Of a stretch of DNA of 55,713 nt, positions 1 through 55,713 are shown one piece after another. The notes under the pieces are model-generated. The model saw nothing but the letters and a program-made list of their open reading frames with translations, had not been told where the DNA came from and did not search any database. Positions within the stretch are counted from its first letter, which is position 1. Each line of letters starts with the position of its first letter. Position numbers and translations under genes: made by a program. Origin of the DNA: an uncultured Gammaproteobacteria bacterium (GTDB lineage Bacteria > Pseudomonadota > Gammaproteobacteria > Pseudomonadales > Ketobacteraceae); the NCBI GenBank assembly GCA_913063125.1, contig CAJXZM010000014.1, forward strand, positions 1 through 55,713. Reading direction: 5' to 3'.

Positions 1-52
1 GGCAAACATCTCTACCGGATGATCAATCTATGTTCTATTTTGATGGGTGATC

Positions 53-415
53 TCACTCATCAAAGCGGAGAAGAGCCCAAATCACCTTAAAATCATCAAA
101 CAATTCAACGAGTTGATGCAATCTTGCAGACCAAATTCGGTTAGTATCAAAAACAGTAGAGAATTCTGATTTATCCTGGTAATAAGCGCCAAACAGCGCA
201 AGGCAAATATCCTTGCGCTTTTGCTCATCAAAAAATGTAGAGAATTCACTTCCAGCACCCATTTGCTCCAAACAACCGTTAACCAAGGAGGCAACCGGAC
301 TTGAGATAGCCGCGTGAAAATGGGGGTTTTGCCGCAAGATACCTGCAAGTAACGTTGAGCCTGATCTAGGTAGTCCGGATATAAAGTGCATTTTCTGCAT
401 AAAAAAAACATCCAT
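53..415 (-). pseudogene. Truncated sulfotransferase (N-terminal fragment)
   Basis: The first residues read MHFISGLPRSGSTLLAGIL, the classical 5'-phosphosulfate-binding loop (PxRSGST) of PAPS-dependent sulfotransferases. These enzymes transfer sulfate from PAPS to an acceptor. Only about 120 codons remain before an in-frame stop, against roughly 250-350 in the family. The 3'-phosphate-binding region and the acceptor-binding half are missing, and the last ten residues no longer look like the family. Start codons at 415, 400 and 391 are all possible. It lies next to other gene remnants, so I read it as a decayed gene. A second part could continue left of the window. Confidence 0.7.
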
Positions 416-560
416 AAAAAAGAATGTGCTTTAGTCACTAGCAAAAAATACTGCTGCCTGAGCAGAGCACTTAGTAGGTGAATTAAACACACTAATTTTT
501 AACTGTAGTTAAAGCATTAAAACTTGTCAACGCAGCCTTCTTAAAGCAAAAAGGCATTAA

Positions 561-785
561 CTAGCGCTCACCAAGAAACACATAACAGGGGGCCGTAACG
601 TCACCTTCAATAGACTGCATAGGTTGCTTAATCTTTTCAAGCAAACCATCTTCACGTTGAAATTCAATAATCTGAGTAAAAACACCCAGTGTTAACCCGT
701 CTTCTGTCGCAGCCAGCCCCATTGGTCGGGGAAAACTCTTGTAATTGATATCGAGATCTTTACCTTCACTTCTCACCAGCATCAA
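561..785 (-). pseudogene. Fragment of a TIGR03032/DUF4915-like protein
   Basis: The stretch around LDINYKSFPRPMGLA resembles TIGR03032 (DUF4915), a conserved family of unknown function with full length of roughly 300-400 residues, recalled here from memory. Only 74 codons are open, and both the N-terminus and most of the C-terminus are missing. It lies directly beside the truncated sulfotransferase. Such genes are often neighbours in marine proteobacteria, so the two may be remains of one former operon. Family assignment is from a short motif and is moderately sure. Loss of function is inferred from the length. Confidence 0.55.
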
Positions 786-839
786 ACGGCCTGCCTGATA
801 GGAAGTAAAAGCTAACGAGATATTAAGTTCTTTTTAAAG

Positions 840-1149
840 TGTCGGTAGGTTATCCGTATACTCACAATCAAAATCCATTTCGGCATAGCGCTCGGCAAGA
901 GATTACTCATTTGAGTTTTTCTGTGTTACTTTCGTTATTGTTATCGGTGTTAGCTGACTGAACGAAGCGTAACTCTTTTAACGCGAATAAACCTGCATTA
1001 ACAATGCCCTGAAAGCTTCTGACAATCTTGCTCTGACACACCGCACTCGATAAACAGGTTCCATATCCAATGATTCCGGGGTGAGATGTCGGCCAAAATA
1101 CCATACTTGTAGCGCACCCTCTCTTCAGGAAGCTCAATATTCCCTTCGC
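840..1149 (-). pseudogene. Degenerate coding sequence, family not recognised
   Basis: On the minus strand, one frame of 1035-1149 gives a protein-like stretch including YGILADISPRNHWIWNL before a stop. A different frame at about 840-905 gives another short stretch containing ERYAEMDFDCEY. A third frame is open for 76 codons (907-1137) but gives an unconvincing, low-complexity peptide. Frame switching with residual protein-like composition is typical of a decayed gene. I do not recognise the family. With the two neighbouring fragments this makes the 0.05-1.15 kb stretch a gene graveyard. Confidence 0.35.
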
Positions 1150-1209
1150 TATCGCTCTTTCCTCCTATTGTTTTGGTCTGGATAACCAGGAGCCAGGTCT
1201 ACACCTCAG

Positions 1210-3204
1210 TCAAATTTTGCACCATACGGGTGGCACTAAGTCGCTTTCGCTAAGCGTGTAGGTAACATGTGGATAATGGAAACCTGCTTCACTATTTTCT
1301 CGGCGCCGTAGTGAATAAAATTCACGGCCTTCTTCCTCACTGGCAATTTCCAACTTCGCACCATCTTCCAAATAAGCATTCCCGTTGTCATATTTTATAA
1401 ATGTTTTTGAGGTTCTGAAGGTAATACCTAACCAAGGATTCTCTCTTTCTTGACCGGTAGCATCCAAAACAATTTTGTGCTTAAAGCGTTGATTGCTATT
1501 TACGGAAAATATGATGACACTATTATGCTTCATCGGAATCTCAAAAGTGCCGTCGTCTCCATCCTTAGACACAACGATCAATTTTCGAGAGTTCTTTATA
1601 TCGGGGTACTTGTAACAGGAAAAAAGCGCTATGAATGATCTGTCGTGTAAATCCTGTGCTTGATCTGAGTGCATTCCCATGCTCGCGTAACGGTCAACGT
1701 AATGCTCGATAAGTGCATTGTTAAATGCGACAGGCAAGGAAGCAGACGTTCCGATAAACTGTGCTAGTTGCGTGTGAACCTTACTGAAACGGTGGGCCGG
1801 TGACTGATACTTTGTTGTGGTACGCACGATGGGAGTACCACAGTTCGTATCATTATCAACTAATACGGTTCCTAGCCTACCCTTGCCCGCATCTTCGAAA
1901 AGCACAGAGCTATACAGTTCGCTATAGAGGTTTTGCTTGGTAGACAAGTTATAACATCGAAACTCATCCTGATAATTATAGTCAGGCGCTAGATAATCTC
2001 CTCCGTTCATACTAAACAGAAACTTACCGCCGTAATCTATAAACTCTTCGGTCTTGTTCTCTTTAGCGTATAATTTCCGCAGTTCCGCCACACCTTCCGG
2101 GGTGGCTTGTTCCAGTTCTATTAATTTTCCGTCTTGCTTAAGAAAAGTCTGTCCCTCTTTATGAAGCGTCTCAGTGTTGGAACAGCGAACCACATAACCC
2201 AAGCGAGTGGGGATTTTATCCGCGTCTAAGGTCGAAGGTTTTATCTCGTGGGTGTAAAGCCTGTTGGTGGATAGTGGCATGAAAAACGCAGAGTCAGGGT
2301 ATAGTGTTATGGTAAACTCCTCAGGTAGTTTACTCTCCGCTGTTCGTTTATCTGGGTCCTTTAATCGAAACCGCAATTTAGTTAAGCCACTTGCGGTCTT
2401 GTATCCATAATCAAAAGGATCATCGGATAGGGGCTGAAGCTTCTCAAGTTCATCATAGAAAGTGCAAAAGGCCATTACCCCATTAGATGGCATGTCTTTG
2501 GTTTTATCCGCATGTGAACCAATCTTTGCCTTGGCTTGTTTTCGTTCATCTGTTGCAGGGATATTTCTATAAATCTGTGCTAATACATGATTCAAAGGTG
2601 CCTGATTTTCGAAAACGTAAGCAGCTTCTTGATTTAAAGCATCAACAATATGTCTATCGGTTGCTCGGAAGGTTTCTGAGGGCCCGGCGAGATTAGTCGA
2701 GCACCGCAAAAGACGAAAATGCAGCCCCTCCTTATCACGCTCCACTGGTGTCAGGTAGATGCCGGTCCTGTAGGCCATGCTTGGTTTGTTGGATTCTGTA
2801 AGTGCTTGGAAAACGTGCTCTTCAGAAACCCTGTTAAAGAGGTCAAGCTTAGGATCAAAATAGCGCCGATAGTAAACCCCGACATTCTGAATGAGTACTG
2901 GAACTTGCCCTAAACTAATAATGGGCCAAGAAACATCTTCGTTGATATAACCTTGAGATAATTCTCCTACAACAAACACGCGGTCTGCAGTATTGAGATC
3001 TAGCGTAACTGCGATGCTAATGTCACCACACAAGTAGACGGTTTTGTTGTCAAAATCAGGCAATTGTTGTGGCGAATTTACGTCAAAGAAAATAGTCGTC
3101 CCACAAAAATCGGCTGCAAAGCTCTCGTCTAGCACAGAAGAAAGTACGAGCAGAACGTTCCTGTTTTTTAGTATATTAGCTTCAATTACTGCTTCCATGC
3201 TCAT
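1210..3204 (-). CDS. Large protein with AlkB-like 2OG-Fe(II) dioxygenase C-terminal domain
   Basis: The last third carries the residue pattern of the AlkB-like 2-oxoglutarate/Fe(II) dioxygenase fold: an H-x-D pair in MGMHSDQAQDL (about residue 510), a distal histidine in QRFKHKIV (about 575) and a late arginine in GITFRTSKTF (about 597). These would bind iron and 2-oxoglutarate. The first 450 residues are unrecognised and show no signal peptide or membrane segment. The longest open frame begins with GTG at 3246. I prefer ATG 3204 because GGAAAAAG lies a suitable distance upstream. It is divergent from the lipoprotein pair, with a shared intergenic region of about 200 bp. Substrate is unknown. 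Domain call moderate, function inferred. Confidence 0.65.
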   Translation of the reverse strand: MSMEAVIEANILKNRNVLLVLSSVLDESFAADFCGTTIFFDVNSPQQLPDFDNKTVYLCGDISIAVTLDLNTADRVFVVGELSQGYINEDVSWPIISLGQVPVLIQNVGVYYRRYFDPKLDLFNRVSEEHVFQALTESNKPSMAYRTGIYLTPVERDKEGLHFRLLRCSTNLAGPSETFRATDRHIVDALNQEAAYVFENQAPLNHVLAQIYRNIPATDERKQAKAKIGSHADKTKDMPSNGVMAFCTFYDELEKLQPLSDDPFDYGYKTASGLTKLRFRLKDPDKRTAESKLPEEFTITLYPDSAFFMPLSTNRLYTHEIKPSTLDADKIPTRLGYVVRCSNTETLHKEGQTFLKQDGKLIELEQATPEGVAELRKLYAKENKTEEFIDYGGKFLFSMNGGDYLAPDYNYQDEFRCYNLSTKQNLYSELYSSVLFEDAGKGRLGTVLVDNDTNCGTPIVRTTTKYQSPAHRFSKVHTQLAQFIGTSASLPVAFNNALIEHYVDRYASMGMHSDQAQDLHDRSFIALFSCYKYPDIKNSRKLIVVSKDGDDGTFEIPMKHNSVIIFSVNSNQRFKHKIVLDATGQERENPWLGITFRTSKTFIKYDNGNAYLEDGAKLEIASEEEGREFYSLRRRENSEAGFHYPHVTYTLSESDLVPPVWCKI

Positions 3205-3421
3205 TGCTTTTTCCGATGATTTGTTTCGACCATAGTTGAGGAACACTAGGAGTATGACAAGGTATTGTAGTCATTTTTGCTAACAGTAGCTAGGGCGGCT
3301 TTTCTATCTAAGTATTGGGGAAGGAGATAGTTTTGCACGTCTAGCGATACCTTAACGCCCATTTTTGAATGAACCTTTGTGTTCTGCCTGTCTTCTTTAA
3401 AATAACGTAAAGGACTACAAA

Positions 3422-4222
3422 ATGCCCTTCCAAACTATTAAGCACATCTTCTTTGTTTCCATTCTTCTTACGTCAACTGCCTGTAGCGACAACACAACGG
3501 TAGGTACAGATACTGACAACGATGGTGATGGGATTGCTAATGATATCGATACCGATGATGACAACGATGGTATTGAGGATAGTGAAGATAACTTTCCGCT
3601 AGACGCTATTGCGTTTGAAGATGAAAATTTTGCGCGTTGTGTGAAGAGTGCTTTGATTAGCAATCAAGTAGATAGGTTGTCTGAGATTACTTTCTTGAAA
3701 TGTCCTTCTATGAGTATCTCCCGTATTACCCATCTGAGCGCTTTCCCTTCGTTGACTCATCTTAAACTATCCGGTAACCAACTCACCAAAATCGATATCA
3801 CTCAGAACACAGCTTTGATGCAGCTTGATCTGCGCAACAATAAACTGACCGACATCGATGCCACTCAGAACACGGCTTTAACGCAGCTTGATCTGTACAA
3901 CAATAAACTGACCGAAATTGATGTCACTCAGAACACGGCTTTGACGCAGCTTGATCTGCGCTACAATCAACTCACCGAAATTGATGTCACTCAGAAAACG
4001 GCTTTGACGCATCTTGCTCTTCGGGGTAATCAACTCACCGAAATCGATGTCACTCCGAACACTGCTTTGACGTATCTTGATCTGGCCACCAATAAACTGA
4101 CCGAAGTCGATATCACTCAGAACACGGCTTTGACAGGTCTTTATCTGCGGGACAATCCATTATCACAAGAAACCATCTACTACCTAAGAACGATTGATTG
4201 GATCAATGATCTTTCTTGGTAA
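3422..4222 (+). CDS. LRR lipoprotein with Asp-rich calcium-binding-type repeats, copy 1
   Basis: A signal peptide ends in a lipobox (LTSTAC, Cys about 21), so the product should be a lipoprotein. A linker of aspartate-rich repeats (DTDNDGDG, DTDDDNDG) resembles thrombospondin type 3 calcium-binding repeats. The rest is bacterial-type leucine-rich repeats with a 21-residue period built on LTxLDLxxNxLTEIDVTQNTA: six full units plus a capping segment ending QETIYYLRTIDW. LRR surfaces usually bind proteins or glycans; the ligand is unknown. AAGGA lies at a good distance before the ATG. The downstream neighbour is a paralogue 84 bp away, so this is a recent tandem duplication. Confidence 0.85.
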   Translation: MPFQTIKHIFFVSILLTSTACSDNTTVGTDTDNDGDGIANDIDTDDDNDGIEDSEDNFPLDAIAFEDENFARCVKSALISNQVDRLSEITFLKCPSMSISRITHLSAFPSLTHLKLSGNQLTKIDITQNTALMQLDLRNNKLTDIDATQNTALTQLDLYNNKLTEIDVTQNTALTQLDLRYNQLTEIDVTQKTALTHLALRGNQLTEIDVTPNTALTYLDLATNKLTEVDITQNTALTGLYLRDNPLSQETIYYLRTIDWINDLSW

Positions 4223-4305
4223 AGGGTATTGGGGGAGCCCTCTACGTGAAGCCCCGTAACCAGCCCGCTTGAACGGGTCCAACTCCACTCCTAAAGGACA
4301 ACAAG

Positions 4306-5322
4306 ATGCCCTTCCAACCTATCAAGCACATCCTCTTTGCTTCCATTCTTCTTATGTTAACTGCCTGTAGCGATAACACAAACAACCTTAACCCCGCGGT
4401 AGGTGCAGATACTGACAACGATGGTGATGGGATTACTAATAATATCGATACCGATGATGACAACGATGGTGTTGAGAACAGTGATGATAACTTTCCGCTA
4501 GACGCTATTGAGTTTGAAGATGCCAATTTTGCGAGTTGCGTGAAGAGTGCTTTGGTTTACAATCAAGTAGATAGGTTGTCTGAGATTACCCTCTTGGAAT
4601 GTCCTTTAAGGAGAATCTCCCGTGTTACACATCTGAACGCCCTCCCTTCGTTGGAATATCTTAATCTGTACAACAACAAACTGACCGAAATCGATGTCAC
4701 TCAGAACACGGCTTTGACGTATCTTGATCTAGACGCCAATCAACTGACCGAAATTGATGTCTCTCAGAACACGGCTTTGACGTATTTTGATCTCAAGGGT
4801 AATCGACTGACCGAAATCGATGTCACTCAGAACACAGCCTTGACTGTTCTTAAGCTGAGCGAAAATAAACTGACCGAAATTGATGTCACTCAGAACACGG
4901 CTTTAACGGATCTTGAGCTGGACAGTAATCAGCTGACCGAAATCGATGTCACTCAGAACACAGCTTTGTGGATTCTTGATCTGCGCTACAGTCAACTCAC
5001 CGAAATCGATGCCACTCAGAACACGGCGTTGACGGGGCTTAAGCTGAGCGAAAATAAACTGTCCGAAATCGACGCCACTCAGAACACTGCTTTGACGCAT
5101 CTTGAGCTGGGCAGCAATCAACTGGCCGAAGTCGATGTCTCTCAGAACGCGGCTTTGACGAATCTTTATCTGTACAACAATCAACTGACAGAAATCGACG
5201 TCACTCAGAATACAGCTTTGACGGATCTTAAACTGCGGGGCAACCCATTAACACAAGAAACTATCGATTACCTAAAAACGATTGATTGGATCGATCGTCT
5301 TTCCTATTTACAAGCTCGATAA
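4306..5322 (+). CDS. LRR lipoprotein with Asp-rich calcium-binding-type repeats, copy 2
   Basis: Paralogue of the gene just upstream with the same build: signal peptide and lipobox (MLTACSDN), Asp-rich linker, a short conserved region (FASCVKSALVYNQVDRLSEITLL), then 21-residue leucine-rich repeats and the same cap (QETIDYLKTIDW). It has nine full repeats against six in copy 1, so the 63-bp DNA unit has expanded or contracted since duplication. The sequence around the start codon, including AAAGGAC, is also duplicated. Probably anchored in the outer membrane as a surface or periplasmic binding protein; this is inference from the lipobox and repeats. The pair lies just outside the proposed island boundary. 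Confidence 0.85.
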   Translation: MPFQPIKHILFASILLMLTACSDNTNNLNPAVGADTDNDGDGITNNIDTDDDNDGVENSDDNFPLDAIEFEDANFASCVKSALVYNQVDRLSEITLLECPLRRISRVTHLNALPSLEYLNLYNNKLTEIDVTQNTALTYLDLDANQLTEIDVSQNTALTYFDLKGNRLTEIDVTQNTALTVLKLSENKLTEIDVTQNTALTDLELDSNQLTEIDVTQNTALWILDLRYSQLTEIDATQNTALTGLKLSENKLSEIDATQNTALTHLELGSNQLAEVDVSQNAALTNLYLYNNQLTEIDVTQNTALTDLKLRGNPLTQETIDYLKTIDWIDRLSYLQAR

Positions 5323-5410
5323 TGGTACCGTTAAAACTATTGCAAATAATAAATTGGTAAAACCTTCAACTATCCGCCGAGAATTAGCAAAGCTGGATGA
5401 ATCCAAAAGG

Positions 5411-5475
5411 TTGCGGTTAGGTTACTACCTACGGCCACCTGGTTCGTAGCCAGGCGTACTATCCAGTGTTTTCAA
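5411..5475 (-). other. tRNA-Arg-like relic, candidate attL
   Basis: Positions 5438-5454 read CCTGGTTCGTAGCCAGG, identical to the anticodon stem-loop of the intact tRNA-Arg(ACG) at 55418-55434 and in the same orientation. Flanks are partly similar: CCA-CCTGG against CCG-CCTGG to the left, and TACTATCCAG against TACTCTATCCAG to the right. The T-arm and acceptor halves are decayed, so this is not a working tRNA. An inverted repeat around a seven-base loop is the usual core of tyrosine-integrase attachment sites in tRNA genes. I read it as the far att site of the island. Confidence 0.6.
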
Positions 5476-5485
5476 GGCCTGTAGC

Positions 5486-5555
5486 GAGATAAATATATGT
5501 TATGACGCGTACTTGCCCCCTATCGGACGGGGCTTTGCGGGATAAATATATGTCT
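5486..5555 (+). repeat. Direct repeats next to attL, possible integrase arm sites
   Basis: TAAATATATGT occurs at 5490-5500 and again at 5543-5553, each preceded by a G-rich stretch (GCGAGA, GCGGGA). The second copy continues to TAAATATATGTCT, identical to 55304-55316 near the other end of the island. Repeats just inside both att sites are expected for integrase or excisionase arm binding. The assignment is inference. The remainder of 5323-5777 contains no gene that I can support. Confidence 0.45.
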
Positions 5556-5777
5556 ATATTTCAACGCCAGGTTGAGTCTTGCAGGGTGATAAGTCTCATC
5601 ACGACAAGGCCGCGATAAGACCTTGTTTAAAACCATCCTTAATTGCGAACTTCCTAAACCTTTGCTGCTATGCCTCATGGCCAACAAAGATCATAACGTG
5701 TACTACGCCCACCACCCACCAATTGGGTAATCCATTTCTTTTCTAGCATATCCTTTATTGAAGTCCTCATTAATGAT

Positions 5778-7232
5778 CTAGGAGGGAGTGGTAATAGTTG
5801 TAATTTCATCTATCACAGGACGCTTGCCCTGCATTAAAAGACGTGAGTCCTTCACTAGTTCTTCTATAGACTTGGCCAAAGCTAGCATCACTTCAGGTGC
5901 GCCATCGAAGTAGTCTCCTTCTAATTTAATGGTACTACTACCATTGAGGCCAGTCATAATTGTTAGTTTTCCTTCATTACTACCGCGCAACTCAGTTATA
6001 AGGGAAATAGGCGCATCATTTAGTACAAACAGTGTCTTGTGTGCTTTCAATTTTTTTTCCTCTACAGTCTCCCTGCTACTCACTTTTACCGGACCAATTA
6101 AAGAGTAAACCCATTCAGAATAAACATTATAATTTAACCCACCACTTACCGCACCTGAAACCATAGTGGTATCCGAAAAATCAAGATTCAATTCCCTAGA
6201 TACCTTTAAAAAACATTCTTGATCATGAGATTCCAAAAAAAGAAAATTGAAAGCATTATATATTGCTGGCGCAACATTAATGACACACCGTCCTCCCACG
6301 TCGCCAACTTGGCGCCCAAGTTCTATGACCCTATGAAAGTCAGCATCATACTTAAAGCCAGGCTTAATCAATTCAAGCGCCTGCAGCCATTTATCGAGCG
6401 GTATCAATGAAACGGCATTCAAATCCGTCTGCACACTCTCGCGTATATGTCTTGGCATGTCACGAGAAACAACATTAACCGAAGACATATATATAGCCTT
6501 CATAAACTGAACGTGATCTTGCAACTCTCGGGAAGGAGATTCAATGGAAGCCGAAACACTAATAAATAGACGACTCATTTTTTCTGTATTGAACACTTTT
6601 GGCTTAAACAGTAAATCACTGTATGAAGTCAAAAGCTCTCTCAATTCTTTATTAGAAGCAATCGAATAGTCCACAGAAATCTCAGTCAAATCTTCTTTAC
6701 CGCTATACTTACCAAAACCATACAGACACATAATCCTATCAACAATTGATAACTGAACTTTAATCGCATACCCTAGACCTTTTTCAGAAGCAACCTCCAT
6801 CCTAATACCATTCATAACTAGCTGAGGGCCCTCTTCAACAGCTTTATTACCAAGACTCATAGTACCAGCATAATCTTGAGTAATTACCCCGGAATCTCTT
6901 ACGAACCTTTTAGCCTCTTGACCTCCATTCGAAGCACCATCCAACTCCTCAAGGATAAAACACAAAGCCAAATCCCGATCGCCATTTAGAGAATTATTTA
7001 TTCGTTCAATATACGGCAATATTATTTTATTAACTTTATTTTTTTCATTGGAAATCATTAATTCTTCGCGCTGCTTTCGCTTACGCTGTATATTATTTCT
7101 CTTTCTATCACCTACGTTTTTTAACTCTACAATAACCTTTTCATCTCTTACCTTATTAGTTCTAACAACCTCATCACTAAGCCTTCTCTCATTTCTTTTT
7201 TTCGCCTTTTCCTTCGCCTTTTTCTTGCTCAT
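5778..7232 (-). CDS. Unrecognised 484-residue protein with basic N-terminal helix
   Basis: I do not recognise this family. The first 70 residues are very rich in Lys, Arg and Glu (MSKKKAKEKAKKRNERR), consistent with a long charged helix or coiled coil that might contact nucleic acid. The remainder looks globular and soluble, with no signal peptide or membrane segment. AGGTG lies just before the ATG. It is the last minus-strand gene of the defence block and starts 21 bp after a 47-residue ORF. Base composition is AT-rich compared with the large helicase genes upstream, so it may have a separate origin. No function is proposed. Confidence 0.7.
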   Translation of the reverse strand: MSKKKAKEKAKKRNERRLSDEVVRTNKVRDEKVIVELKNVGDRKRNNIQRKRKQREELMISNEKNKVNKIILPYIERINNSLNGDRDLALCFILEELDGASNGGQEAKRFVRDSGVITQDYAGTMSLGNKAVEEGPQLVMNGIRMEVASEKGLGYAIKVQLSIVDRIMCLYGFGKYSGKEDLTEISVDYSIASNKELRELLTSYSDLLFKPKVFNTEKMSRLFISVSASIESPSRELQDHVQFMKAIYMSSVNVVSRDMPRHIRESVQTDLNAVSLIPLDKWLQALELIKPGFKYDADFHRVIELGRQVGDVGGRCVINVAPAIYNAFNFLFLESHDQECFLKVSRELNLDFSDTTMVSGAVSGGLNYNVYSEWVYSLIGPVKVSSRETVEEKKLKAHKTLFVLNDAPISLITELRGSNEGKLTIMTGLNGSSTIKLEGDYFDGAPEVMLALAKSIEELVKDSRLLMQGKRPVIDEITTITTPS

Positions 7233-7253
7233 ACCGCACCTACTTTAGTTTCT

Positions 7254-7397
7254 TTAGGTTTCACTAAAACTAACAACATTACCAGAACCGAGCAATTCCT
7301 CTGCTTGCTGCCTTGCGTCACTCTCGGTATAAGCAGATACATGGACTGTTTTTCCATATTGATCTACTGCGACGAATGTTCTCATCTGACTACTCAT
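7254..7397 (-). CDS. Small 47-residue ORF
   Basis: An ATG at 7397 opens a 47-codon frame ending TAA at 7254. The product has a beta-rich start (MRTFVAVDQYGKTVHVSAY) and a helical middle (ESDARQQAEELLG). An internal ATG at 7385 is an alternative start. It lies 64 bp after the UvrD-like gene and 21 bp before the 484-residue gene, on the same strand, and fills an otherwise empty gap. Composition looks protein-like. No family is recognised. It could encode a small regulator or accessory subunit, which is inference from position only. Confidence 0.5.
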   Translation of the reverse strand: MSSQMRTFVAVDQYGKTVHVSAYTESDARQQAEELLGSGNVVSFSET

Positions 7398-7461
7398 AAT
7401 AATGCCCAAATATATTCAATTAATACGTTATAACTATTGATGAAAACGATGCGACATCACA

Positions 7462-9582
7462 TCAACCGCCCTTGACATAATGACTCTGCTCACCATAACT
7501 CAATACCAGCACCCGCTTCTTCGCACGCGTCAAAGCAACATACATCAAGCCCCTTTCTTCAATATCAGCCAGCCGCTTCTCAACCTCATCACCTTTGCCT
7601 TCTATCGCAAAGCTCAATGGAACGATGCCTTCATTGATACTTGCCAATATCATTTCATCAAATTCAAGACCTTTAACCCGATGCATTGTTGCCAATCGAA
7701 CCGCATTTTTATTCGACGACTCCTGATAAGCATCCACCATGGCGACTTCAATATCAGCCGCCTTCAAGGCACTCGCGATATTATCGCGTTCCTTTGATGT
7801 TCGAGTGGTTATGCATATATGGCTCAAAGGAAAATCATCCGCAGCTCGTTGCTTTAAATAACTAGCGATAAAATCCGATTGTTTCTCTGCCGTATCAAAT
7901 TGCTCTATTTTTGGTGCGTCACCATGGGTTAATGACTTATACCCCTTATTGTCATCTACACCACCATCCAAATCATCAATGGCGCAACCTTCTAGCAAAT
8001 TCACCGCCCAACTTCGAATTTCCTCAGTAGTACGATAATTCACTTTGAGCTTCCTCGCCCTACCGCGAATATTAATACCACACTGGCTCAATACCACTTT
8101 ATTACGCCCATATATTCGCTGGTGACCATCACCCACCACGAAGATATCATTGGCGCCTTCTGGCACGAGCTGGCGCATCAACTTAAACGCCTGGGTACTC
8201 ATATCCTGCCCTTCATCCACAATCAGTGATTGATATGGAAAGGTTTGTGTATCTTTTTCTAACAGTGCTGCGACATCACGATAAGCATCATCCACTTCTT
8301 TCTTTTTACTTTGGGTCAATAAGTTGCGGTATTCCTCAAATACTGGCCACACTTTAACTCGCTCACTTCTGCTTAGCCGTGTACCTCGGCCGACACGCGA
8401 CGCGCGTTTATACTGGTCTAATGACTCAACACTTTGAGGTTGAATAACCTTACGCCACTCTTCTTGATAAAAGGCGTCAGGAACATCCACTTCCGATACA
8501 GCCAAATCCAAAGCCTGCTTCCAATACTTTTTATCGTCAGTATTGTAGAGAATCGTGTACTCATATTTGTTTTTGCGAAGGTATTGGGTCACCCAACGAT
8601 CAAGGTTAATAACCTCGATTTTTTCCAACACGTCTTTCGAACAAATGGATGACAAGTTCGTTTCAATATCGGTTGCCAAGTTTTTTGTAAAGGTCGTAAA
8701 AAGGATTTTTTGATTACCTTCAAGAACATGCTCTGCCAACCATTTAGCACGATGCATTGCGACAACCGTTTTACCGGTACCGGCTCCTCCTAGAACGCGA
8801 GATGCTCCATTTTTGATGCCTGATACCAGCTTACGTTGTGATGGGTGCAGAAATACCCGCCACTTATCCAGTGGCGCGTTAAGCATAGCGTGCAGTTCAA
8901 TATCATCATCCACAACAACAAAGCGACTCTGCGTAGCCAATCGTTCAAGTGCTGCCGCAAAGTCACTGGTGTCGATTTCAGCTTCTTTCACCAATTCACG
9001 ATCATTAACAATTTGATCGTATCCAGTTCCCGCCATATACATAAACAAGCCTTCATAGGCCTCAACAGGCAAGCGGTGTTCAATAGCGTCTAACTCAAGT
9101 TCATTGTGAACACCCCGCACCAGTGTAATAAGCTCATCAGGAACACCAAGGCGTAACAATTCTCGGTCTTTCAGTTCCACGAAGATCGCAGCTACATCAA
9201 GCACAGCAGCACTTTCAGGCTGCTCTACAACAGTCCCTTCTTCCGCTTCATAAACCTGTATTGCGCCATTACCCGCATTGATATTACACCGATGTCTACG
9301 CGCCCAATCATAAGCGTCATCGTGATGTGCCACCCAAAGCAACATAAACACATTGCCGCTTTCAGGCTTCAGTACAATTCCCCGGTACGCCTGATCTATC
9401 CGCACCGAGCGCATATTAGGATCTTTAAAGTCATGTATTTTTTCGTAGTTAATAGCAGAGGACATTGGATCTTGCTGAAAATTGGTAATGAACTTAGAAA
9501 CCTTGCCCTGTTGCGTTTGTGGCAACTTAGCAAATGCCGAGAAAAAATCGGAAGAGATTGCTACCGTAACATTTTGGCTCAT
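7462..9582 (-). CDS. UvrD/Rep-type helicase with RelE/ParE-like N-terminal domain
   Basis: An SF1 helicase: Walker A GGAGTGKT (about residue 265), Walker B-like VDEGQD (about 455) and a final VALTRAKKR motif (about 685). It would move 3'-5' on single-stranded DNA at the cost of ATP. The first 100 residues (FFSAFAKLPQTQQGKVSKF, then SVRIDQAYRGIVL and VFMLLWVAHHDDAYDWA) resemble the RelE/ParE toxin fold, an arrangement known in stand-alone UvrD-like proteins. ATG 9582 is preferred over 9597 because AAGGA lies seven bases before it. It follows the giant helicase by 70 bp and is probably cotranscribed. The role of the toxin-like domain is unknown. Confidence 0.85.
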   Translation of the reverse strand: MSQNVTVAISSDFFSAFAKLPQTQQGKVSKFITNFQQDPMSSAINYEKIHDFKDPNMRSVRIDQAYRGIVLKPESGNVFMLLWVAHHDDAYDWARRHRCNINAGNGAIQVYEAEEGTVVEQPESAAVLDVAAIFVELKDRELLRLGVPDELITLVRGVHNELELDAIEHRLPVEAYEGLFMYMAGTGYDQIVNDRELVKEAEIDTSDFAAALERLATQSRFVVVDDDIELHAMLNAPLDKWRVFLHPSQRKLVSGIKNGASRVLGGAGTGKTVVAMHRAKWLAEHVLEGNQKILFTTFTKNLATDIETNLSSICSKDVLEKIEVINLDRWVTQYLRKNKYEYTILYNTDDKKYWKQALDLAVSEVDVPDAFYQEEWRKVIQPQSVESLDQYKRASRVGRGTRLSRSERVKVWPVFEEYRNLLTQSKKKEVDDAYRDVAALLEKDTQTFPYQSLIVDEGQDMSTQAFKLMRQLVPEGANDIFVVGDGHQRIYGRNKVVLSQCGINIRGRARKLKVNYRTTEEIRSWAVNLLEGCAIDDLDGGVDDNKGYKSLTHGDAPKIEQFDTAEKQSDFIASYLKQRAADDFPLSHICITTRTSKERDNIASALKAADIEVAMVDAYQESSNKNAVRLATMHRVKGLEFDEMILASINEGIVPLSFAIEGKGDEVEKRLADIEERGLMYVALTRAKKRVLVLSYGEQSHYVKGG

Positions 9583-9652
9583 TCTTAAATCCTTCATTAT
9601 TTTTCTAAATTATTGTAGGTTTTATAATTGTGTTATGTAGTTGCATATATGG

Positions 9653-12600
9653 TTACTGATGCAGCTGCTTTACGGCCTGATCAACCCACTCACCCGCTTC
9701 ATCCAGCACTAATACTTTCCAACCGGCTTCTTCAAATTTTTCCGAATACTCAGCTTGCTCGTCCAACAACCCTACCATTTTTTCGCCATGCCATACCAGT
9801 TCAGCTTCAGCGATGATTTCGCCATCATCTTGTTGTAATTCATACAACGCGTCCGGTAAAGGCAGCTGTTTTTCCGATAACTGAGTCAAACCATCCACAA
9901 GTTCTTCTAAAGTGTCATCCAATAACGTCGCTAATTGATCACCTATAACACCAAGAGCACCAAACGACGGCTCATCCGATTGACCCGCCCAATGAATCCC
10001 CTCATACAACCCTGCCTTCAGCCCATCACGAGAAACAAAACTCGTCAGAGGTAAAAACTGAAACAGGTTATATAATCGGATAAAGCCGAACCACGCCTCT
10101 TGATTTACCTCACTATCTGCACCAATGGTGGTGTCCAATAGGATATTTACAAACATCAACTCCGTATCTTTCGCCGCCAGAGCCTGTGTGGGCAATAAAC
10201 AAGTCACCGTTAACGGATCTTTACGTGACGCCAAACTCAACCCGCCAACCGCTACTGGACCGCTAACATTATCAAGCTGATGCTCTAACCACGTACAGCT
10301 TGATTCTTTAAAACGCTCAACCACACTTTCGACAATTGACGGATCTAGCATCTTTTCCTGGTTAAACCAGCCCATTGCATGCACAAAGGCCATCTTTCGC
10401 CAAGCGAGTTCATCAGGCTCAGATAAATAGTCCAATAGCTGATGAAGCGGTGAATTCACCGGAATCTTACGCAAAGCTCCTAACTCAAAACTCTCTGCCA
10501 ACTGCATTTGAAGCGGCTGCATTTTCGGTTGCAGCTGCTCCGTAAAGGGGTTACGCGTTTCCATTTTTGACTTAGTAAATTGCTCATTCACATCTTGCCA
10601 GGTCAACGACCACACATAATACCGCCCACTTTGTACTATTGCCGTTCGTTTAGCGCTATCTTCCCCTGCAATACCTTTATGGTATTTGTACCCATCCATA
10701 AACAAAGCAATAGGTTTAAAGTTATCCGCGTTACGCGTGGACTCAATGAGAAAATCCGGTTTTGATGAATAACTCACTCCCTGTTTTTCATTCAACGATA
10801 CCTGCGGCTGGATTGTATACGCTTGCTTACCCACACGAAGGAAAAAACCCGGCTTGCCATTAACCACTTGTTGGTGCACTTGCAAATCTCTACCCTGCAG
10901 AGAAGAGCGCTTCAACGCTGAAATAAAACGAGCCTCAAGTTCACTGTCCAACACGGGATTAACGGTGATCAAATCAATGGTTTTAGTTTCTTTAAATTTA
11001 TCCCGCACGTCTAAAATACGATTAAGCAACTCTACCGCTGTATCACGAGACGTTGATTCCATACCATGACTATTCCGATAGGCATATAAACAACGATAAC
11101 AGCCGTCTTTTCCTCTCTCCTGATTACAGGAACAATTCACCATCGTATCCCTGGCGGATTCAAATACCTTCAATAGATCTTCTGGTGAGCGCATCAGCTC
11201 ATGAAGATAACCGGTTCCACCGGGTACGGAATCATACAACATTAAGTATCGGCGTTTCGCATCACTGTCCGCGATGGGTTCGTCATAAGACATCACACGG
11301 AGGTGATCCACTTGCCCACCAAATTTTTGGCGTAACCCTAGCTGCAACGCAGCAATAAACGAATTAAGATAACGCCCCTCCCCCTCTACCGTGACAATGG
11401 GTAAAAGGATGCGCAACGCCTCAGAATCGAAGTTTCGATAAAGGTATAGACACTGAATCAGATTGGCTTCATCGGTTTTATCTTTAACACCACAGGTAAA
11501 GGCATGTACCTGATCGCGGCCACGCTTTTCCTGCACCATGCCGCAAGATTTACATAACTTGAACCCTAACCGGGGTTTTGACTCACCGGCAATACGGGTT
11601 TCTTCTGCTTCACCACCATACTCACCAAAATTAACTTCCCTAAAGGTAACCTTACGAATAAATTCAAAACCAAAAGGCAACGTATCGTCTTCTACCTGAA
11701 ATGCCGTCTCCACATGATCACGAGAAAAATCCGCCAACAATTGTTTGGTATAGAACACCGGCTCCCGATCTTCGCTATCATCACCGATACGACTATCCCT
11801 ATCACTGGTATTTGCCATTACCTGACGCATTTGAAGCATCGCGGCACGTTGGCCAGAATCACTCCACATAGGGTCATGGCAACGAGGACAAGACTCCTCT
11901 ACCAAGGCAGAAGCATCCAATTCCGTATGGGAGCAGCTTGGACAAAAACGCCAATACTCAATGCTAGACAGTTTGAGATCAACTTGCTTAACAGTGACCT
12001 GGCGCCCCCCCGCATAAAAACGGTTTTCCGGCGCCAACTCACTAATCGCCGCAGCTCCCGGTCGCTCATACTCATAGACTTTATTTGTATACGAGCTTTC
12101 ACCATCTTTAGCATTGGGATTTTTTCGATAAATAATCGAGCGTAGTATCACCCCCGCTTCTGGGAACGCATAATTAGGTATTAGGCCCTCATCCGTAAAA
12201 AAATTAAGGGTTTGCTTACTATTAATCTGGCTGAGTATTGCTTGTAAACCACCCCGTTCCAATTGCGCTGCTTCGATCTGCTCGCGCACAACCTCGTCGT
12301 CAGGTTCCTTTTCCAGTTTAGTGATAAGCCGCTGTAATGAACCTACGCGCTCTTGCAAGCTTTTCCGTTCATTCACCAGATCAAATAAACGCTTAACAAT
12401 ACGCTGCTCTAAGCCATCAAAATCTGAGTCGTCATAGATAAAGTGAGAAAGGTATTCTCGGGTACGTTCAGTGAATTCGTCCGTAAATAACGTATAGAAT
12501 TTTTCTAATATTTCTGGTGCATTCTCTTTTACAAACGCCATGAAATTATAAGGGAAATCTGATAACGCTCCCTTTTCGACACTGTTTAATACCGGTTTTA

Positions 12601-15600
12601 ACCCCTTGGGTATCGCACTGGCATCAATACCCGTCAACACCCAACGATCAAAACAGTAAGCGGTTAACTGGCGCGCCACCACCGCCGACGCATTTAGAAA
12701 TACACCAGGAGGCTCAATGCGACCGGCCATCATTTGCATCGGATCCGCATAAAAAAACAGATCGTGTGGTGAGCCCTCTGCAACCGTCATATTAAACGCA
12801 TTGCCGTCCCGTCGACCCGCTCGGCCAATACGTTGAAGATAATTTGCCTGCGCGGGAGGCACAGAACAGAGTAACACCGATGAAAGATCGCCAATATCAA
12901 TACCCATTTCTAACGTTGGCGTTGCCGATAGGAGGTTTGGATACCAAGGCTTTTCATCACTGTGAATAAACTGATTTTCTACCCGTTCCCTGGTTGTTCT
13001 ATCCAGCAGTCCCGTGTGTTCCTCACCAATAACACGGTGAATATCCCCGGTAAGATACAGCTTTGATAACCAATGCTGCTTCTGATCCGCAATCTCATAG
13101 GTACTGATATCACTCTGAAGTAATGAAGGCATCCCCACCACTTGCTCCGCCATATCCCTAGGCACCATTAGCTCATTCTGTTGGCCACTGCTGACCAACC
13201 TGACGGTATCACCACTTAGCAGTAAAACATCCGGATTGATACCCCAAACAATATCAGCACGACATTCAAAGGAAATCAATACCCGCTCATCAACCAATAC
13301 CTCCAAAACCACTGGATACAGTGCTTTTTCAAAACAACTTTCCAGTAACCGCTCTTTCCCCAGCGCACTTTCCACCCACTGAACATACCAAGATTTAGGC
13401 TTATCTGAGAGTAAACAATCAAACTCCCCATGACTTTTAGCGCTGGTTAAGAAAATAGGCGCCCGTGACTGTGGTGCAAAAGAAGGAAGAAAGGAGAGTC
13501 GCGTTAATAGGAAGTTCTTACCGCCACTGTCAATATAACCATCCAAGAACGGATGATAAATCGCTCCCCGTTCTTTCAAGTGAAACAACAACCCCAATAA
13601 GAAATGTTGAATTTCCTCAAAAGATACATCCTTTACCCCCAACTGTTCCCGCACCACAGTGAGCAACCTCTCTGCCGCGCGGTTAATCGGGTCAAGATCA
13701 AACCCCATGGCAACAGTACCGGTTCTCGCCAAGGATCGCCCGATTCGAGAGCGGTAACCAAACTCCGCCAATACCTCAAATTGTAAGCGCTGGCTAATAT
13801 CATAAATAAGTTGGTTTTTCTTTGGTAGCTCGCCCTTCTCCACCAACGCCACGTAGTCATTGTAATACTGCATGTTAGGTGCGATAAACTCACACACAAA
13901 CCGAATTTCATCTAACGCTTTAGGATTAAGCGACTCGTCCAACCAAAACCGCGGAAGATAATCGTAAAATGCCTCTAAGGTACATCCTTCTTTTGGAATA
14001 GCCTGGGCAATCGCCATACGAATATTATGCTGCCAGGTGCGAGCAGAAAAGAACCCAGCGCGATGCGCAGCATCTTGAACCCCATCACTAAACGCAATCA
14101 GTTTTTTGTCATCGTTGTACGGCGTGGCGTAGCTCTGATGCACTGCTACACTAGCGATGGTTGCCGCCCTAGCACCAAACACCATCAATGAATTTTCACT
14201 CCCGCAGCGCGGACAATTATGTTCAGACACGAGGCGAGGCACTCCACCACGGCGACGCTCTCGAACGTTATTGGGAACAAAAACCCGATGCAACAGGTTA
14301 TCACCACACGCCTGGCACTGATCACTGCCCCACTGTAAATTACCGCAACCCGAACACAAATGATGAACATGCCCCTCTGCAGCAGGCTCCTTCTCTTCTT
14401 CTGTTAACGGAAATAAGGTAATTAACTCTGGGCTATGGTTAAAGAAATTATTATAGATACCCCGCAGGTCTGTATAGACCTGGCTCTTTTCTTTGGACTT
14501 CACTGCCGCCCATGCTGAAGTATTACACTGACTACAGTGCAGCAAGGGTAAATGAACCTCGCCTGTGTTCTTTGTATTATCGTCAGAAAAAGCCAGTTCA
14601 ACGGGCTCGGCTTCTCCCTTGTCATCTAATGTAGGTTTAAGGGGGGTCACCATACGACGTAACTCTCGCACCCATAATTGCATGCGCAAATTCACTAACG
14701 GCAGCGCATCAACTTTTGGATCTCTGGCACAAGAAATCAGCGCACATAGGCTATTTAATATGGCTCTAGAGCAATCTCGGAACGTTACTGGTAACACCTT
14801 AGCAAAAGCAACAGTGAGATCATCAAACGAATAAGGTTGCTTATCTAACAAACGCAATAAGTTATAGAACAACTGGTGCTGCTTTAACTCACCGCCAAGC
14901 GCACTACACCAAGCTTTGTCGGTTGGTTTCGCCTCATCCATTCCAGGAAAAAACAGTGCATACTGAGCCACTAGATAATCGTTAATACTCGTATACTGAT
15001 CGGGATCTAAAACAGCCTTAGAATCTGAATTAAGCATAAGTATGAAGTTTATGGTGTGGTTCTCCCCCATAAACGTCCCAATATCCTGGCGACTTTCCGC
15101 CACAATACTGTTCTCACCAAACTGCGCCTGAAAAATCTGCTCAGCATATTGCGTTAAGGCCAGTTGCTCATCACCACTGCCTAAGGTGGCCGACGTACCC
15201 GCACAGATTAGCTGGTCGCCTGTGCATTCTAGCCGTGCTTTCAATCGGCGGATCAAACACGCCAAATCAGTGCCCTGGGCACCATCAAAAGTATGTAATT
15301 CATCCACCACCAAATAACGCAATGTACCCGGATAATTATGCTTCCATAATTTCTGATCGCGAGGTCGCATTAATAGAAAGTCGAGCATTTTATAGTTGGT
15401 CAACAGAATATCCGGAGGGGTCTCGCGGATTGCATTTTTATCCGTAATCACCATGTTAGGGCCCATGGTTCGTTGTGTATCGTCATCCCCCCCCACAAAC
15501 AGACCAACCCTCACGTTGCCCCGCAACGTCTCCTGACCATGAATTGTCTTGGCAAAACGTTTAGCCTGATCGGTAGCCAACGCATTCATGGGATAAATAA

Positions 15601-15982
15601 TGATGGCTTTAATCCCTTTGCCGGTATCACCAGCACAATGATCCAATAAAGGGTACATAAAGCATTCCGTTTTACCGGAGCCCGTTCCCGTTGCAATCAG
15701 TGTAGAACGCCCCTCTTTATCGGAAGCCAACCGATTCCAAGCCTGTTGTTGATGTAAAAATGGTGGATAGTCGGTGGTAAAGCGGGAGAAAAAATCTACC
15801 CCTTGACTACCCTGTTGAAACGGTAGACTCAACGAAAGATACGGCCCCTTGACCATTTGGCCAGAACGATCCACAAACCGCGAAAACACATCTGCAAAAA
15901 AGGGTGAACTACTCTCAAAACCCGTAGTAATAAAACTTTTCAGACCTTGAGAAACTTCTTGTGACAGTACACTTGGGATCAT
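9653..15982 (-). CDS. Giant DEAD/DEAH helicase with DUF1998, Vsr-like nuclease region and shared C-terminal module
   Basis: A 2109-residue SF2 helicase. Walker A GTGSGKTE (about 97) and DELH box (about 226) form lobe one; RIGRAGRR (about 1050) marks motif VI. Zinc-ribbon-like CxxC pairs occur around 480-560 and 1370-1400, and DUF1998 near GGTGYLHEL (about 1590) ends in a Cys cluster (CSCNQERGKDGCYRC). Residues about 1700-1800, with KPDFLIE and ALFMDGYKYH, look like a Vsr/DUF559-type PD-(D/E)XK region. The last 65 residues form a module shared with the DUF262 and HNH proteins. It differs from the DruE-like helicase in Cys spacing and in the extra domains. Its place after zorABE suggests it is a core part of the same system. 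The nuclease call is inference. Confidence 0.88.
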   Translation of the reverse strand: MIPSVLSQEVSQGLKSFITTGFESSSPFFADVFSRFVDRSGQMVKGPYLSLSLPFQQGSQGVDFFSRFTTDYPPFLHQQQAWNRLASDKEGRSTLIATGTGSGKTECFMYPLLDHCAGDTGKGIKAIIIYPMNALATDQAKRFAKTIHGQETLRGNVRVGLFVGGDDDTQRTMGPNMVITDKNAIRETPPDILLTNYKMLDFLLMRPRDQKLWKHNYPGTLRYLVVDELHTFDGAQGTDLACLIRRLKARLECTGDQLICAGTSATLGSGDEQLALTQYAEQIFQAQFGENSIVAESRQDIGTFMGENHTINFILMLNSDSKAVLDPDQYTSINDYLVAQYALFFPGMDEAKPTDKAWCSALGGELKQHQLFYNLLRLLDKQPYSFDDLTVAFAKVLPVTFRDCSRAILNSLCALISCARDPKVDALPLVNLRMQLWVRELRRMVTPLKPTLDDKGEAEPVELAFSDDNTKNTGEVHLPLLHCSQCNTSAWAAVKSKEKSQVYTDLRGIYNNFFNHSPELITLFPLTEEEKEPAAEGHVHHLCSGCGNLQWGSDQCQACGDNLLHRVFVPNNVRERRRGGVPRLVSEHNCPRCGSENSLMVFGARAATIASVAVHQSYATPYNDDKKLIAFSDGVQDAAHRAGFFSARTWQHNIRMAIAQAIPKEGCTLEAFYDYLPRFWLDESLNPKALDEIRFVCEFIAPNMQYYNDYVALVEKGELPKKNQLIYDISQRLQFEVLAEFGYRSRIGRSLARTGTVAMGFDLDPINRAAERLLTVVREQLGVKDVSFEEIQHFLLGLLFHLKERGAIYHPFLDGYIDSGGKNFLLTRLSFLPSFAPQSRAPIFLTSAKSHGEFDCLLSDKPKSWYVQWVESALGKERLLESCFEKALYPVVLEVLVDERVLISFECRADIVWGINPDVLLLSGDTVRLVSSGQQNELMVPRDMAEQVVGMPSLLQSDISTYEIADQKQHWLSKLYLTGDIHRVIGEEHTGLLDRTTRERVENQFIHSDEKPWYPNLLSATPTLEMGIDIGDLSSVLLCSVPPAQANYLQRIGRAGRRDGNAFNMTVAEGSPHDLFFYADPMQMMAGRIEPPGVFLNASAVVARQLTAYCFDRWVLTGIDASAIPKGLKPVLNSVEKGALSDFPYNFMAFVKENAPEILEKFYTLFTDEFTERTREYLSHFIYDDSDFDGLEQRIVKRLFDLVNERKSLQERVGSLQRLITKLEKEPDDEVVREQIEAAQLERGGLQAILSQINSKQTLNFFTDEGLIPNYAFPEAGVILRSIIYRKNPNAKDGESSYTNKVYEYERPGAAAISELAPENRFYAGGRQVTVKQVDLKLSSIEYWRFCPSCSHTELDASALVEESCPRCHDPMWSDSGQRAAMLQMRQVMANTSDRDSRIGDDSEDREPVFYTKQLLADFSRDHVETAFQVEDDTLPFGFEFIRKVTFREVNFGEYGGEAEETRIAGESKPRLGFKLCKSCGMVQEKRGRDQVHAFTCGVKDKTDEANLIQCLYLYRNFDSEALRILLPIVTVEGEGRYLNSFIAALQLGLRQKFGGQVDHLRVMSYDEPIADSDAKRRYLMLYDSVPGGTGYLHELMRSPEDLLKVFESARDTMVNCSCNQERGKDGCYRCLYAYRNSHGMESTSRDTAVELLNRILDVRDKFKETKTIDLITVNPVLDSELEARFISALKRSSLQGRDLQVHQQVVNGKPGFFLRVGKQAYTIQPQVSLNEKQGVSYSSKPDFLIESTRNADNFKPIALFMDGYKYHKGIAGEDSAKRTAIVQSGRYYVWSLTWQDVNEQFTKSKMETRNPFTEQLQPKMQPLQMQLAESFELGALRKIPVNSPLHQLLDYLSEPDELAWRKMAFVHAMGWFNQEKMLDPSIVESVVERFKESSCTWLEHQLDNVSGPVAVGGLSLASRKDPLTVTCLLPTQALAAKDTELMFVNILLDTTIGADSEVNQEAWFGFIRLYNLFQFLPLTSFVSRDGLKAGLYEGIHWAGQSDEPSFGALGVIGDQLATLLDDTLEELVDGLTQLSEKQLPLPDALYELQQDDGEIIAEAELVWHGEKMVGLLDEQAEYSEKFEEAGWKVLVLDEAGEWVDQAVKQLHQ

Positions 15983-16077
15983 TATTTATCTATCCAATTA
16001 TTCTTCTTTAATCACGCTACTGAGTATGCAAAAACCCACCAAACAACGCAGCCACACGCCGCATTACATATTACGCC

Positions 16078-17223
16078 TTAACCATATTCCAGCGCGTCAG
16101 CCACCGTTAACACTCGCCAACGCAAAGCTATCACTTTCGTTTTGTCTTGTTCAACAATATCCACAATTTGCTTCCGTTGTTCCCACACCAGCTCTGCATT
16201 GGAATACACAATTTCTCCTTGATGATCAACCACATCACCACCTACCTCCGGCGCTTCCCAATTTCTACGCTTACGCAATAACAATAAATCATGCACAGCC
16301 GGGTCACTTTGTTCAAATGCCTCATCCCAGGCTTTATCAGATCGGCTTCCCTTGGTTGGCGTATACAGGTTCTGCTCAATACGCATGGATTGGATCTGCC
16401 TTCGGTGCTCTGAAGAAACAAACATACTGTCATGCAAGGGCGCTTTACTGTGGCAATCTACACAAAGCACTGACAGGTTTTCTGTCGCATTATCATTTCG
16501 GTTACCGTTAATATGGTGTACATGCAAAAGGTGCTTACGCTCTTTCAAGTCAAGTTTACATTCACTGCAACAAAAATTCGCCTCCCGGCGTACTCGACGA
16601 GAGATAGTTTGCCACTCATCAACGTAAGTATTAGCCGCATACTTTTCCAGCAGTTCTTTAGGCTTCTGAGTGAAGTACGATGAGTAACGAGCAAAAAACG
16701 CATCAAAAGCGAAATCCTCAACAACTGCTCTTTTTTGTTCACGGTTTTTACTTCTGAAATCGTGATAATTCAGTTTAGACAGACAGTTTTGACAAACTGC
16801 CAAATGTGCCATTCTATTTTCATCGGTATAGCGATGTGCATCGCTCCCGGTAACAGCAAATTTCTGTGACAAACCATTACGCGCAACGTAACGTTCATAA
16901 CGGTTGGCTTCTTTCATACTGTTGATAGTGCTGCAATTTGCCAAATGAACCCGCTTACCGCCCTTTGACTTAACGCCATTCGTCATTACATCCCACAAAC
17001 TACTGCCTTGATCTGGAATATATAATACCGCCTGCTGTCCAAACACCGAAATAAGCCCACCGGAGGTGATAACCACGTCCTCCGGGGTAACTTCGCGTCC
17101 ATCAGACAGATCAATATCCACTTCTTCGAAGGCATTATCCAATTGGATTTGGAAATCAGGATCATAAGGCCCCATCAAATCCACCGCCTGCTGCAAAGCA
17201 GAAAAATCAACGTTAATGGCCAT
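16078..17223 (-). CDS. zorE: HNH endonuclease in the ZorE position
   Basis: A clear HNH/beta-beta-alpha-metal domain at about residues 205-265: CSEC, then HVHHINGNRND, ENLSVLCVDCH. An extra Cys set (HLANC, AVCQNC) lies in the N-terminal half. The last 55 residues (HQGEIVYSNAELVWEQRK) match the C-terminal module of the giant helicase downstream and the DUF262 protein upstream. Its ATG overlaps the zorB stop by one base (TAATG), so translation is coupled. Zorya type II is zorA-zorB-zorE with an HNH nuclease as effector, so position and domain fit ZorE. I cannot confirm full-length homology to the E. coli ZorE, so the symbol is provisional. Confidence 0.75.
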   Translation of the reverse strand: MAINVDFSALQQAVDLMGPYDPDFQIQLDNAFEEVDIDLSDGREVTPEDVVITSGGLISVFGQQAVLYIPDQGSSLWDVMTNGVKSKGGKRVHLANCSTINSMKEANRYERYVARNGLSQKFAVTGSDAHRYTDENRMAHLAVCQNCLSKLNYHDFRSKNREQKRAVVEDFAFDAFFARYSSYFTQKPKELLEKYAANTYVDEWQTISRRVRREANFCCSECKLDLKERKHLLHVHHINGNRNDNATENLSVLCVDCHSKAPLHDSMFVSSEHRRQIQSMRIEQNLYTPTKGSRSDKAWDEAFEQSDPAVHDLLLLRKRRNWEAPEVGGDVVDHQGEIVYSNAELVWEQRKQIVDIVEQDKTKVIALRWRVLTVADALEYG

Positions 17224-17948
17224 TATCCATCAGCCTCAAGGATTCTGCGGATTTGTATCTCGGCATTGGTCATCACCCGGAAACTCACTCGCCGTGACTT
17301 GTCCCGGTCTTCTGCCCCCGCCTCATCAACAATAATTCTAGAAGACGATAATCCCACGGCAGCCATATGTCGTGTGATCCACTGTTTATCCAGCGCCCCT
17401 TCCGGCAGCTCATAAACATACTCAAGCACCGCTCTCGTCCGCCCTTGGGACAGTGCCATATTTTTAAAATAGGCCTCATCCGGTGTCACAAACCGATTCC
17501 ACACGCTACTGGTATGCCCTTCAATACGAATCTCATCAATGGAATCAGAATATTGCGCCAGTACTCCTAGATAACGCGGGAAGAACTCGCCCAATATCTC
17601 TTGATATTGTTCTTTTAGCGTAATGTCCCCCATAGCAAACAACACATCGGGAGAATGAAAATTAAATGCCAAGGTATTTTTGTCAATTTCTGCCCCCCAG
17701 CGGCCCAGGTCGTTATCAAACTCATCCACCAGCGCCGTATAAATAGCCACCTGATTTTCTTGATAAGCCACCGCCACTTGTTTAATTTTATCCCGTTCCA
17801 AAAAGGCCGTACGCATCAATGCGATGGAGATAAACAAAAACACCATCATCAAACCAGCCATCAAGTCCGACACCGACAACCAATGTTCACTATCTCCACC
17901 CTCTTCCGATGAACGAGATGAATTTAACCAGTTATTCACCACAGCCAT
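17223..17948 (-). CDS. zorB: ZorB: MotB-like stator with OmpA peptidoglycan-binding domain
   Basis: One membrane helix at about residues 26-45 begins with SDLMAGLMMVFLF; Asp28 is in the place of the proton-carrying aspartate of MotB/ZorB. The C-terminal half is OmpA-like, with EGHTS and the DKSRRVSF segment that binds peptidoglycan. The 241-residue length fits ZorB. In known Zorya systems ZorA5B2 is a proton-driven inner-membrane motor anchored to the cell wall that senses phage entry. The ATG overlaps the zorA stop (ATGA), and the stop overlaps the next start, so subunits are probably made in fixed ratio. Confidence 0.93.
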   Translation of the reverse strand: MAVVNNWLNSSRSSEEGGDSEHWLSVSDLMAGLMMVFLFISIALMRTAFLERDKIKQVAVAYQENQVAIYTALVDEFDNDLGRWGAEIDKNTLAFNFHSPDVLFAMGDITLKEQYQEILGEFFPRYLGVLAQYSDSIDEIRIEGHTSSVWNRFVTPDEAYFKNMALSQGRTRAVLEYVYELPEGALDKQWITRHMAAVGLSSSRIIVDEAGAEDRDKSRRVSFRVMTNAEIQIRRILEADG

Positions 17949-19849
17949 CAGCTCGTTAACTCCGTTTTAACTACTTTCGACATTTGTGATACCAACCCCT
18001 GATAATCCTGAGTAAAGCGGCCCGTCACTTGGGTAAGGGAACCTCCCATAGAATTCATCGCGGTTTCAATCTCTTGTTCTATGGCGCGAATACTGCCTTC
18101 GAGTTGCACGTTAATGGATTCACCCGTACGAGATGCAGCCTCGGTAATCGCCGTTTCCAACAATTTAAAGAACGTCTGCATTTGCTGAGACTGTTTATCA
18201 TGTTGCTCACGCATGTGACCTTGCATACGTTCATTTGAAGACTCTAAATACCCTAACAAGCGCTGCTGCGCTTCACCGTGGGCCCGCTGAACCTGCTGCC
18301 CTGTATCACTGATACCGGCGATACCATCGGTTATCGCCTTTCTTACCGCCACGCCACCCGAAGAAAGCTCATCACTCACCGCTTTGGATTGGTCCTTTAT
18401 ATCACCAATCATGGCACGCATATGGGAGTTAACATCACTTACCGTATCTTCCATGGTTTGGCTCATTTCTTCGGTACGTGAATTCAGCGCACCCGACATA
18501 TTTTGCAAAGAGACATTGGTTGCTTGCACTGCCTTATCAAAACCATCAGCACCATTCACAATGATTTCACTGATATGGTTAGAACTGTCCTTTAGACCGT
18601 CACCAATCAACTTTACGCCTTCCTCAAAACCATGGTTAACGGATTGAATACCTTGCTTAGTACTATCAATAAATTGATCAACCACGTTTTTAGAAGCATC
18701 ACTGTATTGCTTAAGATACACATCAGAGTCTTCTAGCAATTGATTGTAATGACTATTGGTTGCCTCTACACACTGACTGATTTCCTGGATTGTTTTATCT
18801 ACCTGTTGGCGAATTTCTGGTACCGCTTCTACAGCCCGGTCTCGCATATCACGGAACACTTCCAAGTGCCGTTCTAATTCCGCCAATTGATGCTGATTGG
18901 TTTCTAGCACTGTTTTTAACTGATCCATATTGGCAGGGATCAGGCTCGACTTTTCACTAATATTGGCAACAGAACCCTCTGTTTTGGTGATAGCCTCTAC
19001 CCCTTGGGCGTATTGATCCATCATTTGCACCAATTGGTGACGGTAATTTTCTTGCCAATCGACCAACGACAAAACCGCAGCATTTAACTGTTTGAAGTTT
19101 TCACCAAACTGTTCCGTCAGCTGATTATTAAAGTCTTTGATAACTTCTTTAAGAGCATTAATCACTTGTTCTGTGGCGGACTTAGACAACATCTCAGCAA
19201 AGGTTTCCATCTGAGCCCATAACTTGTCACTAAAGGTCATAAAGTTCTGACGCTGATGCTTGGCTAGTTTCACCAACAGTTCCATCTGCTCATGATTGTT
19301 ATCAGCATGTTTGATTAACGCCTTAAGGTGATCATTTGAATCACTACGTTGTAACTTGATTTGGCCCACTACGGTATCTTCATCTTCCCCAGCAATGACT
19401 TGCTTTAACTCCGTAAGCGCAACTGATTGCTCCTTAATAGCGTCAAAAATATGCGATGCACCGATATCTTCGGCAGATAATTCAGAAGCCGCTTTGGCTT
19501 TTCTCTCCAACAACCCGGTACTTAACACTACTTTGTAGAAAATCGAACACGCCATACCCACCAAGCTGGTAATAAATGCCGTTTTTAAACCCGCGAGCAA
19601 TAGACTGATGCTGCCGTCAATATCGGTAGCATCAAATGCCATCAACCCCACGACGATACCAACAAAGGTGCCTAAAATACCTAATGAGGTGAGCAGTGTC
19701 GGAGCATAACTCACCACATTGGGTTCTTTGCCCACACGCAATAACACAAATGAAATACATAACGTAGAAACAATTAACCAAAGAAATATTTCAGTAATAG
19801 TTCCTGCGTTTGAATTTTGTAATATCGACTCTAAATATCCTGATAACAT
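17948..19849 (-). CDS. zorA: ZorA: MotA/TolQ/ExbB-family motor subunit with long coiled-coil tail
   Basis: Three membrane helices are visible at about residues 18-40, 52-73 and 84-108, the last two matching MotA/TolQ/ExbB (LGILGTFVGIVVGLM and GLKTAFITSLVGMACSIFYK). The remaining 520 residues are almost entirely heptad-rich helix, the long cytoplasmic tail typical of ZorA, which transmits the signal to the effectors. Length is in the ZorA range. It is coupled to zorB by an ATGA overlap. The gap to the upstream DUF262 gene is 63 bp and contains three 16-bp tandem repeats. No ZorC, ZorD, ZorF or ZorG is recognised nearby, so type II is the nearest named type. Confidence 0.93.
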   Translation of the reverse strand: MLSGYLESILQNSNAGTITEIFLWLIVSTLCISFVLLRVGKEPNVVSYAPTLLTSLGILGTFVGIVVGLMAFDATDIDGSISLLLAGLKTAFITSLVGMACSIFYKVVLSTGLLERKAKAASELSAEDIGASHIFDAIKEQSVALTELKQVIAGEDEDTVVGQIKLQRSDSNDHLKALIKHADNNHEQMELLVKLAKHQRQNFMTFSDKLWAQMETFAEMLSKSATEQVINALKEVIKDFNNQLTEQFGENFKQLNAAVLSLVDWQENYRHQLVQMMDQYAQGVEAITKTEGSVANISEKSSLIPANMDQLKTVLETNQHQLAELERHLEVFRDMRDRAVEAVPEIRQQVDKTIQEISQCVEATNSHYNQLLEDSDVYLKQYSDASKNVVDQFIDSTKQGIQSVNHGFEEGVKLIGDGLKDSSNHISEIIVNGADGFDKAVQATNVSLQNMSGALNSRTEEMSQTMEDTVSDVNSHMRAMIGDIKDQSKAVSDELSSGGVAVRKAITDGIAGISDTGQQVQRAHGEAQQRLLGYLESSNERMQGHMREQHDKQSQQMQTFFKLLETAITEAASRTGESINVQLEGSIRAIEQEIETAMNSMGGSLTQVTGRFTQDYQGLVSQMSKVVKTELTS

Positions 19850-19874
19850 GTTTACTTCCCTTTTTAATTACTTC

Positions 19875-19922
19875 TTTTCTTTACGCCTGCTTTTCTTTAC
19901 GCCTGCTTTTCTTTACGCCTGC
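19875..19922. repeat. Three tandem copies of a 16-bp unit at the end of the DUF262 gene
   Basis: TTTTCTTTACGCCTGC is repeated three times without change (19875-19890, 19891-19906, 19907-19922). On the coding strand the copy nearest the gene contains the last Gln and Ala codons and the TAA stop; the other two lie in the gap before zorA. This looks like replication slippage and could change spacing or mRNA structure between the two genes. Confidence 0.85.
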
Positions 19923-22198
19923 AACGCTCGATTTAGTAACTCAGCGTTTTCCAACACTTCATGCTGTTCAAACACCAACCAGCCCATGGTGCGAACATCA
20001 CTTTGTGACTCATTACCTCTACCCGTCCATATGCCGACCTTACGGTGCGGCCACGCGATCTCGAATTCCCCACACACTTCACCCTGGTCATTAATGAGTT
20101 CATAACCACAATCCGGTACATCAAGCTGTGTTTTAATAATATGTCGTGCCACCGACACAATGCTGTCATCCAGCTCATCAGCCCAGTCTGGCAAACCGTA
20201 TTTAACCTCCCCTAGAATGGAATGCATAACGTGCGTTTTTAGTGCATCAACATCCGTAAAGTATGTAAACCCATTTTGATTGGCGGCATTAAGCACTTCT
20301 GGGCCTTCATCAATTAACAATGCCAAGGGGTTTGAGTAACCCGCCTGTATACCTTCGGGCCACGCCATATCAAGGTGGGCAATAACATCACCACTTTCAT
20401 GATCTACTAATTCATATTCGATAATGGCTTCAGGTAGCTTATGCTCTAGCATCCATTGATTAAGCGCTTCTAGCGCCAACTCTTCTGCCTCACTGGTGAT
20501 GCCACCAACGATATCGATTCCGTTGCCTTCAATTACAGCACCGTCAACGCCCTCAACACCCTCAACACTAACAATACCGGCTTCTTTCGTACCTCTACCA
20601 AAATGAGAGTCCACTAACGTGCCTGGAAGCTGATATAAACTATCTAACCGTTGATTGGCCGCTTCCGCCAACAATTGCTGTCGCGCTATAAGGAACGCAG
20701 GGTAATTTTCTACCTTCCATAATTCCTTATCCATGGGTATCCATTGGGACGCCAAGGCACCAGGGTATTTGCGCTCTACTTCTTCAAAATAGATCTCGGG
20801 GTTACTATCGCTAATTTTTATATTGGTATCTTTAGTAAGAAAACAGAAATTGGCAATTGCGTTAATCTGCGCTTTACCATAGCCATTCTTCTTTAGATAA
20901 GCCTTAGGGAAAATATGGTGCACTTCCAATTTACTGTGTTTACCCAAAAGGTTTTCCTTTAACGGAATACCTAATCCCCAATCCATCGCGTCACCCATAC
21001 GGGTTAGCATATACAACATGGGATAAAAACGAGCGCCTTTACTCCAACCGCTGAAGTGCTCAGGACGTATATGTAAATCACCACGCCAAAGTAAGAGGTC
21101 TTTAATCAACACATCCAACCCATTATCCGTATCACGGATCAACTCTAAGTCTTTATTAACCATCGACTCGGTAGACCCAGAGAACTTGCCCCACATAGCG
21201 CTATGGAGGTACCAGAACAGCAATTTGTCCCGTTCGACCTCATTGAATAGCACATCCTCATGATGACTTATATAATGTGTCAACACCGGGAAAGCATAGG
21301 GACCAAATAACACCCGACTATGATCCAGGCCCAAACGCCCAGAAATCACATTCAACAGGTTATTTACAATTTTGACGGCTTTTTTCATCGCTGCCTTAAA
21401 ACTGGCTGAATCTAGCTGGTGCAACGCTTTAAACAACGCCTCCCCAGTAGCGATAGTATTTATATTCCGTAGCAACCAATCCAATTCAAAGTTAAACCCT
21501 TGCGCCGACCATTCTTTTAATACGTCACGCATCTCGGACCGCGCATCCGGCCAATCCGCACAAATTTTCGCTAACGCAAGATCACCTTTCGATAACTTGG
21601 TACCACCACTGTTCACGCGATTAAAGATATCCACCACCACATCAATGGTTTTATCCTCTCCCGTCACTTCTTCTATCTGAAAATTAATATCACGAATACC
21701 ATGAACCAAATTTAACCGTGTAAAATATTCAGTGGTTTTATCGGCAGCGGCATTCGCCGATATCTCCGCGATAAAGGGGCCGATACCTTCTTTCATCAAA
21801 CGCGACACATCAATCCACAATGGATCGTTTTTCATCTTCTTCGGCATATAGAAGCTAAACTCTTCGCTTTCCAGATTAAAAAACAAATCCGTAAACGCTT
21901 TATTGTCACCGTCAAAAAAAGCCGGAGCCTTTCCCCGTATCACGCCATATAACGAGGTAATACGTTGCTGCCCATCAAGCAACAACTTAACAATACCCGC
22001 GGCCAATTCGTTATCCCCGCGGTGATCCGCAGACTTAGATTCGGTCGCCCACACCAACAAGCTACCGACAGGATGACGCTTATAGAGTGAGGCCATTAAA
22101 CCCCTCACCTGATCCCGGTTCCACACATAACCCCGTTGAAATTCAGGCAACGCCATATGGCCGCTGTCGATATGATCCAGAATGGTAGAAACTTGCAT
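19913..22198 (-). CDS. GmrSD-like DUF262/HNH (DUF1524) protein with duplicated C-terminal module
   Basis: The N-terminus (ALPEFQRGYVWNRDQVRGLM) is DUF262, a ParB/Srx-like NTPase domain with LLLDGQQRITSLYG. A DUF1524-type HNH follows with EVHHIFPKAYL at about residue 426. Together this is the GmrSD (type IV restriction) layout, which cuts modified DNA and uses nucleotide hydrolysis. Beyond it lies an extension of about 200 residues with two copies of a small module (YELVDHESGDVIAHLDMAW and YELINDQGEVCGEFEIAW). The same module ends the ZorE-like protein and the giant helicase downstream. ATG 22198 has AGGAT at proper distance; ATG 22204 is too close to it. The spacer from the methyltransferase gene is about 100 bp. 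Confidence 0.88.
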   Translation of the reverse strand: MQVSTILDHIDSGHMALPEFQRGYVWNRDQVRGLMASLYKRHPVGSLLVWATESKSADHRGDNELAAGIVKLLLDGQQRITSLYGVIRGKAPAFFDGDNKAFTDLFFNLESEEFSFYMPKKMKNDPLWIDVSRLMKEGIGPFIAEISANAAADKTTEYFTRLNLVHGIRDINFQIEEVTGEDKTIDVVVDIFNRVNSGGTKLSKGDLALAKICADWPDARSEMRDVLKEWSAQGFNFELDWLLRNINTIATGEALFKALHQLDSASFKAAMKKAVKIVNNLLNVISGRLGLDHSRVLFGPYAFPVLTHYISHHEDVLFNEVERDKLLFWYLHSAMWGKFSGSTESMVNKDLELIRDTDNGLDVLIKDLLLWRGDLHIRPEHFSGWSKGARFYPMLYMLTRMGDAMDWGLGIPLKENLLGKHSKLEVHHIFPKAYLKKNGYGKAQINAIANFCFLTKDTNIKISDSNPEIYFEEVERKYPGALASQWIPMDKELWKVENYPAFLIARQQLLAEAANQRLDSLYQLPGTLVDSHFGRGTKEAGIVSVEGVEGVDGAVIEGNGIDIVGGITSEAEELALEALNQWMLEHKLPEAIIEYELVDHESGDVIAHLDMAWPEGIQAGYSNPLALLIDEGPEVLNAANQNGFTYFTDVDALKTHVMHSILGEVKYGLPDWADELDDSIVSVARHIIKTQLDVPDCGYELINDQGEVCGEFEIAWPHRKVGIWTGRGNESQSDVRTMGWLVFEQHEVLENAELLNRALQA

Positions 22199-22304
22199 AA
22201 ACATTATCCTTTTATTCTTACATTTTTATGCTGGACTGGAGAGAGATCGATTTTAAGCACACCTCTCTGCTAAACATTAGTTATCTCAAGTAGCGAATTC
22301 AGAT

Positions 22305-25300
22305 TTACTCTTTCGTAACGGCAAAGCGTTCTTCAAAGGCTTTCCAGGCGATACGGTAATCGTGTTCACGATCACAACGATCAAATGGCGCAACGTAGGT
22401 GATTTTTTTCTCTCGGGGGCCGCCGGGTAAAGTATCGTCGATTACGGTTTGGATCACTTGAGTTCCGGCGGGCAAGCTTTGGTGATCAGTCCAGTTGATA
22501 TCGGCGAATGGGGTGCCCTGGTTTAACTGGTTAATGGCGCTGGTGGGTTGCAGGTCTTCCCAACCGATGACTTTTTCTTCAGTCGCACGACCGGTTGAAT
22601 CAGGATAGATAATGGTCACCGGTGTATCTTTATTCTTATTGCCTTTTCGAGGAAGACCTACTCCGATTAAGCCTTTGGAGGCAGTAAAAATAATACGGCC
22701 ATTGGCATCGTACCAGGTATCATTTTCATATTGGCGCATTACAGGAAATTGGACGCGGTAAATGGTTAACAACTCTTGCAGCGTTAGGCCTAGTGCCTGG
22801 GCGGCGAGCACATCGATTTCAACCAATGTCTGCCTTCTACAAAAAACGTTCTTCATACCACAACGACTTTGCCAACTCGGTGTTAGTTCTGAAAAATATT
22901 TATCTGAAAGTCTATCGTCTTTTTTCGCCCATTCATCAAATGGAAATGTTTCAGACCAATTACCTGCCCATAGATCTTGATAAAACTCACTTAAACTGTT
23001 GAGCACAAGAGCCCTTAAATGCAACGATAATCGATATTTTTCATCTACCAAAGTTGGCAATTGATTTATTAGTGTTGTGTTTGCATGCCCCATGCCCGTA
23101 CTTTTAACCCGATAATCGATAGGTATTGATAGCGTCATAGCATGATAATCTAATAAGTCAGCATGTTTTTTAAATGAAGTAGCTACACAAGTATTAATAT
23201 GTGCAGTACCCGGCGGCATAATCACCGAAATCAACGTTCGCTCACCCGACTGGCTTAGCATTTCACGATTCACATGCCTATAAAATTCCGTAACAGGCCT
23301 TTCCTTACTTTCCCCCTCCTCAACCCACGGCACCCGTGTCGTTCTACGAAGATATTCAGCCTCGTCGCAGGCGGGAATGTAGTTGCTACGCGGCAGGTAG
23401 TTGTCTGGTAAATCAACTAGGTCCAATACATCATAATCACTATTGAGTTTTGTAATAGCTCTAGGGGTTTTATAACAAGGGTTTCCTACAAAAAAATGAG
23501 GGCCGGACAGCACCCACTGTTTTGTCGATTCTGGAAATTGGGTTTGACGTTTAATAGTGCCATCGTTTTGTGCATTCACCTCATTCCAGCATGTAGATGG
23601 AGTTGTATAATATTCTCCTTCAAGATCACCTAACCGCTTAGTTTGCTGAGAAAACTTATCTAAAACCGACATTAGTTCTTTCGCATGTAAGGCTGGTAAA
23701 CGAGCTTCACCGGCCGGAGTCCCCGGTTCATCATAAAGTGTAGCGAATATTTTTAGAGTTTCATTTTGTACGGTAATAATCCTACTTTTATGTCCAGCGA
23801 CATTCCATTTGCCTTTATCATTTTTTATTCCTGGAACGGCCCCAACCCCGTCATGTCCAACACAAGAATCAATCGAACTTGGGCTAAATAAATTGGCAAT
23901 ATGCTTAAAATTGACACTACTCTTCTCACCAAAAATATTAATGCTATACATTGTTGCATGATGAACTTCAGAAAAAAGGCTTAGCTCATTGTGAAACTGG
24001 AAATGAGATCGCAGACGCGGATAAACCTCCGCTCGAAATCCCCCTCCTTTCGGATCATCATAAATACCTTCTGGATGCAAGAAACCCGTCACTCCGGTTT
24101 GACTGCAAATCATCCACGCCTGCGGCAAAAAGCACTTATATAGATTCGCCTTTTGACCAGACAATATAGAATAATTTTGATCTGAATTTAGAAAACTCTG
24201 AGTTGCTTCCGCCTGTTCCAGCTCGCCAAACCAAGACTTTTTTAGTTCAGAATACTTTTCGAAACTTTTTAAACGCTCATCACTCATTTTCGTAGCAGAG
24301 AACTTACGTAAGTTAAACAAGGGATGATAATCCCCCAACACCCCACCTTCTTGCCACTCCACCTTTAACCAAGGCGGATTCCCCAAAATAAGGTCAAATC
24401 CCCCATTTTTAGCAAACTGATCAGCAAAGTTTAACTCCCAATGAAAAAAACGATTTTTCTCTGCCAGTTGATGTACCAACTTTAGCCGTGGAAAGTGTTT
24501 ATATAAGGCTTCAATCTTTAACTGACCTTTACTATCCGTCAGTTGCGGCTGCTCCTGCGCTGGTTGATCAAAGGCAAAGCCACCTTGGGCATCAGTGCTC
24601 GCTGTCGCTTTCCTCGCACTACTTTGATCTGTTGGTGTTGCTTCTCCAGAAAAATCAAACCCGCCTTGTTCTGGCCTTTGTACATCCAACACATTGCCAT
24701 TTAGCAATAGGCCAATTTCCATCAAAAAAGTATCGCGGTCTGGCAACAAGTGTGCCTGTTCAATAGGCCAAAACCATAACGCACACCAGTAATCCATCAC
24801 CATTTTTAAACGTCGATAGGCACTGGCGGTTTTACTATTAAGGTTAAAGATACCCTGTTCTCTGACCTGATCTTTTTCTTGAGTAGAGGAAACTCGATCT
24901 TCAGCGTTGTTATTGGGCCAAACCGCTAGAATATCCTCGGTGCGATTGCGGTCAGTGTCCAACTGCTGTGTATGCTCTTGCCATAACTGATCGACTTTGT
25001 CCGATAGAAACAACAAGGTCTTAATATCATCGGCGGCAAAAGGTTTAACAAATCCGTTGCGCCATTTTTTAATGGTATCAAACTTTTCAGGCTCCAAGCT
25101 TTTGGCAACTTTATCGGTATAGTTTGCCATACCTGGATCGGGTAATAAGAAATGGTAGATCTCTGATTCTGCTCGCTGCCAGGGTAGTTCGTCTTCTGTG
25201 GCGTTAGCCGGATTTTGCTCTGCTGCCCCAGCAAGACTTAGCGGATTTAACCGCGTTGGCGCCCTATCGTACCAGGCATTACCTTTGACTTGTTTACCCA

Positions 25301-27440
25301 ACAAATGTGTGGCGTACACCTGCCGACGAGCACCGACAAGGCTATTACCATTAAATAGCTGGTAACCGAACCAAGGCACTTGGGTACTAGAAGAGATAGC
25401 ATTGAGCCATAACGACACTTCTGCTAACTCCACCGCCACGGGGTTTAAATCCACCCCAAAGGCATTATGATCGGCAATATGCATCTTAACCTGTTGCAGT
25501 ATTTCGCCGTAGCTATCATGGGGAATACGTTGGTTTAACTCCCCCTGTTTTTTCTCTAGATAAGCTTCACTGAGCTGATTAACGGCTTCGTTTAAGAACG
25601 CCGCAGAACCCATGGCGGGCTCGCAGATACTCAGGTTTAAAATATCATCCGCTTGTTTGTCTTTTAACAGTTCTTTTAGCGCATATTTCACCAGGGTTTT
25701 GGTGAGTACTTCTGGGGTGTAATAGGAGGCGCTTTTTTGTCGATCTCGCCCCGCTAGGCGATAAATAAAACGGCCCTTATCATACACCCGCAGTTTCTTG
25801 CGGCCTTCTTCATCTTTGTCATACACACGCTCGTCTTCGGTATACAGTTCAAGGTCTTCTGCGGCAATAAAGTAACCGGTTTCCAATTCACTGGGTTCGG
25901 TACCGGCTTTTTTCACTTCATAGAGGTCTTTGTCGGCAAAAAAACCTCGATAACTAAGCAACGCTTCATATACCGCACCCAATTGGTTAATACCAAGCTG
26001 GGCGTAACTGACGCGGCCACGGCGGCGGGATCGCCCTCCTCTGCCGCCATTGCCACCGGCACTGGTTAACGACATTAGCTCAATAATGCGTTGCAGGGTT
26101 TCATTGCGGAAGATGACTTTGTTAATTAACGGAGTGAATTTTGGGTGGAATAAGTGGCTATCCAATCCCTTAATGTGAAAGCTGTTATGAACGGCGGCCT
26201 CACTGCCTAAGTCCAACCCTTGGTGCTCGGAGGTGCCGCCATAACCTTGATGAATTAAACTGAACAAACGATCAATGGATTGATGGAGATAACTGCCGTT
26301 ACGGGATTCGTCGGTATTAAGCCGTACCATTTCCAGATCACGTAAGCTTTCTAAACTATAACCTTTCAAGTAAGCGGGGCTATTGATGGGCACGTATTTT
26401 AGTTCTGGCCGGGCTTCGATATAAAATAAGAACAGCAGGCGATACATATAACGCAGACATTCAAGACTTAACTCATCGGGTTGTAAGGCATTTTTTCCGC
26501 TATAACCGATTTTGGTATGTTTTATTAAGTACTCGGCAGCTTCATTACCCAGTAGTTCGATGGATTCTCGCAGTGCGTATTTTAGATCTTCTGAGACAGA
26601 AAATGCGTGTTTATGGGCGTTTTCATCCAGGTTATCCAGCAGGCACAAACCTTCATCGGGTAATAGACTTTGCTTGTGCAACAAGACCGCGGTGGCCTTG
26701 ACTGTGGCATCATCTTTTCGGCCAAGGATTTCATCCCAGTCAAAACGTAATAAGCGGTTTTGATTCCATTTTAGGCGGTCAATGAGCAATAACTGGCTAT
26801 CGGATAATAACAGCACCCAACGCGGAGGGTGTTTTTGGCCGTACACTCGACGGCTGATGATGTCATTCCATGATTCGCTTAATAAGGCGGTATCAGGTGG
26901 CACTTCCCCATGGAATTGGTCTTTATGAGGCGTTAGGGATAAGGGGTCAGCCCCCAATGATTCTGGATCGGTTTCAAAAGCGCCCAATAACACCAATTCT
27001 GGTGCTATCAATTCGCTAGCGTTGTCATTCCCTGGGCATACCGCGCCTAAAACGGGGATTTCAGTATTATCTTCTAACACCAGATTTTGGGGTTGGTAGG
27101 TATAACCCAATACCGTTAATAACCGTTGAAAAAACTGGCGCTGCAGGGCTACCCGTTTATTGGCCGCCACTTTTCCGCTAACCGCACGGCGCATTTGTTC
27201 GCGCATGGTGAAGTAATCCCGACTGAGGGATTTTAAGCCGTTGTAGGGTGCTTTTTGATGCTCGCCATTCGGCGTTTCATCTTTGGAGCCTGCTTCTTTC
27301 CCTTGCGCTTCCATTGCCACCCAAGCGTCCAGTGTTTGACGGATATCGCCGTTAAACACCTCACTAAGATAGTGGTGGCTATAAAATTCATTCTCATTAC
27401 TAAGGCCGATATACGTTGCGGCGGTGTCTTTAATGGCCAT
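22305..27440 (-). CDS. Giant Eco57I-class N6-adenine DNA methyltransferase (DrmMI/PglX-like)
   Basis: A 1711-residue protein. SAM-binding motif I is EPAMGSAAFLNEA (about residue 608) and the catalytic motif IV is NPPW (about 1018), the gamma-type adenine methyltransferase signature of Eco57I and PglX. The N-terminal 500 residues and the long C-terminus (about 1100-1711) probably carry target recognition and partner contacts. In class 1 DISARM and BREX such enzymes mark host DNA as self. Here it directly follows a DrmD/RapA-like helicase with a 17-bp gap and precedes DUF262. It is longer than the PglX and DrmMI proteins I recall (about 1200-1400). A fused nuclease (type IIG) is possible, but I see no clear PD-(D/E)XK motif. 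Confidence 0.85.
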   Translation of the reverse strand: MAIKDTAATYIGLSNENEFYSHHYLSEVFNGDIRQTLDAWVAMEAQGKEAGSKDETPNGEHQKAPYNGLKSLSRDYFTMREQMRRAVSGKVAANKRVALQRQFFQRLLTVLGYTYQPQNLVLEDNTEIPVLGAVCPGNDNASELIAPELVLLGAFETDPESLGADPLSLTPHKDQFHGEVPPDTALLSESWNDIISRRVYGQKHPPRWVLLLSDSQLLLIDRLKWNQNRLLRFDWDEILGRKDDATVKATAVLLHKQSLLPDEGLCLLDNLDENAHKHAFSVSEDLKYALRESIELLGNEAAEYLIKHTKIGYSGKNALQPDELSLECLRYMYRLLFLFYIEARPELKYVPINSPAYLKGYSLESLRDLEMVRLNTDESRNGSYLHQSIDRLFSLIHQGYGGTSEHQGLDLGSEAAVHNSFHIKGLDSHLFHPKFTPLINKVIFRNETLQRIIELMSLTSAGGNGGRGGRSRRRGRVSYAQLGINQLGAVYEALLSYRGFFADKDLYEVKKAGTEPSELETGYFIAAEDLELYTEDERVYDKDEEGRKKLRVYDKGRFIYRLAGRDRQKSASYYTPEVLTKTLVKYALKELLKDKQADDILNLSICEPAMGSAAFLNEAVNQLSEAYLEKKQGELNQRIPHDSYGEILQQVKMHIADHNAFGVDLNPVAVELAEVSLWLNAISSSTQVPWFGYQLFNGNSLVGARRQVYATHLLGKQVKGNAWYDRAPTRLNPLSLAGAAEQNPANATEDELPWQRAESEIYHFLLPDPGMANYTDKVAKSLEPEKFDTIKKWRNGFVKPFAADDIKTLLFLSDKVDQLWQEHTQQLDTDRNRTEDILAVWPNNNAEDRVSSTQEKDQVREQGIFNLNSKTASAYRRLKMVMDYWCALWFWPIEQAHLLPDRDTFLMEIGLLLNGNVLDVQRPEQGGFDFSGEATPTDQSSARKATASTDAQGGFAFDQPAQEQPQLTDSKGQLKIEALYKHFPRLKLVHQLAEKNRFFHWELNFADQFAKNGGFDLILGNPPWLKVEWQEGGVLGDYHPLFNLRKFSATKMSDERLKSFEKYSELKKSWFGELEQAEATQSFLNSDQNYSILSGQKANLYKCFLPQAWMICSQTGVTGFLHPEGIYDDPKGGGFRAEVYPRLRSHFQFHNELSLFSEVHHATMYSINIFGEKSSVNFKHIANLFSPSSIDSCVGHDGVGAVPGIKNDKGKWNVAGHKSRIITVQNETLKIFATLYDEPGTPAGEARLPALHAKELMSVLDKFSQQTKRLGDLEGEYYTTPSTCWNEVNAQNDGTIKRQTQFPESTKQWVLSGPHFFVGNPCYKTPRAITKLNSDYDVLDLVDLPDNYLPRSNYIPACDEAEYLRRTTRVPWVEEGESKERPVTEFYRHVNREMLSQSGERTLISVIMPPGTAHINTCVATSFKKHADLLDYHAMTLSIPIDYRVKSTGMGHANTTLINQLPTLVDEKYRLSLHLRALVLNSLSEFYQDLWAGNWSETFPFDEWAKKDDRLSDKYFSELTPSWQSRCGMKNVFCRRQTLVEIDVLAAQALGLTLQELLTIYRVQFPVMRQYENDTWYDANGRIIFTASKGLIGVGLPRKGNKNKDTPVTIIYPDSTGRATEEKVIGWEDLQPTSAINQLNQGTPFADINWTDHQSLPAGTQVIQTVIDDTLPGGPREKKITYVAPFDRCDREHDYRIAWKAFEERFAVTKE

Positions 27441-27457
27441 GCTACTTCCTGATTCTT

Positions 27458-30400
27458 TTAACGTAATACGAGTACGCTGATAACTTGTAGGTAGGGTTCT
27501 TTTTCTGTGGTCATGGTGTCCTCTACCCAGTCGATATACCGATCAAAAATATCGTGAATATCTTTTTCTGCCAACGCTTTGCGTTGGGCTTTACGGCCTT
27601 GGGAATCGCTAGCGCGCTCTAACCCCAAATCCAATTGTTTTAATTGCCCGGCTTTGAGTTTGTCCAACTCGGTCAGTTGGTCATTGAGCTTTTGATTAAT
27701 GTCTGTTTCAAAAATTTCACGTTTGGTAAGCATCCAGTCTTTGGCATGGGTTACAGCACTGGGCAATACCTGTTGCAGTGCTTCCAGGTCAGGCGTTTGT
27801 TGGCGGTTTGGAATCGGGTTTTGCCCTAAGGGTAAATGCGCTAATAATTCCGCAAAGGGTTTGATGCCGATATAGCCGTTTCCTTGCTGGGCTTTTTGCT
27901 GTTGAACTTTTTGCTGTTGACCAGGCTGCTGCTGATCCAGACGATAGTGAACCGCTAACCATTCGTTCACTAAGGGGTGACTTTTTCGATTGGGAATTAA
28001 CCCTGACAAAATAAACACCACGTCGCCACTGGCAAAATCTCCGTTGTTTTTGCTTTGGGCTATGGGGAACTCAATCACTGGCGCGGTATGACGACCAAAA
28101 GCGGCAAGCATTCGGTCTTGTAACCAATCGACGATGGGGTGTTGCGGCCATAAATAATGAATCTTAGGCCAGGCGTTTTCATCTTCACGAGAACGGGCAA
28201 TTTCTTGTTTGATGGTCTCTTGGTCATCGGACAATACAAATTGCCAGTCATCAGGCGCGATTTCCCGTGGCAATAGTTTAAAGCGGTGTCGCAAGTCATC
28301 GGGCGCTACCAGGCTGATTCGACGGGATGAATCATCACTGGTGATTTGCAATCTGCTACCCAGCTCATTGAGCTGTAGCAAGGCTTGCTTGGTGTAAGCG
28401 TAATGGCTGCTAAATAAACTGAGCGGCGGTTGCACATGTGTTTTTAGAAAGGCTTCTGCCGAGAATTCTTGAGCAACAGTTTCTTCCACCTTATCGGTTG
28501 TATTAGTGGTTCCCATAAACAGCGCCATTAATGCATTAGCCTCTTCTTTTTTGGCGTTGTCCGGTTGCAATTCGGCATCAAAGGCATCTGCGCCAGTGCT
28601 GTCTGCCATGGCCTGCTCGGTCATTTTCTCTTCTAATGCAATATCATACACTCCCATAAAAGCGGAAGGGTCGCCGATATTTTGGTAGGCCTGGTCATCT
28701 TTTTCTTGCAGCACTTCAAGAATACGCATATCACCGCGGATAGTGTCATTAGCACTTTCCGTGAGTAGGTAATAGATCTCGGGCTCTTGCTCTTGCCCAT
28801 AACGGTCGACCCGGCCATTACGTTGCTGAAACACCATTAATGACCAAGGCATATCAAAGTGAATTAATCGGTGTGATTGGTAATGTAAGTTAATACCTTC
28901 ACTGGCCACATCGGAACAGAGCAATACCCGGACCTTTGAGTCTGGCTTACCAAAAGCTTCGACAATTTTTTGTTGTTCAATATCACTCATGCCACCGTGC
29001 ATCAGGGTCACTTGGTCTTTTTTGAGTTTGAGGTCTTTACCTAAGCTGTCGAATAAAAAATTAAGGGTTTCGATGCGCTCAGAAAAAATCACTAAACGGT
29101 CATCGGTAGCTTTTTTCCAACCAAAGGTTTTGCTTTTAAATAGCGCCACCATCTTTTGGTATTTGCTAAAGCGTTCTGCTGTGATTAGGGCCAATTGATT
29201 ATTGAGCGTGGTTAGCGCATCAATTTCGGCAACGATATCTTCATCGTTTTTGTCTGACTGCTGAAAAGTGGCTTTTAACTCTGTAAGACGTTTTATACGT
29301 TCTTCCGCCGATAAACGACAAGCCGCTGGGCTGGAGAATAGGCTTTTTTGTAACGTTACCCGTAACAGGGCGGCGGGTTTGCCGTGTTCGTATTCACCGT
29401 TGCGGGTAAAGGGTACGGCTAGCAGCGCATCATAAGCGGCTTCTTCTTCCAATGACGCTTGGTTGTTTTGTTTATAAACCTTGCGTTCTTTAAACTCACT
29501 ATCCACTTGATGGTGAATATCTTTCTTAAAACGCCGTACTACCAAACCTTTATTGCTAAAGTCATCTTTAACGTAGTTCTCGGGATCACTGATTGCCGTG
29601 GGATCTAGCATGTTCATTAAGCTGGCAAAACTGCGGGCACGGCCATCATGAGGGGTAGCAGACAACATAATCAGTGTGTCAGAACGCGTTGCTAAGAGCT
29701 TGGCTAATTGGGTACGCAGGCTGCTGGTGCCACGGTCGGCGACATTATGGCACTCATCAATGATGATAATGTCCCAATAGGCCTGTTCCAGGTTCACCCG
29801 GTAAACAGAATCCTGCTTGAGGGTATCAATAGAGATAATGGACTTTTCATAATAATAAAACGGGTTGTGATTACTGGGGATGCGATTACGCACCCGTTGT
29901 AACCCAACAGAATCCAATCGTGTTAAGGGAATGGTAAAACGGTTCCAGAATTCTTTTTGAAACTGGGTGAGCATACTTTTTTGGGTGAGCACTAATATTC
30001 GCTTACCCCGCCCTCGCTGAATCAGCTCGCTGGTGAGAATACCCGCTTCTAGGGTTTTACCAAGACCCACCGCGTCTGCAATTAAAATACGTTGGCGTGG
30101 TTGCTTTAACGCTTGTAATGCAGGGTCTAGCTGGTATGGCACAACGTCCATGGCCGCTTGATGGGCAATGTGGATTTTACCGTCATTACTGGAACGGCGC
30201 CGTAGCTGGCTTTCCATGTACAGCAGGGAGTTGGAATAACCGGAACTGGCATCGGCCACCAATTGTGTCTCTGCCGGATCAAGTATCTGTATCTCCCCTT
30301 CCAATTTTGTCAGGAAAATTGCCGACTTATCCCGTACCAATTCTGAGATGCCATCACAACTGAGTTGTTGGCCACCGTCCGAGCTGCTGTCTACACAACG

Positions 30401-30475
30401 GATCACCCATTCAGCATCTCTAATCACTACCCGCATGCCGGGTGCATAATGTACTTGTGTTGCTTGTGTGCTCAT
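27458..30475 (-). CDS. SNF2/RapA-like helicase (DrmD-like)
   Basis: An SF2 helicase of the SNF2 superfamily: GLGKT (about residue 136), DECH (about 240), SATPHDGRARSF, and the C-terminal lobe motifs SDVASEGINLHYQ and QRNGRVDRYGQ (about 556). These are dsDNA translocases. Within the superfamily it looks most like RapA and the DrmD subunit of class 1 DISARM, which is also encoded next to an Eco57I-type methyltransferase. The start overlaps the stop of the DruE-like gene (ATGA), so it is translationally coupled to the Druantia-like pair. A Gln-rich linker (QQQPGQQQKVQQQKAQQ) lies near residue 860. Assignment to DrmD is by layout and motif and not by full alignment. Confidence 0.85.
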   Translation of the reverse strand: MSTQATQVHYAPGMRVVIRDAEWVIRCVDSSSDGGQQLSCDGISELVRDKSAIFLTKLEGEIQILDPAETQLVADASSGYSNSLLYMESQLRRRSSNDGKIHIAHQAAMDVVPYQLDPALQALKQPRQRILIADAVGLGKTLEAGILTSELIQRGRGKRILVLTQKSMLTQFQKEFWNRFTIPLTRLDSVGLQRVRNRIPSNHNPFYYYEKSIISIDTLKQDSVYRVNLEQAYWDIIIIDECHNVADRGTSSLRTQLAKLLATRSDTLIMLSATPHDGRARSFASLMNMLDPTAISDPENYVKDDFSNKGLVVRRFKKDIHHQVDSEFKERKVYKQNNQASLEEEAAYDALLAVPFTRNGEYEHGKPAALLRVTLQKSLFSSPAACRLSAEERIKRLTELKATFQQSDKNDEDIVAEIDALTTLNNQLALITAERFSKYQKMVALFKSKTFGWKKATDDRLVIFSERIETLNFLFDSLGKDLKLKKDQVTLMHGGMSDIEQQKIVEAFGKPDSKVRVLLCSDVASEGINLHYQSHRLIHFDMPWSLMVFQQRNGRVDRYGQEQEPEIYYLLTESANDTIRGDMRILEVLQEKDDQAYQNIGDPSAFMGVYDIALEEKMTEQAMADSTGADAFDAELQPDNAKKEEANALMALFMGTTNTTDKVEETVAQEFSAEAFLKTHVQPPLSLFSSHYAYTKQALLQLNELGSRLQITSDDSSRRISLVAPDDLRHRFKLLPREIAPDDWQFVLSDDQETIKQEIARSREDENAWPKIHYLWPQHPIVDWLQDRMLAAFGRHTAPVIEFPIAQSKNNGDFASGDVVFILSGLIPNRKSHPLVNEWLAVHYRLDQQQPGQQQKVQQQKAQQGNGYIGIKPFAELLAHLPLGQNPIPNRQQTPDLEALQQVLPSAVTHAKDWMLTKREIFETDINQKLNDQLTELDKLKAGQLKQLDLGLERASDSQGRKAQRKALAEKDIHDIFDRYIDWVEDTMTTEKEPYLQVISVLVLR

Positions 30476-33400
30476 TTAAAACCTGCAATTAAATAACTTT
30501 TTAAACCACTGTCCGGTGCTTTTATCTTCAGTGGACTATTGGCGAGGCGTTCGACCTGTCTTTCATACGTGTCAGAAAAATTATGATGTCCGGGCCCTTC
30601 GGTTTGCCAATAGCCTAATCCGTAATCGAAGAGTACGTATCCTACACAGCCATCATCAAAATGTATTTCCAATTCTCGGGCATGTTCAACGGTATGGGTT
30701 GTACCCGCAAAGAAGTCAATAGCCCCACCCCAGCTAGGCCCAAGGTGTCCTTGATCTAACATAATATTGAGTACTTGCTCTCTATCTTTGTTATCACACC
30801 AATCATGGAAAACTCTGCTGGGTGTTCGTTCACGACTCAATTGATTGGCAGACACTTGAAGGGTGGCCTGGTCTGCATCCCCATTTTTAACAAGATCGGT
30901 GACTATTTCCCCCAGCAACCTCACGGTAATGGGGCTTTTTAGAAAGCGATCATTAAAGGTGACTTTGGTAATCTGTACACCGTCGTTAATTTTTTTCGTT
31001 AAGTCTGGAAGATTCTGTCCCACTAGCTGCCAGAATTTCGCGCCAAAATCATCCAGCTTACAATCTAGCTCGTGGTGAAAAGAGATTCTTACTTCGTTGG
31101 GTTGCAATGCCGGTTGCAGTTCTTCTGCTGTGAGCACTCGGCCACTTATCTGTAATGCTGATGCAGGTAACGTTGATTTAACAATAACCTTATCGCCAAC
31201 CTGCCCCCAATGCTCACCCGGTGTGTTATTTGCGGTGTTATCACTGGCCCAGACTTTTGTTTCGGTGGTTGTATCCGGTGTTGCGCTTGACGCTGCTACC
31301 GGCGACTCCAGCCACGCTAACACTTGAGAGGTAAGCGCCAGTTGAGATGACAACATATCGTCTTCAACTATTTCTATGCTGATATCCGTAGGTAAACTTA
31401 ATAATCCGCCAAGCTGGGTTTTCACGCTACTTTCAAGTTGATTAAACACTGTTCTGGGGATCACTAAACGTACGTTGCCTTTATAGTTTAAAGCAAAATT
31501 CAGTACATCATCCAATAACTGCCAATGGCTAAGATCCCATTCTGCGGGGTCTCCTCCCAACTGTATGCCACAACCCGTATGCTGACCTTTTGCAAGTTCC
31601 AATCTAAGTCTATCCGATAAAGGTAATGACTCACATTCGTTGTCATATTGGGAACCGAAATAACGTAACGCCGGGTCTAAATCAAAGCGTTGTTGAATTG
31701 CCTTACTTACCAGCGGTGCTGCGCGGCTGTGATCCAATAAATCAACAAAATGCTGGCTGTCGTAGCCTAAGATACAGTGGTGACAGGCGCTGTCACATGA
31801 GCAATTCAGTACGTTTTCTGCAAGCTCAAATACTTGCTTCCAGTTTTCAGTTATTTGGATAGAGAACCCTGCACCACCTGCGGTTTGGTCAAACAACAAT
31901 ATCGAATACCCGGCTATGCCTTGCTCGTCTTTTACTTGTTGAGTGGTCACTCCTATTTCTCGATTTTCTACTCCGAGTAACCGTGCTAAACCTTCTCTTA
32001 GGGCTATGGCGAGGGATCGTGCAGCAATTTCATCATTGATGAAGTGACCGTCGGCGTCCTTCAGTTGGATTTCTACAACATCAGTACGGGCGCTGTATCC
32101 TAACCAAAGATCATTTTGTACATGGCCTCGGCATAATTTGTCGCCTTCACCCTGGCTTCCACCCCTTAGGCGTGTGTGAGTGTTTTCTTTTTCCGGATCT
32201 TTCATTTGTACCGGAGAGCGACCCTGCTGGGTTTGCGCCTCGGCTCGTCCACATGAGAGACAAACCGCATAACCTTCGCCATGTTGTCCATCGCTGTAGC
32301 TAAAAATTTCTGCTTTATTGCTCAACCGGTATCGACCTAAAGAAGGATCCACCATGGGTATCCATTCTGCATTAGGGAGCAACACCCTTGGATGTTTATA
32401 GGCCACATACGTTGGCCGATTAACATCATTGTGGGTTTTATAGCGAATGTCGCTTGTAAAGCCGATGGGCTGTAAATAGCGATGGACTTCGAGCTTATCT
32501 ATGCCTTCGCCACAATGGCTACAATGGCGTGGGAAAGTTACCGATGTCGCACCGGCACCACAATCTCGGCAATACCATAACCAGGGTAGGTGCTGCGTTT
32601 CTTCTTTAAGTTCTTGTCCGCTAGACAGCACCTTACCTAACATCACTCCGGACGAGCGATAGACCTTGCCCCCGAGTACCACGTCAGCGCCAGGGGAGTA
32701 TTCTCTTAGCGCAGTAGGAAGGTCTCGGCTGGGAAGGTTTTCAAAACGCTGAGAGAAAGATTCCTTTACGCCCTCATCTTTTCGTTTCTGTCGAGCAGCT
32801 TTGATTTTTCCCAGCTCTTCAGCAGTTCGATAATTAAACGTCACTACGCCAACAGGAAAACCATAACCCGGTAGGAATGCTTCACTGGCTAACTTTGAAA
32901 ACAAGTAAGCTCGGCGAAAGTCTCGTAATTGGAACATGACAGACTTACCCGCGGGGGTATCTTCCCAGTGGCTATTGTCTTGTTTAAGGATATCGCGGTT
33001 TTGCAACATAACATCTAACTGCGCTTGCCATTGCTGCTGGGTTACATCAATACTTTCAATTACACGACTCACCAGTGCTTGATGTGATAAATGCGCTAGG
33101 CGTGTGCCTTTGACAATACGTACAACGCCTAGACTCCATTCGTCATTATTAGATCGTTTTTTGTCTTGTAACCAGAGTACAAATAGCTCTCGTTGACTTT
33201 GCTCCATACCTGCTTCAAAAAACCACTGACAACTTAGTTTAGTCGCATCATCAGTGTGTTCACATAAGTAGGAACCCAAAGCAAATGCGTTGACGTGCCG
33301 CTGCACGATCGATTCGCTGTCTAGACGGACTTGTGGTGGCCGGCTACTGATCGTAAAAGGCCATAATGGGTTGGTAAATACTTCCATGCCATGGGCCGTA

Positions 33401-36400
33401 TTTTTACAAAGGGTTACCGCCGCCGCTGCGGATTCACCTCGTCGACCTGCCCGCCCTGCTCTCTGCAGATAGTTCGCTGGGGCTGGCGGTACGTTGTTCA
33501 TTGCTACCGCAGACATGTCACCAATATCCACCCCCATTTCCATGGTTGTTGAACAATTTAATACGTTCACTTTGCCCTTTTTGAAAAGCTCTTCGTTTTT
33601 CTTATTCGTTTCTGGTTTTTGTTGAGCAGAGTGTTCTTCCAACCGGAACCAGGGCGATTTAACCGCGATACGGTCACTACGGTTTGGCCACATGCCTTGT
33701 TGGCGTGCGTCAATGACACCTGCATCGCTTTCTAACCACTTCGCTCGCTGCTGCATAGGTATTGAAGAACCGGTTGCTGTCCTCCAGTGCTTTGAAGGCA
33801 GCGCAGGCATGCTGCATAGCTCTGCTTTCATCACTTCATTGGTAAGTTGGCGTGGTAGAAAGGGTGAGTAGCCGCACAGCGTGACGTCTAACGCCTTGCG
33901 AGTGTAGGGACAACGCCAGGTTGTTGTAGGGGTATAGAATTCTGCTACGGCTTTAATATCCAATTGATAGCCACTTTCAAAATCACGCAGCATGGGGCGT
34001 AATGCACTCCACGCCTGCGCCATAAGATCATTTAATTGATCCTTCCAAAAAGGTTCTTTTGGTTGAATGTTTGGAAAGGCAATGCACAGCAGTTTCAAAA
34101 TCCTGCTGTTGGCACCTTGACGGATTTTCGGCCAAAGCACATCTCTATTCTGTTCTTGGACTTCGACATCGGGGCCTTTAATAACGCTAACGGGGAAACG
34201 GCTTCCCATCCAACGCAGGTAGTCCTCGTTTTCAAACCATACCGCACAGCGTGACCGAATATGAAAATCCACAATGATTTTTAAAAAATTACGCCATTCT
34301 TGTACTTGTTTTTCAGGGTCTAATACCAACTGCTGCCAGGTAGAGGGCGTTGTTGAGACTTTATCAATATGTGGGTAGCGAACCCCGACTAACCCCAAGC
34401 TTTCTGCAGACCAGGTATTTTTAGGACGCCGACCAAATTCCCGGTATAAACAAAAATCGGAAAATTGCTGCTTATCTAGATTCATGCCCGATAGCTTGCA
34501 CATTTGATCACGCATTCGGTCACCCGTATCAATACTACCCGCAAGCTGTTCCGAAAGCGTCTTCCAAGAGACCGGCGCTGCTGGTGCACTGGTATCAGCT
34601 GATAATAGGTTTTCAAGCGCTTTAGCGTATTGTGGGCCACTACTTAAAAACATCATCTTCATGCCGTTTAACATTTCTCTTGCGGCATCATCAACAGGCT
34701 GTTTGTTTGTTACAGATTGGATTGTTTGTTCAAGTGTATTGGCGACAGCCGTCATCATTGGATTCAGACGGATGTTTTGGGCGCTTTCATTTAAAAGCAG
34801 GATATCTTCTGGTGAAAGTGCAGACGTAGCTGTCTCGCCTTTTGATACCTCATGATAAATCAGCGAGCGCACCGCATTTCTATCGGCATCAAGTTGTAAG
34901 CGTGTCGAAATTTTTGCTGTACCTTGCCGTGAGTCGGTAAAGGTTAATAAGCGCTTTCCGTTAAAGGGGCCTTTATGCTCTTCTTTATCTGAGGGTAACG
35001 GCGAGAATTCCAGTAACGTAGGGATCATGTCACCTAGGAAAAATGGTGCGCCTATGCGCGCATACCGGAAAAGTTGCCCTGGTTGTGTTTCTGCATCACC
35101 ACAACACGTACAACGAAATACTCGCCTGACGCTACCACTTTGTCTGCTTGGCTCAGGAGTTTTCAGATGGGCTTTAAACGTATCACCTTCTTTTGGGTTC
35201 ATCACACCAACGTTGCTTCCGCCTAAGCCAACACGAGCGGGGGTTCCACCGTCTCCAATAAGCCGATCAAATGCACTGCTACTAATACTGCCACTTTCAT
35301 CATTGCTGGCGTCTTCCACATCTAGCATGAATTCGTCTTCATCTAGATCAAGTCTGCGCGGTTGCAGGCGACTGATACCGTTAATGCTCTTTTCTTCTGC
35401 CGCTAAATAGGCAGTTCCACAACCATTACAGCTAAGTAACTCAAATACAGGTGAGCCACACAAACAGTGAAGTCGATGATCCGTATATATCGCACCAAAT
35501 GCCCATGACGGGTCTTGCAATGTAGGATGTTTATGGCTGCATTCAGGGTTTGCACAAGCCCATAGCCCTGCAACAGTTCGCATAAATGCATGAATACGCA
35601 TGGGGACAAACGCATCGGGGAAATCATCTTTATGCAGCGAATCAGGTTTTGCGTAGGTCATTAAATCAAGTAACGCTAACAACGAACGTTCCTTAATATC
35701 GGGCTCTTGCTTTTGTGCAACCGTCATTAGGTCGCTAAGTTTGTATGCCAGTGTTTTCTGCTGCGTGAAGGCTTTTCTGAGTATTTGCGTTAGTTTGTAT
35801 TCACTTAGCTTCTGATACAAATCATGTGACGACAACGCCTGAAGATCTTCCAACGCATCCAGTGGGGAGGATTGATTAACAACCGTTGATGACCCTAGCG
35901 ATGGAATATGACGATAGCCACGAACCACTTCTACCCTATCAGTAGAAGAACCTGCGAGATCTGCCAAGAACTGCGCTAATTCACTGTTCCCTTCTGGGGT
36001 ATCTTCACCGATGGTTGCTGACGTGGCAATAAGTTGTATGGGGTTACCTGTACCTGGGCCGACGCCATAGGCTTCCATCACACGGCGCAGCAGTAACGCT
36101 AATTCTGCGGCCTGTGAGCCAACATAGGAGTGAGCTTCATCCAGTACGATATATTTGAGCATGCCTTTTGAGTTACTGATAATGGGTTCATCAGCTTTTC
36201 TCACGAGCATATATTCCAACATAGAGGCGTTGGTAACCAAAATAGACGGCGGTGCTTCTCGCAACTTCTCTCGACTGAGTATTTGTTCTGGGTGCTGTTC
36301 TTGCTCTTCTTTTACATCAAAGTGGTTCTGCTTTGTTTCACCGTTATAAAGTGCAAACCGAATATCGCCATTAAAGCCTTCGGTGAATTTTCTAAGGCGT

Positions 36401-36891
36401 TCTTGTTGGCTGTTAATCAATGCGTTTAGTGGGTATAGAAAAATCGCCTGTACGCCACTAAGAGGCGTTTGGTTTTTCTGTTGTTGGCGAATCAAATCTT
36501 CCAGTATTGGCACCATAAAACATTCTGTTTTACCGGAACCTGTACCGCTGCTGACTAATACGGATTTTTTATCCTGTAGGATATATTCCCATGCCGTTAA
36601 CTGGTGTTTAAAGGGGGCAGGAATACCTAAAGCATCAACTAAATGGGAGCTAACGAGATTATCCCTGAGGTCTTCCATAGTGGACGTAGCCGCTTGCCAA
36701 CTAAACATTGGCTCAAACACGGGTGAGGCCAATAAACTGCCTTTTTTACCTGGAGATTGAGAATACGTTTCTCTCAGGTACTGAGTGAGCGGTTTATTTC
36801 GAAATGCTAGCTGACTAATAACAGACCGTTCAGCTCGCTGCTGAAGTTGCTGTAATAATGGCGAAAATAATAAGTGGCGACTCTTACTCAT
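30472..36891 (-). CDS. druE: DruE-like giant DUF1998 helicase (Druantia type III)
   Basis: A 2139-residue DEAD/DEAH helicase: Walker A GTGSGKTECF (about 117), DEAH (about 249), LIATSATIGE, RAGRAGRRG (about 1142), and DUF1998 with NCSCDSACHHCILGYD (about 1700). DruE of Druantia systems is a helicase of this build and about this size. The upstream partner overlaps its start codon by four bases and has the size and place of DruH, which with DruE makes Druantia type III. The mode of action is not established to my knowledge; a DNA translocase role is expected. The last 400 residues are unlike the other giant helicase in the cluster and lack its shared C-terminal module. Confidence 0.85.
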   Translation of the reverse strand: MSKSRHLLFSPLLQQLQQRAERSVISQLAFRNKPLTQYLRETYSQSPGKKGSLLASPVFEPMFSWQAATSTMEDLRDNLVSSHLVDALGIPAPFKHQLTAWEYILQDKKSVLVSSGTGSGKTECFMVPILEDLIRQQQKNQTPLSGVQAIFLYPLNALINSQQERLRKFTEGFNGDIRFALYNGETKQNHFDVKEEQEQHPEQILSREKLREAPPSILVTNASMLEYMLVRKADEPIISNSKGMLKYIVLDEAHSYVGSQAAELALLLRRVMEAYGVGPGTGNPIQLIATSATIGEDTPEGNSELAQFLADLAGSSTDRVEVVRGYRHIPSLGSSTVVNQSSPLDALEDLQALSSHDLYQKLSEYKLTQILRKAFTQQKTLAYKLSDLMTVAQKQEPDIKERSLLALLDLMTYAKPDSLHKDDFPDAFVPMRIHAFMRTVAGLWACANPECSHKHPTLQDPSWAFGAIYTDHRLHCLCGSPVFELLSCNGCGTAYLAAEEKSINGISRLQPRRLDLDEDEFMLDVEDASNDESGSISSSAFDRLIGDGGTPARVGLGGSNVGVMNPKEGDTFKAHLKTPEPSRQSGSVRRVFRCTCCGDAETQPGQLFRYARIGAPFFLGDMIPTLLEFSPLPSDKEEHKGPFNGKRLLTFTDSRQGTAKISTRLQLDADRNAVRSLIYHEVSKGETATSALSPEDILLLNESAQNIRLNPMMTAVANTLEQTIQSVTNKQPVDDAAREMLNGMKMMFLSSGPQYAKALENLLSADTSAPAAPVSWKTLSEQLAGSIDTGDRMRDQMCKLSGMNLDKQQFSDFCLYREFGRRPKNTWSAESLGLVGVRYPHIDKVSTTPSTWQQLVLDPEKQVQEWRNFLKIIVDFHIRSRCAVWFENEDYLRWMGSRFPVSVIKGPDVEVQEQNRDVLWPKIRQGANSRILKLLCIAFPNIQPKEPFWKDQLNDLMAQAWSALRPMLRDFESGYQLDIKAVAEFYTPTTTWRCPYTRKALDVTLCGYSPFLPRQLTNEVMKAELCSMPALPSKHWRTATGSSIPMQQRAKWLESDAGVIDARQQGMWPNRSDRIAVKSPWFRLEEHSAQQKPETNKKNEELFKKGKVNVLNCSTTMEMGVDIGDMSAVAMNNVPPAPANYLQRAGRAGRRGESAAAAVTLCKNTAHGMEVFTNPLWPFTISSRPPQVRLDSESIVQRHVNAFALGSYLCEHTDDATKLSCQWFFEAGMEQSQRELFVLWLQDKKRSNNDEWSLGVVRIVKGTRLAHLSHQALVSRVIESIDVTQQQWQAQLDVMLQNRDILKQDNSHWEDTPAGKSVMFQLRDFRRAYLFSKLASEAFLPGYGFPVGVVTFNYRTAEELGKIKAARQKRKDEGVKESFSQRFENLPSRDLPTALREYSPGADVVLGGKVYRSSGVMLGKVLSSGQELKEETQHLPWLWYCRDCGAGATSVTFPRHCSHCGEGIDKLEVHRYLQPIGFTSDIRYKTHNDVNRPTYVAYKHPRVLLPNAEWIPMVDPSLGRYRLSNKAEIFSYSDGQHGEGYAVCLSCGRAEAQTQQGRSPVQMKDPEKENTHTRLRGGSQGEGDKLCRGHVQNDLWLGYSARTDVVEIQLKDADGHFINDEIAARSLAIALREGLARLLGVENREIGVTTQQVKDEQGIAGYSILLFDQTAGGAGFSIQITENWKQVFELAENVLNCSCDSACHHCILGYDSQHFVDLLDHSRAAPLVSKAIQQRFDLDPALRYFGSQYDNECESLPLSDRLRLELAKGQHTGCGIQLGGDPAEWDLSHWQLLDDVLNFALNYKGNVRLVIPRTVFNQLESSVKTQLGGLLSLPTDISIEIVEDDMLSSQLALTSQVLAWLESPVAASSATPDTTTETKVWASDNTANNTPGEHWGQVGDKVIVKSTLPASALQISGRVLTAEELQPALQPNEVRISFHHELDCKLDDFGAKFWQLVGQNLPDLTKKINDGVQITKVTFNDRFLKSPITVRLLGEIVTDLVKNGDADQATLQVSANQLSRERTPSRVFHDWCDNKDREQVLNIMLDQGHLGPSWGGAIDFFAGTTHTVEHARELEIHFDDGCVGYVLFDYGLGYWQTEGPGHHNFSDTYERQVERLANSPLKIKAPDSGLKSYLIAGFK

Positions 36892-39800
36892 GATTTATGC
36901 TCCCAAAAAGCTCGTTGGTAAAGGTGAAACACGGTGCCGAGCTGTTCGGGGGCGTGTTGATAAATGAGTTCAAAGGGTTTTGAGAATGGAACTAGACCCG
37001 CATGACCAAAAGCAGTCATTGCTGAGGCAGTTATCATGGTATTTAGCAACAACTCTACGGGTTTACTGTACTTTCTCCGCAGCAGTGCATTTCCGATGAG
37101 TGTCTTTTGTGGTTCAGAAAAAAATCGTTGCCAGGCGTTGGCGTCATTGGCAATTATCCAGCCCCAGGAGCCAAAACTTCTGGCCAAATCTTGGCAAGCT
37201 TTATCCAATTGATCACTAGTCACTTCTGGCTCTAATACCATATACATTCCCTTATCATTGAGATACCTAGCGATAAGGTCTATCGGCAATTTAATTCTTA
37301 CATCCTGCTCCACCTTGTTTTGCATCTGAGTCACAAACATCGCGATACTTTGTAAACCCGCAGTATTTGCTTCCTCTTTTTGATTCTGCGTATCTAAGGA
37401 TGCGGCATAGGATTCTACTGTTGCTATCCAATCATTCACCTCGAACCAAGCCCAATTAAACGGTAATTCATCCTGTAACGCCCAAACGTGTTCCAGCTCT
37501 CCCATCATCGTTGCGTTTATGAGTAACGTCAGCATTAACCGTGGCTGTTGTAGCATTACCGTATAAAAATCCAGCGCCGCCACAGGGACTTTTTTCAGCG
37601 CAATAATATAGGTGATTAATTCAAACCATTCCTGCGAGGTCGGTGACTCAGCAAGCTGAGCGAAATATGTTGTTAGTAGGCCTTTTCGGGCGGCCGAATT
37701 TGCTGTGGCAATCGCTTTTCCGAACAGGCTATTTGGCTCTTCCCCTTCAAAACCCTTTACTAAGGTTGGGCGCACACGTGATATTCCATCAATGGTGCCC
37801 CAGGCCAACCAGGGGCCTTGAAGGCTATCAAGGTTACTAACGTCATAATCCCCCCCTACAACAGGCAACTCCTGAATACCGGCACTGGGATTTAATAACG
37901 ATATTGCGTTTACCACTAGCTTGTTTTTTTCTTCTGGCTGCAATGACACGACATTTTTTTCATCGATTACCAGCTGTCCCTCAATCGTTTCAAATTGACA
38001 ATCATATCGACGCAACGTGATATTAGGAGAATGAGCTGGTGAACTACCCGCAAGTTGCAACTTGATAGTTGCATCCAAATCATTGGAGCAACTAAGCAAA
38101 GCCCTCAGCATTTGATGTTTCTTGATTAACGTACTGCTCCACAACGCGCCATCACTAACTCGCTGCAGGGGAATATCGAATTTAAGCAAGTCCTGCAGCT
38201 GAATGTTCTCCGCGCATAGCGTTGCTTCCAAACGTGTATTTGGGCCTCTTGAAGAAGGCTTGAACTCCAACACCTCAGCCCTAATACCCTGAAGCCTATT
38301 GATTGCTCCAAGTCCGTTATCAAAAACCTGGTTGCTAGCATCGATAAAGCGCCCACCTTCTGCGGGGAACGGTATGGAAAAGGACAGCGCCTCCCCTTCT
38401 GGCCATTGCGCCATTAACTCAAGGGGAGCCGGATAATTTTGTGTGCTAACACAACCCAGCTGGTAAAACTGGTTAGCGGAAAGACTTAACGCAGAGTAAC
38501 TAGCGGCACTATCCCTAATATTTGCTGAGGGCGAAAATAACGTAGAAAGCGGTTCCCCTGCTACCTCTGGTTGCTGTGTGATCGTTAAGTGCGCGTGGGT
38601 ATTCTGGTTTTCATGGTAAATTTCTGCAGCACCCAGACCATGTAATTCAACAAAACCCTCGTTACCATTTTTGGGAATGAGCTTAACGCTAGTGCCGAGT
38701 GGCAACACCGACAAGCGGATACTGTATTTGACCTCATTACCAACTTGGTGGCGTAACTCTATTTGCCCTATCGGTTCTCGTTCCGTTCGCTTATACCAGG
38801 TTTTATTGCCTGGCTTTAACGCTCGCCATGTTAATTCTTCAGACGGTATCACCTGGTAAGATTCACCATCTGATATCACCATAACAGGCAACCCTTTGTG
38901 TACAGGGTACTTCGAATCAACATTAACGTATTGATTACCTCTAAGCACATAATGAGAAGCTTGTTCATCATCCAGATCCGTTCGGATCACGCACTCAGCA
39001 CCGTCATCTAACGCGACCCTATAGTGTCCTGAAACTTCAATTAGCGTCCGCTGGCAGTCATCAATAAATCGCGGTATTTCTATTTTACCACTGGACGGTA
39101 TCTGCAACATGCTACCAGGTGGTAACGCGACATAGACAGATTCTTGCGTAGAATTAACAGAGCCCACACCCAGTAATTTAAGCTCAGTCCCATTTTGGTT
39201 TAATGCCTCCATCACCCAAGGTAGGCTTTCTGTAAGTGCGGCCCCACCGTTGGGGGTAATATCGTCCGCTAACGCCGTCTGCCCATCTTGAAGTGACAGT
39301 GAAAATGATCCCATTGCTGCGGCGCCATCAATGACTTTGTCCACAACGGGGTAAGCTTCAACCATCCAATCATCATTGCTGGTTAGACTAAGTAATGCTA
39401 GCGGTTGATTCGAGCCTATCCATTGCCCGTTAATCACTAACCGTGAACCTTCCGGCTTATCCACAAGTTCAAAAATCAACTCTAGTTGAGCCTGGGTTAG
39501 TGTTAATGGCAGTTTAAAGTGTGCATCACAGTGCCAACAGTTATCTCCTTCTACCCATCTGCGCACCACAGACACAGTATTTCGAACTTTAGTGGTTTCA
39601 CTATTTTTGTCATAAAGGGCTGCAAACAGTTTTTCTGCATGTTCCTCTGACATCACTAACGGCAGCGCTTCATACCACAACGGATTGACGGACTTCAATT
39701 TAGCCAATTTGTCTCCGCCTTGAGCCCCCGCTTCGTCCAGCAGCTGGTTCAACGTTTGGCAAAACTCTCCTGCAACTTCATAGACCAACTCATTGCGCAT

Positions 39801-40349
39801 GGAATGTGGCAAACAATCATCTTGTTGTGACGCTATGACAAAGGGGTCAGTATTACCGATTTGTGTCCTCAATGCTTTTAGGATCCGACGAAAGAATCGT
39901 GTAAGACTTCCACTTTGATTCTCCATCATTCTGATAGGCAAACCGCCCTCACAGGCTAACGTGTGGAGAAACCCGGTGTTTTTGCCTTTATCTCGGGTAG
40001 GTCGCCGCCAGTATTTTAAGCCCTGCCCTACCATTTGAATGATTTTTGGATAAGACACACCCGACCAGTCTAATGAGTCTGTAATATCTCGCCAACGGGG
40101 ATTCCCATCGGTATGGAACCGGCGTAGCCATTCTGAGCCATACAAACAAAACAACTCATCCGAATAATTAGTCAAACTTACGGATCTGCCATTTATAATC
40201 GTTGCTTGGCGCAGCAGCTCGTTTAATTCGTCAAATTCCACATCGCTGATACGATAAGAGTAAAGTGGCCTAGCGTCGCCTACGCCGACATTTCTGGACT
40301 GCCTCAACCGGGTTAGCCACGAATAAAGTGGGTTAACTTTTCTAGACAT
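36888..40349 (-). CDS. druH: DruH-like protein (Druantia type III partner; YjiT-like)
   Basis: An 1153-residue soluble protein without enzymatic motifs that I can recognise. A single CHWC..H stretch (NCWHCDAHFKL) occurs near residue 270; the middle is beta-rich and the end is helical. Size, lack of motifs and a four-base overlap (ATGA) with a DruE-like helicase gene match DruH of Druantia type III; I recall similar proteins annotated as YjiT or STY4851/ECs_5259 family. AAGGAAG precedes the ATG well. It is preceded by the Nudix gene with a gap of 140 bp, where a promoter may lie. Assignment is mainly by context. Confidence 0.72.
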   Translation of the reverse strand: MSRKVNPLYSWLTRLRQSRNVGVGDARPLYSYRISDVEFDELNELLRQATIINGRSVSLTNYSDELFCLYGSEWLRRFHTDGNPRWRDITDSLDWSGVSYPKIIQMVGQGLKYWRRPTRDKGKNTGFLHTLACEGGLPIRMMENQSGSLTRFFRRILKALRTQIGNTDPFVIASQQDDCLPHSMRNELVYEVAGEFCQTLNQLLDEAGAQGGDKLAKLKSVNPLWYEALPLVMSEEHAEKLFAALYDKNSETTKVRNTVSVVRRWVEGDNCWHCDAHFKLPLTLTQAQLELIFELVDKPEGSRLVINGQWIGSNQPLALLSLTSNDDWMVEAYPVVDKVIDGAAAMGSFSLSLQDGQTALADDITPNGGAALTESLPWVMEALNQNGTELKLLGVGSVNSTQESVYVALPPGSMLQIPSSGKIEIPRFIDDCQRTLIEVSGHYRVALDDGAECVIRTDLDDEQASHYVLRGNQYVNVDSKYPVHKGLPVMVISDGESYQVIPSEELTWRALKPGNKTWYKRTEREPIGQIELRHQVGNEVKYSIRLSVLPLGTSVKLIPKNGNEGFVELHGLGAAEIYHENQNTHAHLTITQQPEVAGEPLSTLFSPSANIRDSAASYSALSLSANQFYQLGCVSTQNYPAPLELMAQWPEGEALSFSIPFPAEGGRFIDASNQVFDNGLGAINRLQGIRAEVLEFKPSSRGPNTRLEATLCAENIQLQDLLKFDIPLQRVSDGALWSSTLIKKHQMLRALLSCSNDLDATIKLQLAGSSPAHSPNITLRRYDCQFETIEGQLVIDEKNVVSLQPEEKNKLVVNAISLLNPSAGIQELPVVGGDYDVSNLDSLQGPWLAWGTIDGISRVRPTLVKGFEGEEPNSLFGKAIATANSAARKGLLTTYFAQLAESPTSQEWFELITYIIALKKVPVAALDFYTVMLQQPRLMLTLLINATMMGELEHVWALQDELPFNWAWFEVNDWIATVESYAASLDTQNQKEEANTAGLQSIAMFVTQMQNKVEQDVRIKLPIDLIARYLNDKGMYMVLEPEVTSDQLDKACQDLARSFGSWGWIIANDANAWQRFFSEPQKTLIGNALLRRKYSKPVELLLNTMITASAMTAFGHAGLVPFSKPFELIYQHAPEQLGTVFHLYQRAFWEHKS

Positions 40350-40489
40350 ACAGGACTTCCTTATTGTTATTTTTCATCTATTTCCCTTTTTCCTGTAGCC
40401 TTAATTTCCAAAACAGGATACTACTTCTAAAAACATTATCTAACGGACAGCTGGCGGACAAAGTGAGGCTTCGCTAACATCTATTGAGC

Positions 40490-42136
40490 TCATTCAATAG
40501 ATGTCTCTACTCTTATGTTAATAATCGGCTCTCCGGATATCGTGCGCACAAGGGTTCTAAGGCCCATTTCCTGACAACTCGGTCTAATATCACGACGAAC
40601 CATTTTTGACAAATCTTCTGGGCTATAACGCTGCAATCCCGCACCAGACGCGATGCTCTTAACTTCTTTTGCTAGATTTCGACTAACAGGTACATTCAAT
40701 GAATCACCAGAAAAGTTGCCAATTTCGGTTTCTATCGCTGCACGCTTAAGCTCTATTTCGGTGTCGCTAACACCCAGGGTGAATGCCGTATCTGCAAAGA
40801 AACATTGATCGGGGTGTACCGTCAGTCTAAATAGATTTTCTCTGTAACCTTCAACGAGGGGGATTTCCTGCGCAGAGAGTTTCCTAGACAGCTGCTCTAT
40901 AGACTTTCGCAGTGTGAGATCAGATACACGAATCCACCCTCCACTTACTGGAGATACACCTAAACTACCGTTATCCAAAGGCATTCCTTTTGTAAACAAC
41001 GCCAGTCCTAGCAAGATCCTCTGCTCGATATCATCCAGCCCGATGTTAAATGCTTTTTCCTTCCCTGTTTTTCCATACTCTAGTTTTTCACCAGGATGAA
41101 TGGCAAATGTTATTGCATCTGAATCTTTCAGAAAGGTGTAATTATCTAAATAACTAGAAGGCAATAAATGAGCCTCTTTAACCCAATCTTCTCGGCTAGA
41201 AAAATCGTTTACGAGAGCATTGATATAGGCCATTTTCCCTTCAGCATTTTTGGCATCAGCAAACTCGTCAAATTTAAACCAGGTTAGATCACTATCCTCA
41301 GCAATATGCGTTAAAAGAGCGAAAAAACCCTCCCTATTTAGGGTGATGCTATAAATAGATATCCTATATTCAGTTAACGCATGATTAGCTCCAGCGCCTT
41401 CTACCGCCTTATAGGGCTTTACATTGCGCCATTCTGAATACTGGTAATGCTCATCAAACTGTAAACCGGTCTCTTCCGATATTTCTCGCTTGAGGGCTGT
41501 CTCTACGGCAGCTTTATTACTCGCGGCATCAGGACTTTGTAACACTAAGAGAGGGTTTTCCTCTCCAGAGCGTCGAAGGTCAGCCTGTGATAACCGCCCT
41601 CCCACCAATACATAGTTATTTCGATTGGCTCGATTTCTATCCTCCCTGTGTCGCAAAAGCACTTTTCCATCAATAACGATCAACCCCCAGGCAACAGTGA
41701 CAAAACGCACTGGGCTCGCCTCATCACGATTATGATATAGGCTCCGGTTCCTCTCTAGGGCTCCCAAAATTTGACGTTGCTGCTCACTCACAGGGGAGTT
41801 TGAGTCTTGTTGTGACCAAAAACTTTTGTCACACATTAATTGTTCAGGGTCACTGATAGTTTTAACTAAGGAACGTGCTATCAGGGAAGCGGGGTACGAT
41901 ACAAATTTCCACCGGCCATTTTGTAAGAAGGCGTCATCTAGCACGCTGATTGCTATTAGGAGCTTTTCGACTACGTTCACAGATGCACTTATGGATGCGC
42001 AATCGATCTCATTCTCAACAGCCGCACTTACCGTTTCCAATAGCGTGTTACGGCTAATGACTGTGGATTCGTTCCCCTCTTCAGAATATAGGGGTAATGC
42101 GAGATAAATGGCTTGTAGTACTCTAGACGTATCCAA
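40490..42136 (-). CDS. Nudix hydrolase domain protein
   Basis: A Nudix domain sits in the middle: VAWGLIVIDGKVLLRHRED starts the fold and AAVETALKREISEETGL (about residue 215) holds the REUxEE core of the Nudix box, although the usual Gly at its start is displaced by an insert. Such enzymes cleave nucleoside diphosphates linked to another group. N-terminal (about 150) and C-terminal (about 200) parts are not recognised. No ATG is near the start: the frame opens with TTG at 42136, and codons remain open up to a stop at about 42170, so the true N-terminus is uncertain. A decayed copy lies at 44.3-44.9 kb. It is the first gene of the Druantia-like series and may process a nucleotide signal; this is inference. 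Confidence 0.75.
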   Translation of the reverse strand: MDTSRVLQAIYLALPLYSEEGNESTVISRNTLLETVSAAVENEIDCASISASVNVVEKLLIAISVLDDAFLQNGRWKFVSYPASLIARSLVKTISDPEQLMCDKSFWSQQDSNSPVSEQQRQILGALERNRSLYHNRDEASPVRFVTVAWGLIVIDGKVLLRHREDRNRANRNNYVLVGGRLSQADLRRSGEENPLLVLQSPDAASNKAAVETALKREISEETGLQFDEHYQYSEWRNVKPYKAVEGAGANHALTEYRISIYSITLNREGFFALLTHIAEDSDLTWFKFDEFADAKNAEGKMAYINALVNDFSSREDWVKEAHLLPSSYLDNYTFLKDSDAITFAIHPGEKLEYGKTGKEKAFNIGLDDIEQRILLGLALFTKGMPLDNGSLGVSPVSGGWIRVSDLTLRKSIEQLSRKLSAQEIPLVEGYRENLFRLTVHPDQCFFADTAFTLGVSDTEIELKRAAIETEIGNFSGDSLNVPVSRNLAKEVKSIASGAGLQRYSPEDLSKMVRRDIRPSCQEMGLRTLVRTISGEPIINIRVETSIE

Positions 42137-42561
42137 TAGCGTGGTAGCTCTTTGTATAATTCCGTTTACTCACGCTCCATCATGAAAAACAGGTCCTTTA
42201 TTAGCCAACTCCATTAGCTTTGTGTATTTTCTTTCTTTTTCTGGGATACATGTAGCTTTCAAGCGACTCTCGAGTCATTTACACACCGATATCCCTACTT
42301 AATGTCTGACAATAGCATAAGGTCTTAGAGAACACTCATTAAATTAGGTAGCGATATCGAACTAACATTGCCCTCACTCCCCTCCTTACTAGCACCAGTG
42401 AATAAAACGAATTACTCGCCCTACGTTAGGTTTCAATAACTTTCATTCTGCACGAGCGACATTGGTTGGAATTGAGCACATGAAAATGATCAATAAAAGA
42501 TCAGACAAGGTGCCCCATTTCCATTCATCTTGGAGGCTTGATGTCCAGTACGACCAGAAAA
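42137..42561. other. Intergenic gap ahead of the Nudix gene
   Basis: No gene is supported in these 425 bp. It separates the dual-OB/DUF488/DUF4326 cassette from the Nudix-Druantia series, both on the minus strand, so it may hold the promoter of the long defence transcript. I could not pick out a convincing -35/-10 pair or a terminator by eye. Confidence 0.4.
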
Positions 42562-43185
42562 CTAGTGGCCATCATCCCAAGCATTCAAAAAATCTGCTAA
42601 CACATCACCATGACAAGCAAGAGGCTTGCAAAAGCATCCAAGCCTCTTGCCTGCTAGTTTGTATACTTCATTTTTGTTGTCTTTAAACCATTTCCCATGT
42701 TCAAAATCATATTTATAGTTATTAATTGCTAACCTCCGCGGATCCTCTCCTTCGTCCAAATCCTCGATGTCATAGATAGAGTATGGATTCCCCCAACAAG
42801 ATCCTCGGCCAATGTACTCATATGTTGATGTGCTTTTTTCTGATTTATATTGCGTATCATTTTTTATATTTATTACACGCGTTATCAAAATTTTGATGGG
42901 GCGTAACGGTATGTTATTCAATTTTAAAAGTTCAGTTTCTTCAGAGAACTCATCATCATCGTCAAATATTATGCCGTGTGTAACGTCACTGATGTTCCAA
43001 TCAGTTATATTTAGTAATTCGACACTTGGCAAATTATCCTTGGAAAATTTGGCAATAAAACCATTATGGTCATGAGGGAACACAATAGATAGTTCATTAG
43101 TATTACTGATAATTTTTGATATCTTTCTATAAAACTTATCGTAACAGTTAAAAAGCTTGGGATATAAGATAAGGATATTTTTCAT
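42562..43185 (-). CDS. DUF4326 domain protein
   Basis: The C-terminal half matches DUF4326: YIGRGSCWGNPYSI, then GKRLGCFCKPLACHGDVLADFL, with the conserved CFCKPxxCHGD cluster that might bind metal. The N-terminal 90 residues (MKNILILYPKLFNCYDKFY) form a separate alpha/beta domain, possibly Rossmann-like. Function is not established. The start overlaps the DUF488 stop by one base (TAATG), so the two are translationally coupled. DUF4326 and DUF488 have been linked by genomic context to prokaryotic conflict systems and nucleotide sensing; I cite this from memory and treat the role as inference. Confidence 0.82.
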   Translation of the reverse strand: MKNILILYPKLFNCYDKFYRKISKIISNTNELSIVFPHDHNGFIAKFSKDNLPSVELLNITDWNISDVTHGIIFDDDDEFSEETELLKLNNIPLRPIKILITRVINIKNDTQYKSEKSTSTYEYIGRGSCWGNPYSIYDIEDLDEGEDPRRLAINNYKYDFEHGKWFKDNKNEVYKLAGKRLGCFCKPLACHGDVLADFLNAWDDGH

Positions 43186-43625
43186 TAGTACAAATGCTTA
43201 ACTTTTAGGTCTAAATCAGAATTCTCATTTAGATATTCGACAACTAAACGCCGGTGACACAAATGAGGCTCATGTTCGCTGCATAATAGACACCCCTTAT
43301 CTAGCAGGGATGGCTTTACAGATTTTTCAATATTTCTCTGTGACATCAAATTTAAAAACTTATCTTCGTAAATATCCCAAGGAATATCACCATTCTTGTA
43401 TGCTTTTAGCATTTCTTTAGTTGGCGCTAGCTCTGGCACATGGACATATTCTGCACCACACAATTCATTTAGAAAATATTTCAGATCATCTCTTTTAGCA
43501 AAACCAGCTAATTGAGAAATATTATTCAGACGCACATCTAATAATGTCGATATATTTGAAGACCTAATAAAGCCAAAAAATGTTTCGGCATTTTTTTTTG
43601 TAAAACCAATTGTAAAGATTTCCAT
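43185..43625 (-). CDS. DUF488 family protein
   Basis: A 146-residue protein with the DUF488 layout: MEIFTIGFTKKNAETFFGFI at the start, LLDVRLNN, then CLLCSEHEPHLCHRRLVVEYL near the end. The CxxxxxxxxCHR cluster is the family hallmark. Some members are fused to or encoded with nucleic-acid-related domains, but no activity is established. It lies 12 bp after the dual-OB gene and is coupled to the DUF4326 gene. Normal family length, so probably intact. Confidence 0.88.
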   Translation of the reverse strand: MEIFTIGFTKKNAETFFGFIRSSNISTLLDVRLNNISQLAGFAKRDDLKYFLNELCGAEYVHVPELAPTKEMLKAYKNGDIPWDIYEDKFLNLMSQRNIEKSVKPSLLDKGCLLCSEHEPHLCHRRLVVEYLNENSDLDLKVKHLY

Positions 43626-43637
43626 AGATCACTCGTC

Positions 43638-44252
43638 TCAAAATACTGTTGCAACTAATTTAAAGCAGTTCCCTTCAAACTTTTCCCCTAAACTAACACA
43701 GAGGATACCCATTAACTCTGATGCGTTAGCAAGCATCTTGTCGAAATTAGGGTCTGTGACGGCCAAATCATAGTTAATTCCATTATAGCTGAAAGATACT
43801 CTTCTTTTATCGTGCTGATTCCTATATAAATTCAGCGCATCCACTTGAACAAGATACAACGATTGCGGAATTTTGACCTGCCCGGACTGAATCTGTTGAT
43901 AAGAGACTCTGTCTCCTTCACCCCATAGAGAAGTAGGGGTATCAACATAATTAACCAGATCCTTCTCTTTTAAACTATAATTTTGCTGCCAAGCTGATTC
44001 ATCAATCAATTGATTCTCTGGCTGATTTGTAAGTGGTACCGCTTTGGCAATACCAACAATCACTTTCTGCAGAGGTTTGACATTGAATTTTCCGTAAGGG
44101 TTCTCGTATTTTACCTGCTCATGGGATAACTCTGCCCCACACTTATCTGAAACAAGCCTAACCCATTGAGAATCTTGAAGGGTTTTTCCCGCTATACAAT
44201 GTTGATGATGCTTCACCGAATTTGCAAGAATTACAATCGTCATTTTATTCAT
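43638..44252 (-). CDS. Dual-OB domain protein (probable)
   Basis: The start MTIVILANSVKHHQHCIAGKTL followed by WVRLVSD resembles the dual-OB-fold family that I recall as the usual first gene beside DUF488 and DUF4326 genes. Such paired OB folds are thought to bind nucleotides or nucleic acid. It is 204 residues, soluble, and 12 bp ahead of the DUF488 gene. A 50-bp stretch just upstream (44252-44310) is repeated imperfectly at 44893-44945. Family call from N-terminal motif and context; the function is inferred. Confidence 0.65.
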   Translation of the reverse strand: MNKMTIVILANSVKHHQHCIAGKTLQDSQWVRLVSDKCGAELSHEQVKYENPYGKFNVKPLQKVIVGIAKAVPLTNQPENQLIDESAWQQNYSLKEKDLVNYVDTPTSLWGEGDRVSYQQIQSGQVKIPQSLYLVQVDALNLYRNQHDKRRVSFSYNGINYDLAVTDPNFDKMLANASELMGILCVSLGEKFEGNCFKLVATVF

Positions 44253-44310
44253 ATAGTATCCTTAATTCGCCAGATTACATTTAGGCGCAGACCCTACCAA
44301 AGGTAAGTTA
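44253..44310. repeat. Imperfect direct repeat, left copy
   Basis: CTTAATTCGCCAGATTACATTTAGG and following bases upstream of the dual-OB gene resemble CTTAATTCGCCCGACTAAATTTGGG at about 44899-44945, including GCAGACC and ACCAAAGG. The two copies flank the decayed Nudix copy. Confidence 0.65.
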
Positions 44311-44334
44311 GGAGGGGCATACTGCTTTTTGCCC

Positions 44335-44885
44335 CCTCCCTTATTTCCGCAATTTTGATTTCCCAAAAAGAATACTACTTCCAAGGGCTCAATCTAACGG
44401 ACATCTGCCGGACAAAATGCGGCTTGGCTAAGGTCAATTCTCCACCAATAACGAGCAATCCATAGCTAACAGTGGCAAAACTCACTGGGCAGTGCTGGGC
44501 TCACCTCATCACGATTATGATATAGACTCCGACTCTGCCCTAGGGCGCAAAAATGGGGCGTTGCGGTTCACTCGCAGGGGGTTCGAGCCTTATTGTGACC
44601 AAAAAACGTGTCAAAAAATAATTGCCAAGGGCTACTAGTAGTTTCAACTAAGGAGGGTTTAATCAGGGACGCGGGGTACAATAAAAACCCTGCTTTGTAA
44701 GGAGACCTCACCTAACACCACGAGGTTTAATTTAGGAGCCTTTCGACTAGGTCAACGGCTACGCATATGGTTGTGAAATCGACCACGTTCTAAACAGCCA
44801 CACTTACTTTTTCTACTAGTTTGACACGACCAATGACCGTACCTTAGCCCACTATTCTGAATACAGGGGTAACACAAGATATATC
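44335..44885 (-). pseudogene. Decayed, internally deleted copy of the Nudix gene
   Basis: By eye, 44440-44885 matches 41670-42107 (5' part of the intact Nudix gene) throughout, for example CCTCATCACGATTATGATATAG and TTGTGACCAAAAA, with many small changes and no long open frame. The left part, 44340-44440, matches 40385-40480, the DNA just downstream of the intact gene (TACTACTTC, TCTAACGGACA, GGACAAA). About 1.2 kb of the gene middle is missing. It is therefore a former duplicate, now non-coding. The two copies in direct orientation bracket the dual-OB/DUF488/DUF4326 cassette. Confidence 0.8.
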
Positions 44886-44892
44886 CATATAT

Positions 44893-44945
44893 GATACTTA
44901 ATTCGCCCGACTAAATTTGGGCACAGGGCAGACCAAAGGAGGCAG
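44893..44945. repeat. Imperfect direct repeat, right copy
   Basis: This is the partner of the repeat at 44253-44310. It includes the stop codon and last codons of the small membrane-protein gene at 44911-45144, so that gene's C-terminus may have been rearranged when the duplication occurred. Confidence 0.6.
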
Positions 44946-45144
44946 CATTCCCGCGTAGTAGCTTTCTCGAACTTGAATAGGCACTAAAATTAGCCATGGG
45001 ACCAATGACAGACAGGATAAGTAACAAAAAAGCAATGTAAATAAATTGAAGCTGGATACCAGCCATAATTACCGATTGGTCTTTGAAATAGCCAATTGAT
45101 ATAACGCCCCCCGCAACAACTAAAAGCCACGAAAGGGTTCGCAC
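44911..45144 (-). CDS. Small two-helix membrane protein, unknown
   Basis: A 77-residue product with two membrane helices (LSWLLVVAGGVISIGYF and LQFIYIAFLLLILSVIGPM) and a short basic tail. No family is recognised. Its last codons lie in a DNA repeat also found at 44253-44310, so the tail may be aberrant. It is on the same strand as the three genes upstream and about 140 bp after the 152-residue gene. It might be an accessory membrane protein; this is by position only. Confidence 0.45.
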   Translation of the reverse strand: MRTLSWLLVVAGGVISIGYFKDQSVIMAGIQLQFIYIAFLLLILSVIGPMANFSAYSSSRKLLRGNAASFGLPCAQI

Positions 45145-45285
45145 TAACCCCTGCCTACATCGCTTTTCCTGATATCATTTCAAGCGTCCTTTTGAGTGAT
45201 TCCAGCGCCTGTCGATATATGAAAATATAATTTTAGCAAGTCGACTTTGTAATCGTCGCTTCAACTCTCATTGCTTTTCATCTCA

Positions 45286-45744
45286 CTATTTATACCAAAC
45301 GATTGGATCTGAGCTGTAATCAGTATCGACAAGCTGCTCAAGGTAAGTAAAGCCGCTCTTTTCTTTAACTTCTTCAAACACGCTGCTAAACGCGGGGCGA
45401 TCTAGATGCGATTTGATACCGGCACACCAGGAATTCCAGGTATGTGTTGAAACCCGGTTCTTGGCCCTCAAGTAAACTTGCTCATTACTCAAATCAAGAT
45501 AGTTGTATACCAATTCTCGCACCTTTGATGCCTCCTCTGTAGAGGGTACTCCTCCAATGAGGACATCCACTGGCAATTCCATGGAGATAGCGCGATATTG
45601 CTGGTCTATCTGATCCTCGAATTCGGCTTGTGCTTGTTTCTTAGAGATACGAATTTGCCACGCACCAAACAACACACCGAATGCTGTTGCAATTGACCCT
45701 ATTGCTGTAGCTACCGAACTTATGACATTCCAGTCAACAATCAT
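45286..45744 (-). CDS. Single-pass membrane protein, conserved hypothetical
   Basis: One N-terminal membrane helix (ISSVATAIGSIATAFGVLFGAWQI), then a charged helical segment and a soluble domain with YLDLSNEQVYLRAKNRVS and WNSWCAGIKSHLDRPAF. This pattern recurs in bacterial hypothetical proteins that I know only as unnamed. It is 24 bp after the 105-residue membrane-protein gene and likely cotranscribed with it. Topology would place the soluble domain in the cytoplasm. No function proposed. Confidence 0.65.
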   Translation of the reverse strand: MIVDWNVISSVATAIGSIATAFGVLFGAWQIRISKKQAQAEFEDQIDQQYRAISMELPVDVLIGGVPSTEEASKVRELVYNYLDLSNEQVYLRAKNRVSTHTWNSWCAGIKSHLDRPAFSSVFEEVKEKSGFTYLEQLVDTDYSSDPIVWYK

Positions 45745-45768
45745 TTTTACTCCTTTTCACTTTTTTTC

Positions 45769-46086
45769 CTACGATCCACCGCATATAAGAAAGCCTCGAT
45801 TCAAATTACAGAAACCCCAATAAAGGTATAGGGTGCTATTTATAACCACCGCACCAAAAATATTTAATATTAATATTCTTCTGTTTCGTTCCCGTGACGT
45901 CTTTTCCTTGTCAGCGATTAGAAATAGCAAAGGAACCAAAACCATTGTCACACTTAGCACAATACAAGCCACTAGGATTATTGTGCTCACGCCAATATTT
46001 GTTGTGATACTGAGTGCTACAGCAAGGCTGAATAGTAGAAATATATTCAGCATGTATTTAGTACCTGGTAATTCAGTAAATTTCAT
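45769..46086 (-). CDS. Small polytopic membrane protein, unknown
   Basis: A 105-residue protein with three likely membrane helices (IFLLFSLAVALSITTNIGV, IILVACIVLSVTMVLVPLLFLI, ILILNIFGAVVINSTLYLYW) separated by a basic loop (EKTSRERNRR). No family recognised. It lies between the phosphoesterase gene (48 bp upstream) and the single-pass membrane protein (24 bp downstream), so probably part of one transcript. Confidence 0.6.
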   Translation of the reverse strand: MKFTELPGTKYMLNIFLLFSLAVALSITTNIGVSTIILVACIVLSVTMVLVPLLFLIADKEKTSRERNRRILILNIFGAVVINSTLYLYWGFCNLNRGFLICGGS

Positions 46087-46134
46087 ACGTCTTCCCCTCT
46101 AAACAGAACCGTACCACTTCTCGTATTGAAATAC

Positions 46135-47070
46135 CTAAACAACAATAAAACTTGCATCACTCAGCTGTGCCTCTCCGTTCCAGCGATAAGCCACCAGCTT
46201 CCCGCCTTTGGCAACAGAATAATCCAGACACGCTACATTATCTGCTAATTTGGTAGGATGCCCTTTAAGCCAGTAGTGCCCTAAAAATACAGGTCTTTCT
46301 CCTGCAGAATATCCCACAAGTTCACCCGCACTAATGGGCTTGTTAGCCTGCTCTTCGTTTAGCACGCCTGGAGGGAAAGCCACATCCCCCATCGTACAGT
46401 CATGATTGTGCCACCACTGCGTTCGTACCTCGTGACGTTTGACACCATCTTTATCGAAAAAATGGCCATTATCAGGCAAGGAATGCTCAACACCTTTTAA
46501 CAATATTTCAATAGCCTCATAAGCAGGTGTGTCTTTTGTACTGGCTTCGATTAACAGCGCGTCAGTAAGACAGTTGTTGCTATCCACATGGGGTTGAAGC
46601 GCCTTAATCATACTGGATTCCCAGCAAGCATGAACAACGCGCAAGCCATCCAATTCAATCCATAGCGGAAGCGACCGGAAAAAGGCCAGGGCATCATCAA
46701 GCTCCCGCTCTAGCTCGGTGCCAAGATACTCATTAAGAAATGCGATATGCTGAAATGTATTTTTGTTAGTGCGAGGGCGCAACCAGGCCCCAGGCTTATT
46801 GGGGTTTTCCGTGTGATACCCCAACGCATTAAACTCATGATTTCCCATCACTGAAAGCGCAGCGCCCTGTTGAACCATCGCCATGACAATCTGTAGCAGC
46901 TGGCGCTGCTGAGGGCCGCGATCAACAAAATCACCCAGAAAAATCAATTTTCTAGTCGGATGACGATAGCAACCATCTACCAATGCGTAGTCCATCGCCT
47001 CCAGTATCTCGACAAGTTTACCGGCATGGCCGTGAAGATCGCCCACTAAATCGTAGTATTGTTCGCTCAT
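46135..47070 (-). CDS. Calcineurin-like metallophosphoesterase
   Basis: All main motifs of the family are present: DLHGH, GDFVDRGP, GNHE, a His in VVHACWE and a late GHYW. These residues hold two metal ions and hydrolyse phosphoesters; related enzymes act on Ap4A or on phosphoprotein. Length (about 311) is normal. The longest frame starts with GTG at 47079, but ATG 47070 is preferred; no strong ribosome site is seen for either. It may head the short membrane-protein series downstream. A role in degrading nucleotide signals made during defence is possible, but this is only inference from its position in the island. Confidence 0.88.
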   Translation of the reverse strand: MSEQYYDLVGDLHGHAGKLVEILEAMDYALVDGCYRHPTRKLIFLGDFVDRGPQQRQLLQIVMAMVQQGAALSVMGNHEFNALGYHTENPNKPGAWLRPRTNKNTFQHIAFLNEYLGTELERELDDALAFFRSLPLWIELDGLRVVHACWESSMIKALQPHVDSNNCLTDALLIEASTKDTPAYEAIEILLKGVEHSLPDNGHFFDKDGVKRHEVRTQWWHNHDCTMGDVAFPPGVLNEEQANKPISAGELVGYSAGERPVFLGHYWLKGHPTKLADNVACLDYSVAKGGKLVAYRWNGEAQLSDASFIVV

Positions 47071-47079
47071 ATTGCTCAC

Positions 47080-47860
47080 TCATTGCATTGGTACTTGATC
47101 ATTATTCTTCTGGTCACTCACGTTATGGCATCTACTGCACCAACAATCCACTCATGTTTTCCCGTTTTCTAGCAATGCTGGTTTATTACTTTACAACCCG
47201 TTCATTTCATAATGTTGCTTCTGATAGCTATCAGCCAGCCAGTTTTTCTGCTGCCTGCATTAAAGGATCCAGCATTGACCTGCACCCAGTATCAGCGAGT
47301 CAGCTATCTCAATTCTTCACTGCAGATACTCTTTAAGCTCATCACCCTGAATAGTCCTCTTTTACGAGGCCTGTCTGCTCGTAGAGATAATAACTTTCTT
47401 TCATACTTTTTATTTACTCTACCTATCTGTACCAGTTTCTACTGTCTTATTTGGCCCAAGGACTCATGTTTTTGTGTTTTTACACTTTTTTGCTCTGACC
47501 CAAAAAAAACATTACAAGTCTTTTTCCAATTGGGCAAAAAAAGACAGCTTTTCGGTGCAGCGAAATATTGTTTCGTCAAATACACTATGTTTATTTGCAT
47601 TTTCACGGTGAAACCACGTTTAACTGTTACTTTTTATCCATTGGGCAAAAAACAACAGGTATATTTTGCACTGTTCTTGCGTCAAAGGCCCGATCCTTCT
47701 GGGTTTCAGTTAGATTTCGATCCAGCAAAATATGAATGTATTTCGAAACAGGTAAGCTGATTTTACTCCCCCTATTCATTCTCATTTAGATAAGTATTTC
47801 TTAATTGATGGCGTAGCGTTTTATACTCGTGTGCTGATATCTGATTTTTTGATCTCTCAA
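47080..47860. other. Stretch with no trusted gene
   Basis: A plus-strand frame of 182 codons (47212-47760) is open but is Cys/Phe-rich, hydrophobic and unlike a natural protein, so I do not call it. TTGGGCAAAAAA occurs twice (about 47529 and 47642) in similar contexts, suggesting a decayed duplication. The stretch leads into the inverted 17-bp repeats. Confidence 0.4.
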
Positions 47861-47866
47861 TCTGCT

Positions 47867-48003
47867 GAGTCCCTATATTGGGTGCTTGGGACCCTCTATT
47901 GGGACTCAACTTAGATTTTTGAGTTTTTTCAGGTGCATTTTTCATTTATCGAGATCACTGAGTCCCTATATTGGGTGCGTACAACCCAATATAGGGACTC
48001 AGT
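47867..48003. repeat. Four copies of a 17-bp motif as two inverted pairs
   Basis: GAGTCCCTATATTGGGT occurs at 47867-47883 and 47960-47976. Inverted copies are at 47891-47907 (three mismatches) and 47984-48000 (exact). The second pair extends to perfect 20-bp arms (47957-47976 and 47984-48003) around GCGTACA. No T-run follows, so a terminator is unlikely. Spaced repeats of this kind fit binding sites for a replication initiator, a partition protein or a repressor. The winged-helix protein at 51.4 kb is a possible but untested partner. Confidence 0.8.
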
Positions 48004-48826
48004 AATTTCAGTGGTTAAAAAAGCGTCGAGTTACATTAAGTCCTGGGTTATCTTATTCATACACCATCCCTAGATTGCATAGCGCCGCAGGCAAAGGCGC
48101 ACGCAGAGCTTCCAGGCAGTTTGCTGGCGATTTCGTCTTGCCTTATGTTTGGGCTTGCTATGTGGTATATGCTTAAGCAGGAAAATAACACTCTCTTCCA
48201 TTGCTTCTTTAAAAGCCACAGAAATCCCTAGGCAACTTACGAAACCAAATAATAGCACCGGTAATTCTCAGCCCAGCATGGCTTGAACGTCAATAGAGCC
48301 AGAATGAAACTGACTAAGATTGAAGAATACCAATGGCAACAAGGCTAAACCGGAAGCGGCAGGAGCTAAAAATTGTCTCTTGAATTTATTAAATCCGCCA
48401 AATTAAGCTATCTTGGCTGATGCATAAAATATAGGAAGGTGGGCGTTCCGATCCAACGCCTTGCTCTGGCGTAAACCGGAGCGCAGCATAGGTTTTTCCC
48501 AGAGCCGCAACTTGTTACGTTGGCATTGGCACCAGCCTGATAATTAAAAAACAAAACCGAATTACGCGCAGTAGTTACTTTTCCGGAATAAGGGTTTCTT
48601 TCATAGCTCTCTAAGCCCCCTACCCGTTCCTTGAGCTACTTGGGGTACTAGAGACCTAGCCTCTAGAAAAGACAATTGCCTCCTAAACTGTTGATTCGAC
48701 ACCCGAATCTCAAAACCAGTAAATTCAAACAAGATCTAATAGCGCCCTACAGACCACGCATGATAGGGCTTTCAGATGATCATGTCTTTTTAGGAGGGAA
48801 AATACCTAGTACCCCAATATCGCTAA
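48004..48826. other. Intergenic stretch without a supported gene
   Basis: About 820 bp with only short frames. A 62-codon minus-strand frame (48070-48258) has no ribosome site or recognisable domain and is left out. I see no RNA gene or clear terminator. With the repeats to the left it makes about 1.7 kb without a trusted gene. Confidence 0.4.
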
Positions 48827-49372
48827 TTACCTTGTTCCCGTAAGGCTATCTATTGCCTCAAATAACTTAAAAGGCTTCTGTAATACATCAAGCCTTTCAA
48901 GTTGATCTCGCTGTTCCCTACTAAGAGGTAACTTCAAGTATTCTTCTGATATGCGCCATATTTCTTTTTGAATGCCGAGAACAGAATCATCTAAATCAGT
49001 GATATTTTTGAGCGTTTCATTATTGGCATACTGTTTAATACCATAGGATAAATACGCATAATATGAGACTTCTTCTTTCGAGCAATTGAAATCAGCATGA
49101 AAATGAAAATAACCGAGTAAGAATCCTATCTGTTGTTTATTCAGATTCAATTGAGGTAATTTTTCTACAGGCAAAAGAGTCTCTAATTTATCGCAGCTCT
49201 TAATCTTTTCAGATATAGCGCTTACCGTAGACTGGTATTCTAGAATCAATGATTGAGGAGCTTTTTTATCGAGCTTAACACCCAATTCATCAACAAATTC
49301 TAAGCCCGAAGAAAACACAAAGCTACTTGCTAAGGAGAAAAAAATACCGAATACGCTAGGAATTAGTTTCAT
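48827..49372 (-). CDS. Exported protein, unknown
   Basis: The N-terminus is a typical signal peptide (MKLIPSVFGIFFSLASSFVFS) without a lipobox, so the 181-residue product should be secreted to the periplasm. The mature part is helical with two Cys (SCDKLE, NCSKEE) that could form a disulfide. The family is not recognised. The ATG overlaps the stop of the upstream gene by one base (TAATG), so both products are made together and may act together. Confidence 0.6.
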   Translation of the reverse strand: MKLIPSVFGIFFSLASSFVFSSGLEFVDELGVKLDKKAPQSLILEYQSTVSAISEKIKSCDKLETLLPVEKLPQLNLNKQQIGFLLGYFHFHADFNCSKEEVSYYAYLSYGIKQYANNETLKNITDLDDSVLGIQKEIWRISEEYLKLPLSREQRDQLERLDVLQKPFKLFEAIDSLTGTR

Positions 49373-49701
49373 TAATCAGAACACCCATTAGCAATTGCCC
49401 TAAAAAACATATTTTGGTCATGGTTTGAACTAAACAAAGCGGCATTTGTTGCAATTTTTTCTATTTGCTTTCGTGTGATTCTGTCAGTTTGTTGCATTGC
49501 CAAACCAAAAGCATAAAAGTCTGTCGTTGCTACTGTAAAAGCAACTTTCCATGAATTATTTCCCAAAAATATGGATATAAAAGTTCCCGCAGCTAATACA
49601 GGATTTAGCATTCGAGAAAACTCTCTTTTTGTCGCTATATCTTCCATAGCGCGTTGACCGTTGCTGTCTAATTTTAGGTCATGGATACTTGGGCATTCCA
49701 T
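49372..49701 (-). CDS. Unknown 109-residue protein coupled to the exported protein
   Basis: A short protein with one moderately hydrophobic stretch (VLAAGTFISIFLG) and no signal peptide at the start. AAGGA precedes the ATG at proper distance. Not recognised. It is coupled to the exported-protein gene by a one-base stop/start overlap. The pair is separate from neighbouring operons, with more than 800 bp free on one side and a divergent promoter region on the other, so it is a self-contained unit. Confidence 0.55.
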   Translation of the reverse strand: MECPSIHDLKLDSNGQRAMEDIATKREFSRMLNPVLAAGTFISIFLGNNSWKVAFTVATTDFYAFGLAMQQTDRITRKQIEKIATNAALFSSNHDQNMFFRAIANGCSD

Positions 49702-50033
49702 TGGTCTACATTCCTTATAGTATTAAAAGTAATATTAAGCTACCTGATTATACCTATTTAAAAAGACTTTCATAGAGCTGATATTTTAACTGGAACTGCG
49801 CAGAAAATCGCACAGTTTATAGGCTACATATGACCCCTCCACCCCCCAATACAAACCGCGCAATTAAAAGCCCCAAAGCAACCCTAAGTCTACTCACCGT
49901 CACGGCTTCCCAACAAAAAGCTCAATACCTTACAGTTCCTTCACACTGCGTAATAATGCTTGCTGTAACAAACTTGCATTTATTCATGGTATGCAAAAAT
50001 GATTTTTCCATATCAATGACAGAGGAATACAGC
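49702..50033. promoter_or_regulatory. Divergent intergenic region ahead of the integration-module genes
   Basis: It lies between minus-strand 49701 and plus-strand 50034, so it should contain promoters in both directions. AGAGGA lies eight bases before the 50034 ATG. An in-frame upstream extension from 49830 is open but lacks a ribosome site. No operator was recognised. Confidence 0.4.
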
Positions 50034-50339
50034 ATGAGCTTTTGGAAAATGATTTTCGGCACCCCTAGCGATTCAACCAATCAGTCGCAAAGCACAGAAC
50101 ATAATAGTAACGATATAGTGCGTCCAGAAATAAACCCAGCGACGGGGCTGCCCATGCTCTCTGGTATGGGAAGCACTGATATTGGCGGTGATGTTTTCGG
50201 ATCTAGCACTATTCACGATTCACTATTTGACGAAAACAATTCATCAACTTTCGATTCATTCGATGACAACCACTTATCAAGCTTCGATCCATTCGATGAC
50301 AATCACTCATCAAGCTTCAATCCATTTGATGAATATTAA
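50034..50339 (+). CDS. Small acidic protein with Phe-Asp repeats
   Basis: A 101-residue product starting MSFWKMIFGTP, with a middle INPATGLPMLSG...DIGGDVFG and a C-terminal run of three 11-12-residue repeats (SSTFDSFDDNH, SSFDPFDDNH, SSFNPFDEY). The NPATGLPM segment occurs, to my memory, in short unnamed gammaproteobacterial proteins. The acidic Phe repeats look disordered and suited to binding a partner. ATG 50034 has a good AGAGGA site; the frame is open further up to 49830 but without such a site. First gene of the plus-strand chain ending in the integrase. Confidence 0.65.
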   Translation: MSFWKMIFGTPSDSTNQSQSTEHNSNDIVRPEINPATGLPMLSGMGSTDIGGDVFGSSTIHDSLFDENNSSTFDSFDDNHLSSFDPFDDNHSSSFNPFDEY

Positions 50340-50341
50340 TT

Positions 50342-50707
50342 ATGGACTGTTGCTGGAAAACCCTTACGACGAGAGATTTTTTTGTTTTTCGAAAAATCAG
50401 ATTTGATGTCTGCATAATCGACTATCCTATCAATCATATTTGCTTGATCAACGAGCATAACCCTGATGAATTAGATCGGGAACTGGCGATGGTATCGCTA
50501 GCGATCCGAGAAATACACGCAAGCTATCGATCAATACTCATTGCTCGATTTGCTCGCCCTCCACGTGATATTTTTATTGTACGGCCCAACCAACCTAAGC
50601 CACTTAGCGCAACACTGCACACTGTTCCACCAGAATGGCTGGATATAGTTTCGCAAAAGTACAGATTTCTAGATGAAAGAGCAGGAAGAGGAAAAAATCA
50701 TTTTTGA
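50342..50707 (+). CDS. Unknown 121-residue protein
   Basis: The ATG is two bases after the stop of the Phe-Asp repeat gene, and the end overlaps the start of the next gene, which supports real translation. The product is soluble and mixed alpha/beta (DVCIIDYPINHICLI, YRSILIARFARPPRDIFIV). Family not recognised. Its place in a short plus-strand chain with the integrase suggests a mobile-element accessory gene. Confidence 0.5.
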   Translation: MDCCWKTLTTRDFFVFRKIRFDVCIIDYPINHICLINEHNPDELDRELAMVSLAIREIHASYRSILIARFARPPRDIFIVRPNQPKPLSATLHTVPPEWLDIVSQKYRFLDERAGRGKNHF

Positions 50708-51036
50708 ACATGCGTACTGAGCAAATAAACATTCCTAAATTTGGGCACATTGCTAGCTGTCGATTGACGGCCAGCTGGATTTCAAGCGACCTCTGTTGCT
50801 TTTGCATCCTCGAATTGAAGGGACGCCAGCCACCCATTTCAGACATTTCACTTTCAATATACATTGAAATTAGAGATCGATTCCGGAAACAGCATCACAA
50901 ATCAAAACAACTTCGAATGTTTTTTTGTGATCGGCAAGAACATTGGGAACTTGTACCTAGGTGGAATAATGGAGTATTAACGGCCCTGGAAAAATACGAC
51001 GTTCCGAAAAGCTTTATAACCCACCTGGGATTATGA
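50704..51036 (+). CDS. Unknown 110-residue protein
   Basis: A beta-rich protein (KFGHIASCRLTASWISSDL, then ISDISLSIYIEIRDRF) with no recognised family. The start is either TTG 50704, which overlaps the preceding stop and has GAGG about ten bases before it, or ATG 50710. The overlap suggests coupling. It is the third small gene in the plus-strand chain. Confidence 0.5.
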   Translation: MNMRTEQINIPKFGHIASCRLTASWISSDLCCFCILELKGRQPPISDISLSIYIEIRDRFRKQHHKSKQLRMFFCDRQEHWELVPRWNNGVLTALEKYDVPKSFITHLGL

Positions 51037-51370
51037 CGCCTCAAGAACCATACTTATCCACAGGCACCACGGAATATGGAGTCAATGTGAATAAAACCCC
51101 AACGAATGAAGTTAAACATTCTCCACCTCATGCATTTAGCAGTTCTCCATCTCTAGCAGTATAAAATCTTTATAAATAATAATATTAAAGATCTTCTCCA
51201 TAAAATCAATTCGAGACAAATATAATTCAAATCACTCAAAAAAATAAAATAATGCATTAAAAGCTATTGGGTCATTAGGATCCCTGTTTTTCGCATCCCA
51301 AAGAACTTTTGCTTTCTGATTGCCTGAAATAATAAATGCTCATTCGAAAAACACAACACAGGATAAAAAA
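51037..51370. other. Intergenic gap ahead of the winged-helix gene
   Basis: An AT-rich gap of 334 bp without a supported gene. An upstream in-frame extension of the next gene (from 51320) lacks a ribosome site. It may contain a promoter for the winged-helix to integrase segment; nothing definite was seen. Confidence 0.4.
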
Positions 51371-51808
51371 ATGAGCATACCCGCTACCGTCTGGGCTTGG
51401 AATAACGAAGTTTGTTGCAGCACTGAACGATTATTGCTGCTTGCATTAGCATTCAGATCTGACGACCTGAATCAATGTTGGGCCAGCTTTTCTCATCTCC
51501 GCGAAATCACGTGCATTAAAAGCGACACAACAATAGCCAAATATCTCGACGCGCTTGAGAAAAAGGAACTAATTGTCAGACGGCACCGATACAAAAAAGT
51601 AAGAGGATTAACGGTAAAAACTAGCAACATGTACCACTTATGCGTCGATGGATATCCACATGCCAGAGAAAAATCAGGCCAGCCCAAAAAGCCAGAAAAA
51701 CAAAATAACACTACAAGCACAAACCCAAAACAAACTCCTCTGCCAAAAAAGGACAAAACTCAATTTTTTGAAGAAATACGAAAAATATTGCGGGGCTCCA
51801 AATCATGA
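51371..51808 (+). CDS. Winged-helix DNA-binding protein
   Basis: Residues about 15-85 (STERLLLLALAFRSDD, FSHLREITCIKSDTTIAKYL, LEKKELIVRRHRYKK) follow the helix-turn-helix plus wing pattern of HTH_36-like domains, as seen in phage and plasmid replication initiators. The C-terminal 50 residues are Lys/Pro-rich and probably flexible. ATG 51371 is chosen because AGGA lies nine bases upstream; the longer form from 51320 has none. The stop overlaps the next small ORF (ATGA). It could be a regulator of integration genes or an initiator; the sequence does not decide. Confidence 0.65.
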   Translation: MSIPATVWAWNNEVCCSTERLLLLALAFRSDDLNQCWASFSHLREITCIKSDTTIAKYLDALEKKELIVRRHRYKKVRGLTVKTSNMYHLCVDGYPHAREKSGQPKKPEKQNNTTSTNPKQTPLPKKDKTQFFEEIRKILRGSKS

Positions 51809-51927
51809 TTGCCGAAAAACAAAGGACTGCCGTTTTAAGCCATATTATCGCGCCAAAAGAAAAAACCAGAGGAACACTAGTGCGTAGGCTGCAACAACAC
51901 TCATTCACTGCAGTTGCAAAACCATGA
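51805..51927 (+). CDS. Small 40-residue ORF linked by overlaps on both sides
   Basis: ATG 51805 overlaps the stop of the winged-helix gene (ATGA), and its own stop at 51927 overlaps the ATG of the next gene (ATGA again). The product starts MIAEKQRTAVLSHIIAPKEK and is basic. No family is recognised. Two exact four-base couplings in a row are good evidence that it is translated. It could be a short DNA-binding or regulatory peptide. Confidence 0.6.
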   Translation: MIAEKQRTAVLSHIIAPKEKTRGTLVRRLQQHSFTAVAKP

Positions 51928-52202
51928 CATCAGATAACATTACCTCTCACCCCCATGCCGACGGACAACCATCGGCTACAGATTGTAGGTGCAAAATGGA
52001 CAACAATCTCATCAAACAAGAAGCACTTGAACACTGGCTAGGCTACAAACGCTCAGCGGACATTGAAAAATGGCTGTTAGAGCAAGGCATTAAGTACGGA
52101 CGATCCAGAAATGGAAAAATAGTCACGACTCAGCATGCTATCGATAACTCTTTCAGTACAGATAACACATCTCAACCCACCGTCGAATTCGACTTTCAAT
52201 GA
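51924..52202 (+). CDS. DUF4224-like protein, probable excisionase-type partner of the integrase
   Basis: Residues about 30-75 (LIKQEALEHWLGYKRSADIEKWLLEQGIKYGRSRNGKIV) resemble DUF4224, a small helix-turn-helix domain usually encoded just before phage-type integrases. ATG 51924 is coupled to the preceding small ORF, though ATG 51996 begins the domain proper. The stop overlaps the integrase start (ATGA). A role as excisionase or integrase regulator fits the position and is inference. Confidence 0.65.
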   Translation: MTSDNITSHPHADGQPSATDCRCKMDNNLIKQEALEHWLGYKRSADIEKWLLEQGIKYGRSRNGKIVTTQHAIDNSFSTDNTSQPTVEFDFQ

Positions 52203-53317
52203 AGAACAATGCTGGCCAAGGCCGTAAAAGAAAATCTTCAAACCAAAAATTGCCACCTCATGTCTACAAAGATCGCTGTAGATATTACTACCGCCCCTAC
52301 AAAGGCTCCTTGGGAGGCAAGCCCTCATACGGCAAGCCAATCAGACTGTGCGCCCTAGATGCATCGACAAGCGAAGTATGGAAGGAATATGAACGAATCA
52401 TTAGCGGTAGCGAGGACACTCTAAAGTGGTTAGTTACTGAATATCTAGAAAGTAAGAAATGCAAAAGCCTATCTTCAAAAACGATAGATGAATACAATAA
52501 CTACTCAAAAATCATTTTGAGCAGAAAAACCACAAACAACGCTACCTTTGGCGACATAAGACTAAACAACATATCCCAGCGAACCATCAGGCGGTACCTA
52601 GACGCCTACTCCCACCCCGTCGCAGCCAACCGGCATGTTCAATTTTTAAAAGCTGTATTTAGCTGGGCCATGCAACGATTCGAGGTGGTTTCCATAAATC
52701 CATGCCTTGCAGTCGAGCTAAACCCAGAAACCGCACGCGACCGCTATATCGAGGACTGGGAGTATAAGATCGTTTATACCGTAGCTCTCAGCTGTCGAAA
52801 TCCTTATTTCGCAGCCGCTATGGAAATCGCGTACTTAAGCCGAGCTAGGCGCGGTGAGGTATTCAGCCTCACAAAAGCCGAGGTTCGCAAGGATGGCATC
52901 TATATTGAGAGAAGCAAGAAATCAGAGAGCGAAACCACATTATGGTCTCCGCGCCTCCGAGATGCCTATAAGTTGGCTGTATCAACGAGCAAAGATCCTG
53001 CACAGGCTTACCTTCTATTTGAAGACTCAACAGGACAAATGTACAAAAAGAACGCCCTAGATAGTCAGTGGAAGCGAATTATAGATAAAGCAAAGAAGAA
53101 GGGAGCACCGCTTCCAGAGAAACTGAAGCAGGAAGCCCTAGACATTGGGGGACTACCACTAGAGAGCGGCAATATGACTCTTGGTGAACATTTCACTTTC
53201 CACGACATAAAAGCCAAAGGCATTACGGACCACGACACAAATCACAGCGGCCATAAATCACGTAAGATGAGAGGCGTATACGTTAGGAAAGGCGTTAAGG
53301 TTGACGCCACTCGGTAA
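52199..53317 (+). CDS. int: Tyrosine recombinase / integrase
   Basis: A 372-residue phage-type integrase: arm-type N-terminus, SAM-like core-binding domain (about 80-170) and catalytic domain. Visible catalytic residues are the first Arg in ARRGE, His in FHDIKAKG, His in GHKS and the nucleophile Tyr in RGVYVRK. The usual HxxR reads HDIK, so the second catalytic Arg is replaced by Lys. This may weaken strand exchange. It should insert the island at tRNA-Arg, whose gene lies 2.1 kb away with a matching relic at 5.4 kb. It is coupled to the DUF4224 gene. hipBA lies between it and the tRNA. Confidence 0.9.
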   Translation: MKNNAGQGRKRKSSNQKLPPHVYKDRCRYYYRPYKGSLGGKPSYGKPIRLCALDASTSEVWKEYERIISGSEDTLKWLVTEYLESKKCKSLSSKTIDEYNNYSKIILSRKTTNNATFGDIRLNNISQRTIRRYLDAYSHPVAANRHVQFLKAVFSWAMQRFEVVSINPCLAVELNPETARDRYIEDWEYKIVYTVALSCRNPYFAAAMEIAYLSRARRGEVFSLTKAEVRKDGIYIERSKKSESETTLWSPRLRDAYKLAVSTSKDPAQAYLLFEDSTGQMYKKNALDSQWKRIIDKAKKKGAPLPEKLKQEALDIGGLPLESGNMTLGEHFTFHDIKAKGITDHDTNHSGHKSRKMRGVYVRKGVKVDATR

Positions 53318-53376
53318 CACCCAACAAAGACAGTACTACCTGAAGCCTGCCGTCATCACTAAAATGGATTCAGATT

Positions 53377-54642
53377 TCATTCAGTAGAAAATGCATTTAA
53401 AAACTGGCGCCCCCAAAGCAACTTACGGTCAACATCACTTAGCCTGGCTTCATCGCAGACACTGTCCCAGTTCTCATCAATAATGGTTTTTTGCTGTTCA
53501 AAAATGGAGCATGCCTGTTCATCTGAAAGCAGGAAGTTACGGGCTGTTTCAAGACAGGTTTTTAACTGACTGAGGTTGTTTCTGCCTGAAATCAACATTG
53601 CTTGCGACGCTTCATTGCCTGCGCGACCTTGCGGGCATATATCATAAGCGGGAGTCAGGCTTAACGCTTCACCGTCCCAAAAAGCAGCATGGTTACGGGC
53701 ATGATCATCTGTATTACCACATAAAATATTGAACACAAGTCGAGAAAAAAGTTCTTTAAGTGTCTCTTTTGGTTCTATAAAGCGGTGCCGTATGATTTCT
53801 GCTAACGTTTCATAACTTGCGTAACGCGCCATCATATCGTCAAGACCAAATAGCGTCAGAGCAGAAACCATAGATTTACGACTCCAGCCATTACCTGTGT
53901 AAATACGATCAAAACGTTCAATGAGCAACACGTCTTTATTAGCTGCCACAGCCATTTTCACCGGTGCAACATCTAACCCCACCAACTCGGCCAGCCGCAT
54001 GGCAACAAACTCTGCTTTTACGACACTATAAATATCTGTACTGGAAGAGAATTTAGCAATGTACTTTGCACCCTGATCTTCGATCAATGCCTTTGGGCGC
54101 GCACCACCGATTGAGCTTCCATGAAAGAGAGCTTGATCCAGGTCAGCGGTTAGTGACACCCCCTTCTCAACCCGCTCAACAGAGCTGAGTAACTCCTCGA
54201 GGCTCGCATTGATTACCGATCGCGGAATGTACTCTGATGGTGATAATTGAAAATCCAAAGCGCCAATGCGATCTGAGCCTGATTCCAGCAAGTAAGTTAA
54301 TTCATCAAAATTGGCCGTATCCGTGCCAGCACCTTTCAGTCCAAGCTTTCTATTGATGATCACGCGCCGCCCCCATGCGTCGGGGGCGGCATCACGAATA
54401 CAGCCGTTTATAGTTAACCCGCCAAGCAAAGGCAGCACACCCGCTTTCAAAGGTAATTCCGGCTCATAAATTGATATCGCTGGACGAGTGTCATTCACTC
54501 GCTCAAGGTAGCTTTTACCGTAGTTAAAGTAGACCTTATCACCATCCGCTTCTAATTTGCCTACAACGACCGGTTCGGTGTTAGCAGGTAACCAAATCCA
54601 TACGTAAGCTTCTGTATAAGACCCCTTAGAAATCATCATCAA
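53377..54642 (-). CDS. hipA: HipA-family Ser/Thr kinase toxin
   Basis: The HipA layout is complete: N-terminal subdomain (GVLPLLGGLTINGCIRDAAPDAWGRR), the Gly-rich ATP loop region SSIGGARPKAL, IAKFSSSTD, the catalytic GNTDDHARNH and LTPAYDICP (DFG-like metal site). HipA phosphorylates glutamyl-tRNA synthetase or other targets and stops growth. Length 421 fits. The gene overlaps the hipB end by 17 bp, antitoxin first. It lies between integrase and tRNA-Arg, so it likely helps to keep the island in the genome. Three adjacent ATGs make the exact start uncertain by two codons. Confidence 0.9.
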   Translation of the reverse strand: MMMISKGSYTEAYVWIWLPANTEPVVVGKLEADGDKVYFNYGKSYLERVNDTRPAISIYEPELPLKAGVLPLLGGLTINGCIRDAAPDAWGRRVIINRKLGLKGAGTDTANFDELTYLLESGSDRIGALDFQLSPSEYIPRSVINASLEELLSSVERVEKGVSLTADLDQALFHGSSIGGARPKALIEDQGAKYIAKFSSSTDIYSVVKAEFVAMRLAELVGLDVAPVKMAVAANKDVLLIERFDRIYTGNGWSRKSMVSALTLFGLDDMMARYASYETLAEIIRHRFIEPKETLKELFSRLVFNILCGNTDDHARNHAAFWDGEALSLTPAYDICPQGRAGNEASQAMLISGRNNLSQLKTCLETARNFLLSDEQACSIFEQQKTIIDENWDSVCDEARLSDVDRKLLWGRQFLNAFSTE

Positions 54643-54964
54643 CTACCTTGGTTTTCTTACGCACAGTTTTTGGTAGCAGTGCAAGCTTATCCTCAGTTTG
54701 TCTGAGATGCCGGGCAAGTGATGTTTCGTCAACCTCAAATAGCGTTACACCCACAATCGTAGCTACTTCAAAAACTGCACCGATCTCGCACTTCACATCA
54801 CCTTTCTCAATACGTTGCAGTAGCCCCCTTGAAATACCTGCACGATCAGCGAGCTCTTGGGCAGTGAGTCTTCGCTCCTTACGCGCAGCACGTATTAACC
54901 CTCCTAGGAGCGTGAGTGCATCGAGGCTGTAACGTGAGTAGGTGCGTTTATTTAGCTTAGTCAT
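54626..54964 (-). CDS. hipB: HipB-like XRE-family antitoxin
   Basis: A Cro/CI helix-turn-helix occupies about residues 20-75 (LIRAARKERRLTAQELADRAGISRGLLQRIEKGD). It binds HipA and represses the operon. ATG 54964 is preferred to the TTG at 54976, since the latter lies within the upstream inverted repeat. The C-terminus (KKTKVVDDDF) is charged. Overlap with hipA indicates coupling. Confidence 0.88.
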   Translation of the reverse strand: MTKLNKRTYSRYSLDALTLLGGLIRAARKERRLTAQELADRAGISRGLLQRIEKGDVKCEIGAVFEVATIVGVTLFEVDETSLARHLRQTEDKLALLPKTVRKKTKVVDDDF

Positions 54965-54975
54965 ATCCACCAACA

Positions 54976-55026
54976 ATGATTCATATACGGATCATATTGA
55001 TACCTTACGCTCTTTATATGAATCAT
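54976..55026. promoter_or_regulatory. Inverted repeat, probable HipB operator
   Basis: ATGATTCATATA (54976-54987) and TATATGAATCAT (55015-55026) are perfect 12-bp inverted copies, 27 bp apart, starting 11 bp before the hipB ATG. Position and symmetry fit auto-repression by a dimeric XRE antitoxin. The sequence is not the classical E. coli HipB site. Confidence 0.65.
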
Positions 55027-55183
55027 GATAGAAAATACGGATTACAGATCCCTTCTCGACACCCTGTATCCCATCAGTTTTCATGATTTCAATGATATTA
55101 ATGATATTAATAACAGCGTAGGGAGACTTGTAGCTACTCCCAAACACTAACCTTACCTTTATTTGATCACCTTCCGTGATCAT
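54992..55183 (-). CDS. Possible 63-residue ORF upstream of hipB
   Basis: The frame gives a protein-like peptide (IKVRLVFGSSYKSPYAVINIINI, SVIRIFYHDSYKERKVSI). There is no clear ribosome site before ATG 55183, and its end covers one arm of the hipB inverted repeat. It may be a small gene of the hipBA transcript or chance. Family unknown. Confidence 0.3.
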   Translation of the reverse strand: MITEGDQIKVRLVFGSSYKSPYAVINIINIIEIMKTDGIQGVEKGSVIRIFYHDSYKERKVSI

Positions 55184-55303
55184 GGCTATGGATGAGCAGC
55201 ATGGGATTTAACAATGGCGTCAGCAGGCACTGTGAGCCTGACAGTTACAGCGACAAAGCCGTTGGGGTTTTGTATACAGTCGTAAAGGGATTAAGATTAG
55301 AGC

Positions 55304-55327
55304 TAAATATATGTCTAATTATATGTC
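55304..55327. repeat. Motif copies near attR, possible integrase arm sites
   Basis: TAAATATATGTCT at 55304-55316 is identical to 5543-5555 near the other island end, and TATATGTCT follows again at about 55320-55328. These are just inside the tRNA-Arg att site. A role as integrase binding sites is inference. Confidence 0.45.
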
Positions 55328-55344
55328 TTACGAATTTCAGACAG

Positions 55345-55373
55345 AAAAAAAGGCCTAGCATTTCTGCTAGACC
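55345..55373 (-). terminator. Rho-independent terminator after tRNA-Arg
   Basis: On the minus strand GGTCTAGCA, loop GAAA, TGCTAGGCC, then seven T. The nine-base stem has one G-T pair. It lies 12 bp after the 3' end of tRNA-Arg and should end the tRNA transcript. Confidence 0.85.
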
Positions 55374-55384
55374 CTTATTCTATA

Positions 55385-55461
55385 TGGTGCGCCAGGAAGG
55401 AGTCGAACCTCCGACCGCCTGGTTCGTAGCCAGGTACTCTATCCAGCTGAGCTACTGGCGC
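55385..55461 (-). tRNA. tRNA-Arg(ACG), candidate attR
   Basis: A full cloverleaf: acceptor GCGCCAG/CTGGCGC, D-arm with AGCTCAGCTGGATAGAG, anticodon stem CCTGG, loop CTACGAA (anticodon ACG), T-arm GGAGG TTCGACT CCTTC, discriminator A and encoded CCA. ACG is read as ICG and decodes CGN. Its anticodon stem-loop (55418-55434) is exactly repeated at 5438-5454, so the island probably entered here and rebuilt the gene. Confidence 0.96.
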
Positions 55462-55638
55462 TTTAATACGGGGCAAATTATGGAGGTTATGCTCTTGAAA
55501 GTCAACAAGTTTTTTATTTCTCTTTAACTTTCACTTCCATTTGATTTGATGTTTTTCAAAGAAAAACCATCATCAAATTTGCTTACCTTATTACCTGTTC
55601 TTGCTAATGAACAGCTTACTATTAGAAATAGTAAGGAG

Positions 55639-55713
55639 TGGCGGAGAAGGAGGGATTCGAACCCTCGATGGGAGTTAAAGCCCATACTCCCTTAGCAGGG
55701 GAGCGCCTTCGGC
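55639..55713 (-). tRNA. tRNA-Ser(GCT), partial at window edge
   Basis: The 3' CCA, acceptor strand, T-arm (GAGGGTTCGAATCCCTC), long variable arm (TATGGGCTTTAACTCCCAT) and anticodon arm with loop CTGCTAA (anticodon GCT) are visible. The 5' end lies beyond the window. It precedes tRNA-Arg(ACG), an order common in gammaproteobacteria. Confidence 0.93.

What the first reader, a model, noticed from the sequence alone, without database searches (positions are those of the whole stretch)
9653..22198. A small C-terminal module is shared by three different proteins flanking zorAB
The DUF262/HNH protein ends with two copies, and the ZorE-like HNH protein and the 2109-residue helicase end with one each. 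The common pattern is D/N-x-x-G-E/D-V/I, four or five residues, E/D-hydrophobic-A/V-W, then a basic residue and a hydrophobic strand (GEVCGEFEIAWPHRKVGI; GEIIAEAELVWHGEKMVGL; GEIVYSNAELVWEQRKQIV), and in most copies a later GW-x-V. Unrelated enzymes with a common tail suggest a docking domain that recruits them to one partner, perhaps the ZorA tail or DNA. The strand/E/K spacing also recalls a reduced PD-(D/E)XK or Vsr-like fold.
Basis: partly seen in the sequence, partly recalled or inferred. Interest (0 to 1): 0.93.

Follow-up and report, generated by a model that had tools for sequence, protein, structure and literature searches.

The report
Shared dead-nuclease tail across antiphage enzymes
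The same small protein tail, related to a family of DNA-cutting enzymes but missing key catalytic residues, ends several otherwise unrelated antiphage enzymes encoded side by side here and in other bacteria, and it is predicted to be a common docking handle through which separate defence systems could be coordinated.

Summary
All four window copies belong to one domain of about 75 residues: profiles built from one host class find the others, and outside ZorE models find it on non-ZorE proteins. The helicase is ArmC of an ARMADA type II system; zorABE and a DUF262/HNH gene sit between armB and armC, with Druantia III upstream. Three other loci nest zorABE there too. Further hosts: two TmtA (Tiamat-like) ATPases, DUF262 proteins elsewhere, one standalone protein and, weakly, a UvrD helicase. 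Predicted fold (pLDDT 94) and profiles place it with Vsr/DUF559-type PD-(D/E)xK nucleases; it keeps the first acid (57 of 58) but not the second (1 of 58) or the DGxxH motif (0 of 58). It is markedly acidic on ArmC and DUF262, mildly on ZorE. None of the genes tested as partner (ZorA/B, ZorE, ArmC, ArmD) accompanies it everywhere. Two 2025-26 preprints separately describe ArmC's inactivated Vsr end and an unassigned nuclease-like ZorE extension; in what I read neither joins them. Shown: homology, spread, residue loss. Inferred: acidic protein-docking handle; partner unknown. Rivals: cis-acting lid, DNA binding.

The parts
20195..20485 (-). Tail copy 1 of the DUF262/HNH protein (residues 574-670), divergent variant with an insert
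   Evidence: helicase-tail HMM E 0.008, ZorE-tail HMM 4.9; hhalign of copy-1 family vs ZorE tails 97.0%; one clade with five other DUF262 tails, 100/97
19916..20194 (-). Tail copy 2 of the DUF262/HNH protein (residues 671-763)
   Evidence: PADLOC ZorE model E 8e-11; helicase-tail HMM 2.5e-11
16081..16341 (-). Tail of ZorE (residues 295-381)
   Evidence: AlphaFold2 model of residues 293-381, mean pLDDT 94.0
9656..9907 (-). Tail of the 2109-residue ArmC (YprA-family) helicase (residues 2026-2109)
19913..22204 (-). DUF262/HNH (GmrSD-like) protein, 763 aa
   Evidence: Pfam GmrSD_N E 2e-28; GmrSD_C only 0.0098, below its cut-off
17948..19849 (-). ZorA (type II)
   Evidence: PADLOC E 4e-205
17223..17948 (-). 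ZorB (type II)
   Evidence: PADLOC E 1e-98
16078..17223 (-). ZorE HNH protein, 381 aa
   Evidence: PADLOC E 6e-109
9653..15982 (-). ArmC: YprA-family helicase with a Vsr-type nuclease domain and the tail
   Evidence: DGYKYH motif; three E. coli ArmC read have the same tail
7462..9597 (-). ArmD: UvrD/GajB-like helicase; RelE-like N-terminal part by the published description, not scored here
   Evidence: gene order as in Bell et al.
22305..27440 (-). ArmB: PglX-like / type IIG-like methyltransferase
27458..30475 (-). ArmA: BrxHII/DrmD-like helicase
30472..36891 (-). DruE of Druantia III (no tail found on it)
   Evidence: PADLOC DruE3, 2088 bits
36888..40349 (-). DruH of Druantia III (no tail found on it)
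   Evidence: PADLOC DruH3 E 2e-221

Best explanation
The four C-terminal stretches are copies of one roughly 75-residue domain, related by profile to Vsr/DUF559-type nucleases but missing their second catalytic acid and DGxxH motif, and it likely works as an acidic protein-docking handle that would bring different DNA-processing enzymes of neighbouring defence systems to one shared partner. Shown: common descent of the four copies; presence on ArmC, ZorE, DUF262 proteins, TmtA and a standalone protein; residue loss; acidity. Predicted: the fold. Inferred: no catalysis, and docking rather than DNA binding. Unknown: the partner. [quoted passage not shown] RecBCD itself was not tested.
For: Reciprocal profile hits between host classes and low controls; outside models match. 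AlphaFold2 pLDDT 94.0, pTM 0.83; 14 to 16 of the 26 VIA rows are PD-(D/E)xK enzymes by my recall of the entries. First acid in 57 of 58 tails, second acid in 1 of 58, [DE]xDGxxH in 0 of 58, against 21 of 21 in a comparison set that was itself picked for DGxxH (21 of 29 rows kept). Net charge per 100 residues against the rest of the same protein: ArmC -15.0 vs -1.7 (20 rows, one gene twice), DUF262 -13.7 vs -2.2 (7 tails of 6 proteins), ZorE -5.3 vs +0.8 (50), TmtA -15.7 vs -3.4 (2). Standalone copy between tailed zorE and tailed tmtA in Vibrio albus. Tailed ArmC in 9 of 44 tailed-ZorE genomes against 6 of 397 sampled genomes (p 1.4e-6). zorABE between armB and armC in the window and L032, L044, L064.
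Against: No partner was found: ArmD-like protein in only 13 of 49 ZorE-locus genomes; ZorA/B not convincing in three of six tailed-ArmC genomes. Most ZorE tails are only mildly acidic, 5 of 44 not negative. The published pull-down found no stable ZorE-Druantia complex. Whole ZorE is predicted with pTM 0.84 and residues 281-380 at pLDDT 92-97, which could mean that the tail packs onto its own enzyme. Of five ZorE-locus genomes without a tailed ZorE, one (G441) also has tailed ArmC, so the pairing is not strict. The co-occurrence test is not controlled for phylogeny: the samples differ, and four of the nine genomes (Escherichia, Enterobacter, Serratia, Yersinia) carry one kind of array.
Confidence: 0.42

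Rival explanations
1. The tail is a cis-acting acidic lid: a DNA-like surface that covers the DNA-binding groove of its own enzyme until infection.
For: Strong acidity on ArmC, DUF262 and TmtA; whole ZorE predicted as one confident chain, pTM 0.84, residues 281-380 at pLDDT 92-97; no universal partner among the genes tested.
Against: ZorE tails only mildly acidic; a standalone copy exists; the published AF3 model of ZorE has the C-terminal region flanking DNA.
Confidence: 0.25
2. The tail binds a DNA structure such as a nick or branch and aims each enzyme at the same intermediate.
For: Nuclease-related fold; first acid and a basic residue kept (57 and 53 of 58); published synergy runs through shared DNA intermediates.
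Against: Net negative in 10 of 10 ArmC tails and 39 of 44 ZorE tails; 21 DUF559-like segments average +1.7. This is no clean contrast: those segments are longer, 5 of the 21 are negative, and 12 active Vsr segments of ArmC proteins average -0.7.
Confidence: 0.17
3. The tail is an inert structural cap inherited from an ancestral nuclease fusion.
For: Catalytic residues lost; ZorE tails group together in the tree (92/77).
Against: Several separate host classes keep it; near-invariant P, W, GW and acid; two copies on one protein and a standalone copy.
Confidence: 0.11
4. The tail is an active nuclease.
For: One catalytic acid and a nearby lysine/arginine kept; Wu et al. describe a nuclease-like pocket in ZorE's extension.
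Against: Second acid 1 of 58 and [DE]xDGxxH 0 of 58.
Confidence: 0.05

Closest known systems
Predicted inactivated Vsr domain at the end of ARMADA II YprA (ArmC) helicases (Bell et al. 2025, PMC12458937; abstract, sections 5, 6, 8, 26 and search passages read)
   Same: Position after the active Vsr domain; inactivated; very probably the same segment as the ArmC tail here
   Different: The main text has no occurrence of ZorE, DUF262 or GmrSD; I did not search it for TmtA, and its supplement was not readable
Nuclease-like C-terminal region of Druantia-associated ZorE (Wu et al. 2026, PMC13192584; abstract, sections 5, 9, 10, 15, 16 and search passages read)
   Same: Same end of ZorE; on 53 of 59 Druantia-associated ZorE leaves; conserved pocket recalling PD-(D/E)xK
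   Different: Left unassigned; 'Vsr' and 'ArmC' have 0 occurrences in the main text. Here it is also on ZorE in 35 of 44 genomes where no tailed ArmC was found
MTES_1575 (PF18741) / DUF559 (PF04480) / Vsr (PF03852) nucleases
   Same: Strand order, D/E-x-A-W/Y-P...K/R, GWxV; hhalign 98.2%
   Different: Tail lacks ExDGxxH and the loop and helix part that follows
RAP domains of FASTK proteins, Vsr-like C-terminal ends of mitochondrial RNA regulators (seen only as titles and abstract starts)
   Same: A Vsr-like C-terminal module of uncertain catalysis; a works-like parallel
   Different: Eukaryotic, RNA-binding; no membership claimed

Membership tests
Vsr/DUF559-type PD-(D/E)xK fold | a-b-b-b-a-b core | tested here: met
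Vsr/DUF559-type PD-(D/E)xK fold | Sequence-profile similarity to the family | tested here: met
   hhalign 98.2% to 21 actinobacterial domains, of which two were scanned and hit MTES_1575 and DUF559. Against: the tail did not align with ArmC's own active Vsr domain (0.5%), and single tails hit no such Pfam model
Active Vsr/DUF559 nuclease | Second catalytic acid and DGxxH | tested here: not met
   1 of 58 and 0 of 58
ARMADA type II | BrxHII-like, PglX-like, YprA-like and RelE-GajB-like genes, the last following YprA | tested here: met
   same order by product names in three E. coli records; the RelE part was not scored separately
ARMADA type II | Strict gene order without other genes | tested here: not met
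   DUF262 and zorABE lie between armB and armC
Zorya type II | zorA2, zorB2, zorE2 | tested here: met
Druantia type III | druH and druE3 | tested here: met
GmrSD-like restriction protein | DUF262 domain with DGQQR | tested here: met
   GmrSD_N E 2e-28; DGQQR in the translation
GmrSD-like restriction protein | DUF1524/HNH C-terminal part | tested here: inconclusive
   GmrSD_C E 0.0098, below the curated cut-off
Docking domain | Binds a protein partner | not testable with these tools
   no complex prediction or binding data

The most novel reading that the evidence does not exclude
A dead-nuclease handle is a shared interface of bacterial immunity: Zorya II, ARMADA II, DUF262 restriction proteins and Tiamat-like ATPases carry the same tail so that one cellular hub can gather several independent systems on an infecting genome, and this physical code underlies their synergy and their nesting in one operon.
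Probability: 0.22. Interest if true: 0.87.

Novelty: new variant of a known kind. Interest (0 to 1): 0.63.

Why it matters
Synergy between Zorya II and Druantia III, and between Druantia III and ARMADA II, has been measured, but how separate systems are coordinated is open. One homologous tail on enzymes of several systems gives a concrete, deletable and swappable element. It also merges two observations that I found unconnected in print, the inactivated Vsr end of ArmC and the unassigned ZorE extension, and offers a marker for finding further linked defence proteins.

Tried and rejected
ZorA as the common partner: not supported as general. Among six sampled genomes with tailed ArmC, five gave only a tail match to the ZorE model (G214 is not among its matches at E 0.001). 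ZorB2 and ZorA2 models: G214 none; G075 and G140 ZorB at 26 bits or less, ZorA 21 bits or none; but G002, G006 and G097 have distant ZorB-like frames (57, 71, 46 bits; the window's scores 327), so another Zorya type there is not excluded.

ArmD as the common partner: matches of at least 279 bits in 13 of the 49 ZorE-locus genomes and in 0 of 5 others searched. It does adjoin the tailed TmtA genes in both cases found.

Tail as a copy of ArmC's own active Vsr domain: hhalign did not align them (0.5%), although the actinobacterial set aligns with that domain at 96.7%. A first attempt was spoiled by two wrongly cut rows, L134 and L183.

Recent copying of tails inside the operon: not supported; ZorE tails form one side of the tree (92/77, not starred, 86 columns), copy-1 tails one clade (100/97); ArmC tails are scattered and unresolved (6 changes; L012 was dropped).

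Widespread standalone tails: six hits in the protein search; on reading them five look like ZorE C-terminal pieces and one is the Vibrio albus protein. The 102-residue frame in L130 looks like a ZorE remnant.
Full report
WHAT IS THERE. The minus strand of the window reads, in order of transcription, druH, druE (Druantia III), a BrxHII/DrmD-like helicase, a methyltransferase matching type IIG and DrmMI models, a DUF262/HNH protein, zorA, zorB, zorE, a 2109-residue YprA-family helicase and a GajB-like UvrD helicase. By the description of Bell et al. 2025 (PMC12458937, sections 5 and 6) the BrxHII-like helicase, the methyltransferase, the YprA-family helicase and the UvrD helicase are ARMADA type II (armA, armB, armC, armD), so zorABE and the DUF262 gene are nested between armB and armC. 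Three E. coli records that I opened have, by product names and order, druH-druE-armA-armB-armC-armD uninterrupted, and all three ArmC proteins end with the tail. In the one whose upstream side I opened, zorABE lies divergently beyond druH and its ZorE has the tail.

THE TAIL IS REAL. With single sequences the helicase tail and DUF262 copy 2 find each other well, the ZorE tail only marginally and copy 1 not above noise. Class-specific HMMs find the other classes. Profile-profile comparisons give 99.6% for ZorE against ArmC tails, 95-98% for either against the two DUF262 copies, and 98% for either against TmtA, against 0.3% or less for four ZorE-core controls. Models made by others agree: the PADLOC ZorE model hits the DUF262 protein, two TmtA proteins and ArmC of five other genomes at its tail positions only, and the NCBIfam ZorE model matches 52 of 58 aligned tails, of which 44 are from ZorE.

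HOW WIDE IT IS. Of 54 loci that a ZorE-core pattern scan returned, 47 have the tail on ZorE; one of the seven others (L083) is only a 58-residue match. All four query rows had tails, so this share is biased: in an even sample of 299 genomes of the phylum, ZorE matches over much of the core occur in six genomes besides this one, three with the tail, those three of one genus. The tail profile matched 13 of 398 phylum genomes at E 0.01 (this one included; one, G344, spurious), 14 of 369 class genomes at 0.001 (this one included; at least two are active nuclease domains), and 47 of 49 genomes behind the ZorE loci, which is a selected set. In the phylum sample seven genomes besides this one have an ArmC homologue at E 1e-60; the six whose C-terminus is present all have the tail, the seventh is cut by a contig end. 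Bell et al. say 'often, but not invariably'. New hosts are two TmtA-like ATPases (L139, L184), each followed by an ArmD-like gene; DUF262 proteins with one copy-1 type tail (L131, L132, L188, L195, L196), with type I restriction genes beside L131 and L132; a standalone protein of 91 residues as annotated in Vibrio albus between zorE and tmtA; and, weakly (E 0.002), a GajB-like UvrD helicase in L186.

HOW IT MAY WORK. The tail is the most acidic part or nearly so of ArmC (17 of 20 rows in the lowest 5% of windows of their own protein) and DUF262 (6 of 7), less so of ZorE (18 of 50) and TmtA (1 of 2). That speaks against general DNA binding and for a protein surface or a cis-acting lid. ZorE tails and DUF262 copy-1 tails each group by host enzyme, not by locus; ArmC tails are unresolved. 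Tailed ArmC is commoner in genomes with tailed ZorE (9 of 44 against 6 of 397), a comparison without control for phylogeny, and one of five ZorE-locus genomes without tailed ZorE has it too. zorABE lies between armB and armC in L032, L044 and L064, there with one to three other genes, and just before armA in L062. Yet ArmD is found in only 13 of 49 ZorE-locus genomes, and ZorA/B are not convincing in three of six tailed-ArmC genomes. I therefore prefer a docking handle for a partner outside these loci, and name RecBCD only as an example, because the published synergy depends on it. Against this: Wu et al. saw no stable ZorE-Druantia complex, and the whole-ZorE model suggests that the tail may pack on its own protein (I had no coordinates, so contacts were not examined).

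WHAT IS KNOWN AND WHAT IS NEW. Bell et al. describe the inactivated Vsr end of ArmC, and Wu et al. the unassigned ZorE extension on 53 of 59 Druantia-associated leaves. The main text of the first has no occurrence of 'ZorE', that of the second none of 'Vsr' or 'ArmC'; supplements were not readable. Searches for joint mentions listed no paper on a shared tail by title or abstract start; I opened four papers, two of them (PMC11890865, PMC10952713) only as passages. New here, as far as those searches go: that these two ends are one domain, that it also occurs on DUF262, TmtA and standalone proteins, its kinship to MTES_1575/DUF559, its acidity, and the nesting of Zorya II in ARMADA II.

Noticed in passing
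9653-30475 and loci L032, L044, L064: Zorya II lies between armB and armC of ARMADA II here and in three loci of other families; in L062 zorABE directly precedes armA.
   Followed up: partly
L139:2548-9813 and L184:6455-13516: A TmtA (Tiamat-like) gene with the tail is followed by an ArmD-like UvrD gene, with no armABC in the stretches read: a possible new two-gene association.
   Followed up: partly
L031, L042, L046, L051, L057, L059, L067, L075: In Vibrionaceae the tailed zorABE is followed by a second, weakly similar zorA/zorB pair and further genes, perhaps Zorya I.
   Followed up: no
L074, L076, L077, L078 against tailed loci: Four of six tail-less ZorE loci have a short ZorA frame (432-466 aa), while the unbroken ZorA frames beside tailed ZorE listed are 518 aa or longer; not tested on a tree.
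   Followed up: no
L065 / L140 (G432:C6:3941-4159): A tail-like stretch with a stop lies just past the end of a tail-less zorE (E 0.0018): perhaps a lost tail.
   Followed up: no
G002, G006, G097: Genomes with tailed ArmC also hold distant ZorA/ZorB-like frames elsewhere, perhaps other Zorya types.
   Followed up: no
5778-7232 and 40490-42136: Two genes beside the defence array had no PADLOC match; the first also had no Pfam match.
   Followed up: no
43185-44252: Two genes match PADLOC candidate system PDC-M45 (M45C, M45A).
   Followed up: no
G427:C69:8570 and 19497: The genome behind L060 (Cycloclasticus symbiont) has two ZorE tails with the same score on one contig, suggesting a duplicated Zorya locus.
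   Followed up: no
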